From Candidatus Nitrososphaera gargensis Ga9.2 (GTDB lineage: Archaea; Thermoproteota; Nitrososphaeria; Nitrososphaerales; Nitrososphaeraceae): 64,000 nt of DNA. Below are positions 1 to 64,000 of this stretch, in pieces. The DNA is taken from positions 1,984,001-2,048,000 of the forward strand of contig NC_018719.1 of assembly GCF_000303155.1 (NCBI RefSeq), written 5' to 3'. A program made the position numbers and the translations under genes. The notes under the pieces were generated by a model. It did no database searches. It was not told the origin of the DNA and saw nothing but the letters and a program-made list of their open reading frames with translations. Within the stretch, counting starts at the first letter, position 1, and the number at the start of each line of letters is the position of its first letter.

Positions 1-215
1 CTCTTGCTCATTATCTGGCACCCGTCGATCTCCATCATGCCGTCGCGCCGTACCAGCTCGCGCCGCCACAGCTCGACAAACTTGTTCTTCATGTTGACGC
101 CTGTCGGCCCATATTCCCAGAATCCGGCGGGGGCGTCAGAGTAAATCTCGCAACTAGGAAAGTAAAACCCACGCTCTAGCGCCAGTTTCATTACCTCGTC
201 ATAATTGGCAACCAT
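1..215 (-). CDS. glyS: Glycyl-tRNA synthetase, N-terminal fragment
   Basis: The first 71 codons of a gene that runs off the left edge. The reverse-strand translation starts at an ATG (215) and reads MVANYDEVMKLALERGF, then PSCEIYSD, FWEYGPTGVNMKNKFVELW and DGMMEIDG. This is the class II core start of the archaeal/eukaryotic dimeric glycyl-tRNA synthetase, which charges tRNA-Gly in the cytoplasm. The ATG start fits because an alternative upstream ATG is out of frame. The gene diverges from the aminotransferase at 326. Only the N-terminus is visible, so integrity cannot be judged. Confidence 0.85.
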   Translation of the reverse strand, partial: MVANYDEVMKLALERGFYFPSCEIYSDAPAGFWEYGPTGVNMKNKFVELWRRELVRRDGMMEIDGCQIMSK

Positions 216-325
216 CTGCAAGGAGCAGACATGCGAGACAGGCTTTAAATTTATTGTCCAGATTTTATGTAAAACTGTTTTATTGCGCAGACATAACATT
301 TTATCTCGGTCAAATTCCCCTGTAG
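216..325. promoter_or_regulatory. Divergent promoter region glyS / aminotransferase
   Basis: A 110-base AT-rich gap between divergent genes. An A/T box at about 243-252 lies roughly 26-35 bases before the glyS start on the minus strand, as expected for an archaeal TATA box with a short or absent leader. T-rich boxes at 263-270 and 297-304 are candidates for the rightward gene. No further operator is obvious. Confidence 0.4.
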
Positions 326-1522
326 GTGTCTGGCTTGAAGGTATCTGATAGGACGCACGGCGTGGAGTATGCCATACGCGACATCACTGCCTATGCGCGA
401 AAATACAAGGCATCGGGCAAGGAGATAATCTACCTTAACATAGGCGACCCTGTCAAGTTTGACTTCAAGACGCCCGAGCACATAAAGAAGGCGCTGGTCG
501 ATGCAGTCACGCGCGACGAGAACTATTACACCGACTCTGAGGGACTGCCGGAGCTCCGACAGGCGATTGTAGAGAAAGAGTCCGAAAAGGGGCTAGACGT
601 CACCGAAGACGATGTCATTGTCACAAACGGCGTGTCCGAAGGGCTCGATATGACGATGGCATCCATTGTCGACCCGAACAGCGAAGTGCTGATGCCGGGA
701 CCCTACTACCCGCCATACTCGTCGTATGCAAAATTTTACGGCGGAAAACCGGTCGAGTTCAAGCTGTACGAAGACGGCAGGCCCGATCTTGAAGACCTCA
801 GATCAAAGATAACGCCGAGGTCGCGGGCACTGTGCATAATCAGCCCAAACAACCCAACAGGAGAGGTTTTTGATAGAAAGAGCCTGCAGCAGCTGGTAGA
901 CATTGCGACAGAGCACGACCTCTACGTCATCTGCGACGAGATATACGACAAGATCGTTTTTGATTCCCAGTTCACCGGCATCGGCAAGGTCGCCAAGGAT
1001 GCCCCTGTAATCCTACTCAACGGCTTTTCAAAGGCATATCTGATGACTGGCTGGCGCTGCGGCTACATAGCCATGAACAGCAGCTCCAAGAAGTTGGCAG
1101 GACTCAGGGAAGATATACCAAAGCTTGCACGCGTGCGAATAGCTGCCAACCTGCCAGTGCAGATCGCAGCCGTCCAGGCGCTCAGGGGGCCGCAAGCCCA
1201 CATTCCAAAAATGGTCGAAAAGCTTAGGTCAAGGCGCGATTATGTGGTCAAGCGCCTCAACGCGATGGGGATGCAGTGTAGGGTTCCGCGCGGGGCATTC
1301 TACGTATTCCCCAAGATCAACCTTGGTCACTGCTGGAAGGACGATCAGCATTTTGTGATCGACCTGTTGAATAACACGGGAGTCTTGACAGTGCACGGCT
1401 CTGGCTTTGGCTCTGCATATGGAGCGGGTCATTTCAGGATCGTCTATCTTCCGCCAGAAGAAATGCTGGAAAAGGCGATGGATAAGCTAGAGCGTTTTGT
1501 AAACAGCAAGCAGGCTAGCTAG
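326..1522 (+). CDS. Class I/II pyridoxal phosphate aminotransferase
   Basis: A 398-residue fold-type I aminotransferase, the usual length for AspC/AlaT-like enzymes. Visible motifs are NPTG (about 176-179), CDEIY with the pyridine-nitrogen Asp (about 204), and the PLP-binding lysine in NGFSKAYLMTGWR (about K236). A C-terminal arginine in HFRIVYLPP probably binds the substrate carboxylate. Starts at GTG. Sequence character (YYTDSEGLPELR, PGPYYPPY) suits an alanine or aromatic/aspartate aminotransferase; substrate cannot be fixed from sequence. It is cytosolic and expected in amino-acid biosynthesis or pyruvate/2-oxoglutarate balance. It converges with the MFS gene, whose stop is directly adjacent. 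Confidence 0.9.
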   Translation: MSGLKVSDRTHGVEYAIRDITAYARKYKASGKEIIYLNIGDPVKFDFKTPEHIKKALVDAVTRDENYYTDSEGLPELRQAIVEKESEKGLDVTEDDVIVTNGVSEGLDMTMASIVDPNSEVLMPGPYYPPYSSYAKFYGGKPVEFKLYEDGRPDLEDLRSKITPRSRALCIISPNNPTGEVFDRKSLQQLVDIATEHDLYVICDEIYDKIVFDSQFTGIGKVAKDAPVILLNGFSKAYLMTGWRCGYIAMNSSSKKLAGLREDIPKLARVRIAANLPVQIAAVQALRGPQAHIPKMVEKLRSRRDYVVKRLNAMGMQCRVPRGAFYVFPKINLGHCWKDDQHFVIDLLNNTGVLTVHGSGFGSAYGAGHFRIVYLPPEEMLEKAMDKLERFVNSKQAS

Positions 1523-3010
1523 CTAACTTTTTTCGTCTTTTTTTGGTGGCGGCGCGCCCTTTGGAACCATTACCGGGACTGCCTTTCTCCTGTTCACAGC
1601 TAGCGACATAGCGACCGAGGCTAACGAGATGATGGCAGCTGTAATGAATATCAGGTTGTACGCGTCCTGCGTCGGGAATTGTCTATCTACTCCCTCCACA
1701 GTTCCCCGGTACATCTGCTGGAGTATGCCGGCAGCGGCCGGCCCCACCGACTGTCCGACTAGGTTGAGGAGCAGCGTCATTCCAAGGGCAATCCCGGTCA
1801 TTTGCATCGGCACGGAAAGGAGTATCACGTTAAACGCGCCGGTGATTGAAAGCGAAAGCCCGGTTGCAAGTATCGCAAGCCCAAACGAAACCATCCCTTC
1901 GGTCGAATGGAACATGAGCAGGATAAAGAACCCGGCGGCGCTAATCAAGGTGCCGATCAGCGTCAGCTTTGTGTTTTTGATCTTGTTCAGTATAAAGCCA
2001 GACATGACTGTCCCGATCAATAGCACGACCATGAAGGGCAGTTGAACGCTTGCGACAGCTACTGCATCGCCTCCGAATCCCAATGGCTCAGGGCTTCTCA
2101 CCAAGATGGGGATCGTCAAATACACCATAAAGATCGACATGAAGATCAGCATCAGGATGATGGTTGGAGGGAGGAAGCTTTTGTTGGTCATTAGCTTGAG
2201 ATCAAGCAAAGGCGAAGGCACCCTTTTCTCAATGGCGATAAACGCTGCAAGTGAAGCTGCTGAAGTGGCAAAGAGGCCTGCAATCGTGTACCAAGCGCTG
2301 GAATCATGGCTTTCCAAGAAGGTGATGCCTGCCAGAAATGAAATTATTGTAACGGCAAGCATCAGCGTTCCCTTTATGTCGATTGTGCGGTCGTTTGGCT
2401 GGTGTCCCGCTTCAGCTCTTGCTGCTTGGCTAGGAACGTGTACGTATCTTGCTATTACAAACCAGAGCGCTATTGCGGCGGGCAAAATAGCTAAGAATGT
2501 TGCCGGCCACCCAAAGTTTTGAATTATTGCCGCGCCACCTACCAAGCCGATAATGGCTCCGCCGGAAAACGTAGAGCTGAATATCGTTTGGCCGATTGAA
2601 AGTTTTTTCTCTGGAAATACTTCTCTGATGATTCCAAAGGCAATAGGGAACATGGCCATCCCGATGCCTTGCGCAGCCCTCGCTGCAATCATGAATTCGA
2701 TGTTGGTGGCGAAGCGTCCTGCAAGGAGACCTACTGCGTAAACTCCCATTACTATGAGTAGTATCTTTTTCTTACCATAGATGTCTGACAGCCTGCCTCC
2801 AATCGGCGTCATTACAGCCGCCGCAATTACATAAGCTGAAAGCAGCCACGAGGAAGTGCTATATGAGATGTTGAAATCGCGGATGAAATCCGGAATGGCT
2901 GGCAGTATCATTGTCTCGTCAAACATGACAATGAGACCCAGGCTGCTCAGAATGATGAGTGTCCTCCATGCCAGACGGCTTATACCTTGTTGTTTTTCTA
3001 TGCTATCCAC
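1523..3010 (-). CDS. MFS multidrug-type exporter (DHA2-like)
   Basis: A 495-residue membrane protein with many hydrophobic segments, consistent with the 14-helix drug:H+ antiporter branch (EmrB/QacA-like). The loop 2-3 motif GGRLSDIYGKKK is at about residues 71-82, and the first helix carries MFDETMILPAIP, the usual DHA2 entry motif. A glycine/proline-rich helix near GGAIIGLVGGAAI resembles the antiporter motif C region. The C-terminus is short, charged and cytosolic. It probably exports toxic organic compounds with proton entry. The gene stands alone, ending at the aminotransferase stop; substrate is unknown. Confidence 0.85.
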   Translation of the reverse strand: MDSIEKQQGISRLAWRTLIILSSLGLIVMFDETMILPAIPDFIRDFNISYSTSSWLLSAYVIAAAVMTPIGGRLSDIYGKKKILLIVMGVYAVGLLAGRFATNIEFMIAARAAQGIGMAMFPIAFGIIREVFPEKKLSIGQTIFSSTFSGGAIIGLVGGAAIIQNFGWPATFLAILPAAIALWFVIARYVHVPSQAARAEAGHQPNDRTIDIKGTLMLAVTIISFLAGITFLESHDSSAWYTIAGLFATSAASLAAFIAIEKRVPSPLLDLKLMTNKSFLPPTIILMLIFMSIFMVYLTIPILVRSPEPLGFGGDAVAVASVQLPFMVVLLIGTVMSGFILNKIKNTKLTLIGTLISAAGFFILLMFHSTEGMVSFGLAILATGLSLSITGAFNVILLSVPMQMTGIALGMTLLLNLVGQSVGPAAAGILQQMYRGTVEGVDRQFPTQDAYNLIFITAAIISLASVAMSLAVNRRKAVPVMVPKGAPPPKKDEKS

Positions 3011-3183
3011 TTTATATTATCAACAACCTATTTTGAGCTCGGCTCCGAAATTCCACGGATTGCATCAGGTGCAAGAAATCCACAAGTCCTTTTGTGATAT
3101 GGTGCATCTAATAAACCAAGTAGTATCTATTTGCTGACTCGGTCAGTATAATCTCTCAAAGTAAGCATTACCTTACCACTTTG

Positions 3184-3508
3184 CTATCGCTTTTTTGGAA
3201 GCGAAGAGGCATAGTCGATGCCCATGTCCAGCCATTTTTTGAGAGTTGCGTCTTTTGACCATCCGTTCTGATCGACGAACACGAATCCCCTGATCGACCG
3301 GCCCGTGAAGTCCATTGGCCTTCGTGGTGAGCGCGTCTTCGTAGCGCTCGGGACCTACGCGGACTACAAGGTCATTTTTGATCGTACCAAAGCACATGTT
3401 CCCGTTGAGCATGAACGCTATTCCGCCAAACATCTTTTTCTCGCTCAGGCCCTTGTATTTTGTCAGGGCGCGAATTTTGCTGGCCAGTTGCTCATTGGAA
3501 ACCATCAT
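3184..3508 (-). pseudogene. TfoX N-terminal-domain protein, frameshifted
   Basis: Residues 1-50 read as a TfoX-N domain (KKMFGGIAFMLNGNMCFG, then VVRVGPERYEDALTTK). Near 3318 the reading frame breaks. One frame away the expected family tail continues (PMDFTGRSIRGFVFVDQNG and WLDMGIDYASSLPKKR) to a TAG at 3184. The distance between start and this stop is one base more than a multiple of three, so one extra base explains it. Without the shift the protein would be about 107 residues, normal for the stand-alone domain. The start overlaps the upstream SnoaL-like frame by ATGA. Either a young pseudogene or a sequence error; function of the family in archaea is unknown. Confidence 0.75.
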
Positions 3509-3717
3509 CCCATCCCAAATGCCTTGGCAAATTCCCGCGGGTCGTAATAGATTTTCTGTTTCGCCGCCTTGCCGTTGGCAACTTGGATCAAGTCAGTAAT
3601 TTCAATGGTTATCATCCCTCCGTCAGGAGTAGCGATATCCATCTGTAGGAGCTGCTCTGTAGAATAGATATAATCATGCGCTCCGGAGGTCTTCATGAGC
3701 GGCCCGGCAAACGTCAT
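3505..3717 (-). CDS. SnoaL/NTF2-like protein, N-terminally short
   Basis: A 70-residue frame reading MTFAGPLMKTSGAHDY, then a strand-rich part ending IYYDPREFAKAF. This is the second half of a SnoaL-like (NTF2 fold) protein; full members have about 120-140 residues. The frame stays open upstream to a TGA, and the translation there (FYDVTENKKGRGLETI) could be part of the missing half, but no ATG, GTG or TTG start is present. The start at 3717 is therefore the only usual codon. Likely a truncated remnant; translationally coupled by ATGA to the TfoX-like frame. Confidence 0.45.
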   Translation of the reverse strand: MTFAGPLMKTSGAHDYIYSTEQLLQMDIATPDGGMITIEITDLIQVANGKAAKQKIYYDPREFAKAFGMG

Positions 3718-3877
3718 GTCCTTGGCATGTATAGTTTCAAGGCCCCTGCCTTTTTTGTTCTCAGTTACATCGTAGAAGCGGTTTTTACGGTTTCAAGTGC
3801 TTTTCCTATAAATCGTAAGAATTATTGGCACCTAATAAACGGGGAAGTGATTGATCCGTAAGCAGGTTAAGTAGCTA

Positions 3878-4192
3878 CTAGAGCGAAGCCGGATCTCTGC
3901 CGCAAAGCTCTTGGAACGAAGATGCCTTGCTGTTCTTGAATATTTCCGGGGCATGCTTCATCGAAAATGCCCCCATCTGTTCAATAATTGGAATGAGGTC
4001 TTTTCCCTTTTCTGTAAGCGTGTATTCGATCCTGACAGGAATTTCATGGAAGATTCTCCGTTCAATGAGCTGATTCTTTTCCATTTCCCGGAGGCGCGTA
4101 GAAAGGGTATTGAGATTGATCCCTTCGATTGAATTCAGGAATTCGTTGAAGTGCTTTTGCTTGCTGTAAATCATGTTTCGTAGAATTAGCAC
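3878..4192 (-). CDS. HxlR-family winged-helix regulator, start lost
   Basis: A winged-helix protein with HxlR features: RNMIYSKQKHFNEFL, LNTLSTRLREMEKNQLIER and the wing RIEYTLTEKGKDLIPII. The family's conserved N-terminus (CPVDNAFRIIGKKFTVLIL) is encoded in frame upstream of the GTG at 4192, up to base 4249, where a TAA sits a few codons before the conserved cysteine. No ATG, GTG or TTG lies in between. The gene therefore either starts at the internal GTG without its first helix and redox cysteine, or has lost its start. HxlR proteins sense aldehydes or redox stress and usually control a nearby oxidoreductase; none is adjacent. Confidence 0.65.
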   Translation of the reverse strand: MLILRNMIYSKQKHFNEFLNSIEGINLNTLSTRLREMEKNQLIERRIFHEIPVRIEYTLTEKGKDLIPIIEQMGAFSMKHAPEIFKNSKASSFQELCGRDPASL

Positions 4193-4419
4193 AGTAAACT
4201 TTTTTCCAATGATCCTGAACGCGTTATCAACAGGACACCGCTTGAAAGCTTAAGATGCACGCGATTCTAGCTCCATATCTCTTGTTGGACCTGGTTTAAC
4301 TGTTTTTATATCTACTCAGAAAATATGAGTTAACAAAACTGTATTTACTAACTTGTGCTTCACTTTCTGATTTTTAAGTACTCTTACCAACATTAAGATC
4401 CAAATGCGCAAAAAACGTT

Positions 4420-4830
4420 ATGCCAAAATTTAGCCAAATTATAAAGGTCAAATCGCCTCCTGAAAAGACATGGGCAATTGTTGGCGATCTTGCAGGAGTA
4501 AACAGGTGGATCCCGAGGATTACCGGCGTGAAAATTGAAGGAAACAAAAAGCGAACATGTACTTTCGCCGATGGGCACATCCAGCATGAAGAAATAATTG
4601 AGTACTCCAGTGAAAAGCGATCATACAGCTATACCATTGAGCGACTGCAAAGGATAAAGAATAACCGCGGCACTTTCGCCGTGAAGCAATACGGCGACGG
4701 ATCTGTAATAATGTGGGAGTCCGAATTTGACATCATCAACTCTGCTCTCGAAGCAGAAATGACTCAAATGTGGAAAGGAGCTACAGCCCAAATTGCAGAA
4801 TCATTAAGAAGGCTCGTTGAAGGAAAATGA
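4420..4830 (+). CDS. SRPBCC-fold protein
   Basis: A 136-residue START/SRPBCC domain: opening strand MPKFSQIIKVKSPPEKTW, then IVGDLAGVNRWIPRITG, RKRTC strands, YSYTIER and a long C-terminal helix (MWKGATAQIAESLRRLVE). The fold binds hydrophobic ligands such as lipids or polyketides. No catalytic residues can be named. An A/T box at about 4381-4390 fits a promoter with a near-leaderless start. The gene stands alone between HxlR and htpX, so context gives no ligand. Confidence 0.75.
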   Translation: MPKFSQIIKVKSPPEKTWAIVGDLAGVNRWIPRITGVKIEGNKKRTCTFADGHIQHEEIIEYSSEKRSYSYTIERLQRIKNNRGTFAVKQYGDGSVIMWESEFDIINSALEAEMTQMWKGATAQIAESLRRLVEGK

Positions 4831-4933
4831 TGCATGATCGCGACTGGGCCGCGTACGTATCCAGTATATAAGAACTAATTCTGGCTCGACTGGAAGCATG
4901 CGTATAAATTGCATCAGTTTTTCGTGCTTAAAA

Positions 4934-4950
4934 TGATACATAATGTATCA
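4934..4950. promoter_or_regulatory. 17-bp perfect palindrome ahead of htpX
   Basis: TGATACAT-A-ATGTATCA, an exact 8-bp inverted repeat around one base, 91 bases before the htpX start. The spacing and symmetry are those of a dimeric repressor operator. The regulator is unknown; the HxlR-like gene nearby is one candidate. The rest of the 4831-5040 gap holds A/T boxes (ATATAAG at about 4865, ATAAAT near 5004). Confidence 0.5.
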
Positions 4951-5040
4951 CTTTTCCACATGCTACAGTGAAAACATGCGCATGCAGAGGGATACGCCCA
5001 TGCATAAATCATTATAAGACGATCACGACCTTATTTCATT

Positions 5041-5940
5041 GTGTATACGAAAAAGGCTCCCTGGAAAAAGAGGGACAATGGCCTTACAGCAAGGATAATT
5101 GTCAGTTTTGCAGTTCTTACGATACTATACATCATATTTCTGAGCGTGCTTGCCTATGTTGGCTTTGGCGCCATACCTATAGCTGTCATTGCAGGCATCA
5201 TGATACTGGCGCAGTGGTACTTTTCTGACAAGATAGTGCTTTGGAGCACGGGCGCAAAAATAGTGAGCAGGGAACAGTTCCCTGAGCTGCACGATCTGGT
5301 GGAACGTATTGTGGCGCGGAACAACCTGCCCAAGCCTAGAATCGCCGTGGTCAACACCCAGATCCCAAACGCGTTTGCGACAGGCAAGACGCCCAAGAGC
5401 TCCATTGTTGCGGTGACACTCGGCCTGATGGACCAGCTTGAAACCGAGGAGCTGGAGGCTGTCATTGCGCACGAGCTGGCGCACATCAAGAACCGGGACG
5501 TGCTGGTGCTAACGCTAGCAAGCCTTTTCTCTACCGTAGCGTGGTATCTGATGAGGTTTAGCATGTTTGGAGGCATGTACGGCGGCGGGCGCAACAGGGA
5601 TAGCGGAGGCGGCTTGGCACTCGTACTGATCGTCGCAATAATCACTTGGTTTGTCAGTTTTCTGATAATAAGGGCGATATCGCGCTACCGGGAATTTGTG
5701 GCAGACAGGGACGGCGCGCTCATGACTGGCAAGCCCAGCAAGCTAGCAAGCGCACTGCTCAAGATAAGCGGCAAGATGAAGCGGATACCTACAAGAGATC
5801 TGCGTGAGGTCGAGGGCATGAATGCGTTCTTTATTATCCCTGCCCTTTCTGGCGACGCCTTTGCAAGCCTATTCTCGACACACCCGCCTGTCGACCAGCG
5901 GGTGAAAAAGCTCATGGAAATGGAGGCTGCCATGAGCTGA
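5041..5940 (+). CDS. htpX: HtpX-like membrane zinc metalloprotease (M48)
   Basis: A 299-residue M48 peptidase with two N-terminal membrane helices (about 18-60), then NTQIPNAFATGK, the zinc motif HELAH at 144-148 and the third ligand Glu in REFVADRDGA (about 218). A third and fourth hydrophobic stretch (about 155-180, 190-212) lie between. HtpX proteases degrade damaged membrane proteins under envelope stress. GTG start. It is followed by pspAB and faces pspAA-pspA, matching the known archaeal/actinobacterial linkage of HtpX with Psp proteins. A palindrome upstream suggests repression when stress is absent. Confidence 0.92.
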   Translation: MYTKKAPWKKRDNGLTARIIVSFAVLTILYIIFLSVLAYVGFGAIPIAVIAGIMILAQWYFSDKIVLWSTGAKIVSREQFPELHDLVERIVARNNLPKPRIAVVNTQIPNAFATGKTPKSSIVAVTLGLMDQLETEELEAVIAHELAHIKNRDVLVLTLASLFSTVAWYLMRFSMFGGMYGGGRNRDSGGGLALVLIVAIITWFVSFLIIRAISRYREFVADRDGALMTGKPSKLASALLKISGKMKRIPTRDLREVEGMNAFFIIPALSGDAFASLFSTHPPVDQRVKKLMEMEAAMS

Positions 5941-6008
5941 GCTTTTTCAAGAGGATACGCGACAATATCATCAATAGCAAGCGCTTATCAAAAGCCGATT
6001 CTGAAATA

Positions 6009-6536
6009 TTGTTCTCCATCTCTTCAATCCATGTTACCTTAGAGGTGAAGCTGGGGCTCAAGGTGACTGGCAGATGCGCCCTTACTTTCAAGACAGTCAG
6101 CGGCACATTCTTTTACGAAATGGAGCAGGACATCAGGCGCTTCCTCAGCTCCCTGCAGCCCGAGTTCGACCTTGCTTTCCGCACAGTCACAGACTCGTAC
6201 GGCTACATGTGGGTAGTGTTCGAAGGCAAGAGGATAGAGGATCTTTTGGCCGGCCTGACAGCTACAGGCGACATCGTCGAAGAAAGAGGCTTTTCAGATC
6301 AACTGCTGGCGGCCGTCTTTGAATTTGCAAATGAGCGGCATGGTGGCCAGCAGCAATATCTGATATACAACTACCGGCGCAACAACTTTTACCCATTCGT
6401 CCCGACTGGCAATAAAACAAGGAACATCGAGCAAGAAATGAAGATGATGTCGGCGATAGGCGAAGAAATGCCATTTGAAAAAGACATGACCCTTTGGTAC
6501 CCGCTATGGGACCTTCCCCTCAGATCTCAGGGATAA
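6009..6536 (+). CDS. PspA-associated protein PspAB
   Basis: A 175-residue soluble protein (VTLEVKLGLKVTGRCAL, SYGYMWVVFEG, YNYRRNNFYPFVP, LWYPLWDLP) of the type found next to htpX and called PspAB. The start is uncertain: TTG at 6009 is the first usual codon, but the preceding frame reads SFFKRIRDNI from base 5940, which looks like the true family N-terminus. Directly before it a five-base tandem repeat (TGAGC twice, about 5933-5942) separates the htpX ATG from this frame, so an ATG start may have been shifted out of frame or CTG at 5937 is used. The 3' end overlaps pspAA by 17 bases on the other strand. Confidence 0.75.
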   Translation: MFSISSIHVTLEVKLGLKVTGRCALTFKTVSGTFFYEMEQDIRRFLSSLQPEFDLAFRTVTDSYGYMWVVFEGKRIEDLLAGLTATGDIVEERGFSDQLLAAVFEFANERHGGQQQYLIYNYRRNNFYPFVPTGNKTRNIEQEMKMMSAIGEEMPFEKDMTLWYPLWDLPLRSQG

Positions 6537-6975
6537 CGCCTTCTCCTCTGAACAACCTCTTTGCTTCGTCTATTGAAAGGTCCGCACTTGGCAGTATGAT
6601 ATCGGACTTGATTATTTCATGTGGATCCAGTGGCTTGCCATTTTTCACAACCATGTCGTTCAGTTCTGTCAATTTTTTCTTGAATTCCGAATCGTCGGAC
6701 CTCTCCGTGCTGACCAGCTTGACCAGATCGTTATCTATATCGTTGAGCTTTTTCAGGATCTTGCCATCGACGGTGAACTGTCCGTGGCCCATTATCCTGA
6801 CTATCTTTTTGCCAGCAGAGCTTGCGCTTTTCGCCTTTGTCTTGGCAGTCGCAGCCTTTTTACGTGTTTTGGCAGACGATTTTCGTGCAGAAACTGCTTT
6901 TTTGGCGCGCAATTTGGCTCTTGATTTGAGCTTGCTGGCGGCCGCCCTGCCTTTTGTTTTCGTTTTTCTACTCAT
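6520..6975 (-). CDS. PspAA-like protein with lysine-rich N-terminus
   Basis: A 151-residue protein in two parts. Residues 1-57 are almost only Lys, Ala, Arg, Ser and Thr, disordered and strongly basic. Residues 58-151 (KKIVRIMGHGQFTVDGKIL, then NDIDNDLVKLV, and a C-terminal PSADLSIDEAKRLFRGEG) match the PspAA domain that accompanies PspA in archaea. The start overlaps the pspA stop by ATGA, so the two are translated together. The basic tail might bind nucleic acid or acidic lipid; that is inference. The C-terminal helix sequence is typical of the family. Confidence 0.8.
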   Translation of the reverse strand: MSRKTKTKGRAAASKLKSRAKLRAKKAVSARKSSAKTRKKAATAKTKAKSASSAGKKIVRIMGHGQFTVDGKILKKLNDIDNDLVKLVSTERSDDSEFKKKLTELNDMVVKNGKPLDPHEIIKSDIILPSADLSIDEAKRLFRGEGVIPEI

Positions 6976-7706
6976 TGTTGCGCTTCTTGCTCCACTCGCT
7001 GCTTCTTTTTACGTTCCTTCTCTGACTTTAACTTTGCTAATTCTTCCTCGACTGAATTTTGTACTGTAATTTTTTCTAATTCTCTCTCAATTTCATCCTT
7101 GTTTGATGTGTAATCTGTAAGAACTCCTGAATTTATCATCTCATCCAGCGCTTGGGCCTTGGCCCTCATGCTCTCAGTCTTTTCCTCAGCCCTGTTCATG
7201 GCCATGCCGACATCGGCCATCTCCTCAGATATGCCAGTGACGCTCTCCTTTATCTTGACCTGCGCCTCTGCAGCTGAATATCGAGCCTTTATGACCTCTT
7301 TCTTTGACTTGAACTCCTCCACCTTGACTGCCATTCGCTTTTCAGCCTCTTCCATCTTGCGCGCTTCTTCCTGAAGTTCTGCTATCTGCTTGTCAAGGTC
7401 CTGAATCTGGAGCAGGTTAGTGTTCTTGCGCTCAAGCGCGAGCCTTGCCAAGTCTTCCCTGCCGGCGTCAAGCGCCCTACTTGCCTGCTCATCCAGCAGC
7501 CGGATATTGTCCCACAGCTTTGACTTTTGCATCTCCAGCCTCTTGCGCGAGGTTATAATTTCTGCAAGGCCTCTTCGCACTTTGTTAAGCATTTCCAGTT
7601 GCCTGATATACGAATAATCCAGAGCTTCGCGTGGATCTTCAAACTTGTCGAGGAGAGTGTTTACCTTTTGCTTGATCACGGCTGAAAAGCGGTTCATCAG
7701 GCCCAA
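6972..7706 (-). CDS. pspA: PspA/IM30 family membrane-stress protein
   Basis: A 244-residue, almost wholly helical protein. It starts MGLMNRFSAVIKQKVNTLLD and continues FEDPREALDYSYIRQLEML, the PspA/Vipp1 signature, followed by long coiled coils (about 45-170). It is an ESCRT-III-like membrane scaffold that coats and repairs the inner membrane leaflet. First gene of pspA-pspAA; these converge on htpX-pspAB so the four form one functional locus with two transcription units. An A/T-rich stretch ahead of the start (7710-7745) can carry the promoter. Confidence 0.93.
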   Translation of the reverse strand: MGLMNRFSAVIKQKVNTLLDKFEDPREALDYSYIRQLEMLNKVRRGLAEIITSRKRLEMQKSKLWDNIRLLDEQASRALDAGREDLARLALERKNTNLLQIQDLDKQIAELQEEARKMEEAEKRMAVKVEEFKSKKEVIKARYSAAEAQVKIKESVTGISEEMADVGMAMNRAEEKTESMRAKAQALDEMINSGVLTDYTSNKDEIERELEKITVQNSVEEELAKLKSEKERKKKQRVEQEAQQ

Positions 7707-7752
7707 TTTTCTATCAAGCCATTATTCGATGCTTGATTATTAAAACATGGTG

Positions 7753-8070
7753 CTAGCGGTTGAGTCTGCGCCATTCGTGTTCGTCCGGTGGCCCATAGTC
7801 TTCATTTTTTCGAAAGAATCCCCAGTAGAGCAAAAAACATCCAGCGGCAATCATTGCAATCGCAAACTTTTCGTTTGTGACTTGGTTATTTACAAAGTTG
7901 TTAAGAAACAATTGCGCAGGATCTTCAACCAGGCCAATGGAATGATCAATGTAGAACAGCACAATATTTCTTATCAGGATTATGGCAGCGCTGACCATGA
8001 AGAGGATGCCCATTGCTGACATCCAGTTCCTCCCACGCTTTCTGCCGCCGATCTCTTCTTTCCATCTCAT
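7753..8070 (-). CDS. Small two-helix membrane protein
   Basis: 105 residues with a basic N-terminus (GGRKRGRN), two hydrophobic helices (about 17-40, MSAMGILFMVSAAIILI; and about 70-88, FAIAMIAAGCFLLYWGFF) and a charged tail. No family was recognised. It lies directly upstream of pspA on the same strand, so it may be co-transcribed and act at the membrane, but nothing else shows this. Confidence 0.6.
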   Translation of the reverse strand: MRWKEEIGGRKRGRNWMSAMGILFMVSAAIILIRNIVLFYIDHSIGLVEDPAQLFLNNFVNNQVTNEKFAIAMIAAGCFLLYWGFFRKNEDYGPPDEHEWRRLNR

Positions 8071-8123
8071 GCCGATGTTATATTATTATATCTGGAAGGA
8101 GGCATTGCTGATAACGTTTGCGC

Positions 8124-8795
8124 TCAGATCAGCTTCACACTTGGGTTCTTCATCTTGTTCTTCTTGGCTGCATTGAGCAGCATCGGAGTCAGAATCTCTG
8201 CCTGATACGTTAGGGAGAGCGGTCCGAGGTAGACCGGTCGCAGGCCAGAGATCTCGGAAACAAGCTCTGTCAGTTTTGCTATTGCGCCCTGATCGTCGCC
8301 ACAGATGAACGTGTCTGCATCAAGGCCTTGGTTGACGTTTTTCAATTTCACTTCTGATATCGTGTGGAAAGCAGAGACAACCCTTGATCTGGGAGGCAGC
8401 TTGTCGGCAACCATCTCTGCAGCCTGCTTTTTGCCCTGCTCCAGCGGTATGTAGACAAATCCTGCATCGGTCCTTGTCATGGGCACGATTGGTGACACGA
8501 CAACGCAGTCGTCGCGAATCTTGCCTACCAGCCTGCCGCATGTGTCGTCGATAAATTCATACGGAATTGAAAGTATTAGAACATCAACGTCCTTGCCAAG
8601 CGCAATGTTGTCGTCGCCGGTGATACTGCCTGTGATTGTCCCAAAGGCTTCCCTAGCTATCTTGCTATAGTTTTCTGCGGCCTCTTTGGCCTTCTGGGCG
8701 TCCCTTGAACCAACTATTACGTCGTGCTTTTTGCACCAGCGAAGCGCAAAGCCTTCACCCATGCCGCCGGTGCCACCCACTATGCCTATCTTCAT
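8124..8795 (-). CDS. npdG: F420H2:NADP+ oxidoreductase
   Basis: About 223 residues from ATG 8795. The Rossmann start MKIGIVGGTGGMGEGFALRW and the NADP-phosphate-binding VGSRDAQKAKEAA are hallmarks of F420-dependent NADP reductase (Fno/NpdG); later IPYEFID, VSPIVPMTR and VSAFHTISEVKL support it. It transfers hydride between coenzyme F420 and NADP in the cytosol, supplying reduced F420 to enzymes such as the LLM-type oxidoreductase at 22 kb. Eight upstream in-frame codons could lengthen it, but the fold starts at MKIG. Followed downstream by the small membrane protein. Confidence 0.9.
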   Translation of the reverse strand: MKIGIVGGTGGMGEGFALRWCKKHDVIVGSRDAQKAKEAAENYSKIAREAFGTITGSITGDDNIALGKDVDVLILSIPYEFIDDTCGRLVGKIRDDCVVVSPIVPMTRTDAGFVYIPLEQGKKQAAEMVADKLPPRSRVVSAFHTISEVKLKNVNQGLDADTFICGDDQGAIAKLTELVSEISGLRPVYLGPLSLTYQAEILTPMLLNAAKKNKMKNPSVKLI

Positions 8796-8823
8796 ATAGT
8801 GGCAGTCACGGGCAATCACGATA

Positions 8824-9837
8824 TTAACGTTGCATCGACCTTTCTCCTTGTTTTTTCCTTTTATTGGCTTGCTTGGCGTCTTCTCTGACCAGAATCCATT
8901 GCTTGGCCTTCAGGAACGCAAACAGCGCTGCAGCCGAGGCCGCCATAATGGCCATCACCAGTACAAAGCCAAACGGTACGCGCCAGATGTTATTCAGGTC
9001 AAGCCCGTTCATGCCAAAGACGCTGGAGATGAAGGTCAGTGGAAGGAGTACAGCCGAGAAAACGGTCAGCGTCTTGACAGTATCGTTCATCAAGAGCGAA
9101 ATGTTTGCGATGTATAGCTCGCGCGTCGAGTTCACTGTGTCTTGGTACGATTCGACAAGATTGATCAGTTGGTTAATGTCATCATACACTATTTTCAGGT
9201 ATTTTATGTCGGGACGCTCTTCTTGGACATGGATCAAAAAGTTGATGACATCCCGGATATGCCAAAAGTGCCGGCGCAGCACTATTATCTGCCTTGACAA
9301 ATCGTCCAAGTGCTCAAGCATCTGCTTTGAAGGCCGCTTGTGTACCGACCGCTTCTCCATGTCCACAACGCTCAGCTCTACCGCCGTAAGCAGCTGCTCG
9401 TACTTGTCAACGATGCTTGAGAGGATGCTGTAGTACAAGGCGTCGACTGACGACTCTAGCAGCGGCCGGTTCTTTTCCTCAAGGATCCTCTTTACAATGC
9501 TCGTCAGGTCCACCGCTGAAGGGTGAATGGTAACGAGCCAGCCTCGCCCAAGAAATATGTAGATCCCTTCGGTAACGAGCGTCTGCGCGTCGCTGTACTT
9601 CATGTCAAGCATAAGCGTAAAGACGTGGGTGTCCAGCATCCTGACCTGCGGCTTTTTGGACTTGTTAGAGTATTCCTCAAGTGCCTTGCTATCCAAGTGG
9701 AACGACTGCTGGACATTCCAGATCTCGGCTGGCGTAGGATCAGATAGGTCGATCCAGACGTTGTAACCCTGCCGGACGTCCTCTTTAGAGCCGCCGCGCC
9801 TGACCTCTCGCTCGTTGTACGATATTATGTTTTGCAC
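8824..9837 (-). CDS. corA: CorA-like Mg2+/divalent cation channel
   Basis: 337 residues: a cytosolic alpha/beta funnel domain (1-240), long stalk helix, and two C-terminal membrane helices. The pore motif GMN lies at 275-277 in SSVFGMNGLDL. The second helix (VLVMAIMAASAAALFAFL) is followed by a basic tail (KRKKQGE). CorA pentamers import Mg2+ or Co2+/Ni2+ down the membrane potential. It diverges from the phosphatase at 9896 with a short shared promoter gap. Confidence 0.9.
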   Translation of the reverse strand: MQNIISYNEREVRRGGSKEDVRQGYNVWIDLSDPTPAEIWNVQQSFHLDSKALEEYSNKSKKPQVRMLDTHVFTLMLDMKYSDAQTLVTEGIYIFLGRGWLVTIHPSAVDLTSIVKRILEEKNRPLLESSVDALYYSILSSIVDKYEQLLTAVELSVVDMEKRSVHKRPSKQMLEHLDDLSRQIIVLRRHFWHIRDVINFLIHVQEERPDIKYLKIVYDDINQLINLVESYQDTVNSTRELYIANISLLMNDTVKTLTVFSAVLLPLTFISSVFGMNGLDLNNIWRVPFGFVLVMAIMAASAAALFAFLKAKQWILVREDAKQANKRKKQGERSMQR

Positions 9838-9895
9838 TTACACAATAAATTAAGCTACATTGGCTATAACAGGTATATATCTAAAAAATTATTAA

Positions 9896-10546
9896 GTGAT
9901 CTTGCGTCCACAGGTTCAGCAATTGCCACTAGTCATCTTTATGCGTCATGGGCAGGCAGAGAACAATGTCAGCAGGATCCTTGTGGGCAGGCATATCGAG
10001 TCACATCTGACGTCTCAGGGCAGGCAGCAGGTGGCTGACGCCGCCAAGCAGCTAAAGAGCATCCCAATAGACAAGATCTATGCCTCGCCCGTGATAAGGG
10101 CGGTGGAAACGGCGCAAATAGTATGCGAAACCCTTGGAATGGATTATGAGATAGATGAGCGGCTGTATGAAATCGAGCTGGGCAAACTCGTCGGCATGAA
10201 CTACGAAGAGGTGACCACTAAATATGGCGACCTGTTCCTGAGGTTCTATGCAGAGCACGACCCAGTGCTTGATAGCTTTGGTGTCGAACCTTTCTCTGCC
10301 GTCAAGCAGCGCGTAAAAAATCTCCTTGATGATGTGCTGAAAAAGTACGAGGACAGCAATGTGCTCATGGTCACGCACCTTGACCCGATAAAGGCGGCCC
10401 TTGCTACGCTGCTGGACCTAAAGCCGGAGGCTCTTTACCGGTGGCATATACGCAACGCGTCGCTCACGGTGCTAAAACATGAAAGCAAGATCTACTCGCT
10501 TTCAGGAGTGAACGTGATGGCGATGCACCGCTATCCAAATGATTAA
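9896..10546 (+). CDS. Histidine phosphatase family protein
   Basis: 216 residues. The phosphohistidine motif is FMRHGQAENN, with the second conserved arginine in YASPVIRAVETAQ, a catalytic Glu in ERLYEIELG and the late His in MVTHLDPIKAAL. This is a phosphoglycerate mutase-like phosphatase (GpmB/CobC type); cobalamin-pathway alpha-ribazole phosphatase is possible but cannot be told from other members. The GTG at 9896 gives a short N-terminal tail; the domain itself starts at PLVIFMRHG. Confidence 0.85.
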   Translation: MILRPQVQQLPLVIFMRHGQAENNVSRILVGRHIESHLTSQGRQQVADAAKQLKSIPIDKIYASPVIRAVETAQIVCETLGMDYEIDERLYEIELGKLVGMNYEEVTTKYGDLFLRFYAEHDPVLDSFGVEPFSAVKQRVKNLLDDVLKKYEDSNVLMVTHLDPIKAALATLLDLKPEALYRWHIRNASLTVLKHESKIYSLSGVNVMAMHRYPND

Positions 10547-10662
10547 TGCCGATTTGGGCTTTGTTTAAAAAGTCATGGGTTCACGTTCGGATAGCTGTTT
10601 GAATGCATGATCATGGATTTGTGGATTACTACTTTTTACACAAAGCCGCCGATTTGCAAAAC

Positions 10663-10670
10663 CTTAAATA
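10663..10670 (+). promoter_or_regulatory. TATA box of the cytochrome oxidase cluster
   Basis: CTTAAATA, 43 bases before the first start codon of the oxidase cluster, in an otherwise mixed-composition gap. This would give a transcript leader of about 15-20 bases. The sequence is a good archaeal TATA match. Confidence 0.5.
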
Positions 10671-10712
10671 ACATTGGAAAACGAGTGATAACAGAAAAAG
10701 GGACGCGATAGA

Positions 10713-10991
10713 ATGGTTTCACATTCAGCGACAATTTTGATCCTGATTCCCGTTGTTGCCGTATTCTTTCTTGGCATCAACTCTGCTTTTGCACAGGAAG
10801 AAACCGGGCAATATATTCTGCACAGGGTAGAGATCTGGGCGCTGTTCTACAGGCTCATGGTCGTAGCATTTGTCATCGGCGCAGTGGTGATGGGCTCAAT
10901 ATTCTACGTTGTGTGGCGCTTCCGCGAGTCGCATCCAAAGAATAGAGGAGATATTACTCCTGCCAGAACAGGAGGAGGTGCTCATCACTAA
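10713..10991 (+). CDS. Cytochrome oxidase subunit II, N-terminal helix protein
   Basis: 92 residues: a signal-like helix ending SAFAQEE (about 6-28), then a second helix (about 46-70, LMVVAFVIGAVVMGSIFYVVW) and a histidine-ended tail. It resembles the first membrane helix region of CoxB separated from the rest as its own small protein. Its stop TAA overlaps the ATG of the copper subunit gene by one base, so the two are coupled. In other Thaumarchaeota subunit II is also encoded in two pieces. Confidence 0.75.
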   Translation: MVSHSATILILIPVVAVFFLGINSAFAQEETGQYILHRVEIWALFYRLMVVAFVIGAVVMGSIFYVVWRFRESHPKNRGDITPARTGGGAHH

Positions 10992-11488
10992 TGGGCCATG
11001 CAACAATTGAATGGGTGTACGTCGGAGTCGTTATCGCTATTCTCGTCTATGTTGGTGCAGACGCGTGGAACATTGAGAGACTGCTAGAACATGCTCCGGA
11101 AGATGCCGAGACCATCAAGGTCACCGGAGCGCAGTGGGTCTGGACCTTCGAATACGAAGACGGCACAAGAGAAATAGGCAAACTCCACCTAGTCAAGGGC
11201 CAACCCTACAGATTCGAGATAACATCAGTTGACGTGATACATTCGTTCAACATACCTGACTTTGCTATCATGATGGATGCAGTTCCTGGCAGGATCAACA
11301 CAATATGGCTCGTCCCCGACCAATCAGGTGAGTACCTCATACAGTGCAGAGAATATTGTGGGTTATCCCACTACCAGATGAGGGGTACGCTGATAGTCGA
11401 AGAGCCAAGCGGGGAAGAGGGAGAAGCCAACATTACCAGTGCTGCGGTAGAGGCGCCATCAAAAGGCGCTACAGCCGTGGCAAGCTAA
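10991..11488 (+). CDS. coxB: Cytochrome c oxidase subunit II, CuA domain
   Basis: 165 residues with one N-terminal helix (VGVVIAILVYVGADAW) and a periplasm-side cupredoxin domain. The dinuclear CuA ligands are all present: H84, C119, E121, C123, H127 and M130 in IQCREYCGLSHYQM, with the aromatic run QWVWTFEYEDG before them. It accepts electrons from a copper protein (plastocyanin-like in ammonia oxidisers) and passes them to heme a of subunit I. Together with the small upstream protein it makes a two-helix subunit II. Confidence 0.93.
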   Translation: MGHATIEWVYVGVVIAILVYVGADAWNIERLLEHAPEDAETIKVTGAQWVWTFEYEDGTREIGKLHLVKGQPYRFEITSVDVIHSFNIPDFAIMMDAVPGRINTIWLVPDQSGEYLIQCREYCGLSHYQMRGTLIVEEPSGEEGEANITSAAVEAPSKGATAVAS

Positions 11489-11645
11489 ATCCCCCTACTT
11501 GCTTTTACTGCCCACTAATTTTTTACAAAAGTCACTTTTCATAAACCTCCGTCATTCATCATTAGTTTTGCAGGCAATGCTAAAAACAAAATGCTTTTAT
11601 TGATATAGCATTCCATGTACGGGCAATAAGAGGGATGGATGCGAG

Positions 11646-13175
11646 TTGGTGCTAGAGGTTAAAAAACCCCGTCCAATGTGGGAGATCCTTTTTTCAACTC
11701 ACCATACTGATGTCGGCCTGCTGTACGTCTACCTGTCTCTGACTGCCTTTATCATCGGTGGCGCTTTGGCAATTGCGATACGCACAGAGCTTTTCCTGCC
11801 GGGCGATGCCATTAACATCATTCCTGACTCTAACACTTTCCATAGAATATTTACAGTGCACGGCACAAACATGCTGTTCCTGTGGCTCATCCCGTTTGCT
11901 TCCGGCATTGGCAACTACCTGATCCCGATCATGGTCAGGTACAAAGACATGGCATGGCCAAAGCTGAATGCAGTTGCGTTCTGGATGATTCCAGTTGGCA
12001 TGGCGCTCATATGGCTTGGCTTTGCAGACACCACTTGGAATGCCTACCCGCCCTATTCGATCATTAGAGCTCCCGGTCCTGCGGCAGAAATGTGGATCTT
12101 TGGCTTAAAGATACTTGGCATTTCGTCCATTCTAGGAGCGATCAACTTTATCGTGACCATCCTGAGAATGAAGCACCCAGACCTCCCTCTGATGAAGACT
12201 TCGCTCTTTGTCTGGTCAACGCTTGTAACGTCGCTCATGATAATCGTCGCAATCCCAACATTTGCAGCTGCCCTCATAATGCTGTACACAGACAGGCTCG
12301 GGGTGTCTGGCTTTTTCAACCCTGCAATGGGTGGAGACCCCATAGCGTACCAGCACCTGTTCTGGTTTACGTTCCATCCCGAAGTGTACATATTCCTCAT
12401 ACCTGCAGTGGGTATGATGTACGAGCTGATACCCAAGTTCTCAAGAAAGCCGATATTTAGCTACCAGTCAGGAGTCGCAGCGTTTGTTCTGCTTGCCATA
12501 GTGGGATTTGCATCGTGGGCACACCACATGTACGCGACAGGCATGAGCTTCACAGAAAAGACTGTATTCATGGTTGGCACTCTGGCAGCCGTGCCGGCCT
12601 CGGCCATGCACGTTTTTAACTGGATAGCCACAATGTGGGGCGGCAGGATCAAGTTCGCAGCCCCCATGAGCTTTGCGGTAGGTGGCCTGGTGCTGTTCTT
12701 CTACGCAGGAGCAGGAGGTATCGTCAACACAGCCATGCCGCTTGACTTCCTTACACATGACAGCTACTGGGTAGTCGGTCACTTCCACCTGTTCGTCATG
12801 GGCCTAGTCACATTCGCGTTCATTGGATTCATCTACTACATGTTCCCCTTCATAACAGGCAGGATGTACAGCGAAAGGGCAGCGATGGTGCAGTTCTGGC
12901 TCATGTTTGTAGGAGTGTCGATGATATTCTTGACACAGCACGTGCTAGGACTATACGGGCAGCCAAGGCGTGTGTTCGACTATGTGCCGGTGCAGCCACT
13001 GATCATAATGAACCAGATATCGACGGTCGGTGCTTGGATAACGGCCGCCGGTGCAGCCATATTTGTGTGGAACCTGATAAAGAGCACAGTCTCGGGCAAA
13101 CCTGCCAAGATGGACGACCCGTTTGCAATCGGAGAGCAGTACTACGACTACACACGGCGCGAGCCGCACCACTAA
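11646..13175 (+). CDS. coxA: Cytochrome c oxidase subunit I
   Basis: 509 residues with about twelve membrane helices. The heme a ligand His is in FTVHGTNMLFLW; CuB ligands are in FHPEVYIFLIP (His-Tyr cross-link pair) and SWAHHMYATG; the heme a3/a histidines are in VVGHFHLFVMG. It reduces O2 to water and pumps protons in the membrane: the terminal oxidase of aerobic ammonia oxidation. Start is TTG at 11646 or GTG at 11649. A second A/T-rich promoter-like stretch (CTTTTATTGATATAG, about 11593-11607) lies between coxB and this gene, so it may have its own transcript. Confidence 0.95.
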   Translation: MVLEVKKPRPMWEILFSTHHTDVGLLYVYLSLTAFIIGGALAIAIRTELFLPGDAINIIPDSNTFHRIFTVHGTNMLFLWLIPFASGIGNYLIPIMVRYKDMAWPKLNAVAFWMIPVGMALIWLGFADTTWNAYPPYSIIRAPGPAAEMWIFGLKILGISSILGAINFIVTILRMKHPDLPLMKTSLFVWSTLVTSLMIIVAIPTFAAALIMLYTDRLGVSGFFNPAMGGDPIAYQHLFWFTFHPEVYIFLIPAVGMMYELIPKFSRKPIFSYQSGVAAFVLLAIVGFASWAHHMYATGMSFTEKTVFMVGTLAAVPASAMHVFNWIATMWGGRIKFAAPMSFAVGGLVLFFYAGAGGIVNTAMPLDFLTHDSYWVVGHFHLFVMGLVTFAFIGFIYYMFPFITGRMYSERAAMVQFWLMFVGVSMIFLTQHVLGLYGQPRRVFDYVPVQPLIIMNQISTVGAWITAAGAAIFVWNLIKSTVSGKPAKMDDPFAIGEQYYDYTRREPHH

Positions 13176-13193
13176 AGGAGGAAACAATGGAAA

Positions 13194-14066
13194 ATGTCGC
13201 ATGACGAACGTGAGCATGAAAAGGAACCAATGATCCTGACCTCCGGAAGGCGCATGGCTAAAGGTCTTGCCATCGTGGTTATCACTCTGGCTATAGGGGC
13301 AGCGATCATTGTGCCATTCTTTGACGAAATGTTCTCCATCCCGCCGCCTGTGACCCAATTACGGCAGCCGACGCCTCCGCCAAGTGAAGGAGAAGAGCCG
13401 CAACCAGGAGGAGCTACAACTATTCAGATCCCAAGCGGAGCCTCTGTGCAGGGAAATCCAAGCTACGAGCCAGCTAATGCCGAAGTCCCAATGGGTAGCG
13501 AAGTAGTATGGGATAATACCGATAGCGTTCCTCACACTGCAACATCGGGGACCGGACAGAATGATCCCACATCAGGAGACCTATTTGATACAAGCATTAT
13601 CAATCCCAATGAAAAATCTGATAGCGTTGTGCTAGAAGGAGTAAGCGAAGGCGACGTTATCGACTACTATTGCACATTGCATCCATATATGACTGCTCAG
13701 CTAACCATAGTGGCAGCCGGAGAAGGCAGTAGCGGTGGTGCCCAAACAGGCGGCGAAGGAGGAGCAGCAGGATCTACGATAAATATCCTCAGTGGCTCGT
13801 CTGTCCAAGGCAACCCTGACTTTGACCCTGACGGGCTGACCGCGAAGGTAGGCGACAAGATAAACGTGGTCAACCAAGACAATGTTCCGCATACCGTAAC
13901 ATCGGGGACTGGACAAAACGATCCTAACAAAGGTCAGGCATTTGATACGAATATCATAATGGGCGGGCAGTCTGCCACGATATCGTTGGCCGAGGTCGAG
14001 CCTGGACAGTATGACTACTTCTGCACAATCCATCCATATATGACGGGCAAGCTCACAGTAGAGTAG
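13194..14066 (+). CDS. Membrane-anchored double cupredoxin (plastocyanin-like)
   Basis: 290 residues: an N-terminal anchor helix (about 23-43), a proline-rich linker, and two homologous blue-copper domains (about 72-175 and 195-290). Each has the His ligand in a VPHTxTSGTGQNDP loop and the C-x4-H-x2-M cluster (YYCTLHPYMTAQL; YFCTIHPYMTGKL). Each domain should bind one type 1 copper and transfer single electrons outside the membrane, most likely to CuA of coxB. The domains are close copies, pointing to an internal duplication. A purine-rich GGAGGAAAC sequence precedes the start. Confidence 0.9.
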   Translation: MSHDEREHEKEPMILTSGRRMAKGLAIVVITLAIGAAIIVPFFDEMFSIPPPVTQLRQPTPPPSEGEEPQPGGATTIQIPSGASVQGNPSYEPANAEVPMGSEVVWDNTDSVPHTATSGTGQNDPTSGDLFDTSIINPNEKSDSVVLEGVSEGDVIDYYCTLHPYMTAQLTIVAAGEGSSGGAQTGGEGGAAGSTINILSGSSVQGNPDFDPDGLTAKVGDKINVVNQDNVPHTVTSGTGQNDPNKGQAFDTNIIMGGQSATISLAEVEPGQYDYFCTIHPYMTGKLTVE

Positions 14067-14074
14067 TAGCATAT

Positions 14075-14521
14075 ATGCTGCTGCAAGCCCTCTCTTTTTC
14101 TACCCTTTTTGTACTATTCTCACTGATATTTATCGGGGGATATGTCAGCGCCTCCGGAGTCGGCCTCACCTGCCCGGACTGGCCGCTCTGCCCACAGGGC
14201 CTGCTCCCGCATGAGGACTTTATCATCGAATACATCCACAGGTCGGTGGCTGCCACGACTGGCGTGCTGGTGGTCGCTACAATGGCATTTACCCTAAAAT
14301 CAAAAGCTGCACCAAAGAGTATAAAGATCACATCAATTATTGCGGCCGGTGCAGTGATCGGCCAGATAGCGCTTGGTGCGATTGTCATTGTGGAGCGGCT
14401 GCACGCTGTACTTGTCACGACGCATCTGGGGCTTGGCATCGTGCTCTTTTCCATGGTCCTTATGACCGCCCTTTACGCATACAGGCTTGAAGGCAAAAAG
14501 GCGCTGGCCAAGGCACAGTAA
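14075..14521 (+). CDS. ctaA: Heme A synthase, half-size (CtaA/Cox15-like)
   Basis: 148 residues, four membrane helices. The first helix ends in GGYVSASGVGLTCPDWPLCP, the extracellular cysteine-pair motif of CtaA; heme-binding histidines are in EYIHRSVAATTG, RLHAVLV and TTHLGLG. Bacterial CtaA has eight helices; archaeal forms with four helices are known and probably dimerise. It oxidises the heme O methyl group to make heme A for coxA. It starts nine bases after the cupredoxin stop. Confidence 0.85.
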   Translation: MLLQALSFSTLFVLFSLIFIGGYVSASGVGLTCPDWPLCPQGLLPHEDFIIEYIHRSVAATTGVLVVATMAFTLKSKAAPKSIKITSIIAAGAVIGQIALGAIVIVERLHAVLVTTHLGLGIVLFSMVLMTALYAYRLEGKKALAKAQ

Positions 14522-14549
14522 TATACGGGCAGGGCAAAAAATTATCCTA

Positions 14550-15596
14550 ATGATGAACGTCCCGGCCCTACTACTATTGCTACTGGCGCTTTCGTTGCTT
14601 GTTGTTTCGGCAGCGCCGGCCTATGCCCACTTTGACCATCTTACCCACTATAACAGTAGGGGCGGAGGGGTCGGGCAATATTACGTGTACGAAGCACTTG
14701 AGCCGGATTACGCAGCTCCGGGCGAGCCCACCGCCATAATGTTCAGCGTACAGGACTATGATGGGCGCGACACGTACAACATTGAAACGATGGTCGAGAT
14801 CTATACCTCTTCCGGTGAGCGCATCAAAGCGTTCCCTTGGACAAAGCAAGATGTCGGCGATTTCCAAGTGTTTTACACTTTTCCACATGTGGGCAGCTAT
14901 CAGATCGTTCTTAGCATAGCAGATGGGCCGGTCAACACCAACGCGATAGACCTGCCGAGAAGCACACTTGGCAGCACGGCCGGCTGCAACTGCGAGCGGC
15001 TGATATTCAATGTCGCAGTTTCCCAAGGCTTTGGCTCAATCTACAACTCGACCCTTGGAGGGGCGGTGTTCAGCTCGCTTGCGATCTTTGGCGCAGTGCT
15101 TGGCCTGACGTACTGGAGTAAGAAAAAGAGCGGCAAGTTTGCCAGTGCGCCCGGCGACACCATGAGGTACATCGTGACCTTGGCGGCAATCGCCGGCGGT
15201 CTAGTACATTTTGCAGTATACTCGGGACACGCCTCGCTCCGGCTCGAATACAGCATATTCCTTATAGTCGCAGGCGGCATGCAGGTGACCTACGGCATAC
15301 TCTACACCCTCCTGACGCTGACTGGGTCTACTACCGGCAGGGCAAGGCCGCACGAGCACTACCGCAAGACAGTAGCGGTCAACCTGTTTGGACTGATCGG
15401 GACTGCAGTGCTGTTGGGGCTGTACGCCTATTCCGTAACGCTACCTCCTCCTCTTTCGCCCACAGGCCAGCCAGAAGATGTTGACTTGGCAGGCATACTG
15501 GCAAAGGCAGTAGAGGTATTCACCCTGATCGGCATCGTCTACCTGATGAGGCTTGAAAAGCGCCGGCTGCAGACCTTCCTGAAGGAACACGCATAA
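14550..15596 (+). CDS. Exported membrane protein of the oxidase cluster
   Basis: About 349 residues from the ATG pair at 14550/14553, chosen because a clean signal peptide follows (NVPALLLLLLALSLLVVSA, cut near APAYAHFDH). Residues 25-165 form an external beta-rich domain with a C-x-C (AGCNCERL). Then come four helices (about 175-195, 215-240, 245-270, 290-310) and one near the end. No family name is known to me. Position directly after ctaA suggests a role in oxidase assembly, copper or heme delivery; this is inference. Confidence 0.7.
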   Translation: MMNVPALLLLLLALSLLVVSAAPAYAHFDHLTHYNSRGGGVGQYYVYEALEPDYAAPGEPTAIMFSVQDYDGRDTYNIETMVEIYTSSGERIKAFPWTKQDVGDFQVFYTFPHVGSYQIVLSIADGPVNTNAIDLPRSTLGSTAGCNCERLIFNVAVSQGFGSIYNSTLGGAVFSSLAIFGAVLGLTYWSKKKSGKFASAPGDTMRYIVTLAAIAGGLVHFAVYSGHASLRLEYSIFLIVAGGMQVTYGILYTLLTLTGSTTGRARPHEHYRKTVAVNLFGLIGTAVLLGLYAYSVTLPPPLSPTGQPEDVDLAGILAKAVEVFTLIGIVYLMRLEKRRLQTFLKEHA

Positions 15597-15676
15597 TAAT
15601 AACAAAATCTTGCAGAAAATTCTGTGGCGAGAGCCAGTAAAACATAAAACACCAAGAGCGCGACCCATATACCCAT

Positions 15677-16630
15677 ATGGCCTGGAAAGTAATGATGCCG
15701 AAAAAGATAATGTTCGGCGAAAATGCTGCAAAGGAATTCCCGTATCCGAAAAATTCTCTTGTTATCACCACTACTACGCCTGACATTTACAACAAGTGGC
15801 TAGACTATATGGGGATCAAGAACTATGAAGTGTACGACAAGGTCACGCCCGACCCTGCGATAGAGACAGTAGAGGCGATAAAGAAGCAGTATGAAGGCAA
15901 GAACATTGGCGCGTACATCGGCCTTGGTGGCGGGAGCTCGATGGACGTATGCAAGTACCTGAGCAAGCTAACCGGCATTCCCAAGATCCTGATCCCGACG
16001 ACATTTGGGACTGGAGCAGAGATGACCACCTATGCAGTCATTAGCTTTGACCACAAGAAAAAGCTCCTGCAGGACGAGGCGTTCCTTGCAGACGCGGCCA
16101 TCGTTGATCCATACTTTTTGCCCGGCACCCCCTTTAACATCCTGCGCAACTCTGCCTGCGACGCTGCTGCCCAAGCATCTGAAGGCTATGACAGCAAGGC
16201 CGGCAACCCGTTCACACAGTTCTTTTGTAAGGAAGCTTTTGATATCCTGTATGACGCGATAATGAACGACAAGCACCACCTGCTGCCGTATGGCGCGATG
16301 CTATCTGGCATTGGCTTTGGCAACTCGTCGACCACGCTTGGCCACGCGCTCTCGTATGTATTCTCTAATGAGGGAGTGCCACACGGCTATGCACTATCGT
16401 CCTGCACTACGGTCGCGCACAAGTTCAACAAGTCGATCTACTACAAGCGCTTCAAGGAAATCGCGCAAAAGCTAAAGTTCGAGCCGCTCAAGCTAAAGCA
16501 GCCGCTGGATCAGGCTGCAGACGTTATCATGCCAGACCGCGGCCACCTTGACAACAACCCAATACCTGTTAGCAAGCAGGACATCATACAATGCCTTGAC
16601 GAAATAGTGAACTCTAACCCGCTGGCCTAA
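15677..16630 (+). CDS. Iron-type alcohol dehydrogenase (semialdehyde reductase candidate)
   Basis: 317 residues of the group III metal-dependent dehydrogenase family, shorter than the usual 380. Visible: the nucleotide loop GLGGGSSMDVCKYL, IPTTFGTGAEMTTYAVI, and metal ligands Asp in ACDAAAQASEG, His in LGHALSYVF and His in GVPHGYALSS. In ammonia-oxidising Thaumarchaeota close relatives reduce succinic or malonic semialdehyde in the carbon-fixing 3-hydroxypropionate/4-hydroxybutyrate cycle. Which substrate this copy uses cannot be read from sequence. The gene is alone, after the oxidase block. Confidence 0.85.
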   Translation: MAWKVMMPKKIMFGENAAKEFPYPKNSLVITTTTPDIYNKWLDYMGIKNYEVYDKVTPDPAIETVEAIKKQYEGKNIGAYIGLGGGSSMDVCKYLSKLTGIPKILIPTTFGTGAEMTTYAVISFDHKKKLLQDEAFLADAAIVDPYFLPGTPFNILRNSACDAAAQASEGYDSKAGNPFTQFFCKEAFDILYDAIMNDKHHLLPYGAMLSGIGFGNSSTTLGHALSYVFSNEGVPHGYALSSCTTVAHKFNKSIYYKRFKEIAQKLKFEPLKLKQPLDQAADVIMPDRGHLDNNPIPVSKQDIIQCLDEIVNSNPLA

Positions 16631-16694
16631 AAGCGGGCCCCCTTCTTCTTACCCTCTTTTTTTGCAATACACTGCAAGCGCCACCTTTCAAAAC

Positions 16695-16702
16695 CTTTAA
16701 AT
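16695..16702 (+). promoter_or_regulatory. TATA box of the SRPBCC gene
   Basis: CTTTAAAT, centred about 28 bases before the ATG at 16727, so transcription should start at or next to the start codon (leaderless). Confidence 0.5.
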
Positions 16703-16726
16703 TCAGTTCACCTGACTTTATCCCCG

Positions 16727-17320
16727 ATGACCGTTATCCAAAAGAGCATAGAAATTAACGCTCCAGTAAGTGAGGTGTTCACCTATTTTGCAAGGCCAGA
16801 GCACATGGCGGACCAGTTCCCGGAGAACATGGGCCTGAGCGTTATCCCGGTCGAAGTCAAGAACGGCTTTGGGGTTGGCACTATTTTCAGGATAAGCGGA
16901 GATTTTGACGGCAAAAAGCTCGAATGGGACTGTGAGACCATCGACTATGTCCCGATGCGCAAGATTGTTGCCAAGATGATCGAGGGCCCATTCAAGAGCT
17001 GGCAGATAACAGTCGATTTTGAAGAGCTGGGCGAAAAGAAGAGCAGGACCGGCATGACGGTGGAATACGACATGCCGATGGGCCCGCTTGGTAGCTTTAT
17101 GGACAAGGTTAAGCTGAAAAAGATTGCAGAGCGCGGAATGGAAAACGGTCTCTACCGCGTTAAGGCGCTGCTTGAAGGCACGGGCTCGATACCGGTCTAC
17201 ATTACTCTGGACGCCTACAGGCACATCCTGAAGGAAAAGGAAAAGCTTAACTGCTCTGTCTCTGAGGCGATTGTAAAGATCATCCAGCAGAGCCAACAGC
17301 AACATACGGTCAAGGCCTAA
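16727..17320 (+). CDS. SRPBCC protein with C-terminal helical tail
   Basis: 197 residues. Residues 1-145 are an SRPBCC domain (SIEINAPVSEVFTYFARPEH, EWDCETIDYVPMRKIV, KSWQITVDFEEL, a long C-terminal helix). Residues 152-197 are a separate unit (IPVYITLDAYRHILKEKEKL, then VSEAIVKIIQQ) with the strand-helix-helix pattern of ribbon-helix-helix or antitoxin-like proteins. A ligand-binding domain joined to a possible DNA-binding tail would make a one-component sensor. The tail assignment is tentative. Confidence 0.75.
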   Translation: MTVIQKSIEINAPVSEVFTYFARPEHMADQFPENMGLSVIPVEVKNGFGVGTIFRISGDFDGKKLEWDCETIDYVPMRKIVAKMIEGPFKSWQITVDFEELGEKKSRTGMTVEYDMPMGPLGSFMDKVKLKKIAERGMENGLYRVKALLEGTGSIPVYITLDAYRHILKEKEKLNCSVSEAIVKIIQQSQQQHTVKA

Positions 17321-18058
17321 GCTTTCTTCTTTTCTCTTTTTGACGTATCTACATGTTTGATTGATGATGCATTCCAGCAAATGATGCTGTCAATCAATTC
17401 TTGGGATGTTAAAACTCTCTGGCCGAAGACCTGTGACATATCCTGCAACGGACATCTAAGATGTCAATATCATCAATTGCAGTGTAACATGAATTATCTG
17501 CATTTGATTGCCTTTCTATGGCCAAGATGAGGTAGACTATCTTAGTGATATCGATGATAATGGCACGAATATAATAGCGAATAATTGGGTCGCGCTTCGC
17601 AAGAAGTAGACTAAATTATTCTATATGTTGTTTCATAATATATCAGTTGAAAACGCCAGATATAACCTTGACAACGCTCTACTATCATAGCCGCTATGCA
17701 TTAATCAATTATTTTCTGCGGATTCTGGGATTGTAAGTTACCAAAAGGAATCTGCGTGTCTTTTATTGTCCTTCTGCGTTTTGATTCACCACTGCCTACC
17801 AACCTGCCTAAATAGCCGATATTGATGATGGCCTTAATTCTCTGTTTTTACGCGTTTGGTACCATTTGTCGCATATTAGATAATAACTCGCAATTAACGT
17901 TTTACCATTGGAGTTTGCGAGATTGTGCAAACAGCAATTATCCCCGATTTACAAATTTGTAATAGTTGCAAACAAATTGCCAAGTGGTTTTTACAAAGTT
18001 TTTATAGACCCTATCAAGCAATGCAATAGTAGGTAAAGTATTTTCTTCTCCCTCCCTA
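17321..18058. other. AT-rich gap with gene remnant and palindrome
   Basis: No intact gene. On the plus strand about 17527-17611 reads DEVDYLSDIDDNGTN then IIANNWVALRKK and a stop, which looks like the end of a lost protein-coding gene. An 8-bp inverted repeat TTGATTGA/TCAATCAA lies at 17357-17364 and 17390-17397 just after the SRPBCC gene and could be its terminator or an operator. A perfect palindrome TTACAAATTTGTAA is at 17949-17962, followed by a TATA-like TTTTTATAG near 17998. This gap marks the left edge of the AT-rich accessory region. Confidence 0.45.
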
Positions 18059-18775
18059 GGCGCTGTTAACTTAGGGTAATCTGTATAGCTAGGACTGCCC
18101 TAGCTTTTCATTGCCATATGAGAAAGAGGACAGACCCAGCTATAATCAGATATGGGCTGTACTTGTGTATTTTAATTCTAGGAGCTTCAGGCTGGCAGCC
18201 AGATCGCTATCGCCAATAAAGAAAAGAAGCCACGTTGCTGTCTGGAAATGGGTACAGAAATACGCGGATTGTGCAGACAGGTTCATGACAGATATAGACG
18301 GTCAGTCAGAGCAATATTTGTAGACGAGACCCTGCTTCAGATAGATGGCCATGATTATTGGCTGTGGATTGCGTACGAACCTGCAATAGATACATGTTTG
18401 ATGATGCATCTGTCTCGTGAGAGGACAATTTTTGTATGCTACCGGTTCTTTTTGCAATTGAGGCAGAGATATGGAAGGAAGCCGGTGTTTTTACTGACGG
18501 TGGTCTGTGGTACGGGTTGGCATGCAGGTGGCTCAGACTACGCCATTATATGTATATGGCACAGAATTGAAGAACATCATGGAGCGATTCATACAGAATA
18601 TCAAGGACAGGACCGAGTGTTTCGATGACCATTTTCCATGTAGGAAGGAGAATTGCAATAGGCAGCATGTGTGTGGAACTGGCTCAGGTTATTCATGCTG
18701 TATCTGCATTCAGGTATGGATAGGGTGCGATTTATGTCATTTCTGGCTAGAGATGGTGGTTAAGTTAACGGAGCC
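18059..18775 (+). mobile_element. Decayed IS6-family-like insertion sequence
   Basis: 717 bp with terminal inverted repeats: GGCGCTGTTAACTTA on the left and, inverted, GGCTCCGTTAACTTA on the right (13 of 15 match). The ends begin GGCxCTGTT-like as in IS6 elements. Inside, three reading frames spell one DDE transposase: RPSYNQIWAVLVYFNSRSF, then VDETLLQIDGHDYWLWIAYE (first Asp), then TDGGLWYGLACRWLR and NIMERFIQNIKDRTE (third acidic residue). At least two frameshifts separate them, so it is inactive. The flanking eight bases differ, so no target duplication remains. Confidence 0.8.
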
Positions 18776-18793
18776 ATAAGACTTCTAGTACCG

Positions 18794-18801
18794 TTTAAAT
18801 A
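18794..18801 (+). promoter_or_regulatory. TATA box of tRNA-Lys
   Basis: TTTAAATA, about 29 bases before the first base of the tRNA, the normal archaeal spacing. Confidence 0.55.
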
Positions 18802-18826
18802 TCGCTCGATCCAGCAAATTTTCTGC

Positions 18827-18918
18827 GGGTTCGTAGCTCAGCCAGGCAGAGCGTCTGGCTCTTAACCAGTCAGTCATTCTGGGTTAAAATGTCGAGGGTC
18901 CGAATCCCTCCGAACCCG
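18827..18918 (+). tRNA. tRNA-Lys (CTT) with 18-base insertion
   Basis: Acceptor stem GGGTTCG/CGAACCC, D arm GTAGCTCAGCCAGGCAGAGC, anticodon loop CTCTTAA with anticodon CTT at 18861-18863, T arm GAGGGTCCGAATCCCTC. Total 92 bases; removing 18870-18887 leaves a normal 74-base tRNA with a five-pair anticodon stem and a five-base variable loop. The insertion is thus a probable non-canonical intron at the 3' side of the anticodon stem. TTAACCAG before it pairs with CTGGGTTAA at its end (one bulged G), a hairpin that competes with the anticodon stem and may shape the splice site. Followed at once by an integrase fragment. Confidence 0.85.
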
Positions 18919-18971
18919 CTTCAATATCGTCCCTTTTGAGTGGATTCTTTCAAAAAAATAGGTGATAGAGA

Positions 18972-19625
18972 GTGAATCCAACAGGAAACGTGGCAACGGG
19001 AACAATCCCGACCACGGTTGGGACGACAACTGACCCTTGGATGCTGTTTCTTTACGCGCTCAAAGCGCCAGCAACCAAGGAGAAGTACATTCAGCGGCTG
19101 ACAAAATTCCTTGACTTTTTGGGCTACCAAGGGACCAAGGAAGAAAAGGCTCGCGCCATTGCAGCAAGAGCAAAAGCAGACCTAAACTATGGCTTCAATT
19201 CTGTCCTGAAGTTTTTCCAGGTAAAGCGCGAGCAGATAGACCGCAAGGAGACCGCCATTGGAACCGTCAGAAATTATGCAAAAAGCATCAAGCTATTTTG
19301 CGACATGGCTGACCTGCAGATACCTCGGGCAAAGATCACACGCGGCCTGCCAAGGGAAAAACGGTTTGCAGACGACAGAGCACCGACGCTGCAATACCTA
19401 TCCAATGTCGCACTTACAGCTGATCACGGTTTTATCAGGTTCCACGGAAGAAACAAAGGCTATTGGTACAACTGTTCGTACGACGAGCAAGAGCTGAAAC
19501 CTTGGGTATCAAAGGTAAACAAGATCAGAAAAGATCCGGAGGCGAAGCGTCTTCGAATTTATTTCAATAACCACTACTGGGCAAAAGCAGTAGCCAACGC
19601 TCTAGAGTTCAAGGAGATACACTGA
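18972..19625 (+). pseudogene. Chimera: integrase N-domain joined to DUF72 tail
   Basis: An uninterrupted 217-codon frame made of two unrelated parts. Residues about 20-144 are the core-binding domain of an archaeal tyrosine recombinase (LFLYALKAPATKEKYIQRL, FNSVLKFFQVKREQID, GTVRNYAKSIKLFCDM, DDRAPTLQYLS). At about residue 145 (near 19404) it switches to the C-terminal part of a DUF72/YecE protein (DHGFIRFHGRNKGYWYN, ELKPW, RLRIYFNNHYWAKAVANALE). No recombinase catalytic Arg/His/Tyr remains. A further piece of the DUF72 end (GDTLTPEQQQAKNRINGVL) follows one frame away to a stop near 19708. The position 53 bases after tRNA-Lys fits a relic of an element integrated at the tRNA. Confidence 0.75.
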
Positions 19626-19709
19626 CGCCCGAACAGCAACAAGCAAAGAACAGAATCAATGGAGTACTTGCAGAAATCAGGAGCCAGAGAAAGCTACAGG
19701 ATTTCTAAA

Positions 19710-20963
19710 AGTGTTAACGGGACTTGTCTGCTCTTTGGAAATGATAGAAGACAATACGTGTCTGTATCGAGCACCAGTCAGGCCTTGACAAGCTCTATAA
19801 GAGCGTAATGTAAGCTGAGCTTTCCTGATGGAAACTTGCCAGAATTACGTAAAATGCTTAGGAGATTGCAAGCCAAATGGGATTGTGGCAACGTTAGTTC
19901 ACCTAATGAAATAGTCAAGTAAAACAGGCAGATCCAAGAAGTAAAGAGACAGATTCAGGCTCTGGAACGCTAGCTATTTTTTATAGCTTTGAATGCCGTT
20001 ATTTTAGAGCTCCTTCAAAGAACAAAAAAGAAAACATCAAGGGCTTGAAAAGAGTCGCTTACCACATTGAAAAACATGCAGAATTTGTCCGATGGTTAGA
20101 GAGGATTACAACAAAGCATTAAGATTGACATTAGAAACAATTGCCAAACAAGCCCTACTCACCCGGGATTTAGAGCTGATAAAACTGGCTTTCGGGCTTG
20201 ATGGTATTCTAGCCTTTGCTCCAGTGGCATCTGTAGGCTGACAAGGCATAAAATGGGTTTAGTGTCTTGTTATCAAACATTGGGTTCATGCCCTATAGTA
20301 GCCATTAGAATATGCGACAGTAGACGAATGCTTCTAAGGTGATGCCATGCTTGCTGTCAAGAGTGAAGCTGTGGACCTATCTCTTGGCAGAAGCGCAATA
20401 GACTTTATTGATTCGCTGATGCCGCAACCTTCACAGGTCGTAAAACTACGGCCTGAAAGGTTAGTAGCGCAAAAGAAGCATTCATGACAGATGACAAAGT
20501 ACGGCTGATGTGTCTCCAAGGTAGGTGCTAATTTTAGCGGCATGGCGAAGAATGACTTGACATAACACCTATAAAAAACAATAGAGAGCTTTCTATAAGA
20601 CTTATCCTAGCTGGTTTAGATAACTGAAAAAAAGCATGGTTAAGGGAAGAAGTTGTTGGCTCTCCCGAGCATCCCAAACTTCCAATGTACGATGTGTGTA
20701 CCTGCCGCTAAAGTAGTAGTACAGTGAGGTCAGTTGTTGAATGACAATAACGCCGCTCCTCTTCTGTCTTACTGCGGCGCGCATCGATCCTACGAGTTAA
20801 AATGCTTATGGCGTATTTGGCGCGTATTATGTAGTTTCCAGCCTTATGGAAGATAACAAATGCCAAGCAATATCGCGGCCTTGTTGCCATAGCCTGCAGT
20901 GCTTTTTACAATACCCTAAAATGCCTTTTTTATTTTCGCTGTTCTGGTGCTACAAACTCTTGC
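19710..20963. other. Degenerate AT-rich stretch without intact genes
   Basis: About 1.25 kb with many stops in all frames. Short coding-like pieces remain on the plus strand: NIKGLKRVAYHIEKHAEF near 20037, and DAMLAVKSEAVDLSLGRSA with QVVKLRPERLVAQKKHS near 20341-20484. None could be assigned to a family with confidence. The pattern is that of several genes in late decay after an integration or deletion event next to the tRNA-Lys gene. Confidence 0.5.
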
Positions 20964-21195
20964 CTATTTGGTTGTACACTTTGACAAATTTGTGACACTT
21001 GTTAGTAGTCTTGAATGTCTGTATGTCTTTTTCATATTCAAGCAGACCGTTTTGTACAAGCACTCTTAAGTATTCCTTTAGCTGCTGGTATGATAGGATG
21101 CTTTGTACATTATTTTTGTCTTGGTTGCGCCACTACCATTTGCAGCTTCTAGGATCTGAGCGGTTATGCCACCACTTATAGATCTTATTCGCAGG
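20964..21195 (-). pseudogene. Winged-helix regulator pseudogene
   Basis: The minus strand reads GITAQILEAANGSGATKTKI and MYKAS, then after a frame break QLKEYLRVLVQNGLLEYE and FKTTNKCHKFVKVYNQI to a TAG at 20964. It aligns along its length with the intact winged-helix proteins at 37530, 49271 and (more distantly) 43528. The start is missing (no ATG before the first conserved part) and one frameshift lies near 21108. A dead paralog of that regulator family. Confidence 0.75.
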
Positions 21196-21286
21196 ACGGT
21201 AGATATGTATATCTCGTCATTGCCTTGACAAGTCAGCCAGCTAAAGTGCTTGATGTCAAAGCGTATTATTCTGATGAGATATAGTG

Positions 21287-21559
21287 TTAGCGCTCTTCCT
21301 CTATTACTCCAAATGATAGCTTAACACAAGCCTTGTATCTGGTAATTCTGCCTGTGTTAGGATCAATTTCTGCTGTCATATCTTTAATCTTTATCCCATG
21401 GATATTGTGTATTGTCTTTTTGGCTTCATCTAATGCAACTCGTGCAGCATCCTCCCATCCTATGTTAGAAACTCCAACCAGCTCGACAATCTTGGCAACT
21501 GCAGGCGTTCTTTTTGTTATCGTCTCTTCTGTTCTGGCAGCTATTGTGGCTGTTGTCAT
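21287..21559 (-). CDS. Dodecin-like flavin-binding protein
   Basis: 90 residues. After about 20 extra N-terminal residues the dodecin domain is clear: KIVELVGVSNIGWEDAARVA, LDEAKKTIHNIHGIKI, AEIDPNTGRITRYKACVKLS. Dodecins are hollow 12-subunit shells that store flavins (FMN, riboflavin or lumichrome in archaea) and protect against light damage. The tryptophan that stacks with the flavin is the W in IGWEDA. It sits beside a thiamine-binding protein gene and a flavin/F420-type oxidoreductase on the same strand. Confidence 0.88.
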   Translation of the reverse strand: MTTATIAARTEETITKRTPAVAKIVELVGVSNIGWEDAARVALDEAKKTIHNIHGIKIKDMTAEIDPNTGRITRYKACVKLSFGVIEEER

Positions 21560-21647
21560 ATATCTTATGGTGTATTACATTGTATTTAAGAGAAAAGACG
21601 CATAGCCAATCGATGTTAGAGCCCACCATGCAACCATATTATTATTA

Positions 21648-21968
21648 CTAACTAACCTTTGCTTTAACTGATTGAACTTTCTCTTCCATTGTATTTGGCT
21701 TATCGAGCCTCTCATCAATCCGTATTGTTGATATTACGCGCTTTACTCCAGAAGATTTGGCTGAATTGTGGGCAATGCGTATTGCCTGCAAGATATCATC
21801 TAGATTGTCTGATTCAATCTGGGTGCTCATTGGGGTAAGTGTTACTTTCAAATTCTGGATGCTACGGATGGCATTGTAGGCCGCTGCTACTTCCTTTCCC
21901 ATACTAGTATCAGAGGTGCCAATTGGCTCTATGCTGATTTCAGCGTCAACTATTGGCAAGTTGTTCAT
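21648..21968 (-). CDS. MTH1187-family thiamine-binding protein
   Basis: 106 residues of the MTH1187/YkoF-like family (formerly DUF77): AEISIEPIGTSDTSMGKEV, LKVTLTPMSTQIES, LDDILQAIRIAHNSAKSSG, RVISTIRIDERLDKP and a closing KVQSVKAKV. Members bind thiamine or related small molecules in the cytosol and probably buffer them. Located between dodecin and an LLM oxidoreductase, all leftward with gaps under 100 bases, so a shared transcript is likely. Confidence 0.85.
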   Translation of the reverse strand: MNNLPIVDAEISIEPIGTSDTSMGKEVAAAYNAIRSIQNLKVTLTPMSTQIESDNLDDILQAIRIAHNSAKSSGVKRVISTIRIDERLDKPNTMEEKVQSVKAKVS

Positions 21969-22031
21969 ATATCAGCATGGTAAATTTAATAATTAAAGAA
22001 TATCATGAGAAAAGGTGGGAACTATTTCTAA

Positions 22032-22934
22032 CTAATTATGAACAAATGATGGCATGATTTGCAGAGCAAAATCAGACATAGATTTGATGAAGCTTTCAAA
22101 TGGAAACGGAATTATCACGTACTTGCAACCATACTCTTCAGCTTGCTCGATGCCTTTTGCATACATCCTAGAATCATATTGACTTGAAGACTTGTCGCTG
22201 CTCATAATGGTTCTTTGTACCTGCTCAAAAGCGATAGTAGGTATTGCTGCAAATGATATCTTGTTTTCTCTAGAATGGCGGCGTGTTTCTTCAAGGACTA
22301 TTGCTTTTGCATCTTCAAATTCTCTATCAATCCAAGGAGGGATTAAGCAAATATCCGCATATCTGCCAGCCAGACGAAGCATCCTAGCGCCCAAGCCACC
22401 AAACATCAGAAGAGGATGTGGCTTTTGAACTGGTTTTGGGTCAAGCACTGCATTATCCGCCAAGTAATATTTTCCATTAAAGCTAACCTTTGATGATGTT
22501 CCTCCCTTATCGCTTTGCCAGAGTTTAAGTATGAGCTCCAAACCCTCTTTTGTCTTATCAACACGCACATTTGGCTCATCCCATTGGCTGTATCCTTTGA
22601 ACTCCGTCTTTGACCATCCTGCACCAACTCCTAGAATAACTCTGCCATTAGAGATGACATCGAGTGTGGCAACCATTTTGGCAAGAATAGAGGGAGGCCT
22701 GAGCGGAATGGGCGTTACCACCGTTCCTAGCTGGATTTTCTCTGTTTTGGCTGCAAGATAAGTAAGAGTAATCCAAGTATCCAAGGTAGAATTGCCATTT
22801 GGATAGCCACTCCACATGTAGTGGTCAGGTATCACAAAACCCCAGTATCCTAGCTTATCAGCCTCAGGAGCTGCCCTTTGTATTAGCTGCCATTGGCGAT
22901 GCCAGTTTCCCCATAGTGCTACAATGAATTTCAT
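22032..22934 (-). CDS. LLM-class oxidoreductase (F420- or FMN-dependent)
   Basis: 300 residues with the luciferase-like barrel: ALWGNWHRQWQLIQRAAPEA, GFVIPDHYMWSGYP, IQLGTVVTPIPLRPPSILAK, VISNGRVILGVGAGWSKTEF and LLMFGGLGARMLRLAGRYAD. These are the standard strand and cofactor motifs of the family. With npdG in the same window, F420 is the likelier cofactor. Substrate unknown. Probably first gene of a leftward unit with the thiamine-binding and dodecin genes. Confidence 0.88.
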   Translation of the reverse strand: MKFIVALWGNWHRQWQLIQRAAPEADKLGYWGFVIPDHYMWSGYPNGNSTLDTWITLTYLAAKTEKIQLGTVVTPIPLRPPSILAKMVATLDVISNGRVILGVGAGWSKTEFKGYSQWDEPNVRVDKTKEGLELILKLWQSDKGGTSSKVSFNGKYYLADNAVLDPKPVQKPHPLLMFGGLGARMLRLAGRYADICLIPPWIDREFEDAKAIVLEETRRHSRENKISFAAIPTIAFEQVQRTIMSSDKSSSQYDSRMYAKGIEQAEEYGCKYVIIPFPFESFIKSMSDFALQIMPSFVHN

Positions 22935-23176
22935 AGTCAGTCTATGACACTAGAGACACATTATCGGACAAAAAGAGTGTAGCAAGAAGAAATTGTAAGC
23001 AACCACCTTGCATCTTCGATTCCAGGCAACAACTTGCAGAGATTGGGAAAGAATTTCGTTTGCAAGTCGTACCCATATTCTTTAGTAAAGTTATCCGTGT
23101 CAATTGATAAAGTAATGGTTGCAAATTAGTAAATTGTTTAATTTCTTAAGAGCTAGAAAAATTAGCAGCAAGTAGT

Positions 23177-23695
23177 TTGAGCAGCCAAGCACAACAACGA
23201 CCTCAGGAAGTAAAGGAGCGAGGACGCAACACCTCTGCAAGATTCAAAAAAATACTTGTAGCTGTAGACGGATCAGAAGAGTCATTCAAGGCTGCGCAGT
23301 ATGCTATAGAACTGGCAAAGAAGGAACGAGAAAGAGCACAGTTGATTGTCTTGAGTGTTAATGAAACCCCTTCTTCCCTGATTAGCACAATAGAGCCATC
23401 AGCATTAGAAAGATGGAGGGAGCGGCTTAAGGCACAGTCAGAAACATTCTATGAGAGAATAGTAAGCACATACGGACTAGATATAGAAGATAATAGCGAA
23501 CTGCAATTAAGGGCAGAAATGATTGACAGTGCCAAATCAGCATACGTTGCAATAGTTGAATATGCAGAAAAAGAAGATGTTGACCTGATTGTACTAGGTA
23601 CAAAAGGCAAGACTGGGCTCAAACGAATACTGCTTGGCAGCGTAGCATTGGGCGTAGTTACTCATGCTACTTGTCCTGTGCTGGTTGTCAAGTAG
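23177..23695 (+). CDS. Universal stress protein (UspA family)
   Basis: 172 residues. A 22-residue lead precedes the Usp fold: KKILVAVDGSEESFKAAQYA, IVLSVNE, and the ATP loop GTKGKTGLKRILLGSVALGV ending THATCPVLVVK, which keeps the G-x2-G-x9-G(S) nucleotide motif. An ATP-binding member is expected. TTG start at 23177 after an A/T-rich gap. It heads a stress set with Hsp20 and thioredoxin downstream. Confidence 0.9.
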   Translation: MSSQAQQRPQEVKERGRNTSARFKKILVAVDGSEESFKAAQYAIELAKKERERAQLIVLSVNETPSSLISTIEPSALERWRERLKAQSETFYERIVSTYGLDIEDNSELQLRAEMIDSAKSAYVAIVEYAEKEDVDLIVLGTKGKTGLKRILLGSVALGVVTHATCPVLVVK

Positions 23696-23829
23696 GAAGG
23701 CAGAGGGTTCTTCTTATGTAATGAAGTGATAAGCTAGAAATCTCTTGGCCTATAAGAATCCGACAAATGCAGTCAAAGATCTATCTTCAACCTTTAATTC
23801 TGTTAAGGTCCGGTCATACATTACACAAT

Positions 23830-24445
23830 ATGAGCATCAGAGATAGAGACATCGATGAATGGTTCCGGCGTTGGTCCCCATGGGGATTGGGAAGAAAGAC
23901 AGCAGGTGAAAGTATCTTTAGAGAATTTGAAGAAATGAGAAGAGATATGGAAAGGATGTTTGAAGAAACTGTACGCGACATTGACAGGGTTCCTAAAGAC
24001 CTAATAAGAGAATATGAGACCCCGACAGGTGGCAGGGTAAGAGAGGTAGGTCCACTGGTTTATGGCTACTCTGTAACGATAGGACCAGACGGAAAGCCAA
24101 AGGGAAGAGAATTTGGCAATGTAAGATCACTTGGAGGTGGTGTCGCAGTGCCGGCACTGGCTGCAGAGAGGGAACCACTGGCAGATGTCATAACTACAGA
24201 CAAAGATGTCAAAGTAACGATAGAAATGCCTGGCATTTCAAAAAATGACGTAAAAATAAACGCGTATGATGGCGCGGTTGAAGTATCGACAACAGAGGCT
24301 GCCCCGAGGAAAATATCATCGTGTAATTGACCTGCCGTCAGATACGGATATTGAAACTGCCAAATCAAAATATACAAATGGAATACTTGAAATAACATTT
24401 AACAAGAAAGCCAAGCCAAAGGGAAGAGAAATTAAGATCGATTAA
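23830..24445 (+). pseudogene. Hsp20 small heat-shock protein, frameshifted
   Basis: Begins at ATG 23830 (SIRDRDIDEWFRRWSPWG), with a tryptophan/charged N-terminus and an alpha-crystallin domain (ADVITTDKDVKVTIEMPGIS, KINAYDGAVEVST). In the run GGAAAATATC near 24308-24313 one extra A breaks the frame; the first frame stops at 24330. One frame on, the domain ends normally: YHRVIDLPSDTDIETAKSKY, GILEITFNKKAKPKG, to TAA at 24445. The total length is one base over a multiple of three. The fault is in an A run, so sequence error is possible. Six bases before a thioredoxin gene. Confidence 0.8.
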
Positions 24446-24450
24446 GGCAC

Positions 24451-24829
24451 ATGGTAACACCATATACTCCTACGACTGTAGTAGACATCAAAACTATAGA
24501 AGAATGGGACGCTCTAATATTAGATAAGCAAATAGTAACAGCAGCAATGTTTTGGGCCGACTAGTGTCCACACTGCCAGAGATTAAAGCCGATATTTGAA
24601 TTGATGCCACAGAAATTTCCACAAATAAGATTTGCAAAAGTCAATGTAGATCAAAAGCCAGAGATTGCTTCAAGGTATGGCATACAAAGCATTCCATTAG
24701 TGAATTTTTTGCAAAGGAAATGAGATTGGCGAAATCACAAGTTATAGGCAAAAGGACGATCTACAAAGTGAGATAAAAAAGATATCGGAAAATGCTGAGT
24801 GGTGTCTTGTGCACGCCACATCAAGGTAA
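24451..24829 (+). pseudogene. Thioredoxin with stop in the active site
   Basis: MVTPYTPTTVVDIKTIEEWD, then AAMFWAD, a TAG at 24562-24564 where the WCxxC tryptophan belongs, then CPHCQRLKPIFELMPQK, RFAKVNVDQKPEIASRYGIQ and SIPLVNF. In a T run near 24707-24712 the frame shifts by one base, after which KGNEIGEITSYRQKDDLQ and EIKKISENAEW continue to TAA 24829. Two independent lesions (Trp to amber, frameshift) make it a pseudogene unless the reads are wrong. It directly follows hsp20. Confidence 0.82.
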
Positions 24830-24917
24830 AAATTGTTAAATTAGTATTTTAGCCTGTTTTTGCAACTTTTTTATCCAATTCTGTGCAGTGGCGGCCAAGG
24901 TGAAATAGCACACGGAT

Positions 24918-25622
24918 ATGAAGACCATTCAATCTGATCGCCATATGGGCAAGAGTATTGGATTTGGCGCCATAGGAGGATTTGTTGCTGGATTGGTGAT
25001 GGCTCCTTTCTTTATGCTGACTGCAATGATGGCAGGCATGCCTACAAATACTATCCCCATAGCAATTGGATTGGCCTTTGGTGCTTTTCAGGATAATAAT
25101 GCAATTATGATAGGGTCTGGATTGCACATGCTCACAAGCACCCTCATCGGCATAATATTTGGAGCTGTAACTGCTGCCGCAAGCAAGCTGAGGATAACGA
25201 GCTTTAGAAAAGGTGTTGGAGAAGGGCTTGCAACTGGGATGATTGCATTTGCCGTGCTGTTCATTCCGATAAGCATGTTTGTCATGTCGCCAGTGCTTGT
25301 ACAAATGATGATGCAGATGGATCTATCACTAACACAACAGCAAGCTATGAGCGTGTTGCAGCAAGGAATTCCATTGATGATTGGCATAGGTATCCTTGAA
25401 CATTTGGTGTATGGTGCTGTGCTTGGGGCTGTGACATCGGCACTTATGTTAAAAGTAAAAAGAGTTAGGAAAGAACAAGAATATACAGCAAGACTTGGCA
25501 CTGGCACTACTAAAGAAGAGGGAACAACCAACTATGAATGTATGGCATGTAATCGTAAATTTGGCAGCTTGGAAGAAATTAATGACCACATTAAAACAGT
25601 GCACCATAGGATAGCGGCATGA
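24918..25622 (+). CDS. Membrane protein with C-terminal C2H2 zinc finger
   Basis: 234 residues. Residues 1-185 hold about five hydrophobic segments (FGAIGGFVAGLVMAPFFML; IPIAIGLAFGAF; MLTSTLIGIIFGAVTAA; GMIAFAVLFIPISMFVM; GILEHLVYGAVLGAVTSAL). After a charged linker comes a classic finger, YECMACNRKFGSLEEINDH, closing IKTVHH (C-x2-C-x12-H-x4-H). The membrane part resembles no family I can name. The finger is of the same type as in the mini-proteins elsewhere in the region, suggesting it recruits a protein or DNA to the membrane. Confidence 0.8.
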   Translation: MKTIQSDRHMGKSIGFGAIGGFVAGLVMAPFFMLTAMMAGMPTNTIPIAIGLAFGAFQDNNAIMIGSGLHMLTSTLIGIIFGAVTAAASKLRITSFRKGVGEGLATGMIAFAVLFIPISMFVMSPVLVQMMMQMDLSLTQQQAMSVLQQGIPLMIGIGILEHLVYGAVLGAVTSALMLKVKRVRKEQEYTARLGTGTTKEEGTTNYECMACNRKFGSLEEINDHIKTVHHRIAA

Positions 25623-25784
25623 TGGCCTTCTCCGACTTTTGCTCCTCTTTAGCTTCTGATCTTTGGGTCTGCTTGCGGAATCTTTCCACAGCTTTTCCTC
25701 TCTTCAAATGGGCGAACGAGAGAAATAATTTAGGGACGTGCTGAAAGAAAGACAAGATCTGGGCTTATCACTTAGTTTCCGAGA

Positions 25785-25979
25785 CTATGTTTTGCTTCTT
25801 ATCTCTGTCCGCCTGTTCCTTCCAGCTTCTCTTAGAGATTCCTTATCTTCGGCTCTGGCTTCGCCGCCTTTCTTACCTATCTCGCTGTAAAACTCAACCT
25901 CTCTCTTCGGCAACTTTCTCGCCGCCCTTGCGTCCAGCCTCTGCCAAGCTTTCTGGATCTTGAGCTCTTGCCTTTCCAC
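25785..25979 (-). CDS. Small KGG-motif protein
   Basis: 64 residues, highly charged. FYSEIGKKGGEARAEDKESL resembles the GKKGG stress-repeat motif of small general stress proteins (con-10/YciG type), here once. The N-terminal half is basic and helical (RLDARAARKLPKREVE). Function unknown; no co-directional partner. Confidence 0.5.
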   Translation of the reverse strand: MERQELKIQKAWQRLDARAARKLPKREVEFYSEIGKKGGEARAEDKESLREAGRNRRTEIRSKT

Positions 25980-26338
25980 CTTTTCTAGCTACTCTTTCCT
26001 TTCAAACCTCTTTTTTCTGATGACATATACCGGCTATGCGGCAAGGTATTAATTGACTTTAGTAGATGAAGAAGTCGAACTGCAAATTTAGAACAACAGG
26101 CTGTTGACCGATCTCAGATTGTAAATCAAAAAGAGCTAGGCTGAAAAAGGTCTCTGTTTATTGTTGGTTGATGGTTTTGTATCGGGCATCTCGAGATGTG
26201 CTTTCCTAACCGAATAGAGTACAAGGCCACCATTGATATTTTCTATTATTTATTCTTGGAAGCAAAAGCAATAGAAAGAGGTATGCATGTGCATACAACT
26301 CTTATTAGCTATGCTCAGCTGGTAAATTTTGAGACAAA
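25980..26338. other. AT-rich gap, nothing recognised
   Basis: No convincing gene. A short segment AGGCTGAAAAAG near 26140 also occurs near 35759, perhaps shared regulatory or decayed sequence. The end of the gap is the upstream region of a 49-residue finger-like gene. Confidence 0.35.
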
Positions 26339-26488
26339 ATGGCTGCTACATATAGACCAAAAACGTTTACATGCAAAAAAGACGGCAAGCAGTTCGACAG
26401 TTTGGCTGACCTGCAGAAGCATATTACTATTGAGCATTTGCAAAAAGGAGAGGTTACTTCGCCAGACGCAATAACAAAAATAGATTAA
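26339..26488 (+). CDS. Degenerate C2H2 finger mini-protein
   Basis: 49 residues (MAATYRPKTFTC..., ending DAITKID). The core FTCKKDGKQFDSLADLQKH and ITIEH has the finger's shape, Phe and Leu core positions and both histidines, but the second cysteine is replaced by Asp (C-x2-D). Metal binding would be weaker or lost. It belongs to the mini-finger family of this region. A longer frame running through the same bases is out of register with the finger and is probably not used. Confidence 0.6.
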   Translation: MAATYRPKTFTCKKDGKQFDSLADLQKHITIEHLQKGEVTSPDAITKID

Positions 26489-26747
26489 ACACCGCCTTGT
26501 TTAACTATAGAAGCTACTTCTAACTTATATTTATGAATCTTCTTGCTGCTCCTTTGTATGTATTGTCACATTGTCTCAGGCTCATCCTTTAACTTGTTGT
26601 CAAACGTGGGTCCTTGTTTTCTTTCGACAGCCGATATTGACAGTGCTAATGTAAATTGTATATTTGTAACTGCGGTTATTGCCGATCGTCCAAAAAAGGG
26701 CAAGAGACAAAGGTAAAAGAAAAAAGAGTTGGACACTTCTTTTCTAA

Positions 26748-26903
26748 CTAGTCTGCATTCTCAATGTACATCCTGTTTCCTATTCTGTAGTGGATCTCGT
26801 CTATGTAGTACGCAGTGTCGACTACTGGTGACGACAGGTTTGCGCCACACACCGGAACTCCTTCTGTCTCTTGTTGCTCCTCTTCTTCTATTAAGAGACT
26901 CAT
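26748..26903 (-). CDS. Small hypothetical protein
   Basis: 51 residues from ATG 26903: an acidic start (SLLIEEEEQQETEG), then VPVCGANLSSPVVDTAYYID and EIHYRIGNRMYIENAD. The composition and clean ending suggest a real gene; one cysteine only. No family recognised. It precedes the PHA synthase stop region on the same strand, separated by about 4 kb of transcription direction break, so no operon is implied. Confidence 0.45.
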   Translation of the reverse strand: MSLLIEEEEQQETEGVPVCGANLSSPVVDTAYYIDEIHYRIGNRMYIENAD

Positions 26904-27053
26904 TGGTAGCATGAATCACATCAAATGATAAGAACGTGTTGTATCAATGTACAAGAAAAGTTTTAGATTGTTTTGACTTTTTAGATAAAGATTGGGAGTC
27001 CTGCAGAGTTCATCATCTATTGCTCGCAGCATGTGATAGAAAACTCTATATCT

Positions 27054-28535
27054 TCATCTAGAGAGGAACCATCTTGCTACATCAGGCCATAGCTTTTTGT
27101 GTGCAGTGTCACTAATGCACAGTGCGACATGGCCGCCAGGATACTGAAAAACTGACTTATCTTTGCTTGAAGTATGGTCGTTTATCGCTAAGGAAGAAGC
27201 GCGAGAAACAAGGTCGTCTTTTTCTGCGATTATGGTTAACACAGGCATCGTTATTTTGGAAAGATCTACGGCCGCTAGTATTGTAGATTGTTGCTTGCTT
27301 CCTCCTCCCGTAGCAGTGTTTTTGCCACCAACCTGCATCCTGTGTGATACCAGCAGGTTATTTATATAACAATCTGTGATGATCTGCCTGTGGAGAGCGC
27401 CAGGGATTGGCGGCGTATCATACAACCATCTTTCAACATCAATAAAGGTTTGAACGAATTCATTATCGAACATCTTTTGAAAGGACTTCATGTATTTATC
27501 AAAACCGTATCTTGGTGGATTACGCATCAGAAATGCTAGATCAAGCATCTGGCCATCCATGCGGCCAAGTTCATTCATCATCCTATCAATATCAACCGCT
27601 TTTGACCACTTTGTGAGTATAGTATCGTCTTTGCTAAAATCTACTGGGACAGCCATGAGAACGAGGTTTCGTACATTATCGTTATTCAGGCTAGAGTAAA
27701 TTAGCGCAAATATTCCACCCCAGCAATATCCCATAAGCGATACTTTATCCGCGCCAGTTTGCTCTTTTATTATCTTCACTGAATCGTCAATATACCTTAG
27801 ATAGTCTTCAACAGAAAGGTGGTCATCAGTGCTGTCAGGATATCCCCAATCAAGCAGGTATATGTCTAATCCACCTGGAGATAATAGGTTTCTAACTACG
27901 CTTTTGCGCGGGTTCAAGTCAAGAATATGAAAGGTATTGATGGGTGCGTAAATTATTAAAAGAGGCTGCGGCTGTCTTTTCCGCACTTTCTTCTTAGTAT
28001 CAGAGTCAGCCCCGAAATTGCTGCCTTCTGCTTTGTCCTCGTAGCGGTAATGAAGCAATCTAGATTTGTCTTTTCTGTATGCCACATCAAAAGGAGCCAG
28101 GTTGGACTCTTTTGCTGTCTGAAAGAAGAATGCGGATTGACCTTGCTTGAACAATTCGAAGAGCCTGTCCAAATAATCCATAGGATAGCCGGCTTTTTTA
28201 AATTCAGACCGAAGGTTCAAAAGATCTTGGATATATTTTGAAAGCAGCTCAGCAAAAGAGTCTGATTTTAGTTCATTCTTTAGCTCATCATCGACATTCC
28301 TAAGCCAACTGCTGTAAAAGGTTTCAAATATGTTTATTGTAGATCTTGCCTCTCTACCATTTTTGCTGTACATTTTTTGGCTCTCGACGATATATTCAAC
28401 TTGTTGTTCTGCAACCGCTCTTTCAAATGCTCTGAAATATACCAAATTGTATATGTTTGCAATAGCAATGCCGTGCAAATAGGCATTGATTGAAGTCAAC
28501 GGTAAAAAGAAGCTCATCTGAACTGGCATTTTCAT
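27054..28535 (-). CDS. phaC: Polyhydroxyalkanoate synthase with N-terminal helical extension
   Basis: 493 residues. Residues about 190-493 are the alpha/beta-hydrolase of PhaC: lipase-like box GYCWGG at 269-274 with nucleophile Cys271, LLDWGYPD, the catalytic Asp in IIAEKDDLVS and His in GGHVALCIS. It polymerises 3-hydroxyacyl-CoA into storage granules. Residues 1-160 are helical (EQQVEYIVESQKMYSKNG, FETFYSSWLRNVDDELKNEL, LFELFKQGQSAFFF) and exceed the short lead of class III PhaC, recalling the accessory PhaE/PhaR subunit. No separate phaE is visible here. PHA storage is typical of soil Nitrososphaera. Confidence 0.9.
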   Translation of the reverse strand: MKMPVQMSFFLPLTSINAYLHGIAIANIYNLVYFRAFERAVAEQQVEYIVESQKMYSKNGREARSTINIFETFYSSWLRNVDDELKNELKSDSFAELLSKYIQDLLNLRSEFKKAGYPMDYLDRLFELFKQGQSAFFFQTAKESNLAPFDVAYRKDKSRLLHYRYEDKAEGSNFGADSDTKKKVRKRQPQPLLIIYAPINTFHILDLNPRKSVVRNLLSPGGLDIYLLDWGYPDSTDDHLSVEDYLRYIDDSVKIIKEQTGADKVSLMGYCWGGIFALIYSSLNNDNVRNLVLMAVPVDFSKDDTILTKWSKAVDIDRMMNELGRMDGQMLDLAFLMRNPPRYGFDKYMKSFQKMFDNEFVQTFIDVERWLYDTPPIPGALHRQIITDCYINNLLVSHRMQVGGKNTATGGGSKQQSTILAAVDLSKITMPVLTIIAEKDDLVSRASSLAINDHTSSKDKSVFQYPGGHVALCISDTAHKKLWPDVARWFLSR

Positions 28536-28700
28536 TGCATAATATTTCTAATGTAGGTTTCCTTCCTATGGCCCATGATGAAATATATATCCTGTCATTT
28601 ACTATGCCGCTTATAGAGGTAATCAGGAAAGGTAGCAGCATTAACAGTGAAAAAATTAGGTCTTATATGGATGATGTCTCATACATGTACAGCGATATCT

Positions 28701-30383
28701 TTATTGCTCATCAAAGCCTCCCCCATATTGCGGACTCTTAGGTTCCGACGAGGATTGCTTTGGTTTTGATGCTGCAATTACTTCGTCAATTCTGAGAATC
28801 ATACTAGCTGCTTCTGTAGCTGCATTGATAACCTGCTCCTTGACTGCAAGTGGCTCGTAGATGTTCAGCCTTGATATGTCTGCAACTTTTGCTCCTAGCA
28901 CGTCTATGCCATACTTTATTTCCTTTCCAGAGATTTTTGACCTAAGTTCAACCTGTGTGTCCAACGGATTCATTCCTGCATTTTCAGCCAATACCAGAGG
29001 TATAGTTTCTATCGCATCAGCGAACTTTTGGATGGCCATCTGTGATCTGCCAGACATGGAATTGGCCCAGTCCCTTATCTTTGCAGATACGAATGCTTCA
29101 GGGGCTCCACCTCCAGCTACAACATGGGGGTACTCGATAACGTCTTTGACAGCCATAATGGCGTCATGCACCGAGCGCTCTGCCTCATCAACTACCCTTT
29201 GAGAGCCTCCGCGTACAAGAATAGAGACAGACCGGGGATTCTTGCAGCCTTCAATAAAGACCCACTTGTCAGTTTCCACTTTTCTTTCCTCTACTAGTTC
29301 CGCATTGCCAAGATCATCTGACGTGAGGTCTTCAATATTTGTTACAATCCTAGCCCCTGTCGCTCTGGCAAGCTTTGTAACGTCTGACTCTTTTACTCGT
29401 CTGACAGCCAATATGCCTTCTTTTGCAAGGTAGTGCTGTGCAGTGTCATCGATCCCCTTCTGGCAGAGCACAACGTTTGCACCAGCAACCTTTATCTTGT
29501 CCACCATAGATTTCAACATCCTGTCCTCCTCTTCTAGGAACTTTTGCATCTGCTGTGGGTCCGATATCCTGATCTCTGCGCTCATTTCTGTCTTTTCTAT
29601 CTCCAATGGTGCATTGAGTAGAACTATCTTGGCGTTCTCAATCCTCTTTGGCATGCCGCCGTGCACGACTTCTTTGTCAAGCACAAGACCTTTAACAAGC
29701 CTTGTATCGTGCAAAGAGCCTCCAGCCTTCTTTTCAACCTTGATGTTATCGGCATCTAGTTTGTACTGACCACCTAATTTTTCTGCGGCAGCAACAACAG
29801 CATCCACAGCCAGTTTTGCCATCTGTTCAGACTCGCCTGAAACCAGCTTTGATAGCATCGATGTTCTTGCTACCTTGTAAAGCCATTCTTTGTTGCTTGC
29901 AGGATCATCACCTGTGTCTATTGCAGCCTCTCTCAAAATCTCGATTGCCTTTTCAGCAGCACTTTGGTATCCATCTACAATTACAGTCGGATGCACCTGC
30001 TTTGAAATGAGCTCCTCTGCTTTATCAATCAGCGCGCCTGCAAGAACTACAGCTGATGTAGTTCCATCACCAACCTCATTATCAACAGACTTGGCTACTT
30101 CAACCATCATCTTTGCCGCTGGGTGCTCGATCTCTACTTCTTTTAAAATAGTTGCTCCATCATCTGTTATGGTGACATCGCCTACTGGGCTGACAAGCAT
30201 CTTATCCATTCCCCTTGGACCAAGTGCACTCTTTACAAGTTCTGCAATAAGCTTTGCTGCCGTAATGTTATTGCGTTGTGCTTGCTTACCCTTTGTTTCA
30301 GTGGTTCCTTCCTTTAGGACAAGAATTGGCACTTGCTGCTGTTGCTGTCCTGAAAAATCGCCTCCTCTTTGGAATGATGACAT
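28701..30383 (-). CDS. Thermosome subunit (group II chaperonin)
   Basis: 560 residues, full length. ATP-site motifs: SALGPRGMDKMLVSPVGDVT, ITDDGATILKE, VGDGTTSAVVLAGALID, and late GGGAPEAFVSAKIRD. The substrate-binding apical region and closing helical lid (about 200-370) are complete. It forms the eight- or nine-fold double-ring folding machine in the cytosol. The C-terminal tail PQYGGGFDEQ replaces the common Gly-Met repeats. Strong A/T boxes above the start; stands alone. Confidence 0.96.
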   Translation of the reverse strand: MSSFQRGGDFSGQQQQQVPILVLKEGTTETKGKQAQRNNITAAKLIAELVKSALGPRGMDKMLVSPVGDVTITDDGATILKEVEIEHPAAKMMVEVAKSVDNEVGDGTTSAVVLAGALIDKAEELISKQVHPTVIVDGYQSAAEKAIEILREAAIDTGDDPASNKEWLYKVARTSMLSKLVSGESEQMAKLAVDAVVAAAEKLGGQYKLDADNIKVEKKAGGSLHDTRLVKGLVLDKEVVHGGMPKRIENAKIVLLNAPLEIEKTEMSAEIRISDPQQMQKFLEEEDRMLKSMVDKIKVAGANVVLCQKGIDDTAQHYLAKEGILAVRRVKESDVTKLARATGARIVTNIEDLTSDDLGNAELVEERKVETDKWVFIEGCKNPRSVSILVRGGSQRVVDEAERSVHDAIMAVKDVIEYPHVVAGGGAPEAFVSAKIRDWANSMSGRSQMAIQKFADAIETIPLVLAENAGMNPLDTQVELRSKISGKEIKYGIDVLGAKVADISRLNIYEPLAVKEQVINAATEAASMILRIDEVIAASKPKQSSSEPKSPQYGGGFDEQ

Positions 30384-30536
30384 ATTTCTTTCCCCATTCC
30401 ACCTCCTTGCACTATGCCTATACTAGCGCAGCTCTTAATGAAAACATTTGCGGTCCTTTGGCACTTTAACCTTTGATGAGCTTTATGGCTACAAGTTAAC
30501 TAGCTATCAACCATGACCATCAGGAGCGTGCAAGTT

Positions 30537-30680
30537 TCACGCTTCAACTCTTGCCAGTCTGCCTCTTGTACCACAGTTTGGGCATGGTTGCCCTAATGCA
30601 TAATCCGCAGAATTTCCGTCAGGGACATCTACCGCGTTATAAGTCTTACAATGAGTACACCAAGTCTTTACTTCATACAT
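30537..30680 (-). CDS. Small zinc-ribbon protein
   Basis: 47 residues from ATG 30680: MYEVKTWCTHCKTYNAVDVP, then ALGQPCPNCGTRGRLARVEA. Two C-x2-C knuckles 24 residues apart make a complete zinc ribbon. Similar ribbons serve in transcription and translation factors; this one has no other domain. Upstream is the thermosome promoter side; same strand but opposite end, so independent. Confidence 0.65.
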   Translation of the reverse strand: MYEVKTWCTHCKTYNAVDVPDGNSADYALGQPCPNCGTRGRLARVEA

Positions 30681-31136
30681 TGGACAATTAGTCTTGTCTT
30701 GCTAACCTTTGCTAAAGAAAGTTTCATTGACAATTAATTAATGTAATCGCATATTATTATTAACGAAAACAGTAGGTTATGAAACAGAAAGAGCCTCGAT
30801 TTACAAATTTGTCTGAGGGCTCCATATACGTAGGGTCAGATAGGCTGATCATTGCATGGACGTCCGTACGCATGCTTTTACGCCCATCTGCTTCAGCCCA
30901 TCCTCATCCCTCGATTGATTTGGTGTCCAGTCTATACTATTTTGATTTTTAGTGTTTTTACAGTATAGTCATTAAAGAAGTATTATTCTGTTATTTGCTC
31001 AAGTTGACATTATAAAATTTGGCAGGTTGCAATAACTCAAAAAGTGATCTCGTCTAGAAGGTTAGAAGCGATAACAATAACAATTGCAATAGCCGGAGCC
31101 ATTTATTTGTCATAAAGTAATACTACGTACAATGGC
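30681..31136. other. Gap with short reading frame
   Basis: A 46-codon frame from ATG 30780 (KQKEPRFTNLSEGSIYVGSD, then RLIIAWTSVRMLLRP) could be a tiny or truncated gene, unassigned. The segment CGATTTACAAATTTGT near 30799-30814 also occurs near 17945, where it is part of a palindrome. An A/T box ATTTATTT at 31101-31108 sits about 29-36 bases before the tRNA-like sequence. Confidence 0.35.
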
Positions 31137-31208
31137 GGCGTGGTAGTTTAACGGCAAGAACAAGCGCGGGTGCGCGCAGGTGTCTGGGTTCAATTCCCAG
31201 CCACGCCA
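31137..31208 (+). tRNA. tRNA-Gly-like sequence with abnormal anticodon arm
   Basis: Perfect acceptor stem GGCGTGG/CCACGCC with A as discriminator, Gly-type D arm TAGTTTAACGGCAAGAACA, perfect T arm CTGGGTTCAATTCCCAG. The anticodon arm AGCGCGGGTGCGCGCA pairs only as GCGC/GCGC around a six-base loop GGGTGC, lacking U33 and any seven-base loop. No intron fits, as total length is 72. No anticodon can be assigned. Either a pseudogene kept in good shape elsewhere, or a tRNA-like RNA with another role. The promoter box upstream suggests it may still be transcribed. Confidence 0.6.
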
Positions 31209-31807
31209 TTATCGTTAGGATAGCTTGGGTCAGGTCAGATAACTGCTGGCCTGCATTAGAGAAGAAACATATAGTGCGACTCTTATTTGAAGTAAGTTCG
31301 TTTGTTTGGATTACTTGCGGCTAGCACCAAGATTTCAACTGCCGCTAGATTTCTATCATCCTTCTCTCTTTTCCTCGACGGCTCCTGCGATTTCCTCTGC
31401 GTCAGCGCTTTTCCTTGCTTCTTCAGGATATGGGATCAAAGCTTGAAGTTGACTGTGGACTGGTATTTGATGTTGGCTGACGCTTTAGTCTGTCTGGTTT
31501 GAACATGTATATATTCTCAGTTACTACACTGCGCAATTCAAATAAGTTAAGAGTTCAAGAGAAAAGTTCTGTTCACAGAATTGTGAAACAAAATATCACA
31601 CCGACAATAGGTGATGACAGACAGAAGCACCTGAGTAGTATTGTAATGCTGGTTAAATTGCGAGATCAAGAACCGAGTTGTAGTAAAATAATTGTAAGTA
31701 TGAACAGATTATTTCATATAAAGAAAATTCCTATTTAGCTCTATGCCATATTATGATAGTTTTATCTATCTTTGTGAGCAAATACAAGACAAGGTTAAGC
31801 AATAATT
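31209..31807. other. AT-rich gap, no assigned gene
   Basis: Contains short open frames on both strands without recognisable protein features. The stretch before 31808 (TTATGATAGTTTTATCTATC, about 31750-31769) is a promoter candidate for the basic protein gene. Confidence 0.3.
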
Positions 31808-32230
31808 ATGGCCAAAACAATAAGCGTCCGTAGAAAAGGGTACAAAAGAAAGGGCTATACAGCAACTCGAAGAGGAGGCAAGAAAGTAAAGGTCAGCCCA
31901 GCAAGAGTAAAGCCATCGACATTCAAGATTCGTGACCGTGGCAAGGCTGGAAGAGGACCAAAGGTTGTTCCACCACTAGAAGAAGGCGCTCTAGGAGGGC
32001 CAGGCTTCTTTGACCGCTCAGAGGCTGAACAAGAACAAATAGCATTTGAGCGTGCGAGAGACGTGGGCGAGAAAAAAGCGGTAGGAGAATTGCGAGCGCT
32101 GCAAGTGTTTTTCAAGAAAACTGACCCAGAGAAATCAAAGCGCGCACTTGAACTGAGCAAGAAGGTCGCTGGCAGCTTCAAAGGTAAACAAGAAGTAGAG
32201 TACCCAGAGGGCTTGCGCAGAAAACAATAG
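31808..32230 (+). CDS. Small basic conserved protein (DUF5771-like)
   Basis: 140 residues, strongly basic at the start (MAKTISVRRKGYKRKGYTAT) with VSPARVKPSTFKIRDRGKAG and RGPKVVPPLEEGALGGPGFF, then helical and charged (SEAEQEQIAFERARDVGEKK). The arrangement resembles small basic proteins of archaea and large DNA viruses listed as DUF5771; that match is from memory. The basic arm may bind DNA or RNA. Alone, with A/T promoter sequence upstream. Confidence 0.6.
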   Translation: MAKTISVRRKGYKRKGYTATRRGGKKVKVSPARVKPSTFKIRDRGKAGRGPKVVPPLEEGALGGPGFFDRSEAEQEQIAFERARDVGEKKAVGELRALQVFFKKTDPEKSKRALELSKKVAGSFKGKQEVEYPEGLRRKQ

Positions 32231-32379
32231 GAAGTTACATCATCAAGTGTGTTAGAAGATTTTGTGACCCATTAGATGCAAAAAGGGTGCAAGAGTCCGT
32301 CTGCTCAATCTGTAGTAGTAGCCATTATCGCTTTTTATTGTGATGGTTGATTAAAGCTGTTCTTTGTTGCTCGCCAAGC

Positions 32380-32616
32380 CTATTCTTGTTGCCAAGCATC
32401 CTCTCTCGATAATCTCTGACAGTCCCTGATAATAAGAGAGCCGTTTTCTTCATGATCCTCTACGTTTATATCATAATAATCTCTAAGCGCATCTTTGACC
32501 ATATTAACATGTTCATAATGGGTAGCAAGTAGCACAATTGCGTCTTCTTCCTCTAATGTATATTTGGAGTAGCTTGGCCACATATTTGATGTATTGACAT
32601 CATTATAGACTATCAT
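32380..32616 (-). CDS. Fragment resembling the end of a MEDS sensory domain
   Basis: 78 residues: MWPSYSKYTLEEEDAIVLLA, THYEHVNMVKDALRDYY, then INVEDHEENGSLIIRDCQR. The second half has the pattern of MEDS domains (helix, strand, then y..dGSL.i.D), which sense methyl compounds or anchor histidine kinases. A complete MEDS protein is about 180 residues with a following kinase; neither is present, so this is a short relative or a truncated gene. Confidence 0.4.
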   Translation of the reverse strand: MIVYNDVNTSNMWPSYSKYTLEEEDAIVLLATHYEHVNMVKDALRDYYDINVEDHEENGSLIIRDCQRLSREDAWQQE

Positions 32617-33372
32617 ATTGCGCTCCCTATAGGCAGTTTCTCGAATCGGTACGCAGTAATAAGGAAGTTGCTGTCATCTATTTCTATTGTCAGCAGACAG
32701 CCACCAAAGTTTTACCCACATGCTATCACAAATATACCTTATAATTTCTGGTTCTGCAGAGTTGGGGCTGCTCAAACGTGTTCATCAAGAATCATCAACC
32801 GAAGATTTGACAGTGCCAGTTGTAGAGATTACCAAATGTAAGAGATCTTTGATGCGCATATAGCTGTATAACCTTATGGACTGCTGATATTGGAGATAGC
32901 TTGGTTGATTATAGTTCGGCTTATGCATCAAAAGGCGGTGAAGCATATTTCTATCATTTCGGGCCGATTACCAGAACTGTGGACGATGATGTAGAGGAGT
33001 GTCAAAACCTGGCTGGAAAAATAGAAAAGGACGATGGGAGTTGGGCCGATGATGCCCTAATCGAGCTTGGGTGCTGTCCTACCATTTTGAAACCATTTTG
33101 TAATGTTAACTCCTGGACTATATCTAATGCCTTCTAGACATGTCATTCGTGATGAGAGATGGCATAGGCAATCGAAATGAAGACGGCAGCATTGAGTTTA
33201 TCCTGTAAAGGATCTGTGTACCTGCTTGTCAAGGTCTTCTTCAGGACACTTGGCAACAAGCGATGAATCTTACTCCAATTGGTCTAAAGCTAATAATTAG
33301 ATGATTCACGATGCATTACAACAATTGTTAGAATTTTTTTCTATTTCAAATATTTTGAGGAAAAATGCAATC
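32617..33372. other. Gap with one weak small frame
   Basis: A 78-codon frame at 32901-33137 on the plus strand (VDYSSAYASKGGEAYFYHFG, then TVDDDVEECQNLAGKIEKDD) is acidic and could be real, possibly losing frame after GSWADDALIELG. A plus-strand piece STEDLTVPVVEITKCKRSL near 32800 and a later piece at about 33177 look like remnants. Nothing assigned. Confidence 0.35.
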
Positions 33373-34344
33373 TTAAAAGAAGTAATGATTGGATCCTAGC
33401 CTAGAAAAAAGATAGTCGTCAAAATGCCTTTCACTTACTATCCTGCTGACGACAAAAGTTTTGCTATTGTTCGCCCTTTCTGCTTCTTCAATAAATCGTG
33501 AATGTCCCTGCAGCGGACCTTCTTTCACAACTTCGATCCTCCCTTTTTTGAATTCAAACATATCTGGCCTTTCAAGCATGGCAACTGCAAATACGTCTGG
33601 CAGATCGAACTTTCCAAATCTTTCAATGGGATAATGTAGCAATGAACTGGTTATCTTTGCTGCCTTGTTCTTCCTAGATCGAAGTAGTCTTGCTACGAAT
33701 GTGTCGTCCACAAGATATCTTTTTGTCGTATCCAAACCTACAACATTCATTTTGGCTCCAGAATCCATTACGATTTGTGCGGCGGCCGGATCGCAGTAAA
33801 AGTTGAATTCTGCATATGGAGTTATGTTCCCATAAACATCCTTGCTTGCCAGACCATATGCGCCACCCATCACGTATATGCCTGAAAGAGAATCGACTAT
33901 GGAAGGATCCGCGGCTATTGCCTTGGCAACATTGGTAAGAGGACCTGTTGCGATTAGCGAAACCTCTCCTTTTCTGTAATTTTTCAGAGTTTGGGAGATA
34001 AAGTGCGGTGCACCATCACGTCTTAGAAGAGATTCGTCATATTCGAGCTTGATGTCACCTAACCCGCTTTTTCCATGGATATGCTCTGTATGAACTAATT
34101 TTTTCCCAGAGGAGAGAGGTCTTAGCGCTCCCTGAATCACGGGTATCTTGTTGGCATGTTGTTGCCTGCCCACCGCCTGAAGTATTCCAAGTGTGTTTAG
34201 CGCCGCTTTCTTTGATGATACATTACCGTGGACAGAGGTAATTCCAATAATCTCAATATTGGGAGACTGCAAAGCAACAATTATTGCTATGGCGTCGTCT
34301 ATCCCTGTGTCCACATCCATGATTATGATTTTTTTACCAGACAT
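33373..34344 (-). CDS. Inosine/uridine-preferring nucleoside hydrolase
   Basis: 323 residues of the IUNH family. The Ca2+-binding aspartate cluster is DVDTGIDDAIAIIVALQ (about 10-26); later GPLTNVAKAIAADPSI, YVMGGAYG, AEFNFYCDPAAAQIVMDSG and the late Asp in FDLPDVFAVAML complete the site. It splits ribonucleosides into base and ribose. Directly upstream, 43 bases apart on the same strand, lies a ribokinase that can phosphorylate the ribose released. Confidence 0.92.
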   Translation of the reverse strand: MSGKKIIIMDVDTGIDDAIAIIVALQSPNIEIIGITSVHGNVSSKKAALNTLGILQAVGRQQHANKIPVIQGALRPLSSGKKLVHTEHIHGKSGLGDIKLEYDESLLRRDGAPHFISQTLKNYRKGEVSLIATGPLTNVAKAIAADPSIVDSLSGIYVMGGAYGLASKDVYGNITPYAEFNFYCDPAAAQIVMDSGAKMNVVGLDTTKRYLVDDTFVARLLRSRKNKAAKITSSLLHYPIERFGKFDLPDVFAVAMLERPDMFEFKKGRIEVVKEGPLQGHSRFIEEAERANNSKTFVVSRIVSERHFDDYLFSRLGSNHYFF

Positions 34345-34387
34345 AATGGTTTAGCCTATGATGATGTTCTTGCTGCTTCTAAATAAG

Positions 34388-35413
34388 TCACTGTACCTCA
34401 ATCACGATCTGGCTAAACAGTGTACGAACTCGTTTATCATCCATCATATTCTTTATCTCATCATAATTTGGGCTTCCTCTGGTTTCTTGCTTGGTCGTTT
34501 TTAATGCCGCAGCTACATTTGCCATAAATAATGACTCAATATCATCAAATCCTTTGATCTTAAACGCGCTCAGAGCGCCTAGAAGCGTATCGCCAGCACC
34601 AACGCTGCTAACTGGCTTCAGGCCAAACTGAGCAAGGTCCAAACTTGGTATTAGCGCCTTCTTTTCATTCCAGCATAATATGCAACCTTTTCTTCCCAAT
34701 GTAACAACAACTCTTTTGCCACCGCCAAGCTTTTTGGATAGCATCACACATGCCCGCATACCGTCTATTGCGGTAGTAGATGATCCTGTCAGTGCTCTGG
34801 CCTCTTGTTCATTTAGTGTAATCCAGTCTATCAATTTCATATGTTCATAGAGGGCCGACAATCCATGACTTGTAAGCAGCGAAGGCGACCAGATCAGAGT
34901 CTTATTGTCATTTTGCCGGCCCTGCTCTAAAAGAGCAGAGGCAACATCAAGTGGCGGATCTATAATAACAATGGTGCTCACCTGCTTGATCGCATCCTGC
35001 ATCATACGATTGTTTATGACATCAGGCGCTATCATCTGGTTTGCTGCTTTGTATGTCAAGATCATATTCTCGCCCTTTTTATCCACTATGACGTACGCCT
35101 GACCAGAGCCGGCCTCCTTGTGTCTCAATAGGCAGGATGTGTCAATCCCTTCGCGTTTGAGGATAGCATTATGCCTCTCGGCTAGATCGTCTAGACCAAG
35201 CATGCCCAAAATCTGAACTTGGTAAGCACCCAAAATTCTGGCTGCGGCAACTGCAGTATTTGCGCCCTTGCCCCCGGGGACAGAGATAATCTCTCTTGCA
35301 TGTATCTCCTGACCCGCCTTTGGCAGCTCATCTACGAATACTATGGTATCCCAGTTTATTGCTCCGCACACGAGCATACTTGGCATTGACAATAATGAGT
35401 AAAGAGAGATCAT
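34388..35413 (-). CDS. PfkB-family ribokinase
   Basis: About 330-341 residues. The fold starts MLVCGAINWDTIVFVDELPK, with VPGGKGANTAVAAARIL and the anion-hole/catalytic motif VSSVGAGDTLLGALSAF (Asp base). Ribokinase or nucleoside kinase are the options; the neighbouring nucleoside hydrolase favours ribose. Start may be the first Met at 35413 or the ones at codons 10 or 13, closest to the fold. The pair would feed ribose 5-phosphate to central metabolism from nucleosides. Confidence 0.88.
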   Translation of the reverse strand: MISLYSLLSMPSMLVCGAINWDTIVFVDELPKAGQEIHAREIISVPGGKGANTAVAAARILGAYQVQILGMLGLDDLAERHNAILKREGIDTSCLLRHKEAGSGQAYVIVDKKGENMILTYKAANQMIAPDVINNRMMQDAIKQVSTIVIIDPPLDVASALLEQGRQNDNKTLIWSPSLLTSHGLSALYEHMKLIDWITLNEQEARALTGSSTTAIDGMRACVMLSKKLGGGKRVVVTLGRKGCILCWNEKKALIPSLDLAQFGLKPVSSVGAGDTLLGALSAFKIKGFDDIESLFMANVAAALKTTKQETRGSPNYDEIKNMMDDKRVRTLFSQIVIEVQ

Positions 35414-35516
35414 CAGGTTTCTTAAATCTTCATTCTTTTCTCATATGCGTCCGATAACAACAAAAGAGCTCATGGCAGTGTGAAAGGTTAAAGTATTTTT
35501 GTCGGCTAGCTTGGTT

Positions 35517-35735
35517 ATGGCAAGATCGTTTGATGACTGGTGGAGAACTGTTCCAGCTGACTTGAAGACAAAGGCTCGCAAGGGCGACGAAGCAAACAAA
35601 CCGTTGCTCAACCAGATAAACTATGTCCTTTTGCATCTTCACTTGGCTGGCAAGCACGACCTAAAGCCGACCCATGAAGAGCTGAAGGACTGGCTGCACA
35701 GCGGGCAGGTTGATGTACTAAGGCTAGGTAAATAA
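35517..35735 (+). CDS. Small conserved-looking hypothetical protein
   Basis: 72 residues from ATG 35517: MARSFDDWWRTVPADLKTKA, LLNQINYVLLHLHLAGKHDL, PTHEELKDWLHSGQVDVL. Helical, with a C-terminal part that looks like a small helix-turn-helix (THEELKDWL). Codon use resembles the core genes. No known family. Confidence 0.6.
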   Translation: MARSFDDWWRTVPADLKTKARKGDEANKPLLNQINYVLLHLHLAGKHDLKPTHEELKDWLHSGQVDVLRLGK

Positions 35736-35822
35736 ATAGAAGAGGAATGTAAGAGGCAGGCTGAAAAAGTCCCTAGTCCTTTTTATGAAAGACTAATGGA
35801 AAATACTACGAGAACTGTATAT

Positions 35823-36386
35823 CTAGGCATGTGATGCATGCGGTGGTGGCTGTCCTCCTTTTGCCAGAGATTCATCAAACGTCCCGGCAGCTTTTTCATG
35901 GAACTCTAGATTCGACTGGTCTACCTTGACAGCCTGTGGCGGGCAGACAGAGACGCATGCCATGCACCATATGCAATCATGTTCCCTTATTGGGTCTGAT
36001 TTGTCTGTGTAATCTTTTCGCTCTTCTTTGACCATACTGCCTGTACCGGCACTAGTGGCATTGGCCATCTGTGCTGCGGGAACATCATTTTCTGTTCTGT
36101 ACCATTGGAAGACCTGAACAGGGCATGCTTCTATGCAACTACCATCTGCTATGCAGGAATCCCAGTCAACTGCAATCATGGTGCCATGCACTCCTAATGG
36201 TACTAGCTCTTCGCCTCTAGCTTGGTAGGCTGCTTTCACATTTTCATTCTCTGCTGCTTCGGTGCTTCTTCCTGGTCCCCATACAAAATGATAATGCTCT
36301 CCATCGGAATGTTTATGCTTGCCAATGACTTGATGATTCTTTGGGAATTCAGAATCGATAGGCACGGCATATCTTTTGCATCTCAT
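35823..36386 (-). CDS. Zinc-type 2[4Fe-4S] ferredoxin
   Basis: 187 residues. The N-terminus has the His-rich segment GKHKHSDGEHYHFVWGPG that binds zinc in archaeal (Sulfolobus-type) ferredoxins. Two cluster motifs follow: CIADGSCIEACPVQVFQW and CIWCMACVSVCPPQAVKV. The insertion between them (about 115-150) is unusually rich in Ala/Ser/Thr and Lys. It carries low-potential electrons for 2-oxoacid oxidoreductases. The first motif shows an Asp-containing C-x4-C spacing as in thermoacidophile ferredoxins with a labile cluster. Confidence 0.9.
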   Translation of the reverse strand: MRCKRYAVPIDSEFPKNHQVIGKHKHSDGEHYHFVWGPGRSTEAAENENVKAAYQARGEELVPLGVHGTMIAVDWDSCIADGSCIEACPVQVFQWYRTENDVPAAQMANATSAGTGSMVKEERKDYTDKSDPIREHDCIWCMACVSVCPPQAVKVDQSNLEFHEKAAGTFDESLAKGGQPPPHASHA

Positions 36387-36562
36387 TGTTATTACGAATT
36401 ACATTTATGCTAACCAGAATACATTTTCTATTGAAATAACTAATTAAAATTTCATCTCTGAAATAATATGCGCTCATATGTTTTTGTAGGTAGGACTCAG
36501 AATTCAAAGTCGAGGCATATTAACAACTGATAATAATATGTTATGCCGCGCCAGTACTATTT

Positions 36563-36709
36563 ATGATAAACTTGGCTACTAGAATTGCAGACAATCTGGA
36601 GCCCAGAAAAGATTCAAAGCCAAGAGTGTGTTTTATTTGTGGAAGAAAATACAAGACAGAGCCTGCGTTCAAGGTACATATGCAAATGAAGCATAATGAT
36701 GGTCAATAA
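36563..36709 (+). CDS. C2H2 zinc-finger mini-protein
   Basis: 48 residues: MINLATRIADNLEPRKDSKP, then one finger RVCFICGRKYKTEPAFKVHM closing QMKH (C-x2-C-x12-H-x4-H). A short basic tail follows. One finger alone binds DNA weakly, so it probably works as a dimer or protein adaptor. Part of the region's mini-finger set. Confidence 0.75.
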   Translation: MINLATRIADNLEPRKDSKPRVCFICGRKYKTEPAFKVHMQMKHNDGQ

Positions 36710-36797
36710 GCATTGTAATAGCAAATGTCAAAGTGACAGGCGCTGCCGGATTGTGTATTATTGTTATTACCTATGATGCCGCAGCTTAAAGTATAAT

Positions 36798-37115
36798 ATG
36801 GCGACGCTTGACCAAGAATTTCGCAAAAGAGCTGGCGAAACTATTGAAAACTATCTGCGTATACTCAGCGGAACTTTTCCTAATAGGCAGAATCTTGCCG
36901 ACACTTGGAGGTATGAGCATGAAGATGACTTTATGTATGGACTAGTTGTAGGTCAGCTTGACGGTCTGATAGTGGGATATTTTAGAGGCATTTATGACAG
37001 AGCGCCTACAGATGAAGAATCCCAAGAAATTAAAGGAATAGTACAAGCTTATGTACAGCAGATAAAAGCATTGGTTGACCAGCTCAAGGCCAAGCGTGGC
37101 ACACTGGCAAGCTGA
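36798..37115 (+). CDS. Helical hypothetical protein
   Basis: 105 residues, helical: RKRAGETIENYLRILSGTFP, then YEHEDDFMYGLVVGQLDGL, IVGYFRGIYDRAPTDEES and a C-terminal helix QAYVQQIKALVDQLKAKRG. No cysteines or catalytic signature. ATG start with an A/T box (GTATAATATG) directly before it. Followed closely by a 38-residue cysteine-rich frame. Confidence 0.65.
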   Translation: MATLDQEFRKRAGETIENYLRILSGTFPNRQNLADTWRYEHEDDFMYGLVVGQLDGLIVGYFRGIYDRAPTDEESQEIKGIVQAYVQQIKALVDQLKAKRGTLAS

Positions 37116-37130
37116 GGTTGCTGCTAGATT

Positions 37131-37247
37131 ATGGTCGAAAGGTTGATACGATATGAAATAAACACGCATAGATGCATAAACTGCGGTACACATGCATGCT
37201 CCTGTGGTATGTGCACTCAAAGCAGTCCTAGGACAGGCATCGGCTAA
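37131..37247 (+). CDS. Cysteine-rich micro-protein
   Basis: 38 residues from ATG 37131, 15 bases after the preceding stop: RLIRYEINTHRCINCGTHAC then SCGMCTQSSPRTGIG. Five cysteines as C-x2-C-x4-C-x-C-x2-C with nearby histidines could hold one or two metal ions. It may be a metallothionein-like or Fe-S/zinc peptide; too short to place. Confidence 0.5.
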   Translation: MVERLIRYEINTHRCINCGTHACSCGMCTQSSPRTGIG

Positions 37248-37286
37248 AACAGCGGGCATCAACCTGAATCTAGGAGAAAACAAAGC

Positions 37287-37517
37287 TTGCTGCGACAGGC
37301 GGCTATTCATAATAAGGATACCAGTGTAGAACAATTCGCTAAGGGGTTAGGGATCAGGCTAGACAAGCTTGTTGTTCTCAATGAAAAAGACTGTATCAAA
37401 ATCAAGCCTAAAGGCTGGCTTGAAAAGAAAGAATGGCGCGAAATTAACGACATACTAAGAATGCAAGGGTTCAACTGGTTAGCTAACGATAAAAATAGCT
37501 GCTGGATAAAGACATGA
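37287..37517 (+). CDS. Small hypothetical protein
   Basis: 76 residues: TSVEQFAKGLGIRLDKLVVL, KPKGWLEKKEWREINDILRM, QGFNWLANDKNSCWIKT. The second half (GWL....W..IN.IL...GF.W) is a recognisable small module in archaeal hypothetical proteins, perhaps nucleic-acid binding, but I cannot name it. It converges on the winged-helix gene at 37530. Confidence 0.55.
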   Translation: MLRQAAIHNKDTSVEQFAKGLGIRLDKLVVLNEKDCIKIKPKGWLEKKEWREINDILRMQGFNWLANDKNSCWIKT

Positions 37518-37529
37518 TATGTCCTATTT

Positions 37530-37826
37530 TTACATACGTGGCAATTCGGCGACTTCCTGCTCATGGGTAAAGTGTTCAATCTTGTTGCACAGTTTCAGGA
37601 GCTTGCGACCCTTCTCGGTTGTCCTGTACAACTGTTCCTTTTTGTCATAGTCAAGCAGACCTTTTTCATTCATTATCGTTAAGTAATCTTTTAATTGTCC
37701 ATAAGACAGAAAAGCCTTGTACATTATCTTGCTCTTAGTAGCGCCGCCATTGTTTGCAGCTTCTAACATCTGCGCAACAATGTCAATTCTGCTTCTATAT
37801 TTCATGTCATTTGTTAAATTTGACAT
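37530..37826 (-). CDS. Winged-helix transcriptional regulator
   Basis: 98 residues: KYRSRIDIVAQMLEAANNGG, KSKIMYKAFLSYGQLKDYL, the recognition-wing part MNEKGLLDYDKKEQLYRTTE and KGRKLLKLCNKI. This is the archaeal single-domain winged-helix family close to the DUF4364/PadR-like type. Intact paralogs are at 49271 (very close) and 43528; a dead one at 20964. Likely a dimeric regulator; ligand unknown. Confidence 0.85.
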   Translation of the reverse strand: MSNLTNDMKYRSRIDIVAQMLEAANNGGATKSKIMYKAFLSYGQLKDYLTIMNEKGLLDYDKKEQLYRTTEKGRKLLKLCNKIEHFTHEQEVAELPRM

Positions 37827-38153
37827 TTAATAGCGTTTTGAGATATCATTCTGCAATAAAATTCCCGCTGTTGGCAAACACGATTTGGCAGCAAAAAACA
37901 ACCGACACTCGTCAGGACTAATAGACAAGACTCAAAAATCTGCTGGTTGCAGGTCAGGGCATGGGCGAGCGGGAGATGCGTAATCATTGTTATATCAACC
38001 TACAACCATGCAGATTAGCTTTTCTGCATCAAGCAACGAGTACGAGATAATAAAGAGAGATGATGGCAAGCTACTATAGTTTTCTCTAGAAGATACACGA
38101 TAGGATATCATCACAATCGTATAATTACACCCCCAGAATTGGGAATTAGCTAA
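37827..38153. other. Gap with short remnant
   Basis: A 23-codon frame MQISFSASSNEYEIIKRDDG near 38008 ends quickly and may be a truncated gene start. Otherwise nothing was recognised. Confidence 0.3.
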
Positions 38154-38549
38154 ATGCAGTCTGGGCGTAATAGCATTATGGTGCTAGATGATGAATCTGA
38201 ACTGGTGACGCTATTTAGCACCATGCTAAAGAAGAACGGATACGACGTGGCTGGCTTTACTAGCCCAATTGAAGCATCAGAGGATTTTAAATTCAACCAT
38301 GATAGATATGCACTTGTAATATCTGATATTCGTATGCACCAAATGAATGGGTTTGAAATTGTAAGAAATGTCCGAAGTGTAGACGACAAGATCAAAGTGA
38401 TTTTAATGACTGCCTTTGAAGTGCAGAAGCAAGAGTTTGAGAAGGTCTTTCCAAAAACAAAAGTTGATGAATTTATTGAAAAGCCGATTCCCTTGTCCAA
38501 GTTGGTGCAGATAGTGTCAAAATACGCTGGTACGATGCAGCCACATTAG
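38154..38549 (+). CDS. Stand-alone response-regulator receiver protein
   Basis: 131 residues, one CheY-like receiver: acidic pair DDE in IMVLDDESELVTLFSTML, phospho-acceptor Asp in YALVISDIRMHQMNGFE, Thr in VILMTAFEVQ and the Lys in FIEKPIPLSKLVQ. No output domain, so it passes phosphate or signals by binding. No histidine kinase is encoded in the window. Confidence 0.92.
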   Translation: MQSGRNSIMVLDDESELVTLFSTMLKKNGYDVAGFTSPIEASEDFKFNHDRYALVISDIRMHQMNGFEIVRNVRSVDDKIKVILMTAFEVQKQEFEKVFPKTKVDEFIEKPIPLSKLVQIVSKYAGTMQPH

Positions 38550-38863
38550 AGATATTCTTTTGCCGCTAGAATCAAGTAGCATGTGAGCTACACCAGTCAC
38601 CACGATGGATGCAACAGGTCAATAAAAGATTCCACGGCTTGAAATCAATAGAATCGTTGCTGATTCAATTACCTTGAAGAAGACCCCTAAGGATGAAGGA
38701 AACGAATTGTACCAGACATCATCATTGGATCTGCAATATAACCCATTGCAGAAAATATCTTACCCTCTTATATCCAAACAGAGCAAGGGATCTACCAAAA
38801 AAGACGACAATATGTTGGTGAGTATGTCTCTCTATATATATCCTATGTTGTATAGCAGAATTC
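38550..38863. other. Gap, nothing assigned
   Basis: AT-rich with a 73-codon open frame at 38674 that has no protein-like features and runs into the finger gene below. TCTATATATATCC near 38829-38841 may be the TATA box of that gene. Confidence 0.35.
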
Positions 38864-39004
38864 ATGGACGCAAGTCAAGCCGAACCACGCCATGAATGCA
38901 GAGTATGTGGCCGAATGTTCAAGACGCTTGAAGACCTTATGATGCATAATCGAGAGGCTCACGTAGGATGCACAACAGCCACAACGACAGGGCAGGCAAT
39001 GTAA
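38864..39004 (+). CDS. C2H2 zinc-finger mini-protein
   Basis: 46 residues: MDASQAEPRHECRVCGRMFK, then TLEDLMMHNREAH and a Thr/Ala tail. Finger spacing C-x2-C-x12-H-x4-H, with the Phe and Leu core positions. A TATATATA box about 30 bases upstream suggests a near-leaderless transcript. Member of the mini-finger set. Confidence 0.75.
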   Translation: MDASQAEPRHECRVCGRMFKTLEDLMMHNREAHVGCTTATTTGQAM

Positions 39005-39061
39005 AATAATGTCAACTACCTACCTAGATCATCGTTGAATTCTTGGAAAGCATACTTGTCA

Positions 39062-39502
39062 CTAGTCTGGAGGCAGCTCCCATTTGCTGTTTGAAATCAG
39101 TGCTATGCTAATTACTTCTGACTTGTCTGGACTGATTGGATTCTTTTTGTAGTATGCTAGTTTGTCGGTAAGCAGTTTAACCGCATGCCGAAATTCATTT
39201 GTGTTAGGGTTTATCACCTCCGCTCTACCTCTGAACATTATCCCTTTCTTTGCAGATTTAGAATACTCATCAACGACTATTGATATTGACTTATTTTGCT
39301 GCATGTTGCGGAGCTTTTTAGTTCCCTTAAATGTAGTAAGATAGAACTTACTATTCTTATTATCGAAGGCATAGATTATTGGAACCACATGTGGTGCATT
39401 TCTTTCATTATCAATAGTTGCAAGTCTTGCTACATTCATTGAATTTAGAAATTGTACATCTTTGTCTTCTAGCTTAAGCATTGAAGTTGTTGATGAAGAC
39501 AT
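39062..39502 (-). CDS. Pyridoxamine-phosphate-oxidase-fold (PPOX) protein
   Basis: 146 residues: LNSMNVARLATIDNERNAPH, VVPIIYAFDNKNSKFYLTTF, KGTKKLRNMQQNKSISIVVD. This split-barrel binds FMN or F420 as a dimer; members reduce varied small molecules. With F420 enzymes nearby, F420 is plausible but not shown. Stands alone, divergent from nothing close. Confidence 0.85.
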   Translation of the reverse strand: MSSSTTSMLKLEDKDVQFLNSMNVARLATIDNERNAPHVVPIIYAFDNKNSKFYLTTFKGTKKLRNMQQNKSISIVVDEYSKSAKKGIMFRGRAEVINPNTNEFRHAVKLLTDKLAYYKKNPISPDKSEVISIALISNSKWELPPD

Positions 39503-39823
39503 AGATGATATTGAAAAACAAACTATTAAAGTAGATTAAACGTTAAGTAGTTCTACCTTCTGCCACAATGACTTGTGTGCCTTCTTCTTGAAAAGAAAGA
39601 GTTTTGTGTAATAGTAACTCATAGCTTGCACAGAAGAGCAACATGAATAACTGATATTCGACACTATCCCAAGTGATCCTCAATTTAACTCATATTTATG
39701 CTTTAATCTTAGGTTTGGCTGGAACAGAAATGCAGACAATCGATGAACAACCAGAGATAAAAATATCAACATGACAATGCAAATTTTAAGTTGCTAAATA
39801 CTATCCGGTGCCTTTATGTACAT
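39503..39823. other. Gap, nothing assigned
   Basis: AT-rich, with promoter-like A/T stretches for both flanking genes (AATATCATCTATG region and TTTTAAGTTGC, about 39784-39794). No gene seen. Confidence 0.3.
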
Positions 39824-40300
39824 ATGGTGATATCTGACAAGCCGAGAGTTGGCAAGGCGCAAAAGAAAAAATGGATAGACCTTATCAACGAATCAGTCCA
39901 CTCAAGCGATGATATTGATATTGGCGATATAGATGCGGTCAGCCGCGACTTTGTTGTAGTAAAGAGAGGATTTGTAAATGTTCACTATTATTACATCCCA
40001 ATGGGAAAAGTTGAAGGCTGGGATGGTGATGTGCTATGGCTAAAAGTGCCTGAGGAGTATGTCAAGAGAAATTACGAGCGTGATATATTGCCTGACCCAT
40101 CGAGGTATTACATGAAGGAATTCCCTGGTTATACCGCTGTCTTTCCAGAAGTAGAGGTGATTTTGCCAAAATACACAACACCAGTATACACAGCAAAGCA
40201 CACAACCCCTGAAGACTTTCGTGTGTACCTCTGCGAACTATGCCGGACAGCATTTGATACAGAAGACGACCTGAGCCAGCATGTAAGTACTACTCATTGA
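39824..40300 (+). CDS. Beta-barrel domain joined to a C2H2 finger
   Basis: 158 residues from ATG 39824. Residues 1-125 resemble a PRC-barrel/DUF2171-type domain (DIDAVSRDFVVVKRGFVNVH, YYYIPMGKVEGWDGDVLWLK, VPEEYVKRNYERDILPDPSR). The C-terminus is a finger, YLCELCRTAFDTEDDLSQHV closing STTH (C-x2-C-x12-H-x4-H). The 11 upstream codons are less likely, as the next ATG is preceded by a better promoter spacing. Followed 11 bases later by a small membrane protein. Confidence 0.75.
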   Translation: MVISDKPRVGKAQKKKWIDLINESVHSSDDIDIGDIDAVSRDFVVVKRGFVNVHYYYIPMGKVEGWDGDVLWLKVPEEYVKRNYERDILPDPSRYYMKEFPGYTAVFPEVEVILPKYTTPVYTAKHTTPEDFRVYLCELCRTAFDTEDDLSQHVSTTH

Positions 40301-40310
40301 GTAATATTAT

Positions 40311-40472
40311 ATGACAGCAGAGCCAACGTCTCTAGGTATTGGAATAGTAGTAGCAAGTCTAATGGCATTTTTTCTTTGGGTTCGCAGAAAATTGAGAAGA
40401 TGCAAGACAGAAAGAAAAACCATTAGCAATCGCAAAATAATAGAAATCAAAAGCAATACAACAACTAGTTAG
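40311..40472 (+). CDS. Small single-helix membrane protein
   Basis: 53 residues: MTAEPTSLGIGIVVASLMAF then FLWVRRKLRRCKTERK. One membrane helix (about 8-25) followed by a strongly basic cytosolic tail. Eleven bases after the finger protein, so probably co-transcribed. Its stop is two bases before a strong RNA hairpin. Confidence 0.55.
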   Translation: MTAEPTSLGIGIVVASLMAFFLWVRRKLRRCKTERKTISNRKIIEIKSNTTTS

Positions 40473-40474
40473 AG

Positions 40475-40539
40475 TGCCGTGGACTACTCCAGGCAGGTGT
40501 TAAGCCGAAACTTAACCCTTACCTGTTTCATCCACGGCA
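40475..40539 (+). ncRNA. Strong two-part hairpin, possible structured RNA
   Basis: TGCCGTGGA at 40475-40483 pairs perfectly with TCCACGGCA at 40531-40539. Inside, CAGGT then GTTAAG pairs with CTTAAC and ACCTG, interrupted by a four-base bulge CCTT and closed by the loop CCGAAA. That gives about 20 pairs in 65 bases. Archaea rarely use hairpin terminators of this form, so a processed small RNA or 3'-end element of the preceding transcript are the options. No T arm is present, so it is not a tRNA. Confidence 0.5.
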
Positions 40540-40980
40540 GATATTGTTTAGTCTTTATGGTAAATTAATGGAGTATAACATTTTTCATGCTGATATGCTT
40601 TTGCTATTCAAAAAATAGATCCTTACTTTATACTATTATGACCATGTGCACTAGCAATGCCAAGAGGAAGAAAGTTGTCCAGCAGGACCAGAAGGCAGGT
40701 AAGCCATCTTACAGAACATACACAGAGAGTCGACGACCGTTGAATTTTGCTCCATAGGTCTCGCATCTGTATACTTCAGATATTTTGGACGGTCTTTCAG
40801 TTGATAAGGTTGCAAGTTGCACAATATACTACATGAGAGATATAGCGTAATACAATATGCATCCTACTCGTTTGCAATGACATATAAAAGTAGTAGCAAT
40901 GACGTCAGCGCAATATTGAACTTGTCTTGTCTCAGGCTTTCTTCTCTGAAATGCTTTAAAATTATGTGATTCGATGAAGA
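40540..40980. other. AT-rich gap
   Basis: A 37-codon frame from ATG 40644 (MCTSNAKRKKVVQQDQKAGK) is basic and possible but unsupported. Promoter-like A/T sequence lies before 40981. Otherwise nothing recognised. Confidence 0.3.
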
Positions 40981-41189
40981 ATGGCGAAGAAGCAGGAAAA
41001 GGACGAAGGAGAACAAAAGGTCAAAGTTGATGGCACAGTAGTCAAAGTCAAGACACTGCCGCCTAGTAAAGTAAGGCCTGCATACTACAGTGAGACATGC
41101 GATATATGTCTTCTTCTCCCAAGCCAGCTAGATATCTGGAAGAGCATAGAAAGATTGACCATGCCAAGAAGGTATCTTCAGCTGCATAA
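40981..41189 (+). pseudogene. C2H2 finger mini-protein broken by a frameshift
   Basis: Residues 1-42 read MAKKQEKDEGEQKVKVDGTV, then ending YYSETCDIC. After the second Cys the frame goes wrong. One frame on, SSSPKPARYLEEHRKIDH restores an exact C-x2-C-x12-H-x4-H finger with a KVSSAA tail to TAA 41187-41189. One base is missing near 41114. In the uncorrected frame a 70-residue product ends at 41193 and lacks both histidines. Young pseudogene or sequence error. Confidence 0.65.
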
Positions 41190-41423
41190 ATAAAAGCTGA
41201 ATCTAAAGCAGGGTGCTCTTGGAAAGCTCTGCCTTCAGACCTGCTTCTTCAAAGCACCTTAAATTGATACTAACTAGATGCGTCAATGTGCTCATGCACG
41301 GGCGATGTGGTGACTAGCTAAGCTCAAGTAATCTTTTCTGACAGACAAAATATGATAACCAACTTTTATGGAGCAAGCTAGTTGGGTCTAGCCTCTTTAG
41401 TCAAAACCCAGCGGTTTGGAGTC

Positions 41424-41633
41424 TCAGCAAGCGTGGATATTTCCATCTTGATATGGCTTTTGATTGCCGCAGTAGTGTATTGCTCCACCGTTCCTGATGA
41501 TGTCCTTGGTTCCAAATTCCAGTGCAGGCAGAGGACAGTCTTGCTGGCCACCTGATTGCATACAAAAGATGGCCCTACCAACACACTCCTTAGGATACTG
41601 GGATTCGTACGACGACAAACTTGCCATGATCAT
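41424..41633 (-). CDS. Possible cysteine-containing small protein
   Basis: 69 residues: SSYESQYPKECVGRAIFCMQ, SGGQQDCPLPALEFGTKDII, NGGAIHYCGNQKPYQDGN. Five cysteines and one His suggest metal binding. No clear family. It overlaps the start of the rightward membrane frame at 41626, so at most one of the two may be real. Confidence 0.4.
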   Translation of the reverse strand: MIMASLSSYESQYPKECVGRAIFCMQSGGQQDCPLPALEFGTKDIIRNGGAIHYCGNQKPYQDGNIHAC

Positions 41634-41757
41634 CGAAGAGCCCTACTCACAACTATTTCTGACGATAGTCGTGGTGTACCTTATCTGGCTCAGGACTATC
41701 ATTTATGCAAGAAATCACCATGACCACAAAAAGAAGAAGAATGCGAGCATTAATTAA
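41626..41757 (+). CDS. Possible small membrane protein
   Basis: 43 residues from ATG 41626: MIIEEPYSQLFLTIVVVYLI, then WLRTIIYARNHHDHKKKK. One helix and a basic His/Lys tail, like the small membrane protein at 40311. Weak support. Confidence 0.35.
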   Translation: MIIEEPYSQLFLTIVVVYLIWLRTIIYARNHHDHKKKKNASIN

Positions 41758-41874
41758 TGATGATAATAATAACAATAACTGGCTGCGGTACTCAAGACTT
41801 TTGGCAATATCCGATCCAGATAGAGCCTGCCACGACAAAGCAAATTAACTTGACAGCCTTGTCATAATAATACA

Positions 41875-42550
41875 GTGCAGAACTGCCATTACTATCATTA
41901 CCGCCTTTTAGCCACATCCTTTTTTGTTATTATTATCATTCTTGCAGCCAGCAATCCTGTTTTCTTGTATGCGCAGACTGACGAAGATCAACAAGATTTC
42001 TTTCTTGCGGGCGATCAAATAAGCGGAACGTACACTAACCCGCAACAGGATCTTGAAATTCAGCTGCCACAATGATAGAGCGGTCTTAGATTGTTGGGCG
42101 TTGTAATGGCAAGCCCTGACGGACTTGAACCATGGAAGCACCCAGCATCGATGCAGGCAGCCATGATAATTGTTGAATTTGATAGAGACATACTGGTAGA
42201 GGCAGGCGTAACCGTCCAAGAATCGTTCTCGCAAAGGTATCCTTTGGCGTGGATGGGACCGACGGTATGAATGAGTTGCCATAATTGCTGTTGATAGAGT
42301 CCTAGAGCCACCCTACGTTGTAACTGTTGATGGCAACCCGACAGACTTTTTTGTATTGGAAGACGAGATAGGAGGAGAGAATACGGTGCAGGTTAATTAC
42401 CAACACGGCTCACGCGAGATCGTGATAACTGGAACAAACGTTGTGCCCGAGTTTCCACTGCACGTGGTCGGGGCAATTGCTGAAGCGATAGGAATAATGA
42501 TTGTTGCAATTCTCACGCGGAGTACGTTATTATCCAAGAAAACCTACTAG
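41875..42550 (+). pseudogene. Exported protein with PEFP-type C-terminal anchor, broken
   Basis: The start has a signal peptide (LLATSFFVIIIILAASNPVF, cut near LYAQTD). The frame is stopped by TGA TAG at 42073-42078 and continues in the same frame as GLRLLGVVMASPDGLEPWKH, ASMQAAMIIVEFDRDILVEA. After another shift near 42270 it resumes as DRVLEPPYVVTVDGNPTDFF, ENTVQVNYQHGSREIVITGT and the anchor VVPEFPLHVVGAIAEAIGIM with IVAILTR. The PEFP motif, helix and basic end match thaumarchaeal surface-protein sorting tails. Three lesions: a pseudogene. Confidence 0.75.
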
Positions 42551-42690
42551 CGAGCCTACTGCTGCTACTGCCAATCGTCATCTAGTTTATGACTTGCGGG
42601 CGAAGCGATAGAGTTACATGCTTGGCCGCGTGGTCATATTGCTCTAGCCAATTGGCGTAGGGCTGACGGAGTTCCCGGCAAAAATGATGT

Positions 42691-43245
42691 ATGCACTCTG
42701 CAAAAGACAAGCATAAGGTAGTTAACCGGCACGGCAAAAAACCATATTGCCGGATGCCGATAGAGTTCAGCAGGCAGGCGCAGCAGGCGTTCAGCCCCGA
42801 GTTCAAGGCGCGGATAATGCAGGCATACGCCCTGTTCCCAGAACTTCAGAACAAAACAATAGCCTGCGGCCTGCTAAAGAGGCGAGGCTGGGTGCAGGGG
42901 ACTGCCATTGGCTGGGCCAACCCTCCCGTTTTCCGCCTGCAGCCAAACGTCTCTGTCTACACAATAGCGCACGAGCTGACGCACCTCGTTCAGGGAGATG
43001 GCTCCGGGATACCTCACGGCGAAGTCCCGTGCGACATCTGGACCGTGGACAAGCTGCCTGCAGAGCTCTTGGATCAGCGGCCGTACTACCTGTTGAAGAA
43101 TTCAAGGTGCGACTGGAAAAGGCACAAGCTTGCTATCAAGGATCTGTGCAGGCAGGCGATAGAGATCAGAAAGACCCAGCGGATGTACATTGTGTGGCTG
43201 CGCAACCAGATCAAAAAATTGGATTCGCCTTATAGAAGCAGTTGA
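42691..43245 (+). CDS. HExxH metallopeptidase-like protein
   Basis: 184 residues with a zinc-peptidase motif: SVYTIAHELTHLVQGDGSGI (HELTH about residue 93-97). A possible third ligand follows in PHGEVPCDIWTVDKLP. Before it, KTIACGLLKRRGWVQGTAIG looks like the beta-sheet lead of SprT/WLM-like peptidases. GC-rich codon use marks return to the core genome. The true start may be ATG 42691 or 42751 (MPIEFSRQ). Confidence 0.7.
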   Translation: MHSAKDKHKVVNRHGKKPYCRMPIEFSRQAQQAFSPEFKARIMQAYALFPELQNKTIACGLLKRRGWVQGTAIGWANPPVFRLQPNVSVYTIAHELTHLVQGDGSGIPHGEVPCDIWTVDKLPAELLDQRPYYLLKNSRCDWKRHKLAIKDLCRQAIEIRKTQRMYIVWLRNQIKKLDSPYRSS

Positions 43246-43281
43246 TATGTCAGCAGGACTACACATCAGTAGTTAATTAAC

Positions 43282-43422
43282 ATGGGTACATCGGTATTGG
43301 CGATGACCAAGATATGCGAAATTTGCAAGGAGTCGTCAGAAACGGTGATTGAGTTCAACAGCGTCCCATCGTGTGCGGCCTGCTTCAAAAACAAAATCCG
43401 GCTTTTGGCCGAAGAGAGCTGA
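43282..43422 (+). CDS. Small zinc-ribbon-like protein
   Basis: 46 residues: MGTSVLAMTKICEICKESSE, then VPSCAACFKNKIRLLAEES. Two C-x2-C pairs separated by about 17 residues make a plausible zinc site. The start could be the inner Met (43303). Between the peptidase-like gene and the regulator below, same strand. Confidence 0.6.
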   Translation: MGTSVLAMTKICEICKESSETVIEFNSVPSCAACFKNKIRLLAEES

Positions 43423-43527
43423 TCAAACTCTCTAACGATAGAAGCAGGGAATAGAATTTTATTCTATAACACTTGGGCGGTAATCTTATATCCAGACAGC
43501 CATTGCTATAGAGTCTGGAGATTTGGG

Positions 43528-43833
43528 ATGCGGAACCGGCAAAAAGATGAAATCATGAGGGATATCCTGTACAGTGCGCAGGGCGGAGCTGGCATCACCA
43601 AGATAATGTTCCATGCGTACCTAACCCACGGTCAGGCCAAGGAGTATACGCAGCTGCTGATAAAAAGCGGCCTGCTCGAGCAGGATCTCGAGACAGGATC
43701 GCTCAGGCAGTTCCGCACTACGCCAAAGGGCATCGAGTATCTGGGTGCCGTCGAAAGGATGTCCGATATGCTGGCGATAGAGACCCGGCGTGCCGCAAAG
43801 CCTGATGATGCTTCTCCCCTATCTCTACTTTAG
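43528..43833 (+). CDS. Winged-helix transcriptional regulator
   Basis: 101 residues: QKDEIMRDILYSAQGGAGIT, KIMFHAYLTHGQAKEYTQLL, IKSGLLEQDLETGSLRQFRT and TPKGIEYLGAVERM. Same architecture as the regulators at 37530 and 49271 but more diverged (HGQAKEY for YGQLKDY). Its end overlaps the convergent ferritin-like gene by nine bases. Confidence 0.8.
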   Translation: MRNRQKDEIMRDILYSAQGGAGITKIMFHAYLTHGQAKEYTQLLIKSGLLEQDLETGSLRQFRTTPKGIEYLGAVERMSDMLAIETRRAAKPDDASPLSLL

Positions 43834-44073
43834 TATGTCCTGTTTAGCTTCTCTTACCAGCTCTTCGCGCAGCATCTGCAAGTGCTTCTGCTCATCCTCT
43901 TTAATCGTGCTCCATAGCTTGGCTAGCTCGGGCTTGTTGTCCTTCTCTGCGTCGCGCATGTATTTTTCAACCGACGAGTACAGGAAATCCGCCTTTTTTT
44001 CAAGCTGACTTATTATGTTGAATGTCGAGTCTTCAAGCAGACCACTCTGCTTTGTTGTTGCTGTTTCTGTCAT
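43825..44073 (-). CDS. Helical protein, ferritin/rubrerythrin-like fragment
   Basis: 82 residues from the Met of MTETATTK. Two long helices (STFNIISQLEKKADFLYSSV; KLWSTIKEDEQKHLQMLREE). The EDEQKHLQML segment recalls the ExxH motif of ferritin-like iron proteins, but the length is half a four-helix bundle, so a dimer would be needed. Gene follows hemD in the same direction, 31 bases after, and may belong to that operon. Confidence 0.6.
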   Translation of the reverse strand: MTETATTKQSGLLEDSTFNIISQLEKKADFLYSSVEKYMRDAEKDNKPELAKLWSTIKEDEQKHLQMLREELVREAKQDILK

Positions 44074-44104
44074 GGCCGGTATGGGGCACAAAGGCTAAAA
44101 AGAG

Positions 44105-44905
44105 TTACACGATCTGCGTTGCAAGCTTGAGCGCGCCCATGACTGTGTGCTCCTCCGCTTGAAAGCATTTGATCTGCCTCTTCTCCAGCTCCCTGCTTGT
44201 AAAAGGGCCTATCGATACCACCTTAGTGAGCTCGTCTAGCTGCAGAAGACTACCTGAGGCGGCTGACACTATGCCCATTATCTCAAAGAACGAGCTGACG
44301 TTTGAAGCACTCGTGAAAATGATCGCGTCCACCTTTTTCTGCCGCAAAAGACTGGCAAATTCATGCCAGACCGGCGTTATGGTAGCGCTTGTGCGCACGT
44401 TGTAGAGCAGGACTTCGTCGACTTTAATCCCAAGGCGGCCAAGCGCCTCTGAGGCATACTCGTTTGCAGCGCCGCTCCGGGGGATGATTATCTTTTTCCC
44501 AGCAGGCTCTTTTATCGACGACGACAAGAGTTCGACAAGCCCAGCCGACGAGAATTTTTCTGGCACGAGCCCGACCTTTACGCCCCGCTCTTGCAAGACC
44601 TCTTTTGTCTTTGGTCCGACTGCTATTACCGTGGTGGACTTGAGCGCCGACAGCACCGCTTCATTGCCTGCAAGGTCAAAGAGCACGCTCACCGCCTGAG
44701 GGCTCATGAACGCGCAATAGTCGTGTTTTTCCTTTCGTAACTTTTCTAGGAATTCTTGTCCAACCTCTGCCTCCTTGGGCACTATCTCTATGGTTGGGAG
44801 CGCTATTGGCCTGCCTCCCTGTTTGCTCACCAGCTCTGAAAATTCTTTTGCGTCGCGCTCACTTCTGGTGATTGCAATGATCTTGTTTTTTAGCAGCCCC
44901 GGCAT
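44105..44905 (-). CDS. hemD: Uroporphyrinogen-III synthase
   Basis: 266 residues: KIIAITRSERDAKEFSELVS, GRPIALPTIEIVP, MSPQAVSVLFDLA, VIAVGPKTKEVLQERGVKV, and DAIIFTSASNVSSFFEIMG. The two-lobed HemD fold is clear though the family is poorly conserved. It closes hydroxymethylbilane to uroporphyrinogen III, the branch point to heme, siroheme and cobalamin. Last of the four linked tetrapyrrole genes, 14 bases after cobA. Confidence 0.9.
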   Translation of the reverse strand: MPGLLKNKIIAITRSERDAKEFSELVSKQGGRPIALPTIEIVPKEAEVGQEFLEKLRKEKHDYCAFMSPQAVSVLFDLAGNEAVLSALKSTTVIAVGPKTKEVLQERGVKVGLVPEKFSSAGLVELLSSSIKEPAGKKIIIPRSGAANEYASEALGRLGIKVDEVLLYNVRTSATITPVWHEFASLLRQKKVDAIIFTSASNVSSFFEIMGIVSAASGSLLQLDELTKVVSIGPFTSRELEKRQIKCFQAEEHTVMGALKLATQIV

Positions 44906-44918
44906 ACCCCGGTCGTCA

Positions 44919-45683
44919 TCACCTGAACCACTCTAGGTTTTCAAGGCCGGCAACCTTGCCTATCACGATCACTGCCGGCGGCTTGATGTCTGCCTTTTTG
45001 GCAATGCCTGCAATGGTGCCAAGCGTGCCCCTGACCACCTTCTGCTTCTCGGTCGTGCCACTTGCGACGATCGCCACTTTGGTGCTCTTTTTCATGCCTG
45101 CCCTTGTCAGATCGCGTGAAATCTGATCCAGCTGGCCTATTCCCATCAGGACGACGATCGTGTCGACTGCGCCTGCCAGCTTGTCCCACCTGACAGCAAG
45201 CTCGTCCTTTTCTGCGCCTTCGTGCCCCGTGACTATGGCGACTGAGGAGGAATACCTGCGATGGGTTAGCGGGATGCCGGCATAAGCCGGCGACGCTATC
45301 GCCGACGTGATGCCTGGTATTATCTCAAATTTTATTCCATGTCTGATGAGGTGCTCTGCCTCCTCAGCGCCGCGTCCAAATATGAACGGGTCACCTCCTT
45401 TGAGCCGAAGGACACTCTTGCCTTTTTTCGCGTATTTGACCATAAGCTCGTTTGTTCTGTCCTGATGCGTGGTCGGGTCGCCGACAGTCCTTCCAACATA
45501 AATCTTCTTCGCTCCTGCAGGGATCTGGTCGATTATCTCCTTGCCGACCAGCCTGTCATACAAAACAACGTCGCACGTCTTCAAAAGCTCCATTGCCCGC
45601 AGCGTTATGAGCTTGGGGTCGCCCGGGCCTGCACCGCAGATAAACACCTTGCCTTTTTTTTCCATCATAATTTCCTGTTCCAC
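44919..45683 (-). CDS. cobA: Uroporphyrinogen-III C-methyltransferase (SUMT)
   Basis: 254 residues. SAM-binding motifs GAGPGDPKLITLRAMELL, DVVLYDRLV, RLKGGDPFIFGRGAEEAE and IPGITSAIASPAYAGIPLTH are all intact. It makes precorrin-2 for siroheme and cobalamin, and in archaea also for heme by the siroheme route. Start at ATG 45683, which overlaps hemC by 19 bases; an internal ATG (MEKKGKVFI) would also do. Confidence 0.95.
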   Translation of the reverse strand: MEQEIMMEKKGKVFICGAGPGDPKLITLRAMELLKTCDVVLYDRLVGKEIIDQIPAGAKKIYVGRTVGDPTTHQDRTNELMVKYAKKGKSVLRLKGGDPFIFGRGAEEAEHLIRHGIKFEIIPGITSAIASPAYAGIPLTHRRYSSSVAIVTGHEGAEKDELAVRWDKLAGAVDTIVVLMGIGQLDQISRDLTRAGMKKSTKVAIVASGTTEKQKVVRGTLGTIAGIAKKADIKPPAVIVIGKVAGLENLEWFR

Positions 45684-46612
45684 TCGTCTACAGCCCTGCG
45701 CCAGCCCTCTGCCATCTCCATCGCGCCTTGCTTGACCAGCATGCCGGCGACTTTATCGCCCAGCTTTTCCGGCTCGCTAGCCTTGCCAACCTTTTTCACC
45801 TTGATGTTGCGCGAGCCGTCTGCAGAAAATACACTTGCATAGAGCGTGATCTTGTCGCCGTTGGTCACGGCCACCGCACCCAGAGGAAACCTGCAGCCGC
45901 CTTCAACCTTTTTTATCAGAGCCCGCTCTGCCAGCACTTCGGCGCGAGAGCGCGAGTCCTCTATCTGCCCAAGCATCCTAATGAGGGCCTTGTCATCGCG
46001 CCTGCACACGATCGCTATCGCTCCTTGGCCCGGTGCCGGGACAAAGTCTCTGATGCTAAAGCGCTCGACTATTACGTCTTTCATGCCGATGCGGGTCAGA
46101 CCTGCCTCTGCAAGAACCACCGCCCCATACTCGCCGCTAATCACCTTTTTTACTCTCGTCTCGACATTGCCCCTTATCGGCATGACATTGAGGTCCGGCC
46201 TGTACTTGGTCAGCTGCACCGCACGCCGGAGGCTGCTCGTGCCAATGACCGAGCCGGGAGCAAGCTCTTTGAGCTTTTGGCCCTTGTCGTTGACGAGCAC
46301 GTCGTTTGGGCTTGCCCTCTTTGGGATGCACGCCACCACCAGCTCCTCTGATAGGTCGGAGGGTATGTCCTTGAGGCTGTGGACAGCAAAGTCTGCCTCG
46401 CCTTTCTTGACAGCTTCGTTCACCTCTTTTTCAAAGATCCCCTTTTCGTCCATGGTAAAGAGGGGTCGCTTGTCCACATCGCCCTTGGTGCTTATCGTAA
46501 CAACTTCAAAGCGCACGCCCGGATGGGCCCTGCGCAATGCAGCAAGCGCTATCTCTGTCTGGGCTATTGCAAGCCTGCTGCCCCTGGTGCCAACCCAAAT
46601 CGACTTCTTCAT
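45665..46612 (-). CDS. hemC: Hydroxymethylbilane synthase
   Basis: 315 residues: TRGSRLAIAQTEIALAALR, FAVHSLKDIPSDL, VIGTSSLRRAVQLTKYRPDL, RGNVETRVKKV. The dipyrromethane cofactor cysteine is in VEGGCRFPLGAVAV. It links four porphobilinogens to hydroxymethylbilane. Overlaps hemL by four bases and cobA by 19, so the operon is tightly coupled. Confidence 0.96.
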   Translation of the reverse strand: MKKSIWVGTRGSRLAIAQTEIALAALRRAHPGVRFEVVTISTKGDVDKRPLFTMDEKGIFEKEVNEAVKKGEADFAVHSLKDIPSDLSEELVVACIPKRASPNDVLVNDKGQKLKELAPGSVIGTSSLRRAVQLTKYRPDLNVMPIRGNVETRVKKVISGEYGAVVLAEAGLTRIGMKDVIVERFSIRDFVPAPGQGAIAIVCRRDDKALIRMLGQIEDSRSRAEVLAERALIKKVEGGCRFPLGAVAVTNGDKITLYASVFSADGSRNIKVKKVGKASEPEKLGDKVAGMLVKQGAMEMAEGWRRAVDEWNRKL

Positions 46613-47886
46613 TGTTGTTTCTTTATCCTGCGAAACGCTTCGCTGTATGCTTCAATGGTCTTGTCTGCGTCGTCTTCGCTGTGTGCGTACGAAACAAAGC
46701 ATGTCTCAAACTGCGAAGGCGGGATGAATACGTCGCGCTTTAGTAGCTCGTCAAACAGCCTGCGGAATATTGCCGCGTTTGACTTTTTGGCGCTTGCCTC
46801 ATCCTTCACCTTTTCGCCGGTAAAGAACAGCTGGAACATCGAGCCTATCGAGTTTACAGTGCAATCCAGCTGTGCTGCCGACAGCGCGTCCTTGATCCCG
46901 TCGACAATGCTATCGCACGTTCTTGCTATCTTGGGGTAGATCGCGTTCTTGGCCTCGATCAAAGTTTCAAGCGTGGCGATGGCGGCCGCCACCGATACGG
47001 AGTTGCCGGCAAACGTGCTTGCCTGGTACGCAGCGCCGGCAGGCGCAAGCTTGCTCATTATCTCCCTCTTGCCGGCAATCGCCGCTATTGGCAGGCCGTT
47101 GCCAAGCGCCTTTGCAAACGCTGCCAGATCGGGCTTGATGCCAAAGAACTCGCTAGCTCCGCCAAGCTGCAGGCGAAAGCCCGTCACAACTTCGTCAAAT
47201 ATCAGAACCACGTCGTTCTGCTCCGTTATCCTTCTCACCTCGTTAAGGTACCTCTTTTCCGGCAGCACGAGCCCAATGTTTGCAAGCACCGGCTCTATTA
47301 TGACGCACGCAGTATCGCGGTTCTTTTCGATTGCGCGCTCAAGCGCCGCTGGGTCATTGTACGGCACAACGGCTGTTTGCGCCGACGCCTCTTCAAGCAC
47401 GCCTTCTGACGCCGGCATGCTGGCCGCGCCAGACCCTGCCTTTGCAAGGACATAGTCATGCGCGCCGTGGTACCCGCCTTCAAATTTTATCACACATTTA
47501 CGCTTTGTAAATGCCCGGGCGAGCCTGATAGCGTGCATTGTGGCTTCAGAACCCGTGTTGAGAAGCCGGGCCATTTCGGCGCATGGGACGACCTTGCAAA
47601 TCATTTCTGCCAGTTTTATCTCCCGCTCTGTAGGCACACAAAAGAGTGTCCCATTATCAAGCTGCGACCTGACCGCCTCTATCACCGAGGAGTAGCCGTG
47701 GCCGAGTACCATCGCGCCGTATCCCATGCAATAGTCAAGGTATGTCTTGTGGTCGGCCGTGGTGAGCTTGCTGCCCCTTGCAGAGGTGGCAAAGAAGGGG
47801 TAAGGCTCGTAAAAGCGCACCGGGCTGTTGACGCCGCCGGGCAAAACCTTCTTGGCCCTGCCAAAGAGCTGTTCAGACCTGTTCAA
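46609..47886 (-). CDS. hemL: Glutamate-1-semialdehyde 2,1-aminomutase
   Basis: 425 residues of a class III aminotransferase-fold mutase: LFGRAKKVLPGGVNSPVR, GYGAMVLGHGYSSV, LNTGSEATMHAIRLAR, FEGGYHGAHDYVLAKAG, IIEPVLANIGLVLP, and the PLP lysine in DLAAFAKALGNGLPIAAIAG. It converts glutamate-1-semialdehyde to 5-aminolevulinate in the C5 route. First of hemL-hemC-cobA-hemD; hemA and hemB are not within the window. TATAAT-like promoter at about 47910-47923. Confidence 0.96.
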   Translation of the reverse strand: MNRSEQLFGRAKKVLPGGVNSPVRFYEPYPFFATSARGSKLTTADHKTYLDYCMGYGAMVLGHGYSSVIEAVRSQLDNGTLFCVPTEREIKLAEMICKVVPCAEMARLLNTGSEATMHAIRLARAFTKRKCVIKFEGGYHGAHDYVLAKAGSGAASMPASEGVLEEASAQTAVVPYNDPAALERAIEKNRDTACVIIEPVLANIGLVLPEKRYLNEVRRITEQNDVVLIFDEVVTGFRLQLGGASEFFGIKPDLAAFAKALGNGLPIAAIAGKREIMSKLAPAGAAYQASTFAGNSVSVAAAIATLETLIEAKNAIYPKIARTCDSIVDGIKDALSAAQLDCTVNSIGSMFQLFFTGEKVKDEASAKKSNAAIFRRLFDELLKRDVFIPPSQFETCFVSYAHSEDDADKTIEAYSEAFRRIKKQQ

Positions 47887-47984
47887 CTATGTGTAAGAGC
47901 TCTCTGTCGAGTATAATAATTGTAATGCTAATTAAACGGCAGACTGCAAAAAGAGACGTGCCGGCATTATTGTTCTCTAGCCTC

Positions 47985-48452
47985 ATGGATGACCTGCGCC
48001 ACAACATCGAGAGCAACCGCGACGCCCTTGCTGCGGCATTGAAGAGAAGCCCCAACATGGCATACCAAAAGGTGAACGAGCTGGCGCTTTTCGTCGGCTT
48101 CCGCCACGGCGTCGACCTGCAATTGCACTTTCCGGAGCCGGCCAAGATCTCTGACATTGGCTCGTACGGCACAGAAAACGTGGGCATTGTGGTCGACAAG
48201 TTTCGCAAGACTTTCCCTGTCCCTAGAGAGGCTGTGAAGCAGAAGGCGGTCGAGCTTTTAGGCAGCGACGCCCGGCCGCAGGACGCCTACATGTACGAGG
48301 GCAAGGAGGGTGTCAAGGTAATCATGCCAGAAGGCAGGATAGAAATCCTGCCCGGCTCGGTGCATTTTTGGTGCAGGATAGACGAGAGGGTCAGGTCATA
48401 TGCAGACTGGCTTGTTGAAAACGTGTATTTCCCGAACAAGACCTCAGGATGA
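47985..48452 (+). CDS. Conserved-looking hypothetical protein
   Basis: 156 residues from ATG 47985 (MDDLRHNIESNRDALAAALK), chosen because the upstream in-frame codons are hydrophobic and cover the hemL promoter. Further text: YQKVNELALFVGFRHGVDLQ, TENVGIVVDKFRKTFPVPR, VKVIMPEGRIEILPGSVHFW. Soluble alpha/beta character, no known motif. Diverges from hemL. Confidence 0.6.
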   Translation: MDDLRHNIESNRDALAAALKRSPNMAYQKVNELALFVGFRHGVDLQLHFPEPAKISDIGSYGTENVGIVVDKFRKTFPVPREAVKQKAVELLGSDARPQDAYMYEGKEGVKVIMPEGRIEILPGSVHFWCRIDERVRSYADWLVENVYFPNKTSG

Positions 48453-48517
48453 TGTGAATCGTTTCTGGATTGCCAATACTTTCAATGACGACATCGTGTG
48501 ATTCTCTTTTTTTGCCT

Positions 48518-49222
48518 TTAGACTCCTGAAGCCCGGACAAGCTCATACCTGTACTGCAGGTTGTCTTCTGGGTCATAAACCTCTGCCTTGACTGGCAGAG
48601 GCATGTCGCGGACGACCCAGATCTTGCTTGTCTTGTCCGCCAGCTTGTAGCTCAGGACAAAAGCGTCAAACGTCCCTGCCTGCGTCTGCACCGTCTCCTC
48701 TCCGGTGACCCGCACTATGACTTCTGACGACTGGTAAAATATCTGGTTCCACGGTGCACCCACCACCAGGTACTTTGGGCTATCGCCGTACTCCATTTCC
48801 CGGACGGCAAAGATCGACGACTGTATGGGGTCAAAATAGGGCCTGAACGATTCGTCCAACTGTCCTTCCCTTGTCAGCTCCTTTGACATCGTCATGGTGT
48901 TCTCGACAACAGTCTGACCTGTCCCGTTGACAATCGTGAATTCAACGTTCCAGTTGTCGTCGCCGGCCTCAGTAAAGACCATGGAAACCTGCGCAGAATC
49001 AAGCGAACTTGCCTCGCTCTTGGCAGTCAGGGAATAATCAAGCGCTGTCCCGTCCTTTATGTTGCCCCCCACCACCCAGATATCCTCGGCCGTGGGCGGA
49101 GTTAGAATCGGCCGGCCTGGAGCAGAAAACCCTCCTCCGGCAGCAATGATGCCTACGCTCACTCCTACTCCGACTGCAGCGAACACCGCAGTCATGATTG
49201 CTACGCGCCGCTTTGGAGACAC
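48518..49222 (-). CDS. Membrane-anchored exported protein
   Basis: 234 residues: basic start, one helix (VAIMTAVFAAVGVGVSVGII), then a beta-rich external domain (TAEDIWVVGGNIKDGTALDY, WNVEFTIVNGTGQTVVE, SPKYLVVGAPWNQIFYQSSE, TFDAFVLSYKLADKTSKIWV). No cysteines. Looks like a thaumarchaeal surface protein of unknown role. Alone. Confidence 0.65.
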   Translation of the reverse strand: MSPKRRVAIMTAVFAAVGVGVSVGIIAAGGGFSAPGRPILTPPTAEDIWVVGGNIKDGTALDYSLTAKSEASSLDSAQVSMVFTEAGDDNWNVEFTIVNGTGQTVVENTMTMSKELTREGQLDESFRPYFDPIQSSIFAVREMEYGDSPKYLVVGAPWNQIFYQSSEVIVRVTGEETVQTQAGTFDAFVLSYKLADKTSKIWVVRDMPLPVKAEVYDPEDNLQYRYELVRASGV

Positions 49223-49270
49223 TCTATTCTGATTTTGTACCTGTGGTTATTTAAGCATAGATTTTTCTTC

Positions 49271-49549
49271 TTACTTTTCTAGGTCTGGCGCAACATACTC
49301 GCCGATCTGGTTGTATATCTTCAAGAAGCGGTTGCCCTTGTCAGTCGTCTTGTAGATCTGCTCCCCCTCGATGTATTCAAGCAGCTTGTTTTCAACCAGC
49401 ACTGTAAGGTACTCTTTCAGCTGGGCGTACGATAAGAACGCTTTGTACATTATCTTGGTCTTTGTAACGCCGCCATTTGCAGCTTCTAGAATTTGTGCAG
49501 TTATATCAGTTCTGCTTCTATATTTCATTGGGTATCGTAATACAGACAT
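49271..49549 (-). CDS. Winged-helix transcriptional regulator
   Basis: 92 residues: MKYRSRTDITAQILEAANGG, KTKIMYKAFLSYAQLKEYL, NKLLEYIEGEQIYKTTDKGN and RFLKIYNQIGEYVAPDL. The closest paralog of the 37530 gene and of the dead copy at 20964. Start taken at the Met before KYRSRTD, or six codons earlier (MSVLRYP). Confidence 0.85.
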   Translation of the reverse strand: MSVLRYPMKYRSRTDITAQILEAANGGVTKTKIMYKAFLSYAQLKEYLTVLVENKLLEYIEGEQIYKTTDKGNRFLKIYNQIGEYVAPDLEK

Positions 49550-49618
49550 TCATAAAAACGTCTTGAACAAATCTTTTAGAAAATTTTTCTGGCTGTAAAA
49601 TAAAGGGTAGGGGACTCT

Positions 49619-50002
49619 TCAGGCCGGAGCCGTCGTCTTTTCCTTGGAAGCTTCCCTACTGACCGTCTCCCTCATCGTCTGAGCAGTGTCGCGAGCCGTA
49701 GCCCCGGTTTCTTCAGCCGCGCTTAGTGTCTCCCTTATGACGCCGCGCTTTTTCAGGTCGTTTGCGACTTCGTTTATCTCCTTGGCGCTGTCGCGCGCAG
49801 CCAGCGTAGCCTCGCGCACGGCTTCCGTGAGTTCTTCTATCGCGCCGCTCTGCCGGATTATCTTGACCGTCTCGCGCATCTTGGTGGACTCTTCCCTTAT
49901 TCTTCTGGCAATATTCTTGATCGCTTCGGCGGTCTGCTCTGGCGTCATTTCTTTTATGCTGGTAGTAGTGGTGCCGGCATTACTATTGTTAGTAGTAGAC
50001 AT
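49619..50002 (-). CDS. Helical repeat (coiled-coil) protein A
   Basis: 127 residues, helical throughout: PEQTAEAIKNIARRIREEST, MRETVKIIRQSGAIEELTEA, VREATLAARDSAKEINEVAN, with Thr/Ser-rich ends. Spaced R-E-x3-A heptads suggest apolipoprotein- or LEA-like surface-binding helices. Paired with a similar protein 45 bases upstream on the same strand. Confidence 0.6.
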   Translation of the reverse strand: MSTTNNSNAGTTTTSIKEMTPEQTAEAIKNIARRIREESTKMRETVKIIRQSGAIEELTEAVREATLAARDSAKEINEVANDLKKRGVIRETLSAAEETGATARDTAQTMRETVSREASKEKTTAPA

Positions 50003-50047
50003 TGAAATTAATATGATGTCATCCTATAAAAGAGGAACCGTCGTCTA

Positions 50048-50539
50048 CTATTTGTTGTGCCCGCCAAGCGCGTTCCTAGTTTCGCGCACGGCCTCTTCGG
50101 CGTCGTGGATCACTCCTTCTTTCTTTGAAGACACGACGGTGAGCTTTAATTCATCGATAAGCCCGGAAATGGAGCGCAGCATCTCCTTTATCGCGTCCAC
50201 GGTCTCGCCCATGTTCTTAGCATCGCCCATGGAGCTGATGGTGCCTCTGGCAGATTTCATCGTCTCCTTTGCCTCGTCAAGGACGCCCGAGTTTCTTAGC
50301 TCGGTCGTGACTTTTTCCATCCGTGCGCCGGTATTCTCTATGGACTCGGCCATCTTGCGCATGTTCTCGATGTTTTCCACCATGGCAGGGTCCTTGAGCG
50401 ATTCAATTATCTCACGGGCAGTCTTGGCAACCTCGCGTATCTTTTCAAGCGATTCTTGCACGTCCGGCGAGCCAAGTTCTCTTATTATTTCCACTGCATC
50501 TGACGCAGTCTCTTTTATGTCCTTGAGCCTTTCTGCCAT
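50048..50539 (-). CDS. Helical repeat (coiled-coil) protein B
   Basis: 163 residues: RLKDIKETASDAVEIIRELG, VQESLEKIREVAKTAREIIE, NIENMRKMAESIENTGARME, MGETVDAIKEMLRSISGLID. Repeats of about 25-33 residues separated by short Gly/Pro-free turns. Likely a companion of protein A. Function unknown; membrane or nucleoid surface binding are possibilities only. Confidence 0.6.
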   Translation of the reverse strand: MAERLKDIKETASDAVEIIRELGSPDVQESLEKIREVAKTAREIIESLKDPAMVENIENMRKMAESIENTGARMEKVTTELRNSGVLDEAKETMKSARGTISSMGDAKNMGETVDAIKEMLRSISGLIDELKLTVVSSKKEGVIHDAEEAVRETRNALGGHNK

Positions 50540-50611
50540 TTACGTTAAGATAACGCATTCTGGGTTAATTGTAAAGCGGTGAAAGTTTCCGGTGGATATC
50601 TTCTAGGATGA

Positions 50612-51013
50612 TTATCTGATACTCATTTTCATTATCCTATCCCACAGCCTATCTGGGACTGGCATCACCGACAGCCTTGATATCCTCACCAGCTCCCAAT
50701 CAGAAAACGCCGAGTCTCGCTTTATTGCGTCAAGTGTCACCGGCTTGGCAAGCCTCCCGGCTGGCCGTACATCGACCACTACAAGCGACCTATCTTTTGG
50801 GTCCGGATATGGATCGGATGTTATTTCCATGATGCCTACCACCTGCTTTTCTTCGCCGGTATGGTAAAACAGCGCCCTGTCGCCCTTTTTCACGCTCCTT
50901 AGGTGCTTGAGGGCTAGGTTGTTTGCCACCCCGTCCCATATCGTCTTGCCGTCCTTTTCCAGCTGTGAATAGTTGTAAGTGGAGGGCTCTTGCTTGAACA
51001 GCCAGTATGCCAT
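50612..51013 (-). CDS. EVE-domain (PUA-like) protein
   Basis: 133 residues: MAYWLFKQEPSTYNYSQLEK, WDGVANNLALKHLRSVKKGD, ALFYHTGEEKQVVGIMEIT, RDSAFSDWELVRISRLSVMP. A stand-alone EVE domain, which reads modified bases (5-methylcytosine-type DNA or RNA marks). Length matches the family. Alone, near two cysteine protein genes. Confidence 0.9.
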   Translation of the reverse strand: MAYWLFKQEPSTYNYSQLEKDGKTIWDGVANNLALKHLRSVKKGDRALFYHTGEEKQVVGIMEITSDPYPDPKDRSLVVVDVRPAGRLAKPVTLDAIKRDSAFSDWELVRISRLSVMPVPDRLWDRIMKMSIR

Positions 51014-51043
51014 GCGCAGGGTAACTGGCCGGTGGTAAAAAAG

Positions 51044-51415
51044 TTATACGACGTCTGCCGTTGTTACCTTTTCCTTGTTCTTCTCGGTGTCTATATTCAG
51101 GCCCGCGGTCGGGGTGCGGGTATCGTGCAGCTTGTCATAGTTAGGCTCGTACTGAGAGCAGCAGCCATGAGGCGCGATCACCGAAGAGGTCTTGCCTAGA
51201 ACGTCAGGACCTTCATTATCCACCAGCATGCACTTGCCTCCGCCTTGGTTTATCCAGTAGATGCAGTTGTAGCAGAAGTAGCCTTCATGCAGGTTCGAAT
51301 CAGAGAACTTATCATACTCGATGTAAGAAGCTTGGAGCTTGTTCCTCTTCTTGAATTTGGTCAGGTTGTCTATATTTCCAAAAGCTTCCTTGATCTTTTG
51401 CTCGATCTCTGTCAT
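51044..51415 (-). CDS. Four-cysteine protein, HiPIP-like layout, copy 1
   Basis: 123 residues: IEYDKFSDSNLHEGYFCYNC, IYWINQGGGKCMLVDNEGPD, IAPHGCCSQYEPNYDKLHDT. The order C-x2-C, then C, then C-C with GPDV and IAPHG between resembles high-potential iron-sulfur proteins, in which four cysteines hold one [4Fe-4S]. A related copy lies five bases upstream. Possibly an electron carrier or redox sensor. Confidence 0.65.
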   Translation of the reverse strand: MTEIEQKIKEAFGNIDNLTKFKKRNKLQASYIEYDKFSDSNLHEGYFCYNCIYWINQGGGKCMLVDNEGPDVLGKTSSVIAPHGCCSQYEPNYDKLHDTRTPTAGLNIDTEKNKEKVTTADVV

Positions 51416-51419
51416 TTAC

Positions 51420-51680
51420 TTATCGCGCCTCCTTTTCGTTAGGGTCCCACAGCGTGCACAGGCCATATGGGGCGATGATCCCGGACTCTCTGCCGTTCAC
51501 GTCCGGCCCGCCGTCCTCGACTATGGCGCAGTGGTTGTCCTTAATGAAGTATATGCAGTTGTAGCAGAAATACCCTGTGTGGAGGTCGGCGTTCTTAAAG
51601 TGGTCTATTTCTATGTACCCTGAAGCCGCTTTTGACAGCTTTGGGTACTGCCTATCGGTAGCGATAACCTCGCTTGCCAT
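51420..51680 (-). CDS. Four-cysteine protein, HiPIP-like layout, copy 2
   Basis: 86 residues: GYIEIDHFKNADLHTGYFCY, NCIYFIKDNHCAIVEDGGPD, ESGIIAPYGLCTLWDPNEK. Same pattern as copy 1 with exactly four cysteines, and shorter at both ends. Five bases from copy 1, so certainly co-transcribed. The two share about half of the residues in the cysteine core, so a tandem duplication is likely. Confidence 0.65.
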   Translation of the reverse strand: MASEVIATDRQYPKLSKAASGYIEIDHFKNADLHTGYFCYNCIYFIKDNHCAIVEDGGPDVNGRESGIIAPYGLCTLWDPNEKEAR

Positions 51681-51736
51681 GATCGCATCGCTGCATCATG
51701 ATATAAAACAACTTTATGATTTTGTAGAGGAAAAAA

Positions 51737-51868
51737 TTACTTGCCAGCATTTCTTCTAAGTTCGCTTGTCAGCCTCTTCAGTCTTGACCACCTCAAGAAA
51801 AACTTGGATGCTATTATTGCTCCCACGATAACTGCCCAGACCCACAGCGGAGGACCCTCAATCGCCAC
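51737..51868 (-). CDS. Small single-helix membrane protein
   Basis: 43 residues from GTG 51868: VAIEGPPLWVWAVIVGAIIA then SKFFLRWSRLKRLTSELRR. One membrane helix and a basic cytosolic tail. The frame is open further upstream into the reductase gene, so the start is uncertain. Same direction as the reductase. Confidence 0.5.
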   Translation of the reverse strand: MAIEGPPLWVWAVIVGAIIASKFFLRWSRLKRLTSELRRNAGK

Positions 51869-51884
51869 ATCTTTCTCAGGGGCA

Positions 51885-52852
51885 TCAAAGAGATTTATGC
51901 CCTTCCACTTTTGCCTTGACAGCCTCCTTCAGTAATTTTTCATAGATCGATATGGCCACACGCGCGCCCGCTGCTGCGGCCAGTACCACAAAGTGCCTGT
52001 CAGTATCTACGTCGCCGGCTGCATAAACGCTAGGCATCGTCATCTGCTGCTCGCTACCGACCTTGACGTATCTTTCGTCCAACTTGCACCCAAGACGCTC
52101 AGCCAGCTTGCTCTGCACATGGTAGCCGAGCTTGTAAAACACCACGTCTGCAGAATAGCGCCGGCCTCCTGTGCATATCAGCTCTTTTGGAAGCCCGCCG
52201 CGCCTGCCTGCTATGTGCTTTATCGTGTCGTTCACCACCTTGATGCCAAGTGCTGCCGCCTCGTCCCTTTCATTTTTGCTCAGCCTGCACTTGCGTAAAA
52301 ACATCGTGATATCCTGTGTCCAAGAAATTCCTTTGCAAAAGATAATGGGTTCTTTCCAGACACGATCACGGCAAGCCTCCTGCCGGCAGTTTCAAGCCCA
52401 TCGCAGTATGGACAGTGCCATGCCCCGTCATCGTCAAATTTCTCGAGATTCTTTATTCTGGGCTTGATGTCCTGCACGCCCGTCGCAATAACCACGTACC
52501 TTGCCTGAAAGGTTAGCGCGCCTGTCATGACTGCAAAATGCCTACCACGCCTTTTGACAGCACGCACCGTGCTCCTGACCACTATTATTGATCTGTACTT
52601 GGCTACATCTGCACACATCTTCCCAATGAGCGCTTTGGGAGACGAGTTCTCAAGGCCCGGGTAGCCGTGCACACGTCTGGTCATCGAGTTCCTTGCTCTG
52701 CCGCCATCAAATACGACTGCTGAAACAAGATACCGCCCAAACAAGAGCGCCGCCGAAAGCCCTGCATATCCTGCCCCGATGATTGCCACATCGAATAAAT
52801 TTTTCTGGCCTGCCTTCTTTTCTTCTCCAATCAGACCTGCAGCTCTTGCCAC
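51885..52852 (-). pseudogene. Thioredoxin-reductase-like flavoprotein, frameshifted
   Basis: The first frame (52280-52852) has FAD motif VAIIGAGYAGLSAALLFGR, YPGLENSSPKALIG, VVIATGVQD and the disulfide WHCPYCDGLETAGRR, then goes wrong at about 52325. The second frame (51885-52304) continues WTQDITMFLRKCRLSKNERD, VVFYKLGYHVQSKLAERLG and the FAD end SVYAAGDVDTDRHFVVLAA. One base shift joins them. The active site is CPYC rather than the usual CAxC. Length of the joined protein, about 320, is normal. Pseudogene or sequence error. Confidence 0.8.
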
Positions 52853-52939
52853 GATAATGTAACAGATACTAAAAATAAAATACCATAAAGTGGTGCGTAA
52901 CTGGAAGGCCTAATAACTAGGGCGCGCATTACGTAAGCT

Positions 52940-53119
52940 GTGCCAAAGTGCAGTATCTGCGGGATGATGTTTGCAGGAGCCGAGGAGCTTGAAGAGCACA
53001 ACATCGCAGCGCATAATTTTGCAGAGCAAGAGGAGTCCTCGCTACTTCGCAAGGCCTGCGAGGAGGAAAAGGCCCGCAAGAGGTCAAGGGGGCCGTACAG
53101 GAAGGCCCATACGGCATGA
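52940..53119 (+). CDS. C2H2 zinc-finger mini-protein
   Basis: 59 residues from GTG 52940: VPKCSICGMMFAGAEELEEH closing NIAAH (C-x2-C-x12-H-x4-H), then a charged tail (LRKACEEEKARKRSRGPYRK). The basic end suits nucleic-acid binding. The only intact one of the mini-finger set outside the AT-rich region. 35 bases upstream of the L13e start. Confidence 0.7.
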   Translation: MPKCSICGMMFAGAEELEEHNIAAHNFAEQEESSLLRKACEEEKARKRSRGPYRKAHTA

Positions 53120-53154
53120 TTTTATCCTAGGCAGTGTATACAGCATCCACAAAT

Positions 53155-53382
53155 ATGCAAGCAGCCAAGCCAACGGTCAGGAACGGATACATTGTCAGGG
53201 CAGGAAGGGGCTATTCGCTGGACGAGCTGAGGGAAGCCGGCCTTGACCTACGGGTTGCTAGAAAGAGCGGCGTGCCGGTGGATATGTGGAGGCAGACAAA
53301 ATATCCAGAGAATATCGAACAGCTGAAATCGATCGCCAAGACAATAATAATTGTGCCGTCCAAGAAAAGGAAGAAGGAATAG
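53155..53382 (+). CDS. rpl13e: Ribosomal protein L13e
   Basis: 75 residues from ATG 53155: KPTVRNGYIVRAGRGYSLDE, LREAGLDLRVARKSGVPVDM, WRQTKYPENIEQLK, basic end KKRKKE. The short archaeal L13e, a large-subunit ribosomal protein found mainly in Crenarchaeota and Thaumarchaeota. Seven upstream codons lack family character. Followed closely by truD. Confidence 0.85.
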   Translation: MQAAKPTVRNGYIVRAGRGYSLDELREAGLDLRVARKSGVPVDMWRQTKYPENIEQLKSIAKTIIIVPSKKRKKE

Positions 53383-53392
53383 CCATTCGCAA

Positions 53393-54655
53393 ATGACCCT
53401 TTATGTCTCCAAGATCGACAGGCTTGCAGGAATAGAATGCTACTGTACAAGCTTTGCCGGCACGGGCGGGTCTATCAAGCAAAGGAGCGAGGGCTTTAGA
53501 GTTTCCGAGCTGGTAGACGAGTTGCTTGTGGGCAACATATCGCTAACATTTGACAACCGGCACCGCTACCCCCTCTACATTCTTGAAAAGCACGATATCG
53601 ACTCAAACCACGCGCTATTTGAGATCGAGCGCGAATGCAGGATGAGGCTTAGGGTGATGGGGATAAAGGACGCCAAGGCCGTGACGACGCAGTATGCCAG
53701 CGCGGACAGAGTGATGAGAAACCCGCCGGGAGAATTAAAGACCAAGCACACCCGGCTCACACTAGAAGGCTTTACCCGGCGGCCGCTTGGCAAAGAGTTC
53801 CTTGCAGGCAACAAGTTTGAAATAACGATCCACAGGCCTCGCTCGCATGACCTGTCAGGCCTGCTCCCGGAAATAGACAAGGTAGGTAACTTTTACGGAC
53901 TCCAACGCTTTGGAAGCGAAAGGCTGGTGACGCACCTTGTGGGAAGGGAAATTGTCAAGCGCAACTTCAGGCGCGCAGTAGAGCTCCTGCTGTCGTATAC
54001 CACGGAATACGATACTCCTGCAAGCAAGGAGATCCGCAGCAAGAGTGCTGACCCGGGCAACTACCGGCAAGTGCTCAGAATACTGCCAAGGGGTATGGAC
54101 ATCGAGCGGCAGGTGCTGACGGCGCTTGTCGCCGGCAAGGACGCAGTTTCGGCTCTGCGTACAGTGCCTATTACGATCCGCCGGCTGTTCGTGCAGGCGT
54201 ACCAGGCCTACATCTTTAACAAGTGCTTGAGCACGGCTGTCATCAACGGAGAGGATCTGCTCCAGCCGGCCGCTGGCGACCTCTGCTTTGAGATGGAGGG
54301 GCCGGCCACGTTTGGCAGGATAATCAAGTACGACCATGCTTCAAAGGCTAAAAAAATGGTGCCGGCCATAAGGATGGCAGGCTATACATTCCAGCCCGGC
54401 AAGGGCAGGTTTGAAAATATCACCAAGGCAATCCTGCAGGAGGAGGGCGTGACTGCAAAGGACTTTTACGTCAAGGAGATGCAGGAGCTCAGCCACCAGG
54501 GAGGCTTTAGGCAGGCGCCGCTCTGGTGCATGGACTTTTCCTACAGCAAAAACCCTCAACTGATAGTATCATTCAAGCTTCCAAAGGGATCGTACGCGAC
54601 CACGCTCTTACGCGAGATAATCAAACCACAAGACCCGATCAGGAGCGGTTTTTAG
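53393..54655 (+). CDS. truD: tRNA pseudouridine synthase TruD
   Basis: 420 residues from ATG 53393. Motifs: IKQRSEGFRVSELVDELL, the catalytic Asp region MGIKDAKAVTTQYAS (D in IKD), NFYGLQRFGSERLVTHLVG, and late LSHQGGFRQAPL with SYSKNPQLIVSFKLPKGSYA. TruD makes pseudouridine-13 in tRNA. Ten bases after the L13e stop, so co-transcribed with it. Confidence 0.93.
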   Translation: MTLYVSKIDRLAGIECYCTSFAGTGGSIKQRSEGFRVSELVDELLVGNISLTFDNRHRYPLYILEKHDIDSNHALFEIERECRMRLRVMGIKDAKAVTTQYASADRVMRNPPGELKTKHTRLTLEGFTRRPLGKEFLAGNKFEITIHRPRSHDLSGLLPEIDKVGNFYGLQRFGSERLVTHLVGREIVKRNFRRAVELLLSYTTEYDTPASKEIRSKSADPGNYRQVLRILPRGMDIERQVLTALVAGKDAVSALRTVPITIRRLFVQAYQAYIFNKCLSTAVINGEDLLQPAAGDLCFEMEGPATFGRIIKYDHASKAKKMVPAIRMAGYTFQPGKGRFENITKAILQEEGVTAKDFYVKEMQELSHQGGFRQAPLWCMDFSYSKNPQLIVSFKLPKGSYATTLLREIIKPQDPIRSGF

Positions 54656-54658
54656 TTG

Positions 54659-55173
54659 ACGACTGTAAATTCTTTTGTTACTGACTCTACGTCAACGATG
54701 TATCTTCTCTCTTCGCTCATGATTATTGGCACGCTGCCTTGTGTCCTCAGGCGGCCCTGTTCGTCATTGTTGTACCTCTACGTCCCCCGACATGCTTGAC
54801 GTGATGAATGTCTTCAGGGGGACACGAATAGCCTGCCGGGAACAGACGTATTTAGCCAAACCTTGACCAGGCAACTTGTCCAGTAGATGCTTCATAGATC
54901 GCGATTGAAGGAAGCCCTGTCGCACCCATGGCCTTCAATCCTAACGATAAAGTCTATCGGCTCGCCGACTTTGTACGTGTCCTTCAGACCTTCAATTGTA
55001 ATTGCAATAAAGGGCTCTTTTGCAGCAATAATATTATCAAAAAGCTGTGGCTGAAAATACAGAAGGCCTGTTAGGACAGATCCTACTGCGACCAAGCCAG
55101 CTATTGCCATCCAGCTCTTCAATTGCATTTGAAACCAGAGATTTTCTAACAGAAATAGGTTTTTGCCGCACAT
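54659..55173 (-). pseudogene. Exported anchored protein, decayed
   Basis: Starts with a membrane helix (WMAIAGLVAVGSVLTGLLYF) and an Ig-like strand region (FIAITIEGLKDTYKVGEPID, FIVRIEGHGCDR). It then shifts frame near 54915 (PSIAIYEASTGQVAWSRFG), stops, and continues in other frames (NTSVPGRLFVSP; TQGSVPIIMSEERRYIVDVE, SVTKEFTVV). Three or more lesions, so long dead. Resembles thaumarchaeal exported proteins with BACON/Ig-like folds. Confidence 0.6.
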
Positions 55174-55208
55174 GTTTTAGCTCAAAACATAATATATAGC
55201 GCTAAAGC

Positions 55209-55886
55209 ATGGTATATGATGTATACACAAAAATGCTTGGCAGCAGGAACCTGCGGGAGATAGTAGAAAAGAACCTTGACAAGCTGCAGGAAGACCTGAG
55301 CGTCAAGATAGACAAAAAGAACCCTGACAAAATTCACGCGATCGAAGCTACCGGCTGCACAAGGTTTGCTTATTACGAGCGCAGAGACCCGCTGCCTTCA
55401 GACAATGTGTCCAAGATTTCCAGCCTGCTTGGCAACGCAATGCGCCACTCGTTTGGCAACACGCGTGGAGAATACAAGGTGGAGGGCCTGTCGCTTGAAG
55501 TCAACGCCGACCTGATAATTGCCGACGAATTTGTCGTCAGGTTCGAAGTAGTGCAGACCTTGCCAGAGGTTCCACATCCGCGCCACTTGCTGTATCTTAA
55601 CGCCTGCCTCTTTGCGTTCAACAAGGACGAAGGCTTTTTGATCTACATGACTGCGGAGGGCAAGACCGTCGAGTTTTCTGTTACGAAAAACAACAGGATG
55701 TTTGAAGAGGTCATCAGGAGAGCAAGGGTGCTCAGCACGCTCCTAAAGGACGGCAAGGCGCCGATAGTCGAGCCCTCTGAGCTGTGCCTGAACTGCAGGT
55801 ATTATGAAAGGTGCTATGCAAGAAAGCAGGTCAAGGACGAAGGCACGGGCTTTATACTGGAAGAAATCTTCAAGCCCAAGAAATAA
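55209..55886 (+). CDS. Cas4-like Fe-S protein of the PD-(D/E)xK fold
   Basis: 225 residues. Four cysteines in the Cas4/AddB pattern: EATGCTRFAYYERRDPLP, and C-x2-C-x5-C in LCLNCRYYERCYARK. The nuclease core is altered: the Asp in LEVNADLIIADEFV is present, but the expected ExK is EVVQ in VVRFEVVQTLPEVPHPR, and the usual Gln of the following helix is Tyr (HLLYLNACLFAF). Thus the cluster is likely kept and nuclease activity reduced or lost. No other cas gene or repeat array is in the window. Confidence 0.75.
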   Translation: MVYDVYTKMLGSRNLREIVEKNLDKLQEDLSVKIDKKNPDKIHAIEATGCTRFAYYERRDPLPSDNVSKISSLLGNAMRHSFGNTRGEYKVEGLSLEVNADLIIADEFVVRFEVVQTLPEVPHPRHLLYLNACLFAFNKDEGFLIYMTAEGKTVEFSVTKNNRMFEEVIRRARVLSTLLKDGKAPIVEPSELCLNCRYYERCYARKQVKDEGTGFILEEIFKPKK

Positions 55887-55935
55887 TAATTATAACAACA
55901 ATAATAAAAATGGATTGATGACAACGCCGCTACAG

Positions 55936-56073
55936 CTATCCGCTGGTTTCGGCGTGTCCTCCGGACGGCGTGTATCCCGAGCTGTACCTTTTTGCTCTCG
56001 CACCGAACACTACTGCCACTAGGAACACAAAGATTCCTGTTGTCACCGCGAACATGAACATTTCTTCGGCCAT
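55936..56073 (-). CDS. Small single-helix membrane protein
   Basis: 45 residues: MAEEMFMFAVTTGIFVFLVA then VVFGARAKRYSSGYTPSGGH. Start ATG 56073. The clean helix and tail suggest a real small membrane subunit or peptide. Lies between convergent genes, partner unknown. Confidence 0.55.
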   Translation of the reverse strand: MAEEMFMFAVTTGIFVFLVAVVFGARAKRYSSGYTPSGGHAETSG

Positions 56074-56151
56074 GTCACCACAGAGCCATGCTCAAAACTT
56101 AATATCCTTATCGCATGGCAAAATCCTGCCCAGTGATATTATCATAAAATC

Positions 56152-56700
56152 TTATGGGAATGTCAAGGTGAACTCCTTGTTCTCAAAGTAGCTGGTCTGG
56201 AAGTTCGAGCCCGTCAGCCTGTATGTGTATGCGCCCTCTACTCTGAACTGGGCGGTTCCGTCAACCATGCTGTCCCAACTGCTGGCGGTGAGGCTGTTCC
56301 GCACCGCAACCTTTGTGTCCCTGAGCGTGATGGTGGCGTTGCTCACTATTGGAAATGTGTCAGGCTGCCCTGCCACAAAGCCCTCGGGGCTCACCCCAAT
56401 GTCGCCGGATGTCATCTGGAACTCGCCCACGAATACAGTATAGTGGATCGTTTCAAGCACTGCAGTGCTCCTGTTGGGGTTGTGGGCAGTAAAGACGACC
56501 TGCACGTTTGCATTCCTCTCGTCCACTCTTTGAACTGCAATGTCCTTGAGCACGATCTGCAGGTCGGTCACTGGGATTGGGGCAGCATTCTCCTGCCCGC
56601 CGCCGGGGAGCCTCAGGTTTCCAGAGCCTAGAATGAAAAATATCGCTATCGCAACAGCTGCGATGCCGCCACCCACCGCGTAAATGGCTTTTGTATTCAC
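56152..56700 (-). CDS. Membrane-anchored LEA14/WHy-like protein
   Basis: 182 residues from GTG 56700, chosen because the anchor helix (AIYAVGGGIAAVAIAIFFIL) follows directly. The exported domain reads PIPVTDLQIVLKDIAVQRVD, ANVQVVFTAHNPNRSTAVLE, TIHYTVFVGEFQMTSGDIGV, RVEGAYTYRLTGSNFQTSY. The NPN and paired strand pattern is that of water-stress/hypersensitive (WHy, LEA14) domains, which protect against drying. Probably desiccation-related in soil. Confidence 0.7.
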   Translation of the reverse strand: MNTKAIYAVGGGIAAVAIAIFFILGSGNLRLPGGGQENAAPIPVTDLQIVLKDIAVQRVDERNANVQVVFTAHNPNRSTAVLETIHYTVFVGEFQMTSGDIGVSPEGFVAGQPDTFPIVSNATITLRDTKVAVRNSLTASSWDSMVDGTAQFRVEGAYTYRLTGSNFQTSYFENKEFTLTFP

Positions 56701-56857
56701 GATTGTTTTCTCTGGCGTCCACCCACGTTTTAAAGCTGTCGATTGATCGATGGATAGATAGATGCAAATGCTTATACTAGCTGTCGCGAAATTTGCTGCC
56801 GGCTTGCAGTACCACAAGGCAGCTCACATTGGCCAAGAAAGGGCTAGGAAAGCCCAG

Positions 56858-57121
56858 ATGAAGCTGTTCGATTATACCGGCTTTGCCATGCTGACCTATA
56901 CAATAAAGCAGGGCAAGGCAGGATTTGAGCCGGTGGGCGAGGAAGACTTGGCCGGCAAGATGACCCGAGAGAACGAGGCCATGCTGTTTATCTGCGACAA
57001 GGACGGCTACGCCAAGGCCCAGTCAAGGCCGATGCCGATCGAAAAGGGAGAAGAGATCTTCAAAAAGATGCTGGCCGACGGCATGCCGGAATTCGCAGGT
57101 GAGATCAAGACTGTTTCCTAG
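56858..57121 (+). CDS. Small hypothetical protein
   Basis: 87 residues from the ATG at 56858 (MKLFDYTGFAMLTYTIKQGK, then GFEPVGEEDLAGKMTRENEA, MPIEKGEEIFKKMLADG). The longer start at 56762 would overlap the divergent gene's promoter. Mixed alpha/beta, no motif. Convergent with a membrane gene overlapping by four bases. Confidence 0.55.
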   Translation: MKLFDYTGFAMLTYTIKQGKAGFEPVGEEDLAGKMTRENEAMLFICDKDGYAKAQSRPMPIEKGEEIFKKMLADGMPEFAGEIKTVS

Positions 57122-57366
57122 GGTCCCAGCTTGATAAACAAATAGATCAACAGTCCTATGAACGACCATACAACTATGCTGCCAGCGATGATAATGGCAG
57201 AATGAAAAAGCATTGAAAAACCGTTCGGATTTGCCATGTTCCATTCCACATAGAACAGGGTCAGAATAGCAGGAAAGTTGGCAGCAGAAGTAACCCTGTC
57301 CATGAGGGAGTCATCATAGGACAAACTTGCAATATAGCTCATGACACTTGCAGCAAGGCCGTACAA
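57118..57366 (-). CDS. Small two-helix membrane protein
   Basis: 82 residues: a first hydrophobic part (AANFPAILTLFYVEW) and a strong helix (SAIIIAGSIVVWSFIGLLIY) to the end LFIKLGP. Unknown function. Four-base overlap with the preceding convergent gene's stop. Confidence 0.5.
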   Translation of the reverse strand: MYGLAASVMSYIASLSYDDSLMDRVTSAANFPAILTLFYVEWNMANPNGFSMLFHSAIIIAGSIVVWSFIGLLIYLFIKLGP

Positions 57367-57449
57367 TGCAAATATGAACAGGATTCTCGTGTCGCCCTGC
57401 CACCGCCAGCGTATAAAGGCAGGACGTTATAGACTGGGCATTACTTATT

Positions 57450-58136
57450 TTATACTATGATGCGCGTCCCCCCTATAGGCTTGTTGTTGGCTATTGCGCT
57501 CTTGATAGTCGCCGGATCTGACTTGAGCACCACTGTCGGTATCTTGCTCCGCTCTATCACTTTCAGTGCTACAATATCCATCAGGTCATAGGCACCGGCA
57601 GCCGAGTTTTCAGAACCCAATAGTTCAAGGCACTTTTTCACAGTTATCTCCTTGAAGAGCTTGGCGTCCTTGTTCTTGTTTGGGTCAGAGTCATAGATGC
57701 CGTCAACGTCTGTCGCATTAAGGAATTTTGTGGCCCTGACTTTCTCGGCAATCAGCGCGGCCGTCGCATTAGTGCTCTGTCCCGGGTGCAAGCCGCCGGT
57801 CACGACTATTTTACCGCCTGCGGCCGCCTCGCTTACCTGCTCAAGGTCAGCCGGCACCACAGGATATGCATGATCGCCAAGGGCTGCTATCAGGAGTCTT
57901 GCATTGAGCCTAGAGACCTCGATGCCCATGATGTCAAGCGATGCCTCGTCAGAGCCAAAGGCCCTTGCGACGCTGATGTAATGGCGCGCGATCTTGCCCC
58001 CGCCGGCCACGATCACGGGCTGCATCTGTCTGCTTACCTCAAGAAGCATAGCCGCATATTTTTTCAATTCGCCTGCCGCGTCGTCGCCGAACACTCTACC
58101 TGATAACTTTATCACGATCCGCTCTTTAGCGCCCAA
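57450..58136 (-). CDS. pyrH: Uridylate kinase, archaeal type
   Basis: About 228 residues from TTG 58136. IVIKLSGRVFGDDAAGELKK, MQPVIVAGGGKIARHYISVA, IVVTGGLHPGQSTNATAALI, KFLNATDVDGIYDSDPNKNK and the end PIGGTRIIV define the amino-acid-kinase fold of UMP kinase. It phosphorylates UMP in pyrimidine nucleotide synthesis. The start overlaps the HD gene stop by 11 bases. Longer starts into that gene are unlikely. Confidence 0.88.
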   Translation of the reverse strand: MGAKERIVIKLSGRVFGDDAAGELKKYAAMLLEVSRQMQPVIVAGGGKIARHYISVARAFGSDEASLDIMGIEVSRLNARLLIAALGDHAYPVVPADLEQVSEAAAGGKIVVTGGLHPGQSTNATAALIAEKVRATKFLNATDVDGIYDSDPNKNKDAKLFKEITVKKCLELLGSENSAAGAYDLMDIVALKVIERSKIPTVVLKSDPATIKSAIANNKPIGGTRIIV

Positions 58137-59406
58137 GTTTGCCCGCTCCCATGTACAGGGTTTCCTGTTCTCCCAGCACCTTTTTAACAGATCGCTCGAC
58201 CTTCTGCCGGTTTTCAGCAGTCGTATAAACGCGCAGCATGTCAAAGAACCCAGATATGGACTCTACAAGTGGGATCTCTGACACCGGCATTTCATACACC
58301 CTGTCCTTGTCGACCACAAGCACTGAATACATCTCCTCCTTGCTTGGCGTCAGTGGCATAGAGTGGGCGCGAGACGCATCTACAAAGACATGGTTCCTAT
58401 CAACTCCTGCCGCGTCGGCTATCCGCGCCGCGGTCGCCTGCAGCGCTTTTCTGTCCATCTTTTGCTTGTCGCGCTTGTGCAGGAATTTTTCATAGACGCT
58501 TTTTAACAGCCGCCTATCGCGGTAGTCGCGGGCCATCTTGCCTGCAAACGCATACTTGCCGCTGCTGTCAAGAGCGCAGAGCCGCTCAAGTGTGGCCTCA
58601 TCTGTCAGGCCAAGGTAGTTGTCAAGGGAAGTGTCTGTAAGCCCAAGCGCCTCGTCTGCTGCGATCATGGAGTGCAGTAGCATAACCTCTGCAGATCTCA
58701 CTGTCTTGTGAAAGTACACCGCCTTGAACATTTCATACCTTGAGATGAGCATCGATTCGAGCGAGTTGAGGGCGGACCTGTTTATTGCAAGCCTGTTCCT
58801 TGAAACTTCAAGCGAGCTTGTCAGTCTGTGGTAATCGACCTTGGCGTACTCGGCTCCCGTAAAAAGCCCGTCGCGGGGCAAATAGTCCATGATATCGGCC
58901 GATAGCCCGCCTGAAATGATCTCGTTCATGAAATTCACCTTTGGCTGGCCAAACGATAGCTGACATATCTGATCTGCGCTGTGACCATGCCTGTCCAAAA
59001 TGTCGGCTATTTCTGTCTGCGTGATGATCCGTCTGCCCATCTCTTCGTGTGTGGTGTTGCAGCGGTACTCCAGAACTTCTTCAAACAGGTGCGAAAATGG
59101 CCCGTGCCCGATGTCATGCAAGAGCGCGGCGAGCCGGAGGTCCTGCACAGCTTCTGCGTGGTCAATGTAACCCTTGCCAAGCAAGGTCTCGCCGGCAAGC
59201 CCTGCGATGTGCATGGCGCCAAGCGAATGCTCAAAGCGAGAGTGCTGCGCGCTTGGATAGATAAGGTGCGCGCCGGCCAGTTGCCGTATCCGGCGCAGGC
59301 GCTGAAACGCAGGACTGTCAATGACTTCCTTTTCGACCTCCGAGAACCTGATCGACCTGTGCACAGGGTCGGTTATCTCGCCTGCGAACTCCATTGCTTC
59401 TATCAC
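58126..59406 (-). CDS. HD-domain phosphohydrolase (dNTPase/SAMHD1-like)
   Basis: 426 residues: FQRLRRIRQLAGAHLIYPSA, HSRFEHSLGAMHIAGLAG, LRLAALLHDIGHGPFSHLFE (His-Asp pair), NEIISGGLSADIMDYLPRDG. The arrangement matches dGTPase/SAMHD1-type enzymes that hydrolyse dNTPs or nucleotides. Between UMP kinase and thymidylate kinase, all leftward and nearly overlapping, implying nucleotide-pool control. ATG 59406 or 59394. Confidence 0.88.
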   Translation of the reverse strand: MIEAMEFAGEITDPVHRSIRFSEVEKEVIDSPAFQRLRRIRQLAGAHLIYPSAQHSRFEHSLGAMHIAGLAGETLLGKGYIDHAEAVQDLRLAALLHDIGHGPFSHLFEEVLEYRCNTTHEEMGRRIITQTEIADILDRHGHSADQICQLSFGQPKVNFMNEIISGGLSADIMDYLPRDGLFTGAEYAKVDYHRLTSSLEVSRNRLAINRSALNSLESMLISRYEMFKAVYFHKTVRSAEVMLLHSMIAADEALGLTDTSLDNYLGLTDEATLERLCALDSSGKYAFAGKMARDYRDRRLLKSVYEKFLHKRDKQKMDRKALQATAARIADAAGVDRNHVFVDASRAHSMPLTPSKEEMYSVLVVDKDRVYEMPVSEIPLVESISGFFDMLRVYTTAENRQKVERSVKKVLGEQETLYMGAGKLGR

Positions 59407-59419
59407 AATTCAACGAGAC

Positions 59420-60013
59420 TTAAACTTTCAGCTCTTTCCTTACTATCTTCATTACCTCTTGGTGAACCTGATCCTTGCTCTTTGAGCCGTCTATGACCTT
59501 CCAGCCAAACTGCTTTGCAAATTTCAAGTAGTTCTTGTATGCCCAGGCAGCAAGCTGAGGGTTCGACTCGAAGGCGTCTTGGCTCTCGGCGCGCTTGGTC
59601 GATATGCTTGGGTTGACCAAGATGATGATGACGAGGTCTTCCTCTGGCAGCCCCTTATCGAGATTCAAAAGCCAGCTTGTGTCCATGCCGTTTGCAGCGC
59701 CGTATATCAAATTTGACTGCCAGTAGCGGTTCATCACCACTATGGTGCCGTTCTCCACCATGCTCTCGATCTCTTTCTTTTTCTCCCACCGGTTGGCAGA
59801 GAATAGCAGGTGCTTGACCTCTGCAGGATAGTCGCGCCTGCCGTCAAGGAACGCCCTTATTTCTGTGCCTATGGGCGTGGTATAGTCCGGAAAATCGATA
59901 ATGACGCAGACCTTGCCCAAAACCTTCAGGGCCTCTGCGAGCATCCTGGACTGGGTTGTTTTGCCTGCCTTGTCGGTGCCTTCTAGTACGATTATCTTGC
60001 CCTTTGTTGCCAC
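59420..60013 (-). CDS. tmk: Thymidylate kinase
   Basis: 197 residues. P-loop LEGTDKAGKTTQSRMLAEAL, DFPDYTTPIGTEIRAFLDGR, the DRY-like segment as MNRYWQSNLIYGAANGMD, and the lid region STKRAESQDAFESN. Phosphorylates dTMP. First gene of tmk-HD-pyrH. Confidence 0.92.
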   Translation of the reverse strand: MATKGKIIVLEGTDKAGKTTQSRMLAEALKVLGKVCVIIDFPDYTTPIGTEIRAFLDGRRDYPAEVKHLLFSANRWEKKKEIESMVENGTIVVMNRYWQSNLIYGAANGMDTSWLLNLDKGLPEEDLVIIILVNPSISTKRAESQDAFESNPQLAAWAYKNYLKFAKQFGWKVIDGSKSKDQVHQEVMKIVRKELKV

Positions 60014-60158
60014 TGCATGAGGTTCATGTATGCATCAATAAAAAGATGTTGAGCATTATTTGGCACATGCATAGGTTTGTGGCATTATACATGTTATGTA
60101 TGTCGAGAAATTAATCTAAAAAACCAACAAATTAAAATATTAACAGACATTGTAACAG

Positions 60159-60851
60159 ATGGTCGGAGCCCAAGTGAAGGACGAGAAATCAACCATTGCC
60201 ATATTTGACACATTCAAGACCCGCAAGAACAAGTTCACGGGCGAGGCAAAGCGCCAGCGCGGGATAATCGCCCACTTGGCCACCGAGCAGAGCCCTGAGC
60301 TCCGCACCAGAACATCGATAGCGCACGCCATTGCAAAGCAGCACGGCATTCTGTGGCAGAACATCTATTCGGGCATCTTCCGCGACCTTGACGAAGTCCT
60401 GATACCGGCCGGCGTGGTAAAGGAGGGCGGCAGGCTGCCGCTCAGGAGGGGTCCCAAGGCGCTCCAGCTGGAGGGCGTCCCGTTCTATGAGCTGACAGAC
60501 GCCGGCATGCTGGTCGCGTCAGCGATTGAAGAGCTTGGGGACAAGCGCATGAAGCTGTTACAGTCGTACATTTCGTCGCTACCTGCAGGCGACACAAACT
60601 CGAGGACAATGAAAGAGGGCATGCTCTTCCTGATAGTGGCCGCGCCGTCGTTTATCTCAAAGATAATCAGCGAATATATTTATGCCTACAGCACCGGCGC
60701 AATAGACACTATCGCGCCGCTTGACGCCAAGAAATTAAGGTCCGTCATCGCCAAGCAGATAACGGTTGAAAAAGAGCTGGTCGAAGCTTTTGTCACGATG
60801 CAGCAGGACCACAAAGATCTCGTTAGAAACTTTTTCAAAGTTCTAACCTAG
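60159..60851 (+). CDS. Hypothetical protein with winged-helix-like start
   Basis: 230 residues: RQRGIIAHLATEQSPELRTR, TSIAHAIAKQHGILWQNIYS, RLPLRRGPKALQLEGVPFYE (wing-like) LTDAGMLVASAIEELGDKRM. Residues 35-125 look like a winged helix, the rest is helical. ATG start with a very A/T-rich promoter (TTAAAATATTAAC). Its end overlaps the convergent ribbon gene by four bases. Confidence 0.6.
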   Translation: MVGAQVKDEKSTIAIFDTFKTRKNKFTGEAKRQRGIIAHLATEQSPELRTRTSIAHAIAKQHGILWQNIYSGIFRDLDEVLIPAGVVKEGGRLPLRRGPKALQLEGVPFYELTDAGMLVASAIEELGDKRMKLLQSYISSLPAGDTNSRTMKEGMLFLIVAAPSFISKIISEYIYAYSTGAIDTIAPLDAKKLRSVIAKQITVEKELVEAFVTMQQDHKDLVRNFFKVLT

Positions 60852-61009
60852 CGGCCTTCGTAACCGCAGGCTGTGCACCTGTACTTTTTCTGCTTGCCCT
60901 TGCAGCCCTCGCAGCGCCATATCCTTGCGTTTCTGCATTTGGGGCAGCTGAAACTCTCTGATAATTCGCCCGGCCTCACTTCCTTGCCGCAGGCGTTGCA
61001 GTTTGGCAT
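60848..61009 (-). CDS. Double zinc-ribbon protein (HVO_2753-like)
   Basis: 53 residues from ATG 61009: MPNCNACGKEVRPGELSESF, SCPKCRNARIWRCEGCKGKQ, KKYRCTACGYEG. Four C-x2-C pairs (two zinc fingers) as in the small archaeal DUF1610-like RNA-binding or translation-linked proteins. The Met before YAGSYD would add seven residues. Diverges from hsp20. Confidence 0.8.
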   Translation of the reverse strand: MPNCNACGKEVRPGELSESFSCPKCRNARIWRCEGCKGKQKKYRCTACGYEGR

Positions 61010-61091
61010 GTCGTACGAACCGGCGTACATTTTTCTGGATGCATATCCTCCCCGGACTATTTTTACTTTTATTAAAGCCAGAAAATAAAGG

Positions 61092-61098
61092 ATTTATA
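61092..61098 (+). promoter_or_regulatory. TATA box of hsp20
   Basis: ATTTATA, about 27 bases before the ATG at 61122, fitting a leaderless transcript. Confidence 0.5.
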
Positions 61099-61121
61099 CC
61101 ATCCTACCGGAATTATGGTAT

Positions 61122-61508
61122 ATGGGCATTGGAGGATACGTGGCAAGAAGCATTGCCAAGGAGCTGGACAACAGGTCTAGGGAATTCTACGAGTTTGTCA
61201 TGCCAGCTATAGACATGGTGGAGGATGGAAGCGACCTAGTGGTTACTATTGATCTTCCCGGCTTTGCCAAGAAGGACATTAACCTTTGGATAACCGGCAA
61301 CGTCCTGTCTATAAGCGCCAAGAGAGGTCAGGAAGAAGCTCTCGGCACAGTCTATTACAGGCATAGGCCAGTCAGGATAGAGAAGAAGGTCCTGCTGCCG
61401 ATATCTGTCAAGGAAGAGGACAAGGTAGTCGGCAAGGCGACCTATGAGAATGGCGTCGTGACGCTCAGGGTACCGATACCCAAGACGACCAACATCCCAG
61501 TAACATAA
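61122..61508 (+). CDS. Hsp20/alpha-crystallin small heat-shock protein
   Basis: 128 residues: VMPAIDMVEDGSDLVVTIDL, PGFAKKDINLWITGNVLSIS, RHRPVRIEKKVLLPISVKEE and closing GVVTLRVPIPKTTNI. The crystallin core with the final I-x-V-like motif for oligomer assembly as NIPV. Holds unfolded proteins in the cytosol. Intact, unlike the copy at 23830. An IS481-like element begins 38 bases after its stop. Confidence 0.93.
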   Translation: MGIGGYVARSIAKELDNRSREFYEFVMPAIDMVEDGSDLVVTIDLPGFAKKDINLWITGNVLSISAKRGQEEALGTVYYRHRPVRIEKKVLLPISVKEEDKVVGKATYENGVVTLRVPIPKTTNIPVT

Positions 61509-61546
61509 GAAAAAAGGATGCAGGCGTTACCGGCTTTTTCTTAATT

Positions 61547-62479
61547 GTTGTACTTACACAGATGGGTAACACTGCGCAGCCGATTCCTGTTCCTTGTAGG
61601 CGTATTTAACAATTGCAATTGTGACCACCTCTCCTGTGGCGTCAGCCCTCCTATGCCGCCATGCTCCCTGTCCATGTTGTATGCATTGACAAACATGGTG
61701 TACCTTGCCTTTCCGTCTTCCCTGTCAATGATGTTTTCAACTGCCAGGAACTCATTTTTCACTATCTTGTTGTAGGCTTCAACCTTGCCCTGCAGCTGAG
61801 GATACGCAGTTGGTATGGGCTTGTCCCTGATGTCATTCTCTTTCAGGTACTGCCTGAACGATGTGGATACAAACTACTTCCCGTTATCGTGCATGACCTT
61901 CCTTGGCTTCCCATTGATACGTATCCAGTCCTGCAGCACATCCAGGACATCTATGCTCCTCTTCCTTTTCGTCCATTTACTTACCACCTTCCTTGTATAG
62001 TCGTCTATGCAGCTTATGAGACATAGTTCTTTGTGCTTGAGTTATGCAGGTAAAACGGACCCAGTATGTATGTCCATCTGGACCATGTCGTTTGGGTGTC
62101 TCTTGCTAAAGCGCCTGTACTTTCTCTTCAGCTTGCAGCTGAGCTTGTTCAGACCGTACCTTTTCAGCACTTTGTAGACGATCCTGCTGCTCAGGGATAC
62201 TCCTAGCCTCTTTAACCTGAATTTTATTCTGGCAGTACCAAACTTGCTTTCCAGACGCAGGCCGAGGATGGTCTGTTCGAGCTCAGGCGTCACCTTCTGT
62301 TCTTTCGTATTGTGTGGTCTCCTAGACAGGTCCTTCAGTCCGTCGATGCCGCGTGCAAGGTACCTTTTCTTCCACTTGTAGTATGTCTTCCTTGATACGC
62401 CGTACTTTCTGCAGATGTTGGTGACGCTCTCGCCGGTACGTTCGTGCTCGTGAATAAGGTTGAATCTTGTCTCTGACAC
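61547..62479 (-). pseudogene. IS481-like transposase, multiply broken
   Basis: MSETRFNLIHEHERTGESVT with ICRKYGVSRKTYYKWKKRYL is the helix-turn-helix start; NDMVQMDIHTG gives the first Asp. The frame breaks at 62042. Other frames continue LISCIDDYTRKVVSKWTKRK, KPRKVMHDNGK then TAG where Glu is expected (GK*FVS), QLQGKVEAYNKIVKNEF (third acidic residue) and EHGGIGGLTPQERW. At least one frameshift and one nonsense codon, so inactive. Confidence 0.85.
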
Positions 62480-62542
62480 TTCCTAGCCGGAAGTGTTACC
62501 TATGTCGGTAATCGAATCTGTACCTATGTGTGTAAGTACAAC
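61547..62542 (-). mobile_element. IS481-like insertion sequence with decayed transposase
   Basis: 996 bp. Ends: GTTGTACTTACACAGATGGG on the left and, inverted, GTTGTACTTACACACATAGG on the right. No target-site repeat at the flanks. The element lies directly at the 3' end of the acidic exported-protein gene, which reads into the right end. Confidence 0.85.
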
Positions 62543-63184
62543 ACCTAGCAGAGGAGTACCTGGCATTATGATGCCAGCCCTGTTGTTATTCTCGCCAGCG
62601 AGCCATGCACCTTCATGGCTGACTATTTCTCCATTTTCATACATGTCTACGTCTTCACCAAAGTAAAAGACGTTGTTTGTTTCCTCGCATATGGCAAAGT
62701 AGTTACTTGACACTTCTACCAAACTATCGTTTTCTGTGTGTCTTTCTTCAACTATTCTTGCTTCAGTGCCATCGACATCTTTGGTTTCGTCCAGAACTGT
62801 AATGGTCAATCCTACTTTTGTTGCCCCATTTTCAACTCCTTTCAGCACTAGTCGGTAGTTAGGCTCAAGTATGAAGAATGGGGTTCTGCCCGCGGAGTCG
62901 AATGTACAGTTCTCTGCCATGAAAGAGGTGGTGAATTCCTTTTCTCCTTCATCATCCTTGTCTTCCGCGTCGTCCTCCGCCTGTGCGGCGTCCTCGTTTT
63001 GATCGTCCTCTTCTTCGCCGCTACCCTCACCATCATTGCTATCCCCTTGCTGCGCCGCTACGCTGTCTATCAACGGGTCCTTGTTTGGATCTTGGCCGCC
63101 TTTCTTTTGGGCTTGGGTGAATACGCCAGAGGTAGTCAGTGAGACTATGACCCCGATGAGTATCACGACTGCCACAAACGTCAA
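62483..63184 (-). CDS. Acidic exported protein, 3' end replaced by IS
   Basis: 233 residues. An N-terminal helix (VAVVILIGVIVSLTTSGVF), an extremely Glu/Asp-rich linker (about 50-90), then a folded domain (FILEPNYRLVLKGVENGATK, GLTITVLDETKDVDGTEARI, SSNYFAICEETNNVFYFGED) ending RAGIIMPGTPLLG. The final 19 residues (VVLTHIGTDSITDIGNTSG) are coded by the IS right end. Related thaumarchaeal proteins appear to continue past PGTPLLG, so the native tail is probably lost. TTG start; the frame is open to CTG 33 bases upstream. Confidence 0.7.
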   Translation of the reverse strand: MTFVAVVILIGVIVSLTTSGVFTQAQKKGGQDPNKDPLIDSVAAQQGDSNDGEGSGEEEDDQNEDAAQAEDDAEDKDDEGEKEFTTSFMAENCTFDSAGRTPFFILEPNYRLVLKGVENGATKVGLTITVLDETKDVDGTEARIVEERHTENDSLVEVSSNYFAICEETNNVFYFGEDVDMYENGEIVSHEGAWLAGENNNRAGIIMPGTPLLGVVLTHIGTDSITDIGNTSG

Positions 63185-63415
63185 GATATTTTTGTTTACA
63201 TTTGTAATAGCGTCATGCAGGGTTAATTAAGAAATGTGATGCAGGCAACTAATCGCGTGGCAGGTTGCACATATAGAAATCTGGGCTCATTTAGGTACTT
63301 GTACCAGAATGCATTAAATCATAGGTGACATGGAGAAGGACATTGCAGATAGGAGCCTTTCACTACGATAAGGATAATAGCTATCTGTCACTGAAAAGGA
63401 GCGAGTAGGTCGGTT

Positions 63416-63974
63416 GTGGCAGACGAAGGCTCTCAGCAGCCTGAAGGCACGCAACAGACAGGATACTTGCCTTTATACAAGAAAATCCTAGCTGCCATCT
63501 TAGGAAGATCAAAAAGGAGCTTGATCTGGCGATGGGCACTGTCCAGTACCACCTTGACAGGCTGGAGAAGGCGGGCAAGGTAACTTCCCAAAAACATGGC
63601 CTGCACAAGTACTACTTTGCCGCAGGGTTCGAGGAAAACGAAAAGCAGCTGCTTGAAGTTCTGAGACTGCGCGTGAGATCCTCATATTTATTATAGAAAA
63701 AAGGAATCCATCGCAAACTGAAATTGGCGAACATATCTGCATATCGTCAGCATCCGTGAACTGGCACATCAAGCGGCTTGAGGATTCCAAGATTGTTGAC
63801 GAGATCAGGGAAGGCAGGTTCAAGCGGTACAAATTGCACAGAGACTCCAAGCAAGTTGCTGCAATGCTGAAGAACTTTTATCCAAGCGTCTGGGACAAGT
63901 GGAGTAACAGACTTGCAGAAATGTTTCTATCCATGTCAGGCGAGGCCGCAGAAAAGAGAGGGGAAGGATCGTGA
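63416..63974 (+). pseudogene. Two-domain winged-helix regulator, two frameshifts
   Basis: From GTG 63416: MADEGSQQPEGTQQTGYLPL then YKKILAAIL. A shift near 63500 leads to LRKIKKELDLAMGTVQYHLD, RLEKAGKVTSQKHGLHKYYF, and a second shift near 63660 leads to SETAREILIFIIEKRNPSQT, EIGEHICISSASVNWHIKRL, EDSKIVDEIREGRFKRYKLH to TGA 63974. Two ArsR-like winged helices in tandem, as in archaeal redox or heat regulators. Pseudogene or two read errors. Confidence 0.7.
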
Positions 63975-64000
63975 CAGATTTCTTTTCCACGTCTATTTGG

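Follow-up and report, generated by a model that had tools for sequence, protein, structure and literature searches.

Directly behind a tRNA-Lys gene of Candidatus Nitrososphaera gargensis Ga9.2 lies an open reading frame (ORF) that begins as a tyrosine integrase and ends as a DUF72 protein, and the question is whether such an arrangement is a real fused gene or the scar of a lost stretch of DNA. The locus was analyzed within a stretch of 64,000 nucleotides of the chromosome (contig NC_018719.1, positions 1,984,001 to 2,048,000), referred to here as the window; coordinates are those of the window unless a chromosomal position is given. An earlier note, made from the sequence alone, had described one open frame at 18827-19708 that switched from integrase to DUF72 at about 19404, and had interpreted it as a deletion scar next to a tRNA.

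Structure of the ORF and its junction

The ORF runs on the forward strand from a GTG start at 18972 to a TGA stop at 19623-19625 (18972-19625, 217 aa), so the region 18827-19708 is not a single open frame, and the remainder of the DUF72 tail lies in another one. The ORF comprises the N-terminal third of an integrase and then the final third of a DUF72 protein, with the first 139 aa on the integrase side and the last 80 aa corresponding to the DUF72 C-terminal end. Searched separately, as the earlier note had proposed, both halves proved to have real homologs, at 48 to 51% identity for the integrase (aa 12-146) and 71 to 73% for DUF72.

The integrase part (18972-19388, forward strand) matches integrases of close relatives with 48% identity over aa 15-146 of a 399-aa frame (E 4.3e-40) and those of genomes of the family with 51% over aa 12-145 (E 4.0e-42), while Pfam recognizes it below the cut-off (E 0.016 within the ORF, 0.0047 when the part is submitted alone). 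Tyrosine integrases depend on the catalytic residues R, HxxR, and Y. In the 399-aa integrase of one relative (L013), the catalytic Pfam match covers aa 135-322 (25.3 bits, under the 27.1 cut-off), and the stump therefore retains the N-terminal region while lacking the catalytic one entirely. What is left is an N-terminal domain homologous to those of tRNA-targeting thaumarchaeal tyrosine integrases, with no catalytic domain in the ORF.

The DUF72 part (19389-19622, forward strand) is in frame with the integrase part and is assigned to PF01904 with 51.1 bits (E 2.4e-13, cut-off 25.3) over profile positions 142-216 of 217, which means that the 75 C-terminal positions are kept and about two-thirds of the domain is missing. 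It is 73% identical to a 305-aa frame in genome G004 and 71% identical to one in G012, which the start of the contig truncates. With the tail of the latter as the tblastn query, the remainder of the DUF72 tail was located past the ORF stop, in another frame, at 19613-19708 on the forward strand (match at 19613-19705, 42% over 31 aa, E 0.006). This displaced tail is a further lesion. To its right, 19709-21286 contains no recognized genes, only stop-to-stop fragments of at most 90 aa, and integrase and DUF72 queries gave no credible match there.

The junction lies at 19386-19391 (forward strand), where the integrase motif APTL meets the DUF72 motif LQYLS, and reads ADDRAPTLQYLSNV according to a codon comparison with relatives and the alignment. 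The integrases of relatives mostly have ADDRxPT at this point, followed by a hydrophobic residue and then EE or DE, and integrase homology of the ORF ends at aa 139-140. The closest DUF72 proteins have DSPDPxLxxLS at the junction site; the second DUF72 copy of the same genome has DPKLQYLSNV, and its blastn match to the window starts at 19390. Because the integrase, DUF72, and own-paralog comparisons meet at a leucine codon common to both sides, we place the junction there and not at 19404; the switch itself is real.

Homologs with the same two-part architecture across many species would point to a real fused gene. We found no match spanning both halves outside the window among the matches listed, whether in close genomes (61 searched, 44 with matches, E <= 0.001), in genomes of the family (70 searched, 43 with matches, E <= 1e-20), or in a phylum sample (398 genomes, 23 with matches, E <= 1e-12, with part of the first-look candidates scored in a few genomes). 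The three sets overlap and all include the own genome. Each listed match outside the window either stops no later than aa 154 or begins no earlier than aa 133. Pattern scans with the ORF, which reach close relatives only, matched 3 viral and 23 genome-contig stretches, none of them confirmed as a relative. A strain in the predeletion state, with intact integrase, intact DUF72 gene, and the element between them, such as the earlier note had proposed to look for, was not found among the genomes searched.

The missing parts were looked for as well. The 399-aa integrase of the relative, used as the query against the own genome, matched the N-terminal part in the window (aa 10-140) and two paralogs only, one of 421 aa at 1325 kb and another near 1666 kb in two nearby pieces; no unpaired C-terminal half was found in the genome, nor does the 64-kb window contain the missing half of the integrase. 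The first two-thirds of the DUF72 gene were likewise not found in the window. In the own genome, the DUF72 protein of a relative matched, besides the C-terminal part in the window, a copy at 605.8 kb that is of full length but has broken frames, a likewise broken N-terminal piece of this subfamily at 304.5 kb that reaches about aa 89, and three more distant copies. That the missing halves were not found fits a loss of the intervening sequence better than a simple exchange.

The copies at 2159.9 kb and 605.8 kb were considered as the missing N-terminal halves displaced by a reciprocal inversion and were rejected, as both extend into the C-terminal part and have broken frames. Two further broken copies of the DUF72 subfamily in the own genome (L126, about 1410-1675; L002, 1374-2187) suggest that it is being lost there. 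Another DUF72 copy, at 1034 kb (L004, 1441-3276), belongs to a 611-aa ORF that combines DUF72 with a Y-family polymerase, with DUF72, PF00817, and PF11799 all above the cut-off; DUF72 genes near polB2 are mentioned in a published report (PMC11791011). We also rejected DUF72 as a regular cargo of this integrase family, as four integrases used as tblastn queries had no match in 16 DUF72 loci of 2 to 10 kb (13 from relatives, some overlapping, and 3 from the own genome, a set without L038-L041 and the DUF72 loci of the phylum search). The converse search, with a DUF72 query in 17 integrase loci, gave one weak match (L032), to a more distant DUF72 copy upstream of the integrase.

tRNA-Lys as the presumed insertion site

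The earlier observation that the frame adjoins a tRNA was borne out. The gene is a tRNA-Lys(CTT) of 93 nt at 18827-18919 on the forward strand (ARAGORN; Rfam tRNA, 54 bits), the presumed integration target, and its 3' end precedes the ORF by 52 nt on the same strand (18919 to 18972), with the tRNA sequence outside the ORF. No intron was flagged here, while one was flagged at position 39 in the copies of relatives, and the gene probably carries an intron. Among 17 integrase loci from the close-genome and phylum searches, scanned with intron detection, 11 have a same-strand tRNA 3' end 49 to 118 nt before the integrase match; the tRNA names in these loci are approximate, one being an implausible type. 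Without intron detection, a same-strand tRNA was seen before the integrase in 7 of the 14 loci scanned. As a control, a tRNA within 700 nt before the frame was found in none of 11 DUF72 loci of relatives, some of whose frames are near a contig end. Genome G002 has the tRNA-Lys(CTT) followed by window-like sequence (87% over 18794-18977, tRNA included) and an integrase start identical in 10 of 10 aa, after which its contig ends.

According to Krupovic et al. 2019 (PMC6563490), 39 of 68 thaumarchaeal elements are inserted in tRNA genes, ten of which contain introns, and the att sites have a median of 17 bp and a minimum of 8; a review (PMC8371274) names tRNA 3' ends as the preferred targets of archaeal tyrosine recombinases. 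In the window, neither a pattern search nor ungapped scoring revealed a repeat of the tRNA-Lys 3' end that would resemble an attR above chance. With the 46 nt at the tRNA 3' end as the query, the best score was 9 against maxima of 9 to 12 for 30 shuffled queries, a test in which att sites no longer than about 10 nt are indistinguishable from chance, and which would miss short sites of the kind reported from thaumarchaea. The longest exact downstream copy of any part of the tRNA is 13 nt (18875-18887, at 50556), which is outside the island described below and does not derive from the tRNA 3' end.

The earlier note had suggested looking for a repeat of the tRNA 3' end elsewhere on the chromosome. 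There is such an orphan copy, of 22 nt with one mismatch, 575 kb away at chromosomal positions 2578152-2578173 (L043, 1501-1522), and a scan with intron detection showed no tRNA around it. It sits between genes that look glyA-like and M32-peptidase-like from their translations; both have matches in 3 of the 6 genomes searched (G015, G008, and G018), where they are widely separated. We tried this copy as a relocated attR and discarded it, since comparing these neighborhoods of the three relatives with the window and with the surroundings of the orphan did not connect it with the island, or with the event at tRNA-Lys. A similar orphan tRNA-Lys end occurs in L045 of genome G051.

The island adjoining the scar

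An island of about 23.8 kb (18920-42752), defined by synteny and composition as the region from tRNA-Lys to the right-hand neighbors of close relatives, still adjoins the scar, a fact that limits the deletion reading; the integrase stump clearly stands at its left end. Its G+C content is 0.42 (19709-42752), compared with 0.498 in 1-17330 and 0.515 in 42753-64000, and that of 19392-19708 (0.44) is nearer to the island than to the flanks, which is weak evidence on the origin of the DUF72 part. The left neighbor gene (16727-17320) has a match in all 11 of the relatives' stretches listed, every one of which also has the tRNA-Lys. The right-flank genes of the window are present in 5 of 10 relatives' stretches, and none was seen in the other five fetched. 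In the close relatives G003, G017, and G009, the right flank begins 172, 755, and 965 nt behind the tRNA, respectively, and the site is thus near empty. In G008 and G014 it begins about 5.7 and 7.7 kb behind the tRNA, and shorter stretches occupy the place of the island. To the left of the tRNA, a 1.45-kb insertion (17331-18782), absent from all eight relatives' stretches that cover both sides, carries the decayed remains of an IS240/IS6-like transposase (PF13610, E 1.7e-5, 25.4 bits, with the cut-off at 27).

Pfam was run on ten ORFs, nine of them from the island, and PHROGs on eight, five of them from the island; no mobile-element hallmark appeared in these nine and five island ORFs. The genes recognized in this AT-rich island are of host type; those identified by Pfam are dodecin, thiamine-binding, luciferase-like, ferredoxin, and response-regulator genes, together with an alpha/beta-hydrolase gene that matches PhaC_N below the cut-off; one more gene, named from reading only, is presumably thermosome-like. 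That the island exists elsewhere as one contiguous block was rejected, as the DNA matches of 20800-40700 in ten relatives are scattered, among the matches listed. The strongest of these fall in the thermosome-like gene (ten relatives, among the matches listed, with part of the first-look candidates scored). ARAGORN also calls a tRNA of unknown type at 31137-31208, which is not among the Rfam hits at the gathering score and is probably a false call.

Origin of the junction

Taken together, the locus is very probably the dead relic of a tRNA-targeting element in which a deletion fused the integrase gene to a DUF72 gene. The position of the stump, its homology, and the presence of the same integrase family behind tRNAs elsewhere are plain observations. 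In this reading, a thaumarchaeal integrative element of the type that targets tRNAs would have inserted at the 3' end of tRNA-Lys(CTT), its integrase gene starting right behind the tRNA, and a later deletion would have taken the catalytic two-thirds of the integrase, the sequence beyond it, and the first two-thirds of a DUF72 gene pointing the same way, with the stumps joined in frame at the leucine codon common to both parents. The earlier reading as a deletion scar is supported in this respect; the junction is visible in the DNA, and we infer the deletion from the two halves that are missing. The predicted fused product has neither a recombinase active site nor a complete DUF72 domain and most likely does nothing, and this end of the element would no longer be able to excise by its own integrase. 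Counted against the relic reading are the lack of an attR-like repeat in the window, of a hallmark in the scanned island ORFs, and of a predeletion strain among the genomes searched, as well as the N-terminal DUF72 fragment at 304.5 kb, as the two DUF72 pieces could stem from a larger rearrangement.

Such a rearrangement would make the junction the breakpoint of an inversion, translocation, or distant recombination instead of a local deletion, an origin that we consider unlikely. The fragment at 304.5 kb, from the same subfamily, speaks for it, as does the orphan tRNA-Lys 3' end at 2578152, lying between genes that are far apart in three relatives, but neither the reciprocal product (a DUF72 N-terminal part joined to an integrase C-terminal part) nor an unpaired integrase C-terminal half was found in the genome, and the fragment stops at about aa 89 of the 305-aa reference, and is followed by another ORF, whereas the junction corresponds to about aa 196. 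It seems quite improbable that the copies of the tRNA-Lys 3' end (18892-18919 and 2578152) served as recombination points for large rearrangements that moved an AT-rich block of host type behind tRNA-Lys, with the integrase-DUF72 junction as a by-product.

A true working fusion of an integrase DNA-binding domain with a piece of DUF72 is highly improbable, even though the frame is open across the junction: by simple reasoning, a random join is in frame one-third of the time, only the last third of DUF72 is present and its tail is frameshifted, the architecture has no counterpart in the other genomes searched, among the matches listed, and the pattern scans, within their reach of close relatives, confirmed none. 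There is equally little reason to suspect an assembly error that joined two loci. The right side of the junction has no support from any relative examined, but the genome is a single contig of 2,833,868 bases, G002 backs the left side as far as the integrase start, and the sequence continues rightward without gaps.

A deletion relic of this sort is a scar of a known kind and ordinary, and its value extends little beyond local annotation: annotation should treat the ORF as a pseudogene at one end of an integrated element, not as a fused protein, and should add tRNA-Lys(CTT) to the insertion sites used in this genus. Integrases of the SSV (suicidal) type are split on integration, as the att site is inside the gene and the N- and C-terminal parts come to lie at the two ends of the element. 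Our locus resembles them in that the N-terminal integrase part alone is left beside a tRNA, although here the tRNA sequence is outside the ORF and the C-terminal partner was not found in the genome. Compared with the DUF72 family (PF01904), the ORF retains 75 C-terminal profile positions and 71 to 73% identity to homologs from two congeneric genomes, whereas the first two-thirds are absent and the tail is frameshifted. The locus can also be compared with the tRNA-integrated thaumarchaeal elements described in PMC6563490; despite an integrase reduced to a stump, no attR found, and no element genes among the scanned ORFs, the locus shares with them a tyrosine integrase gene directly behind the tRNA 3' end and near-empty sites in close relatives.
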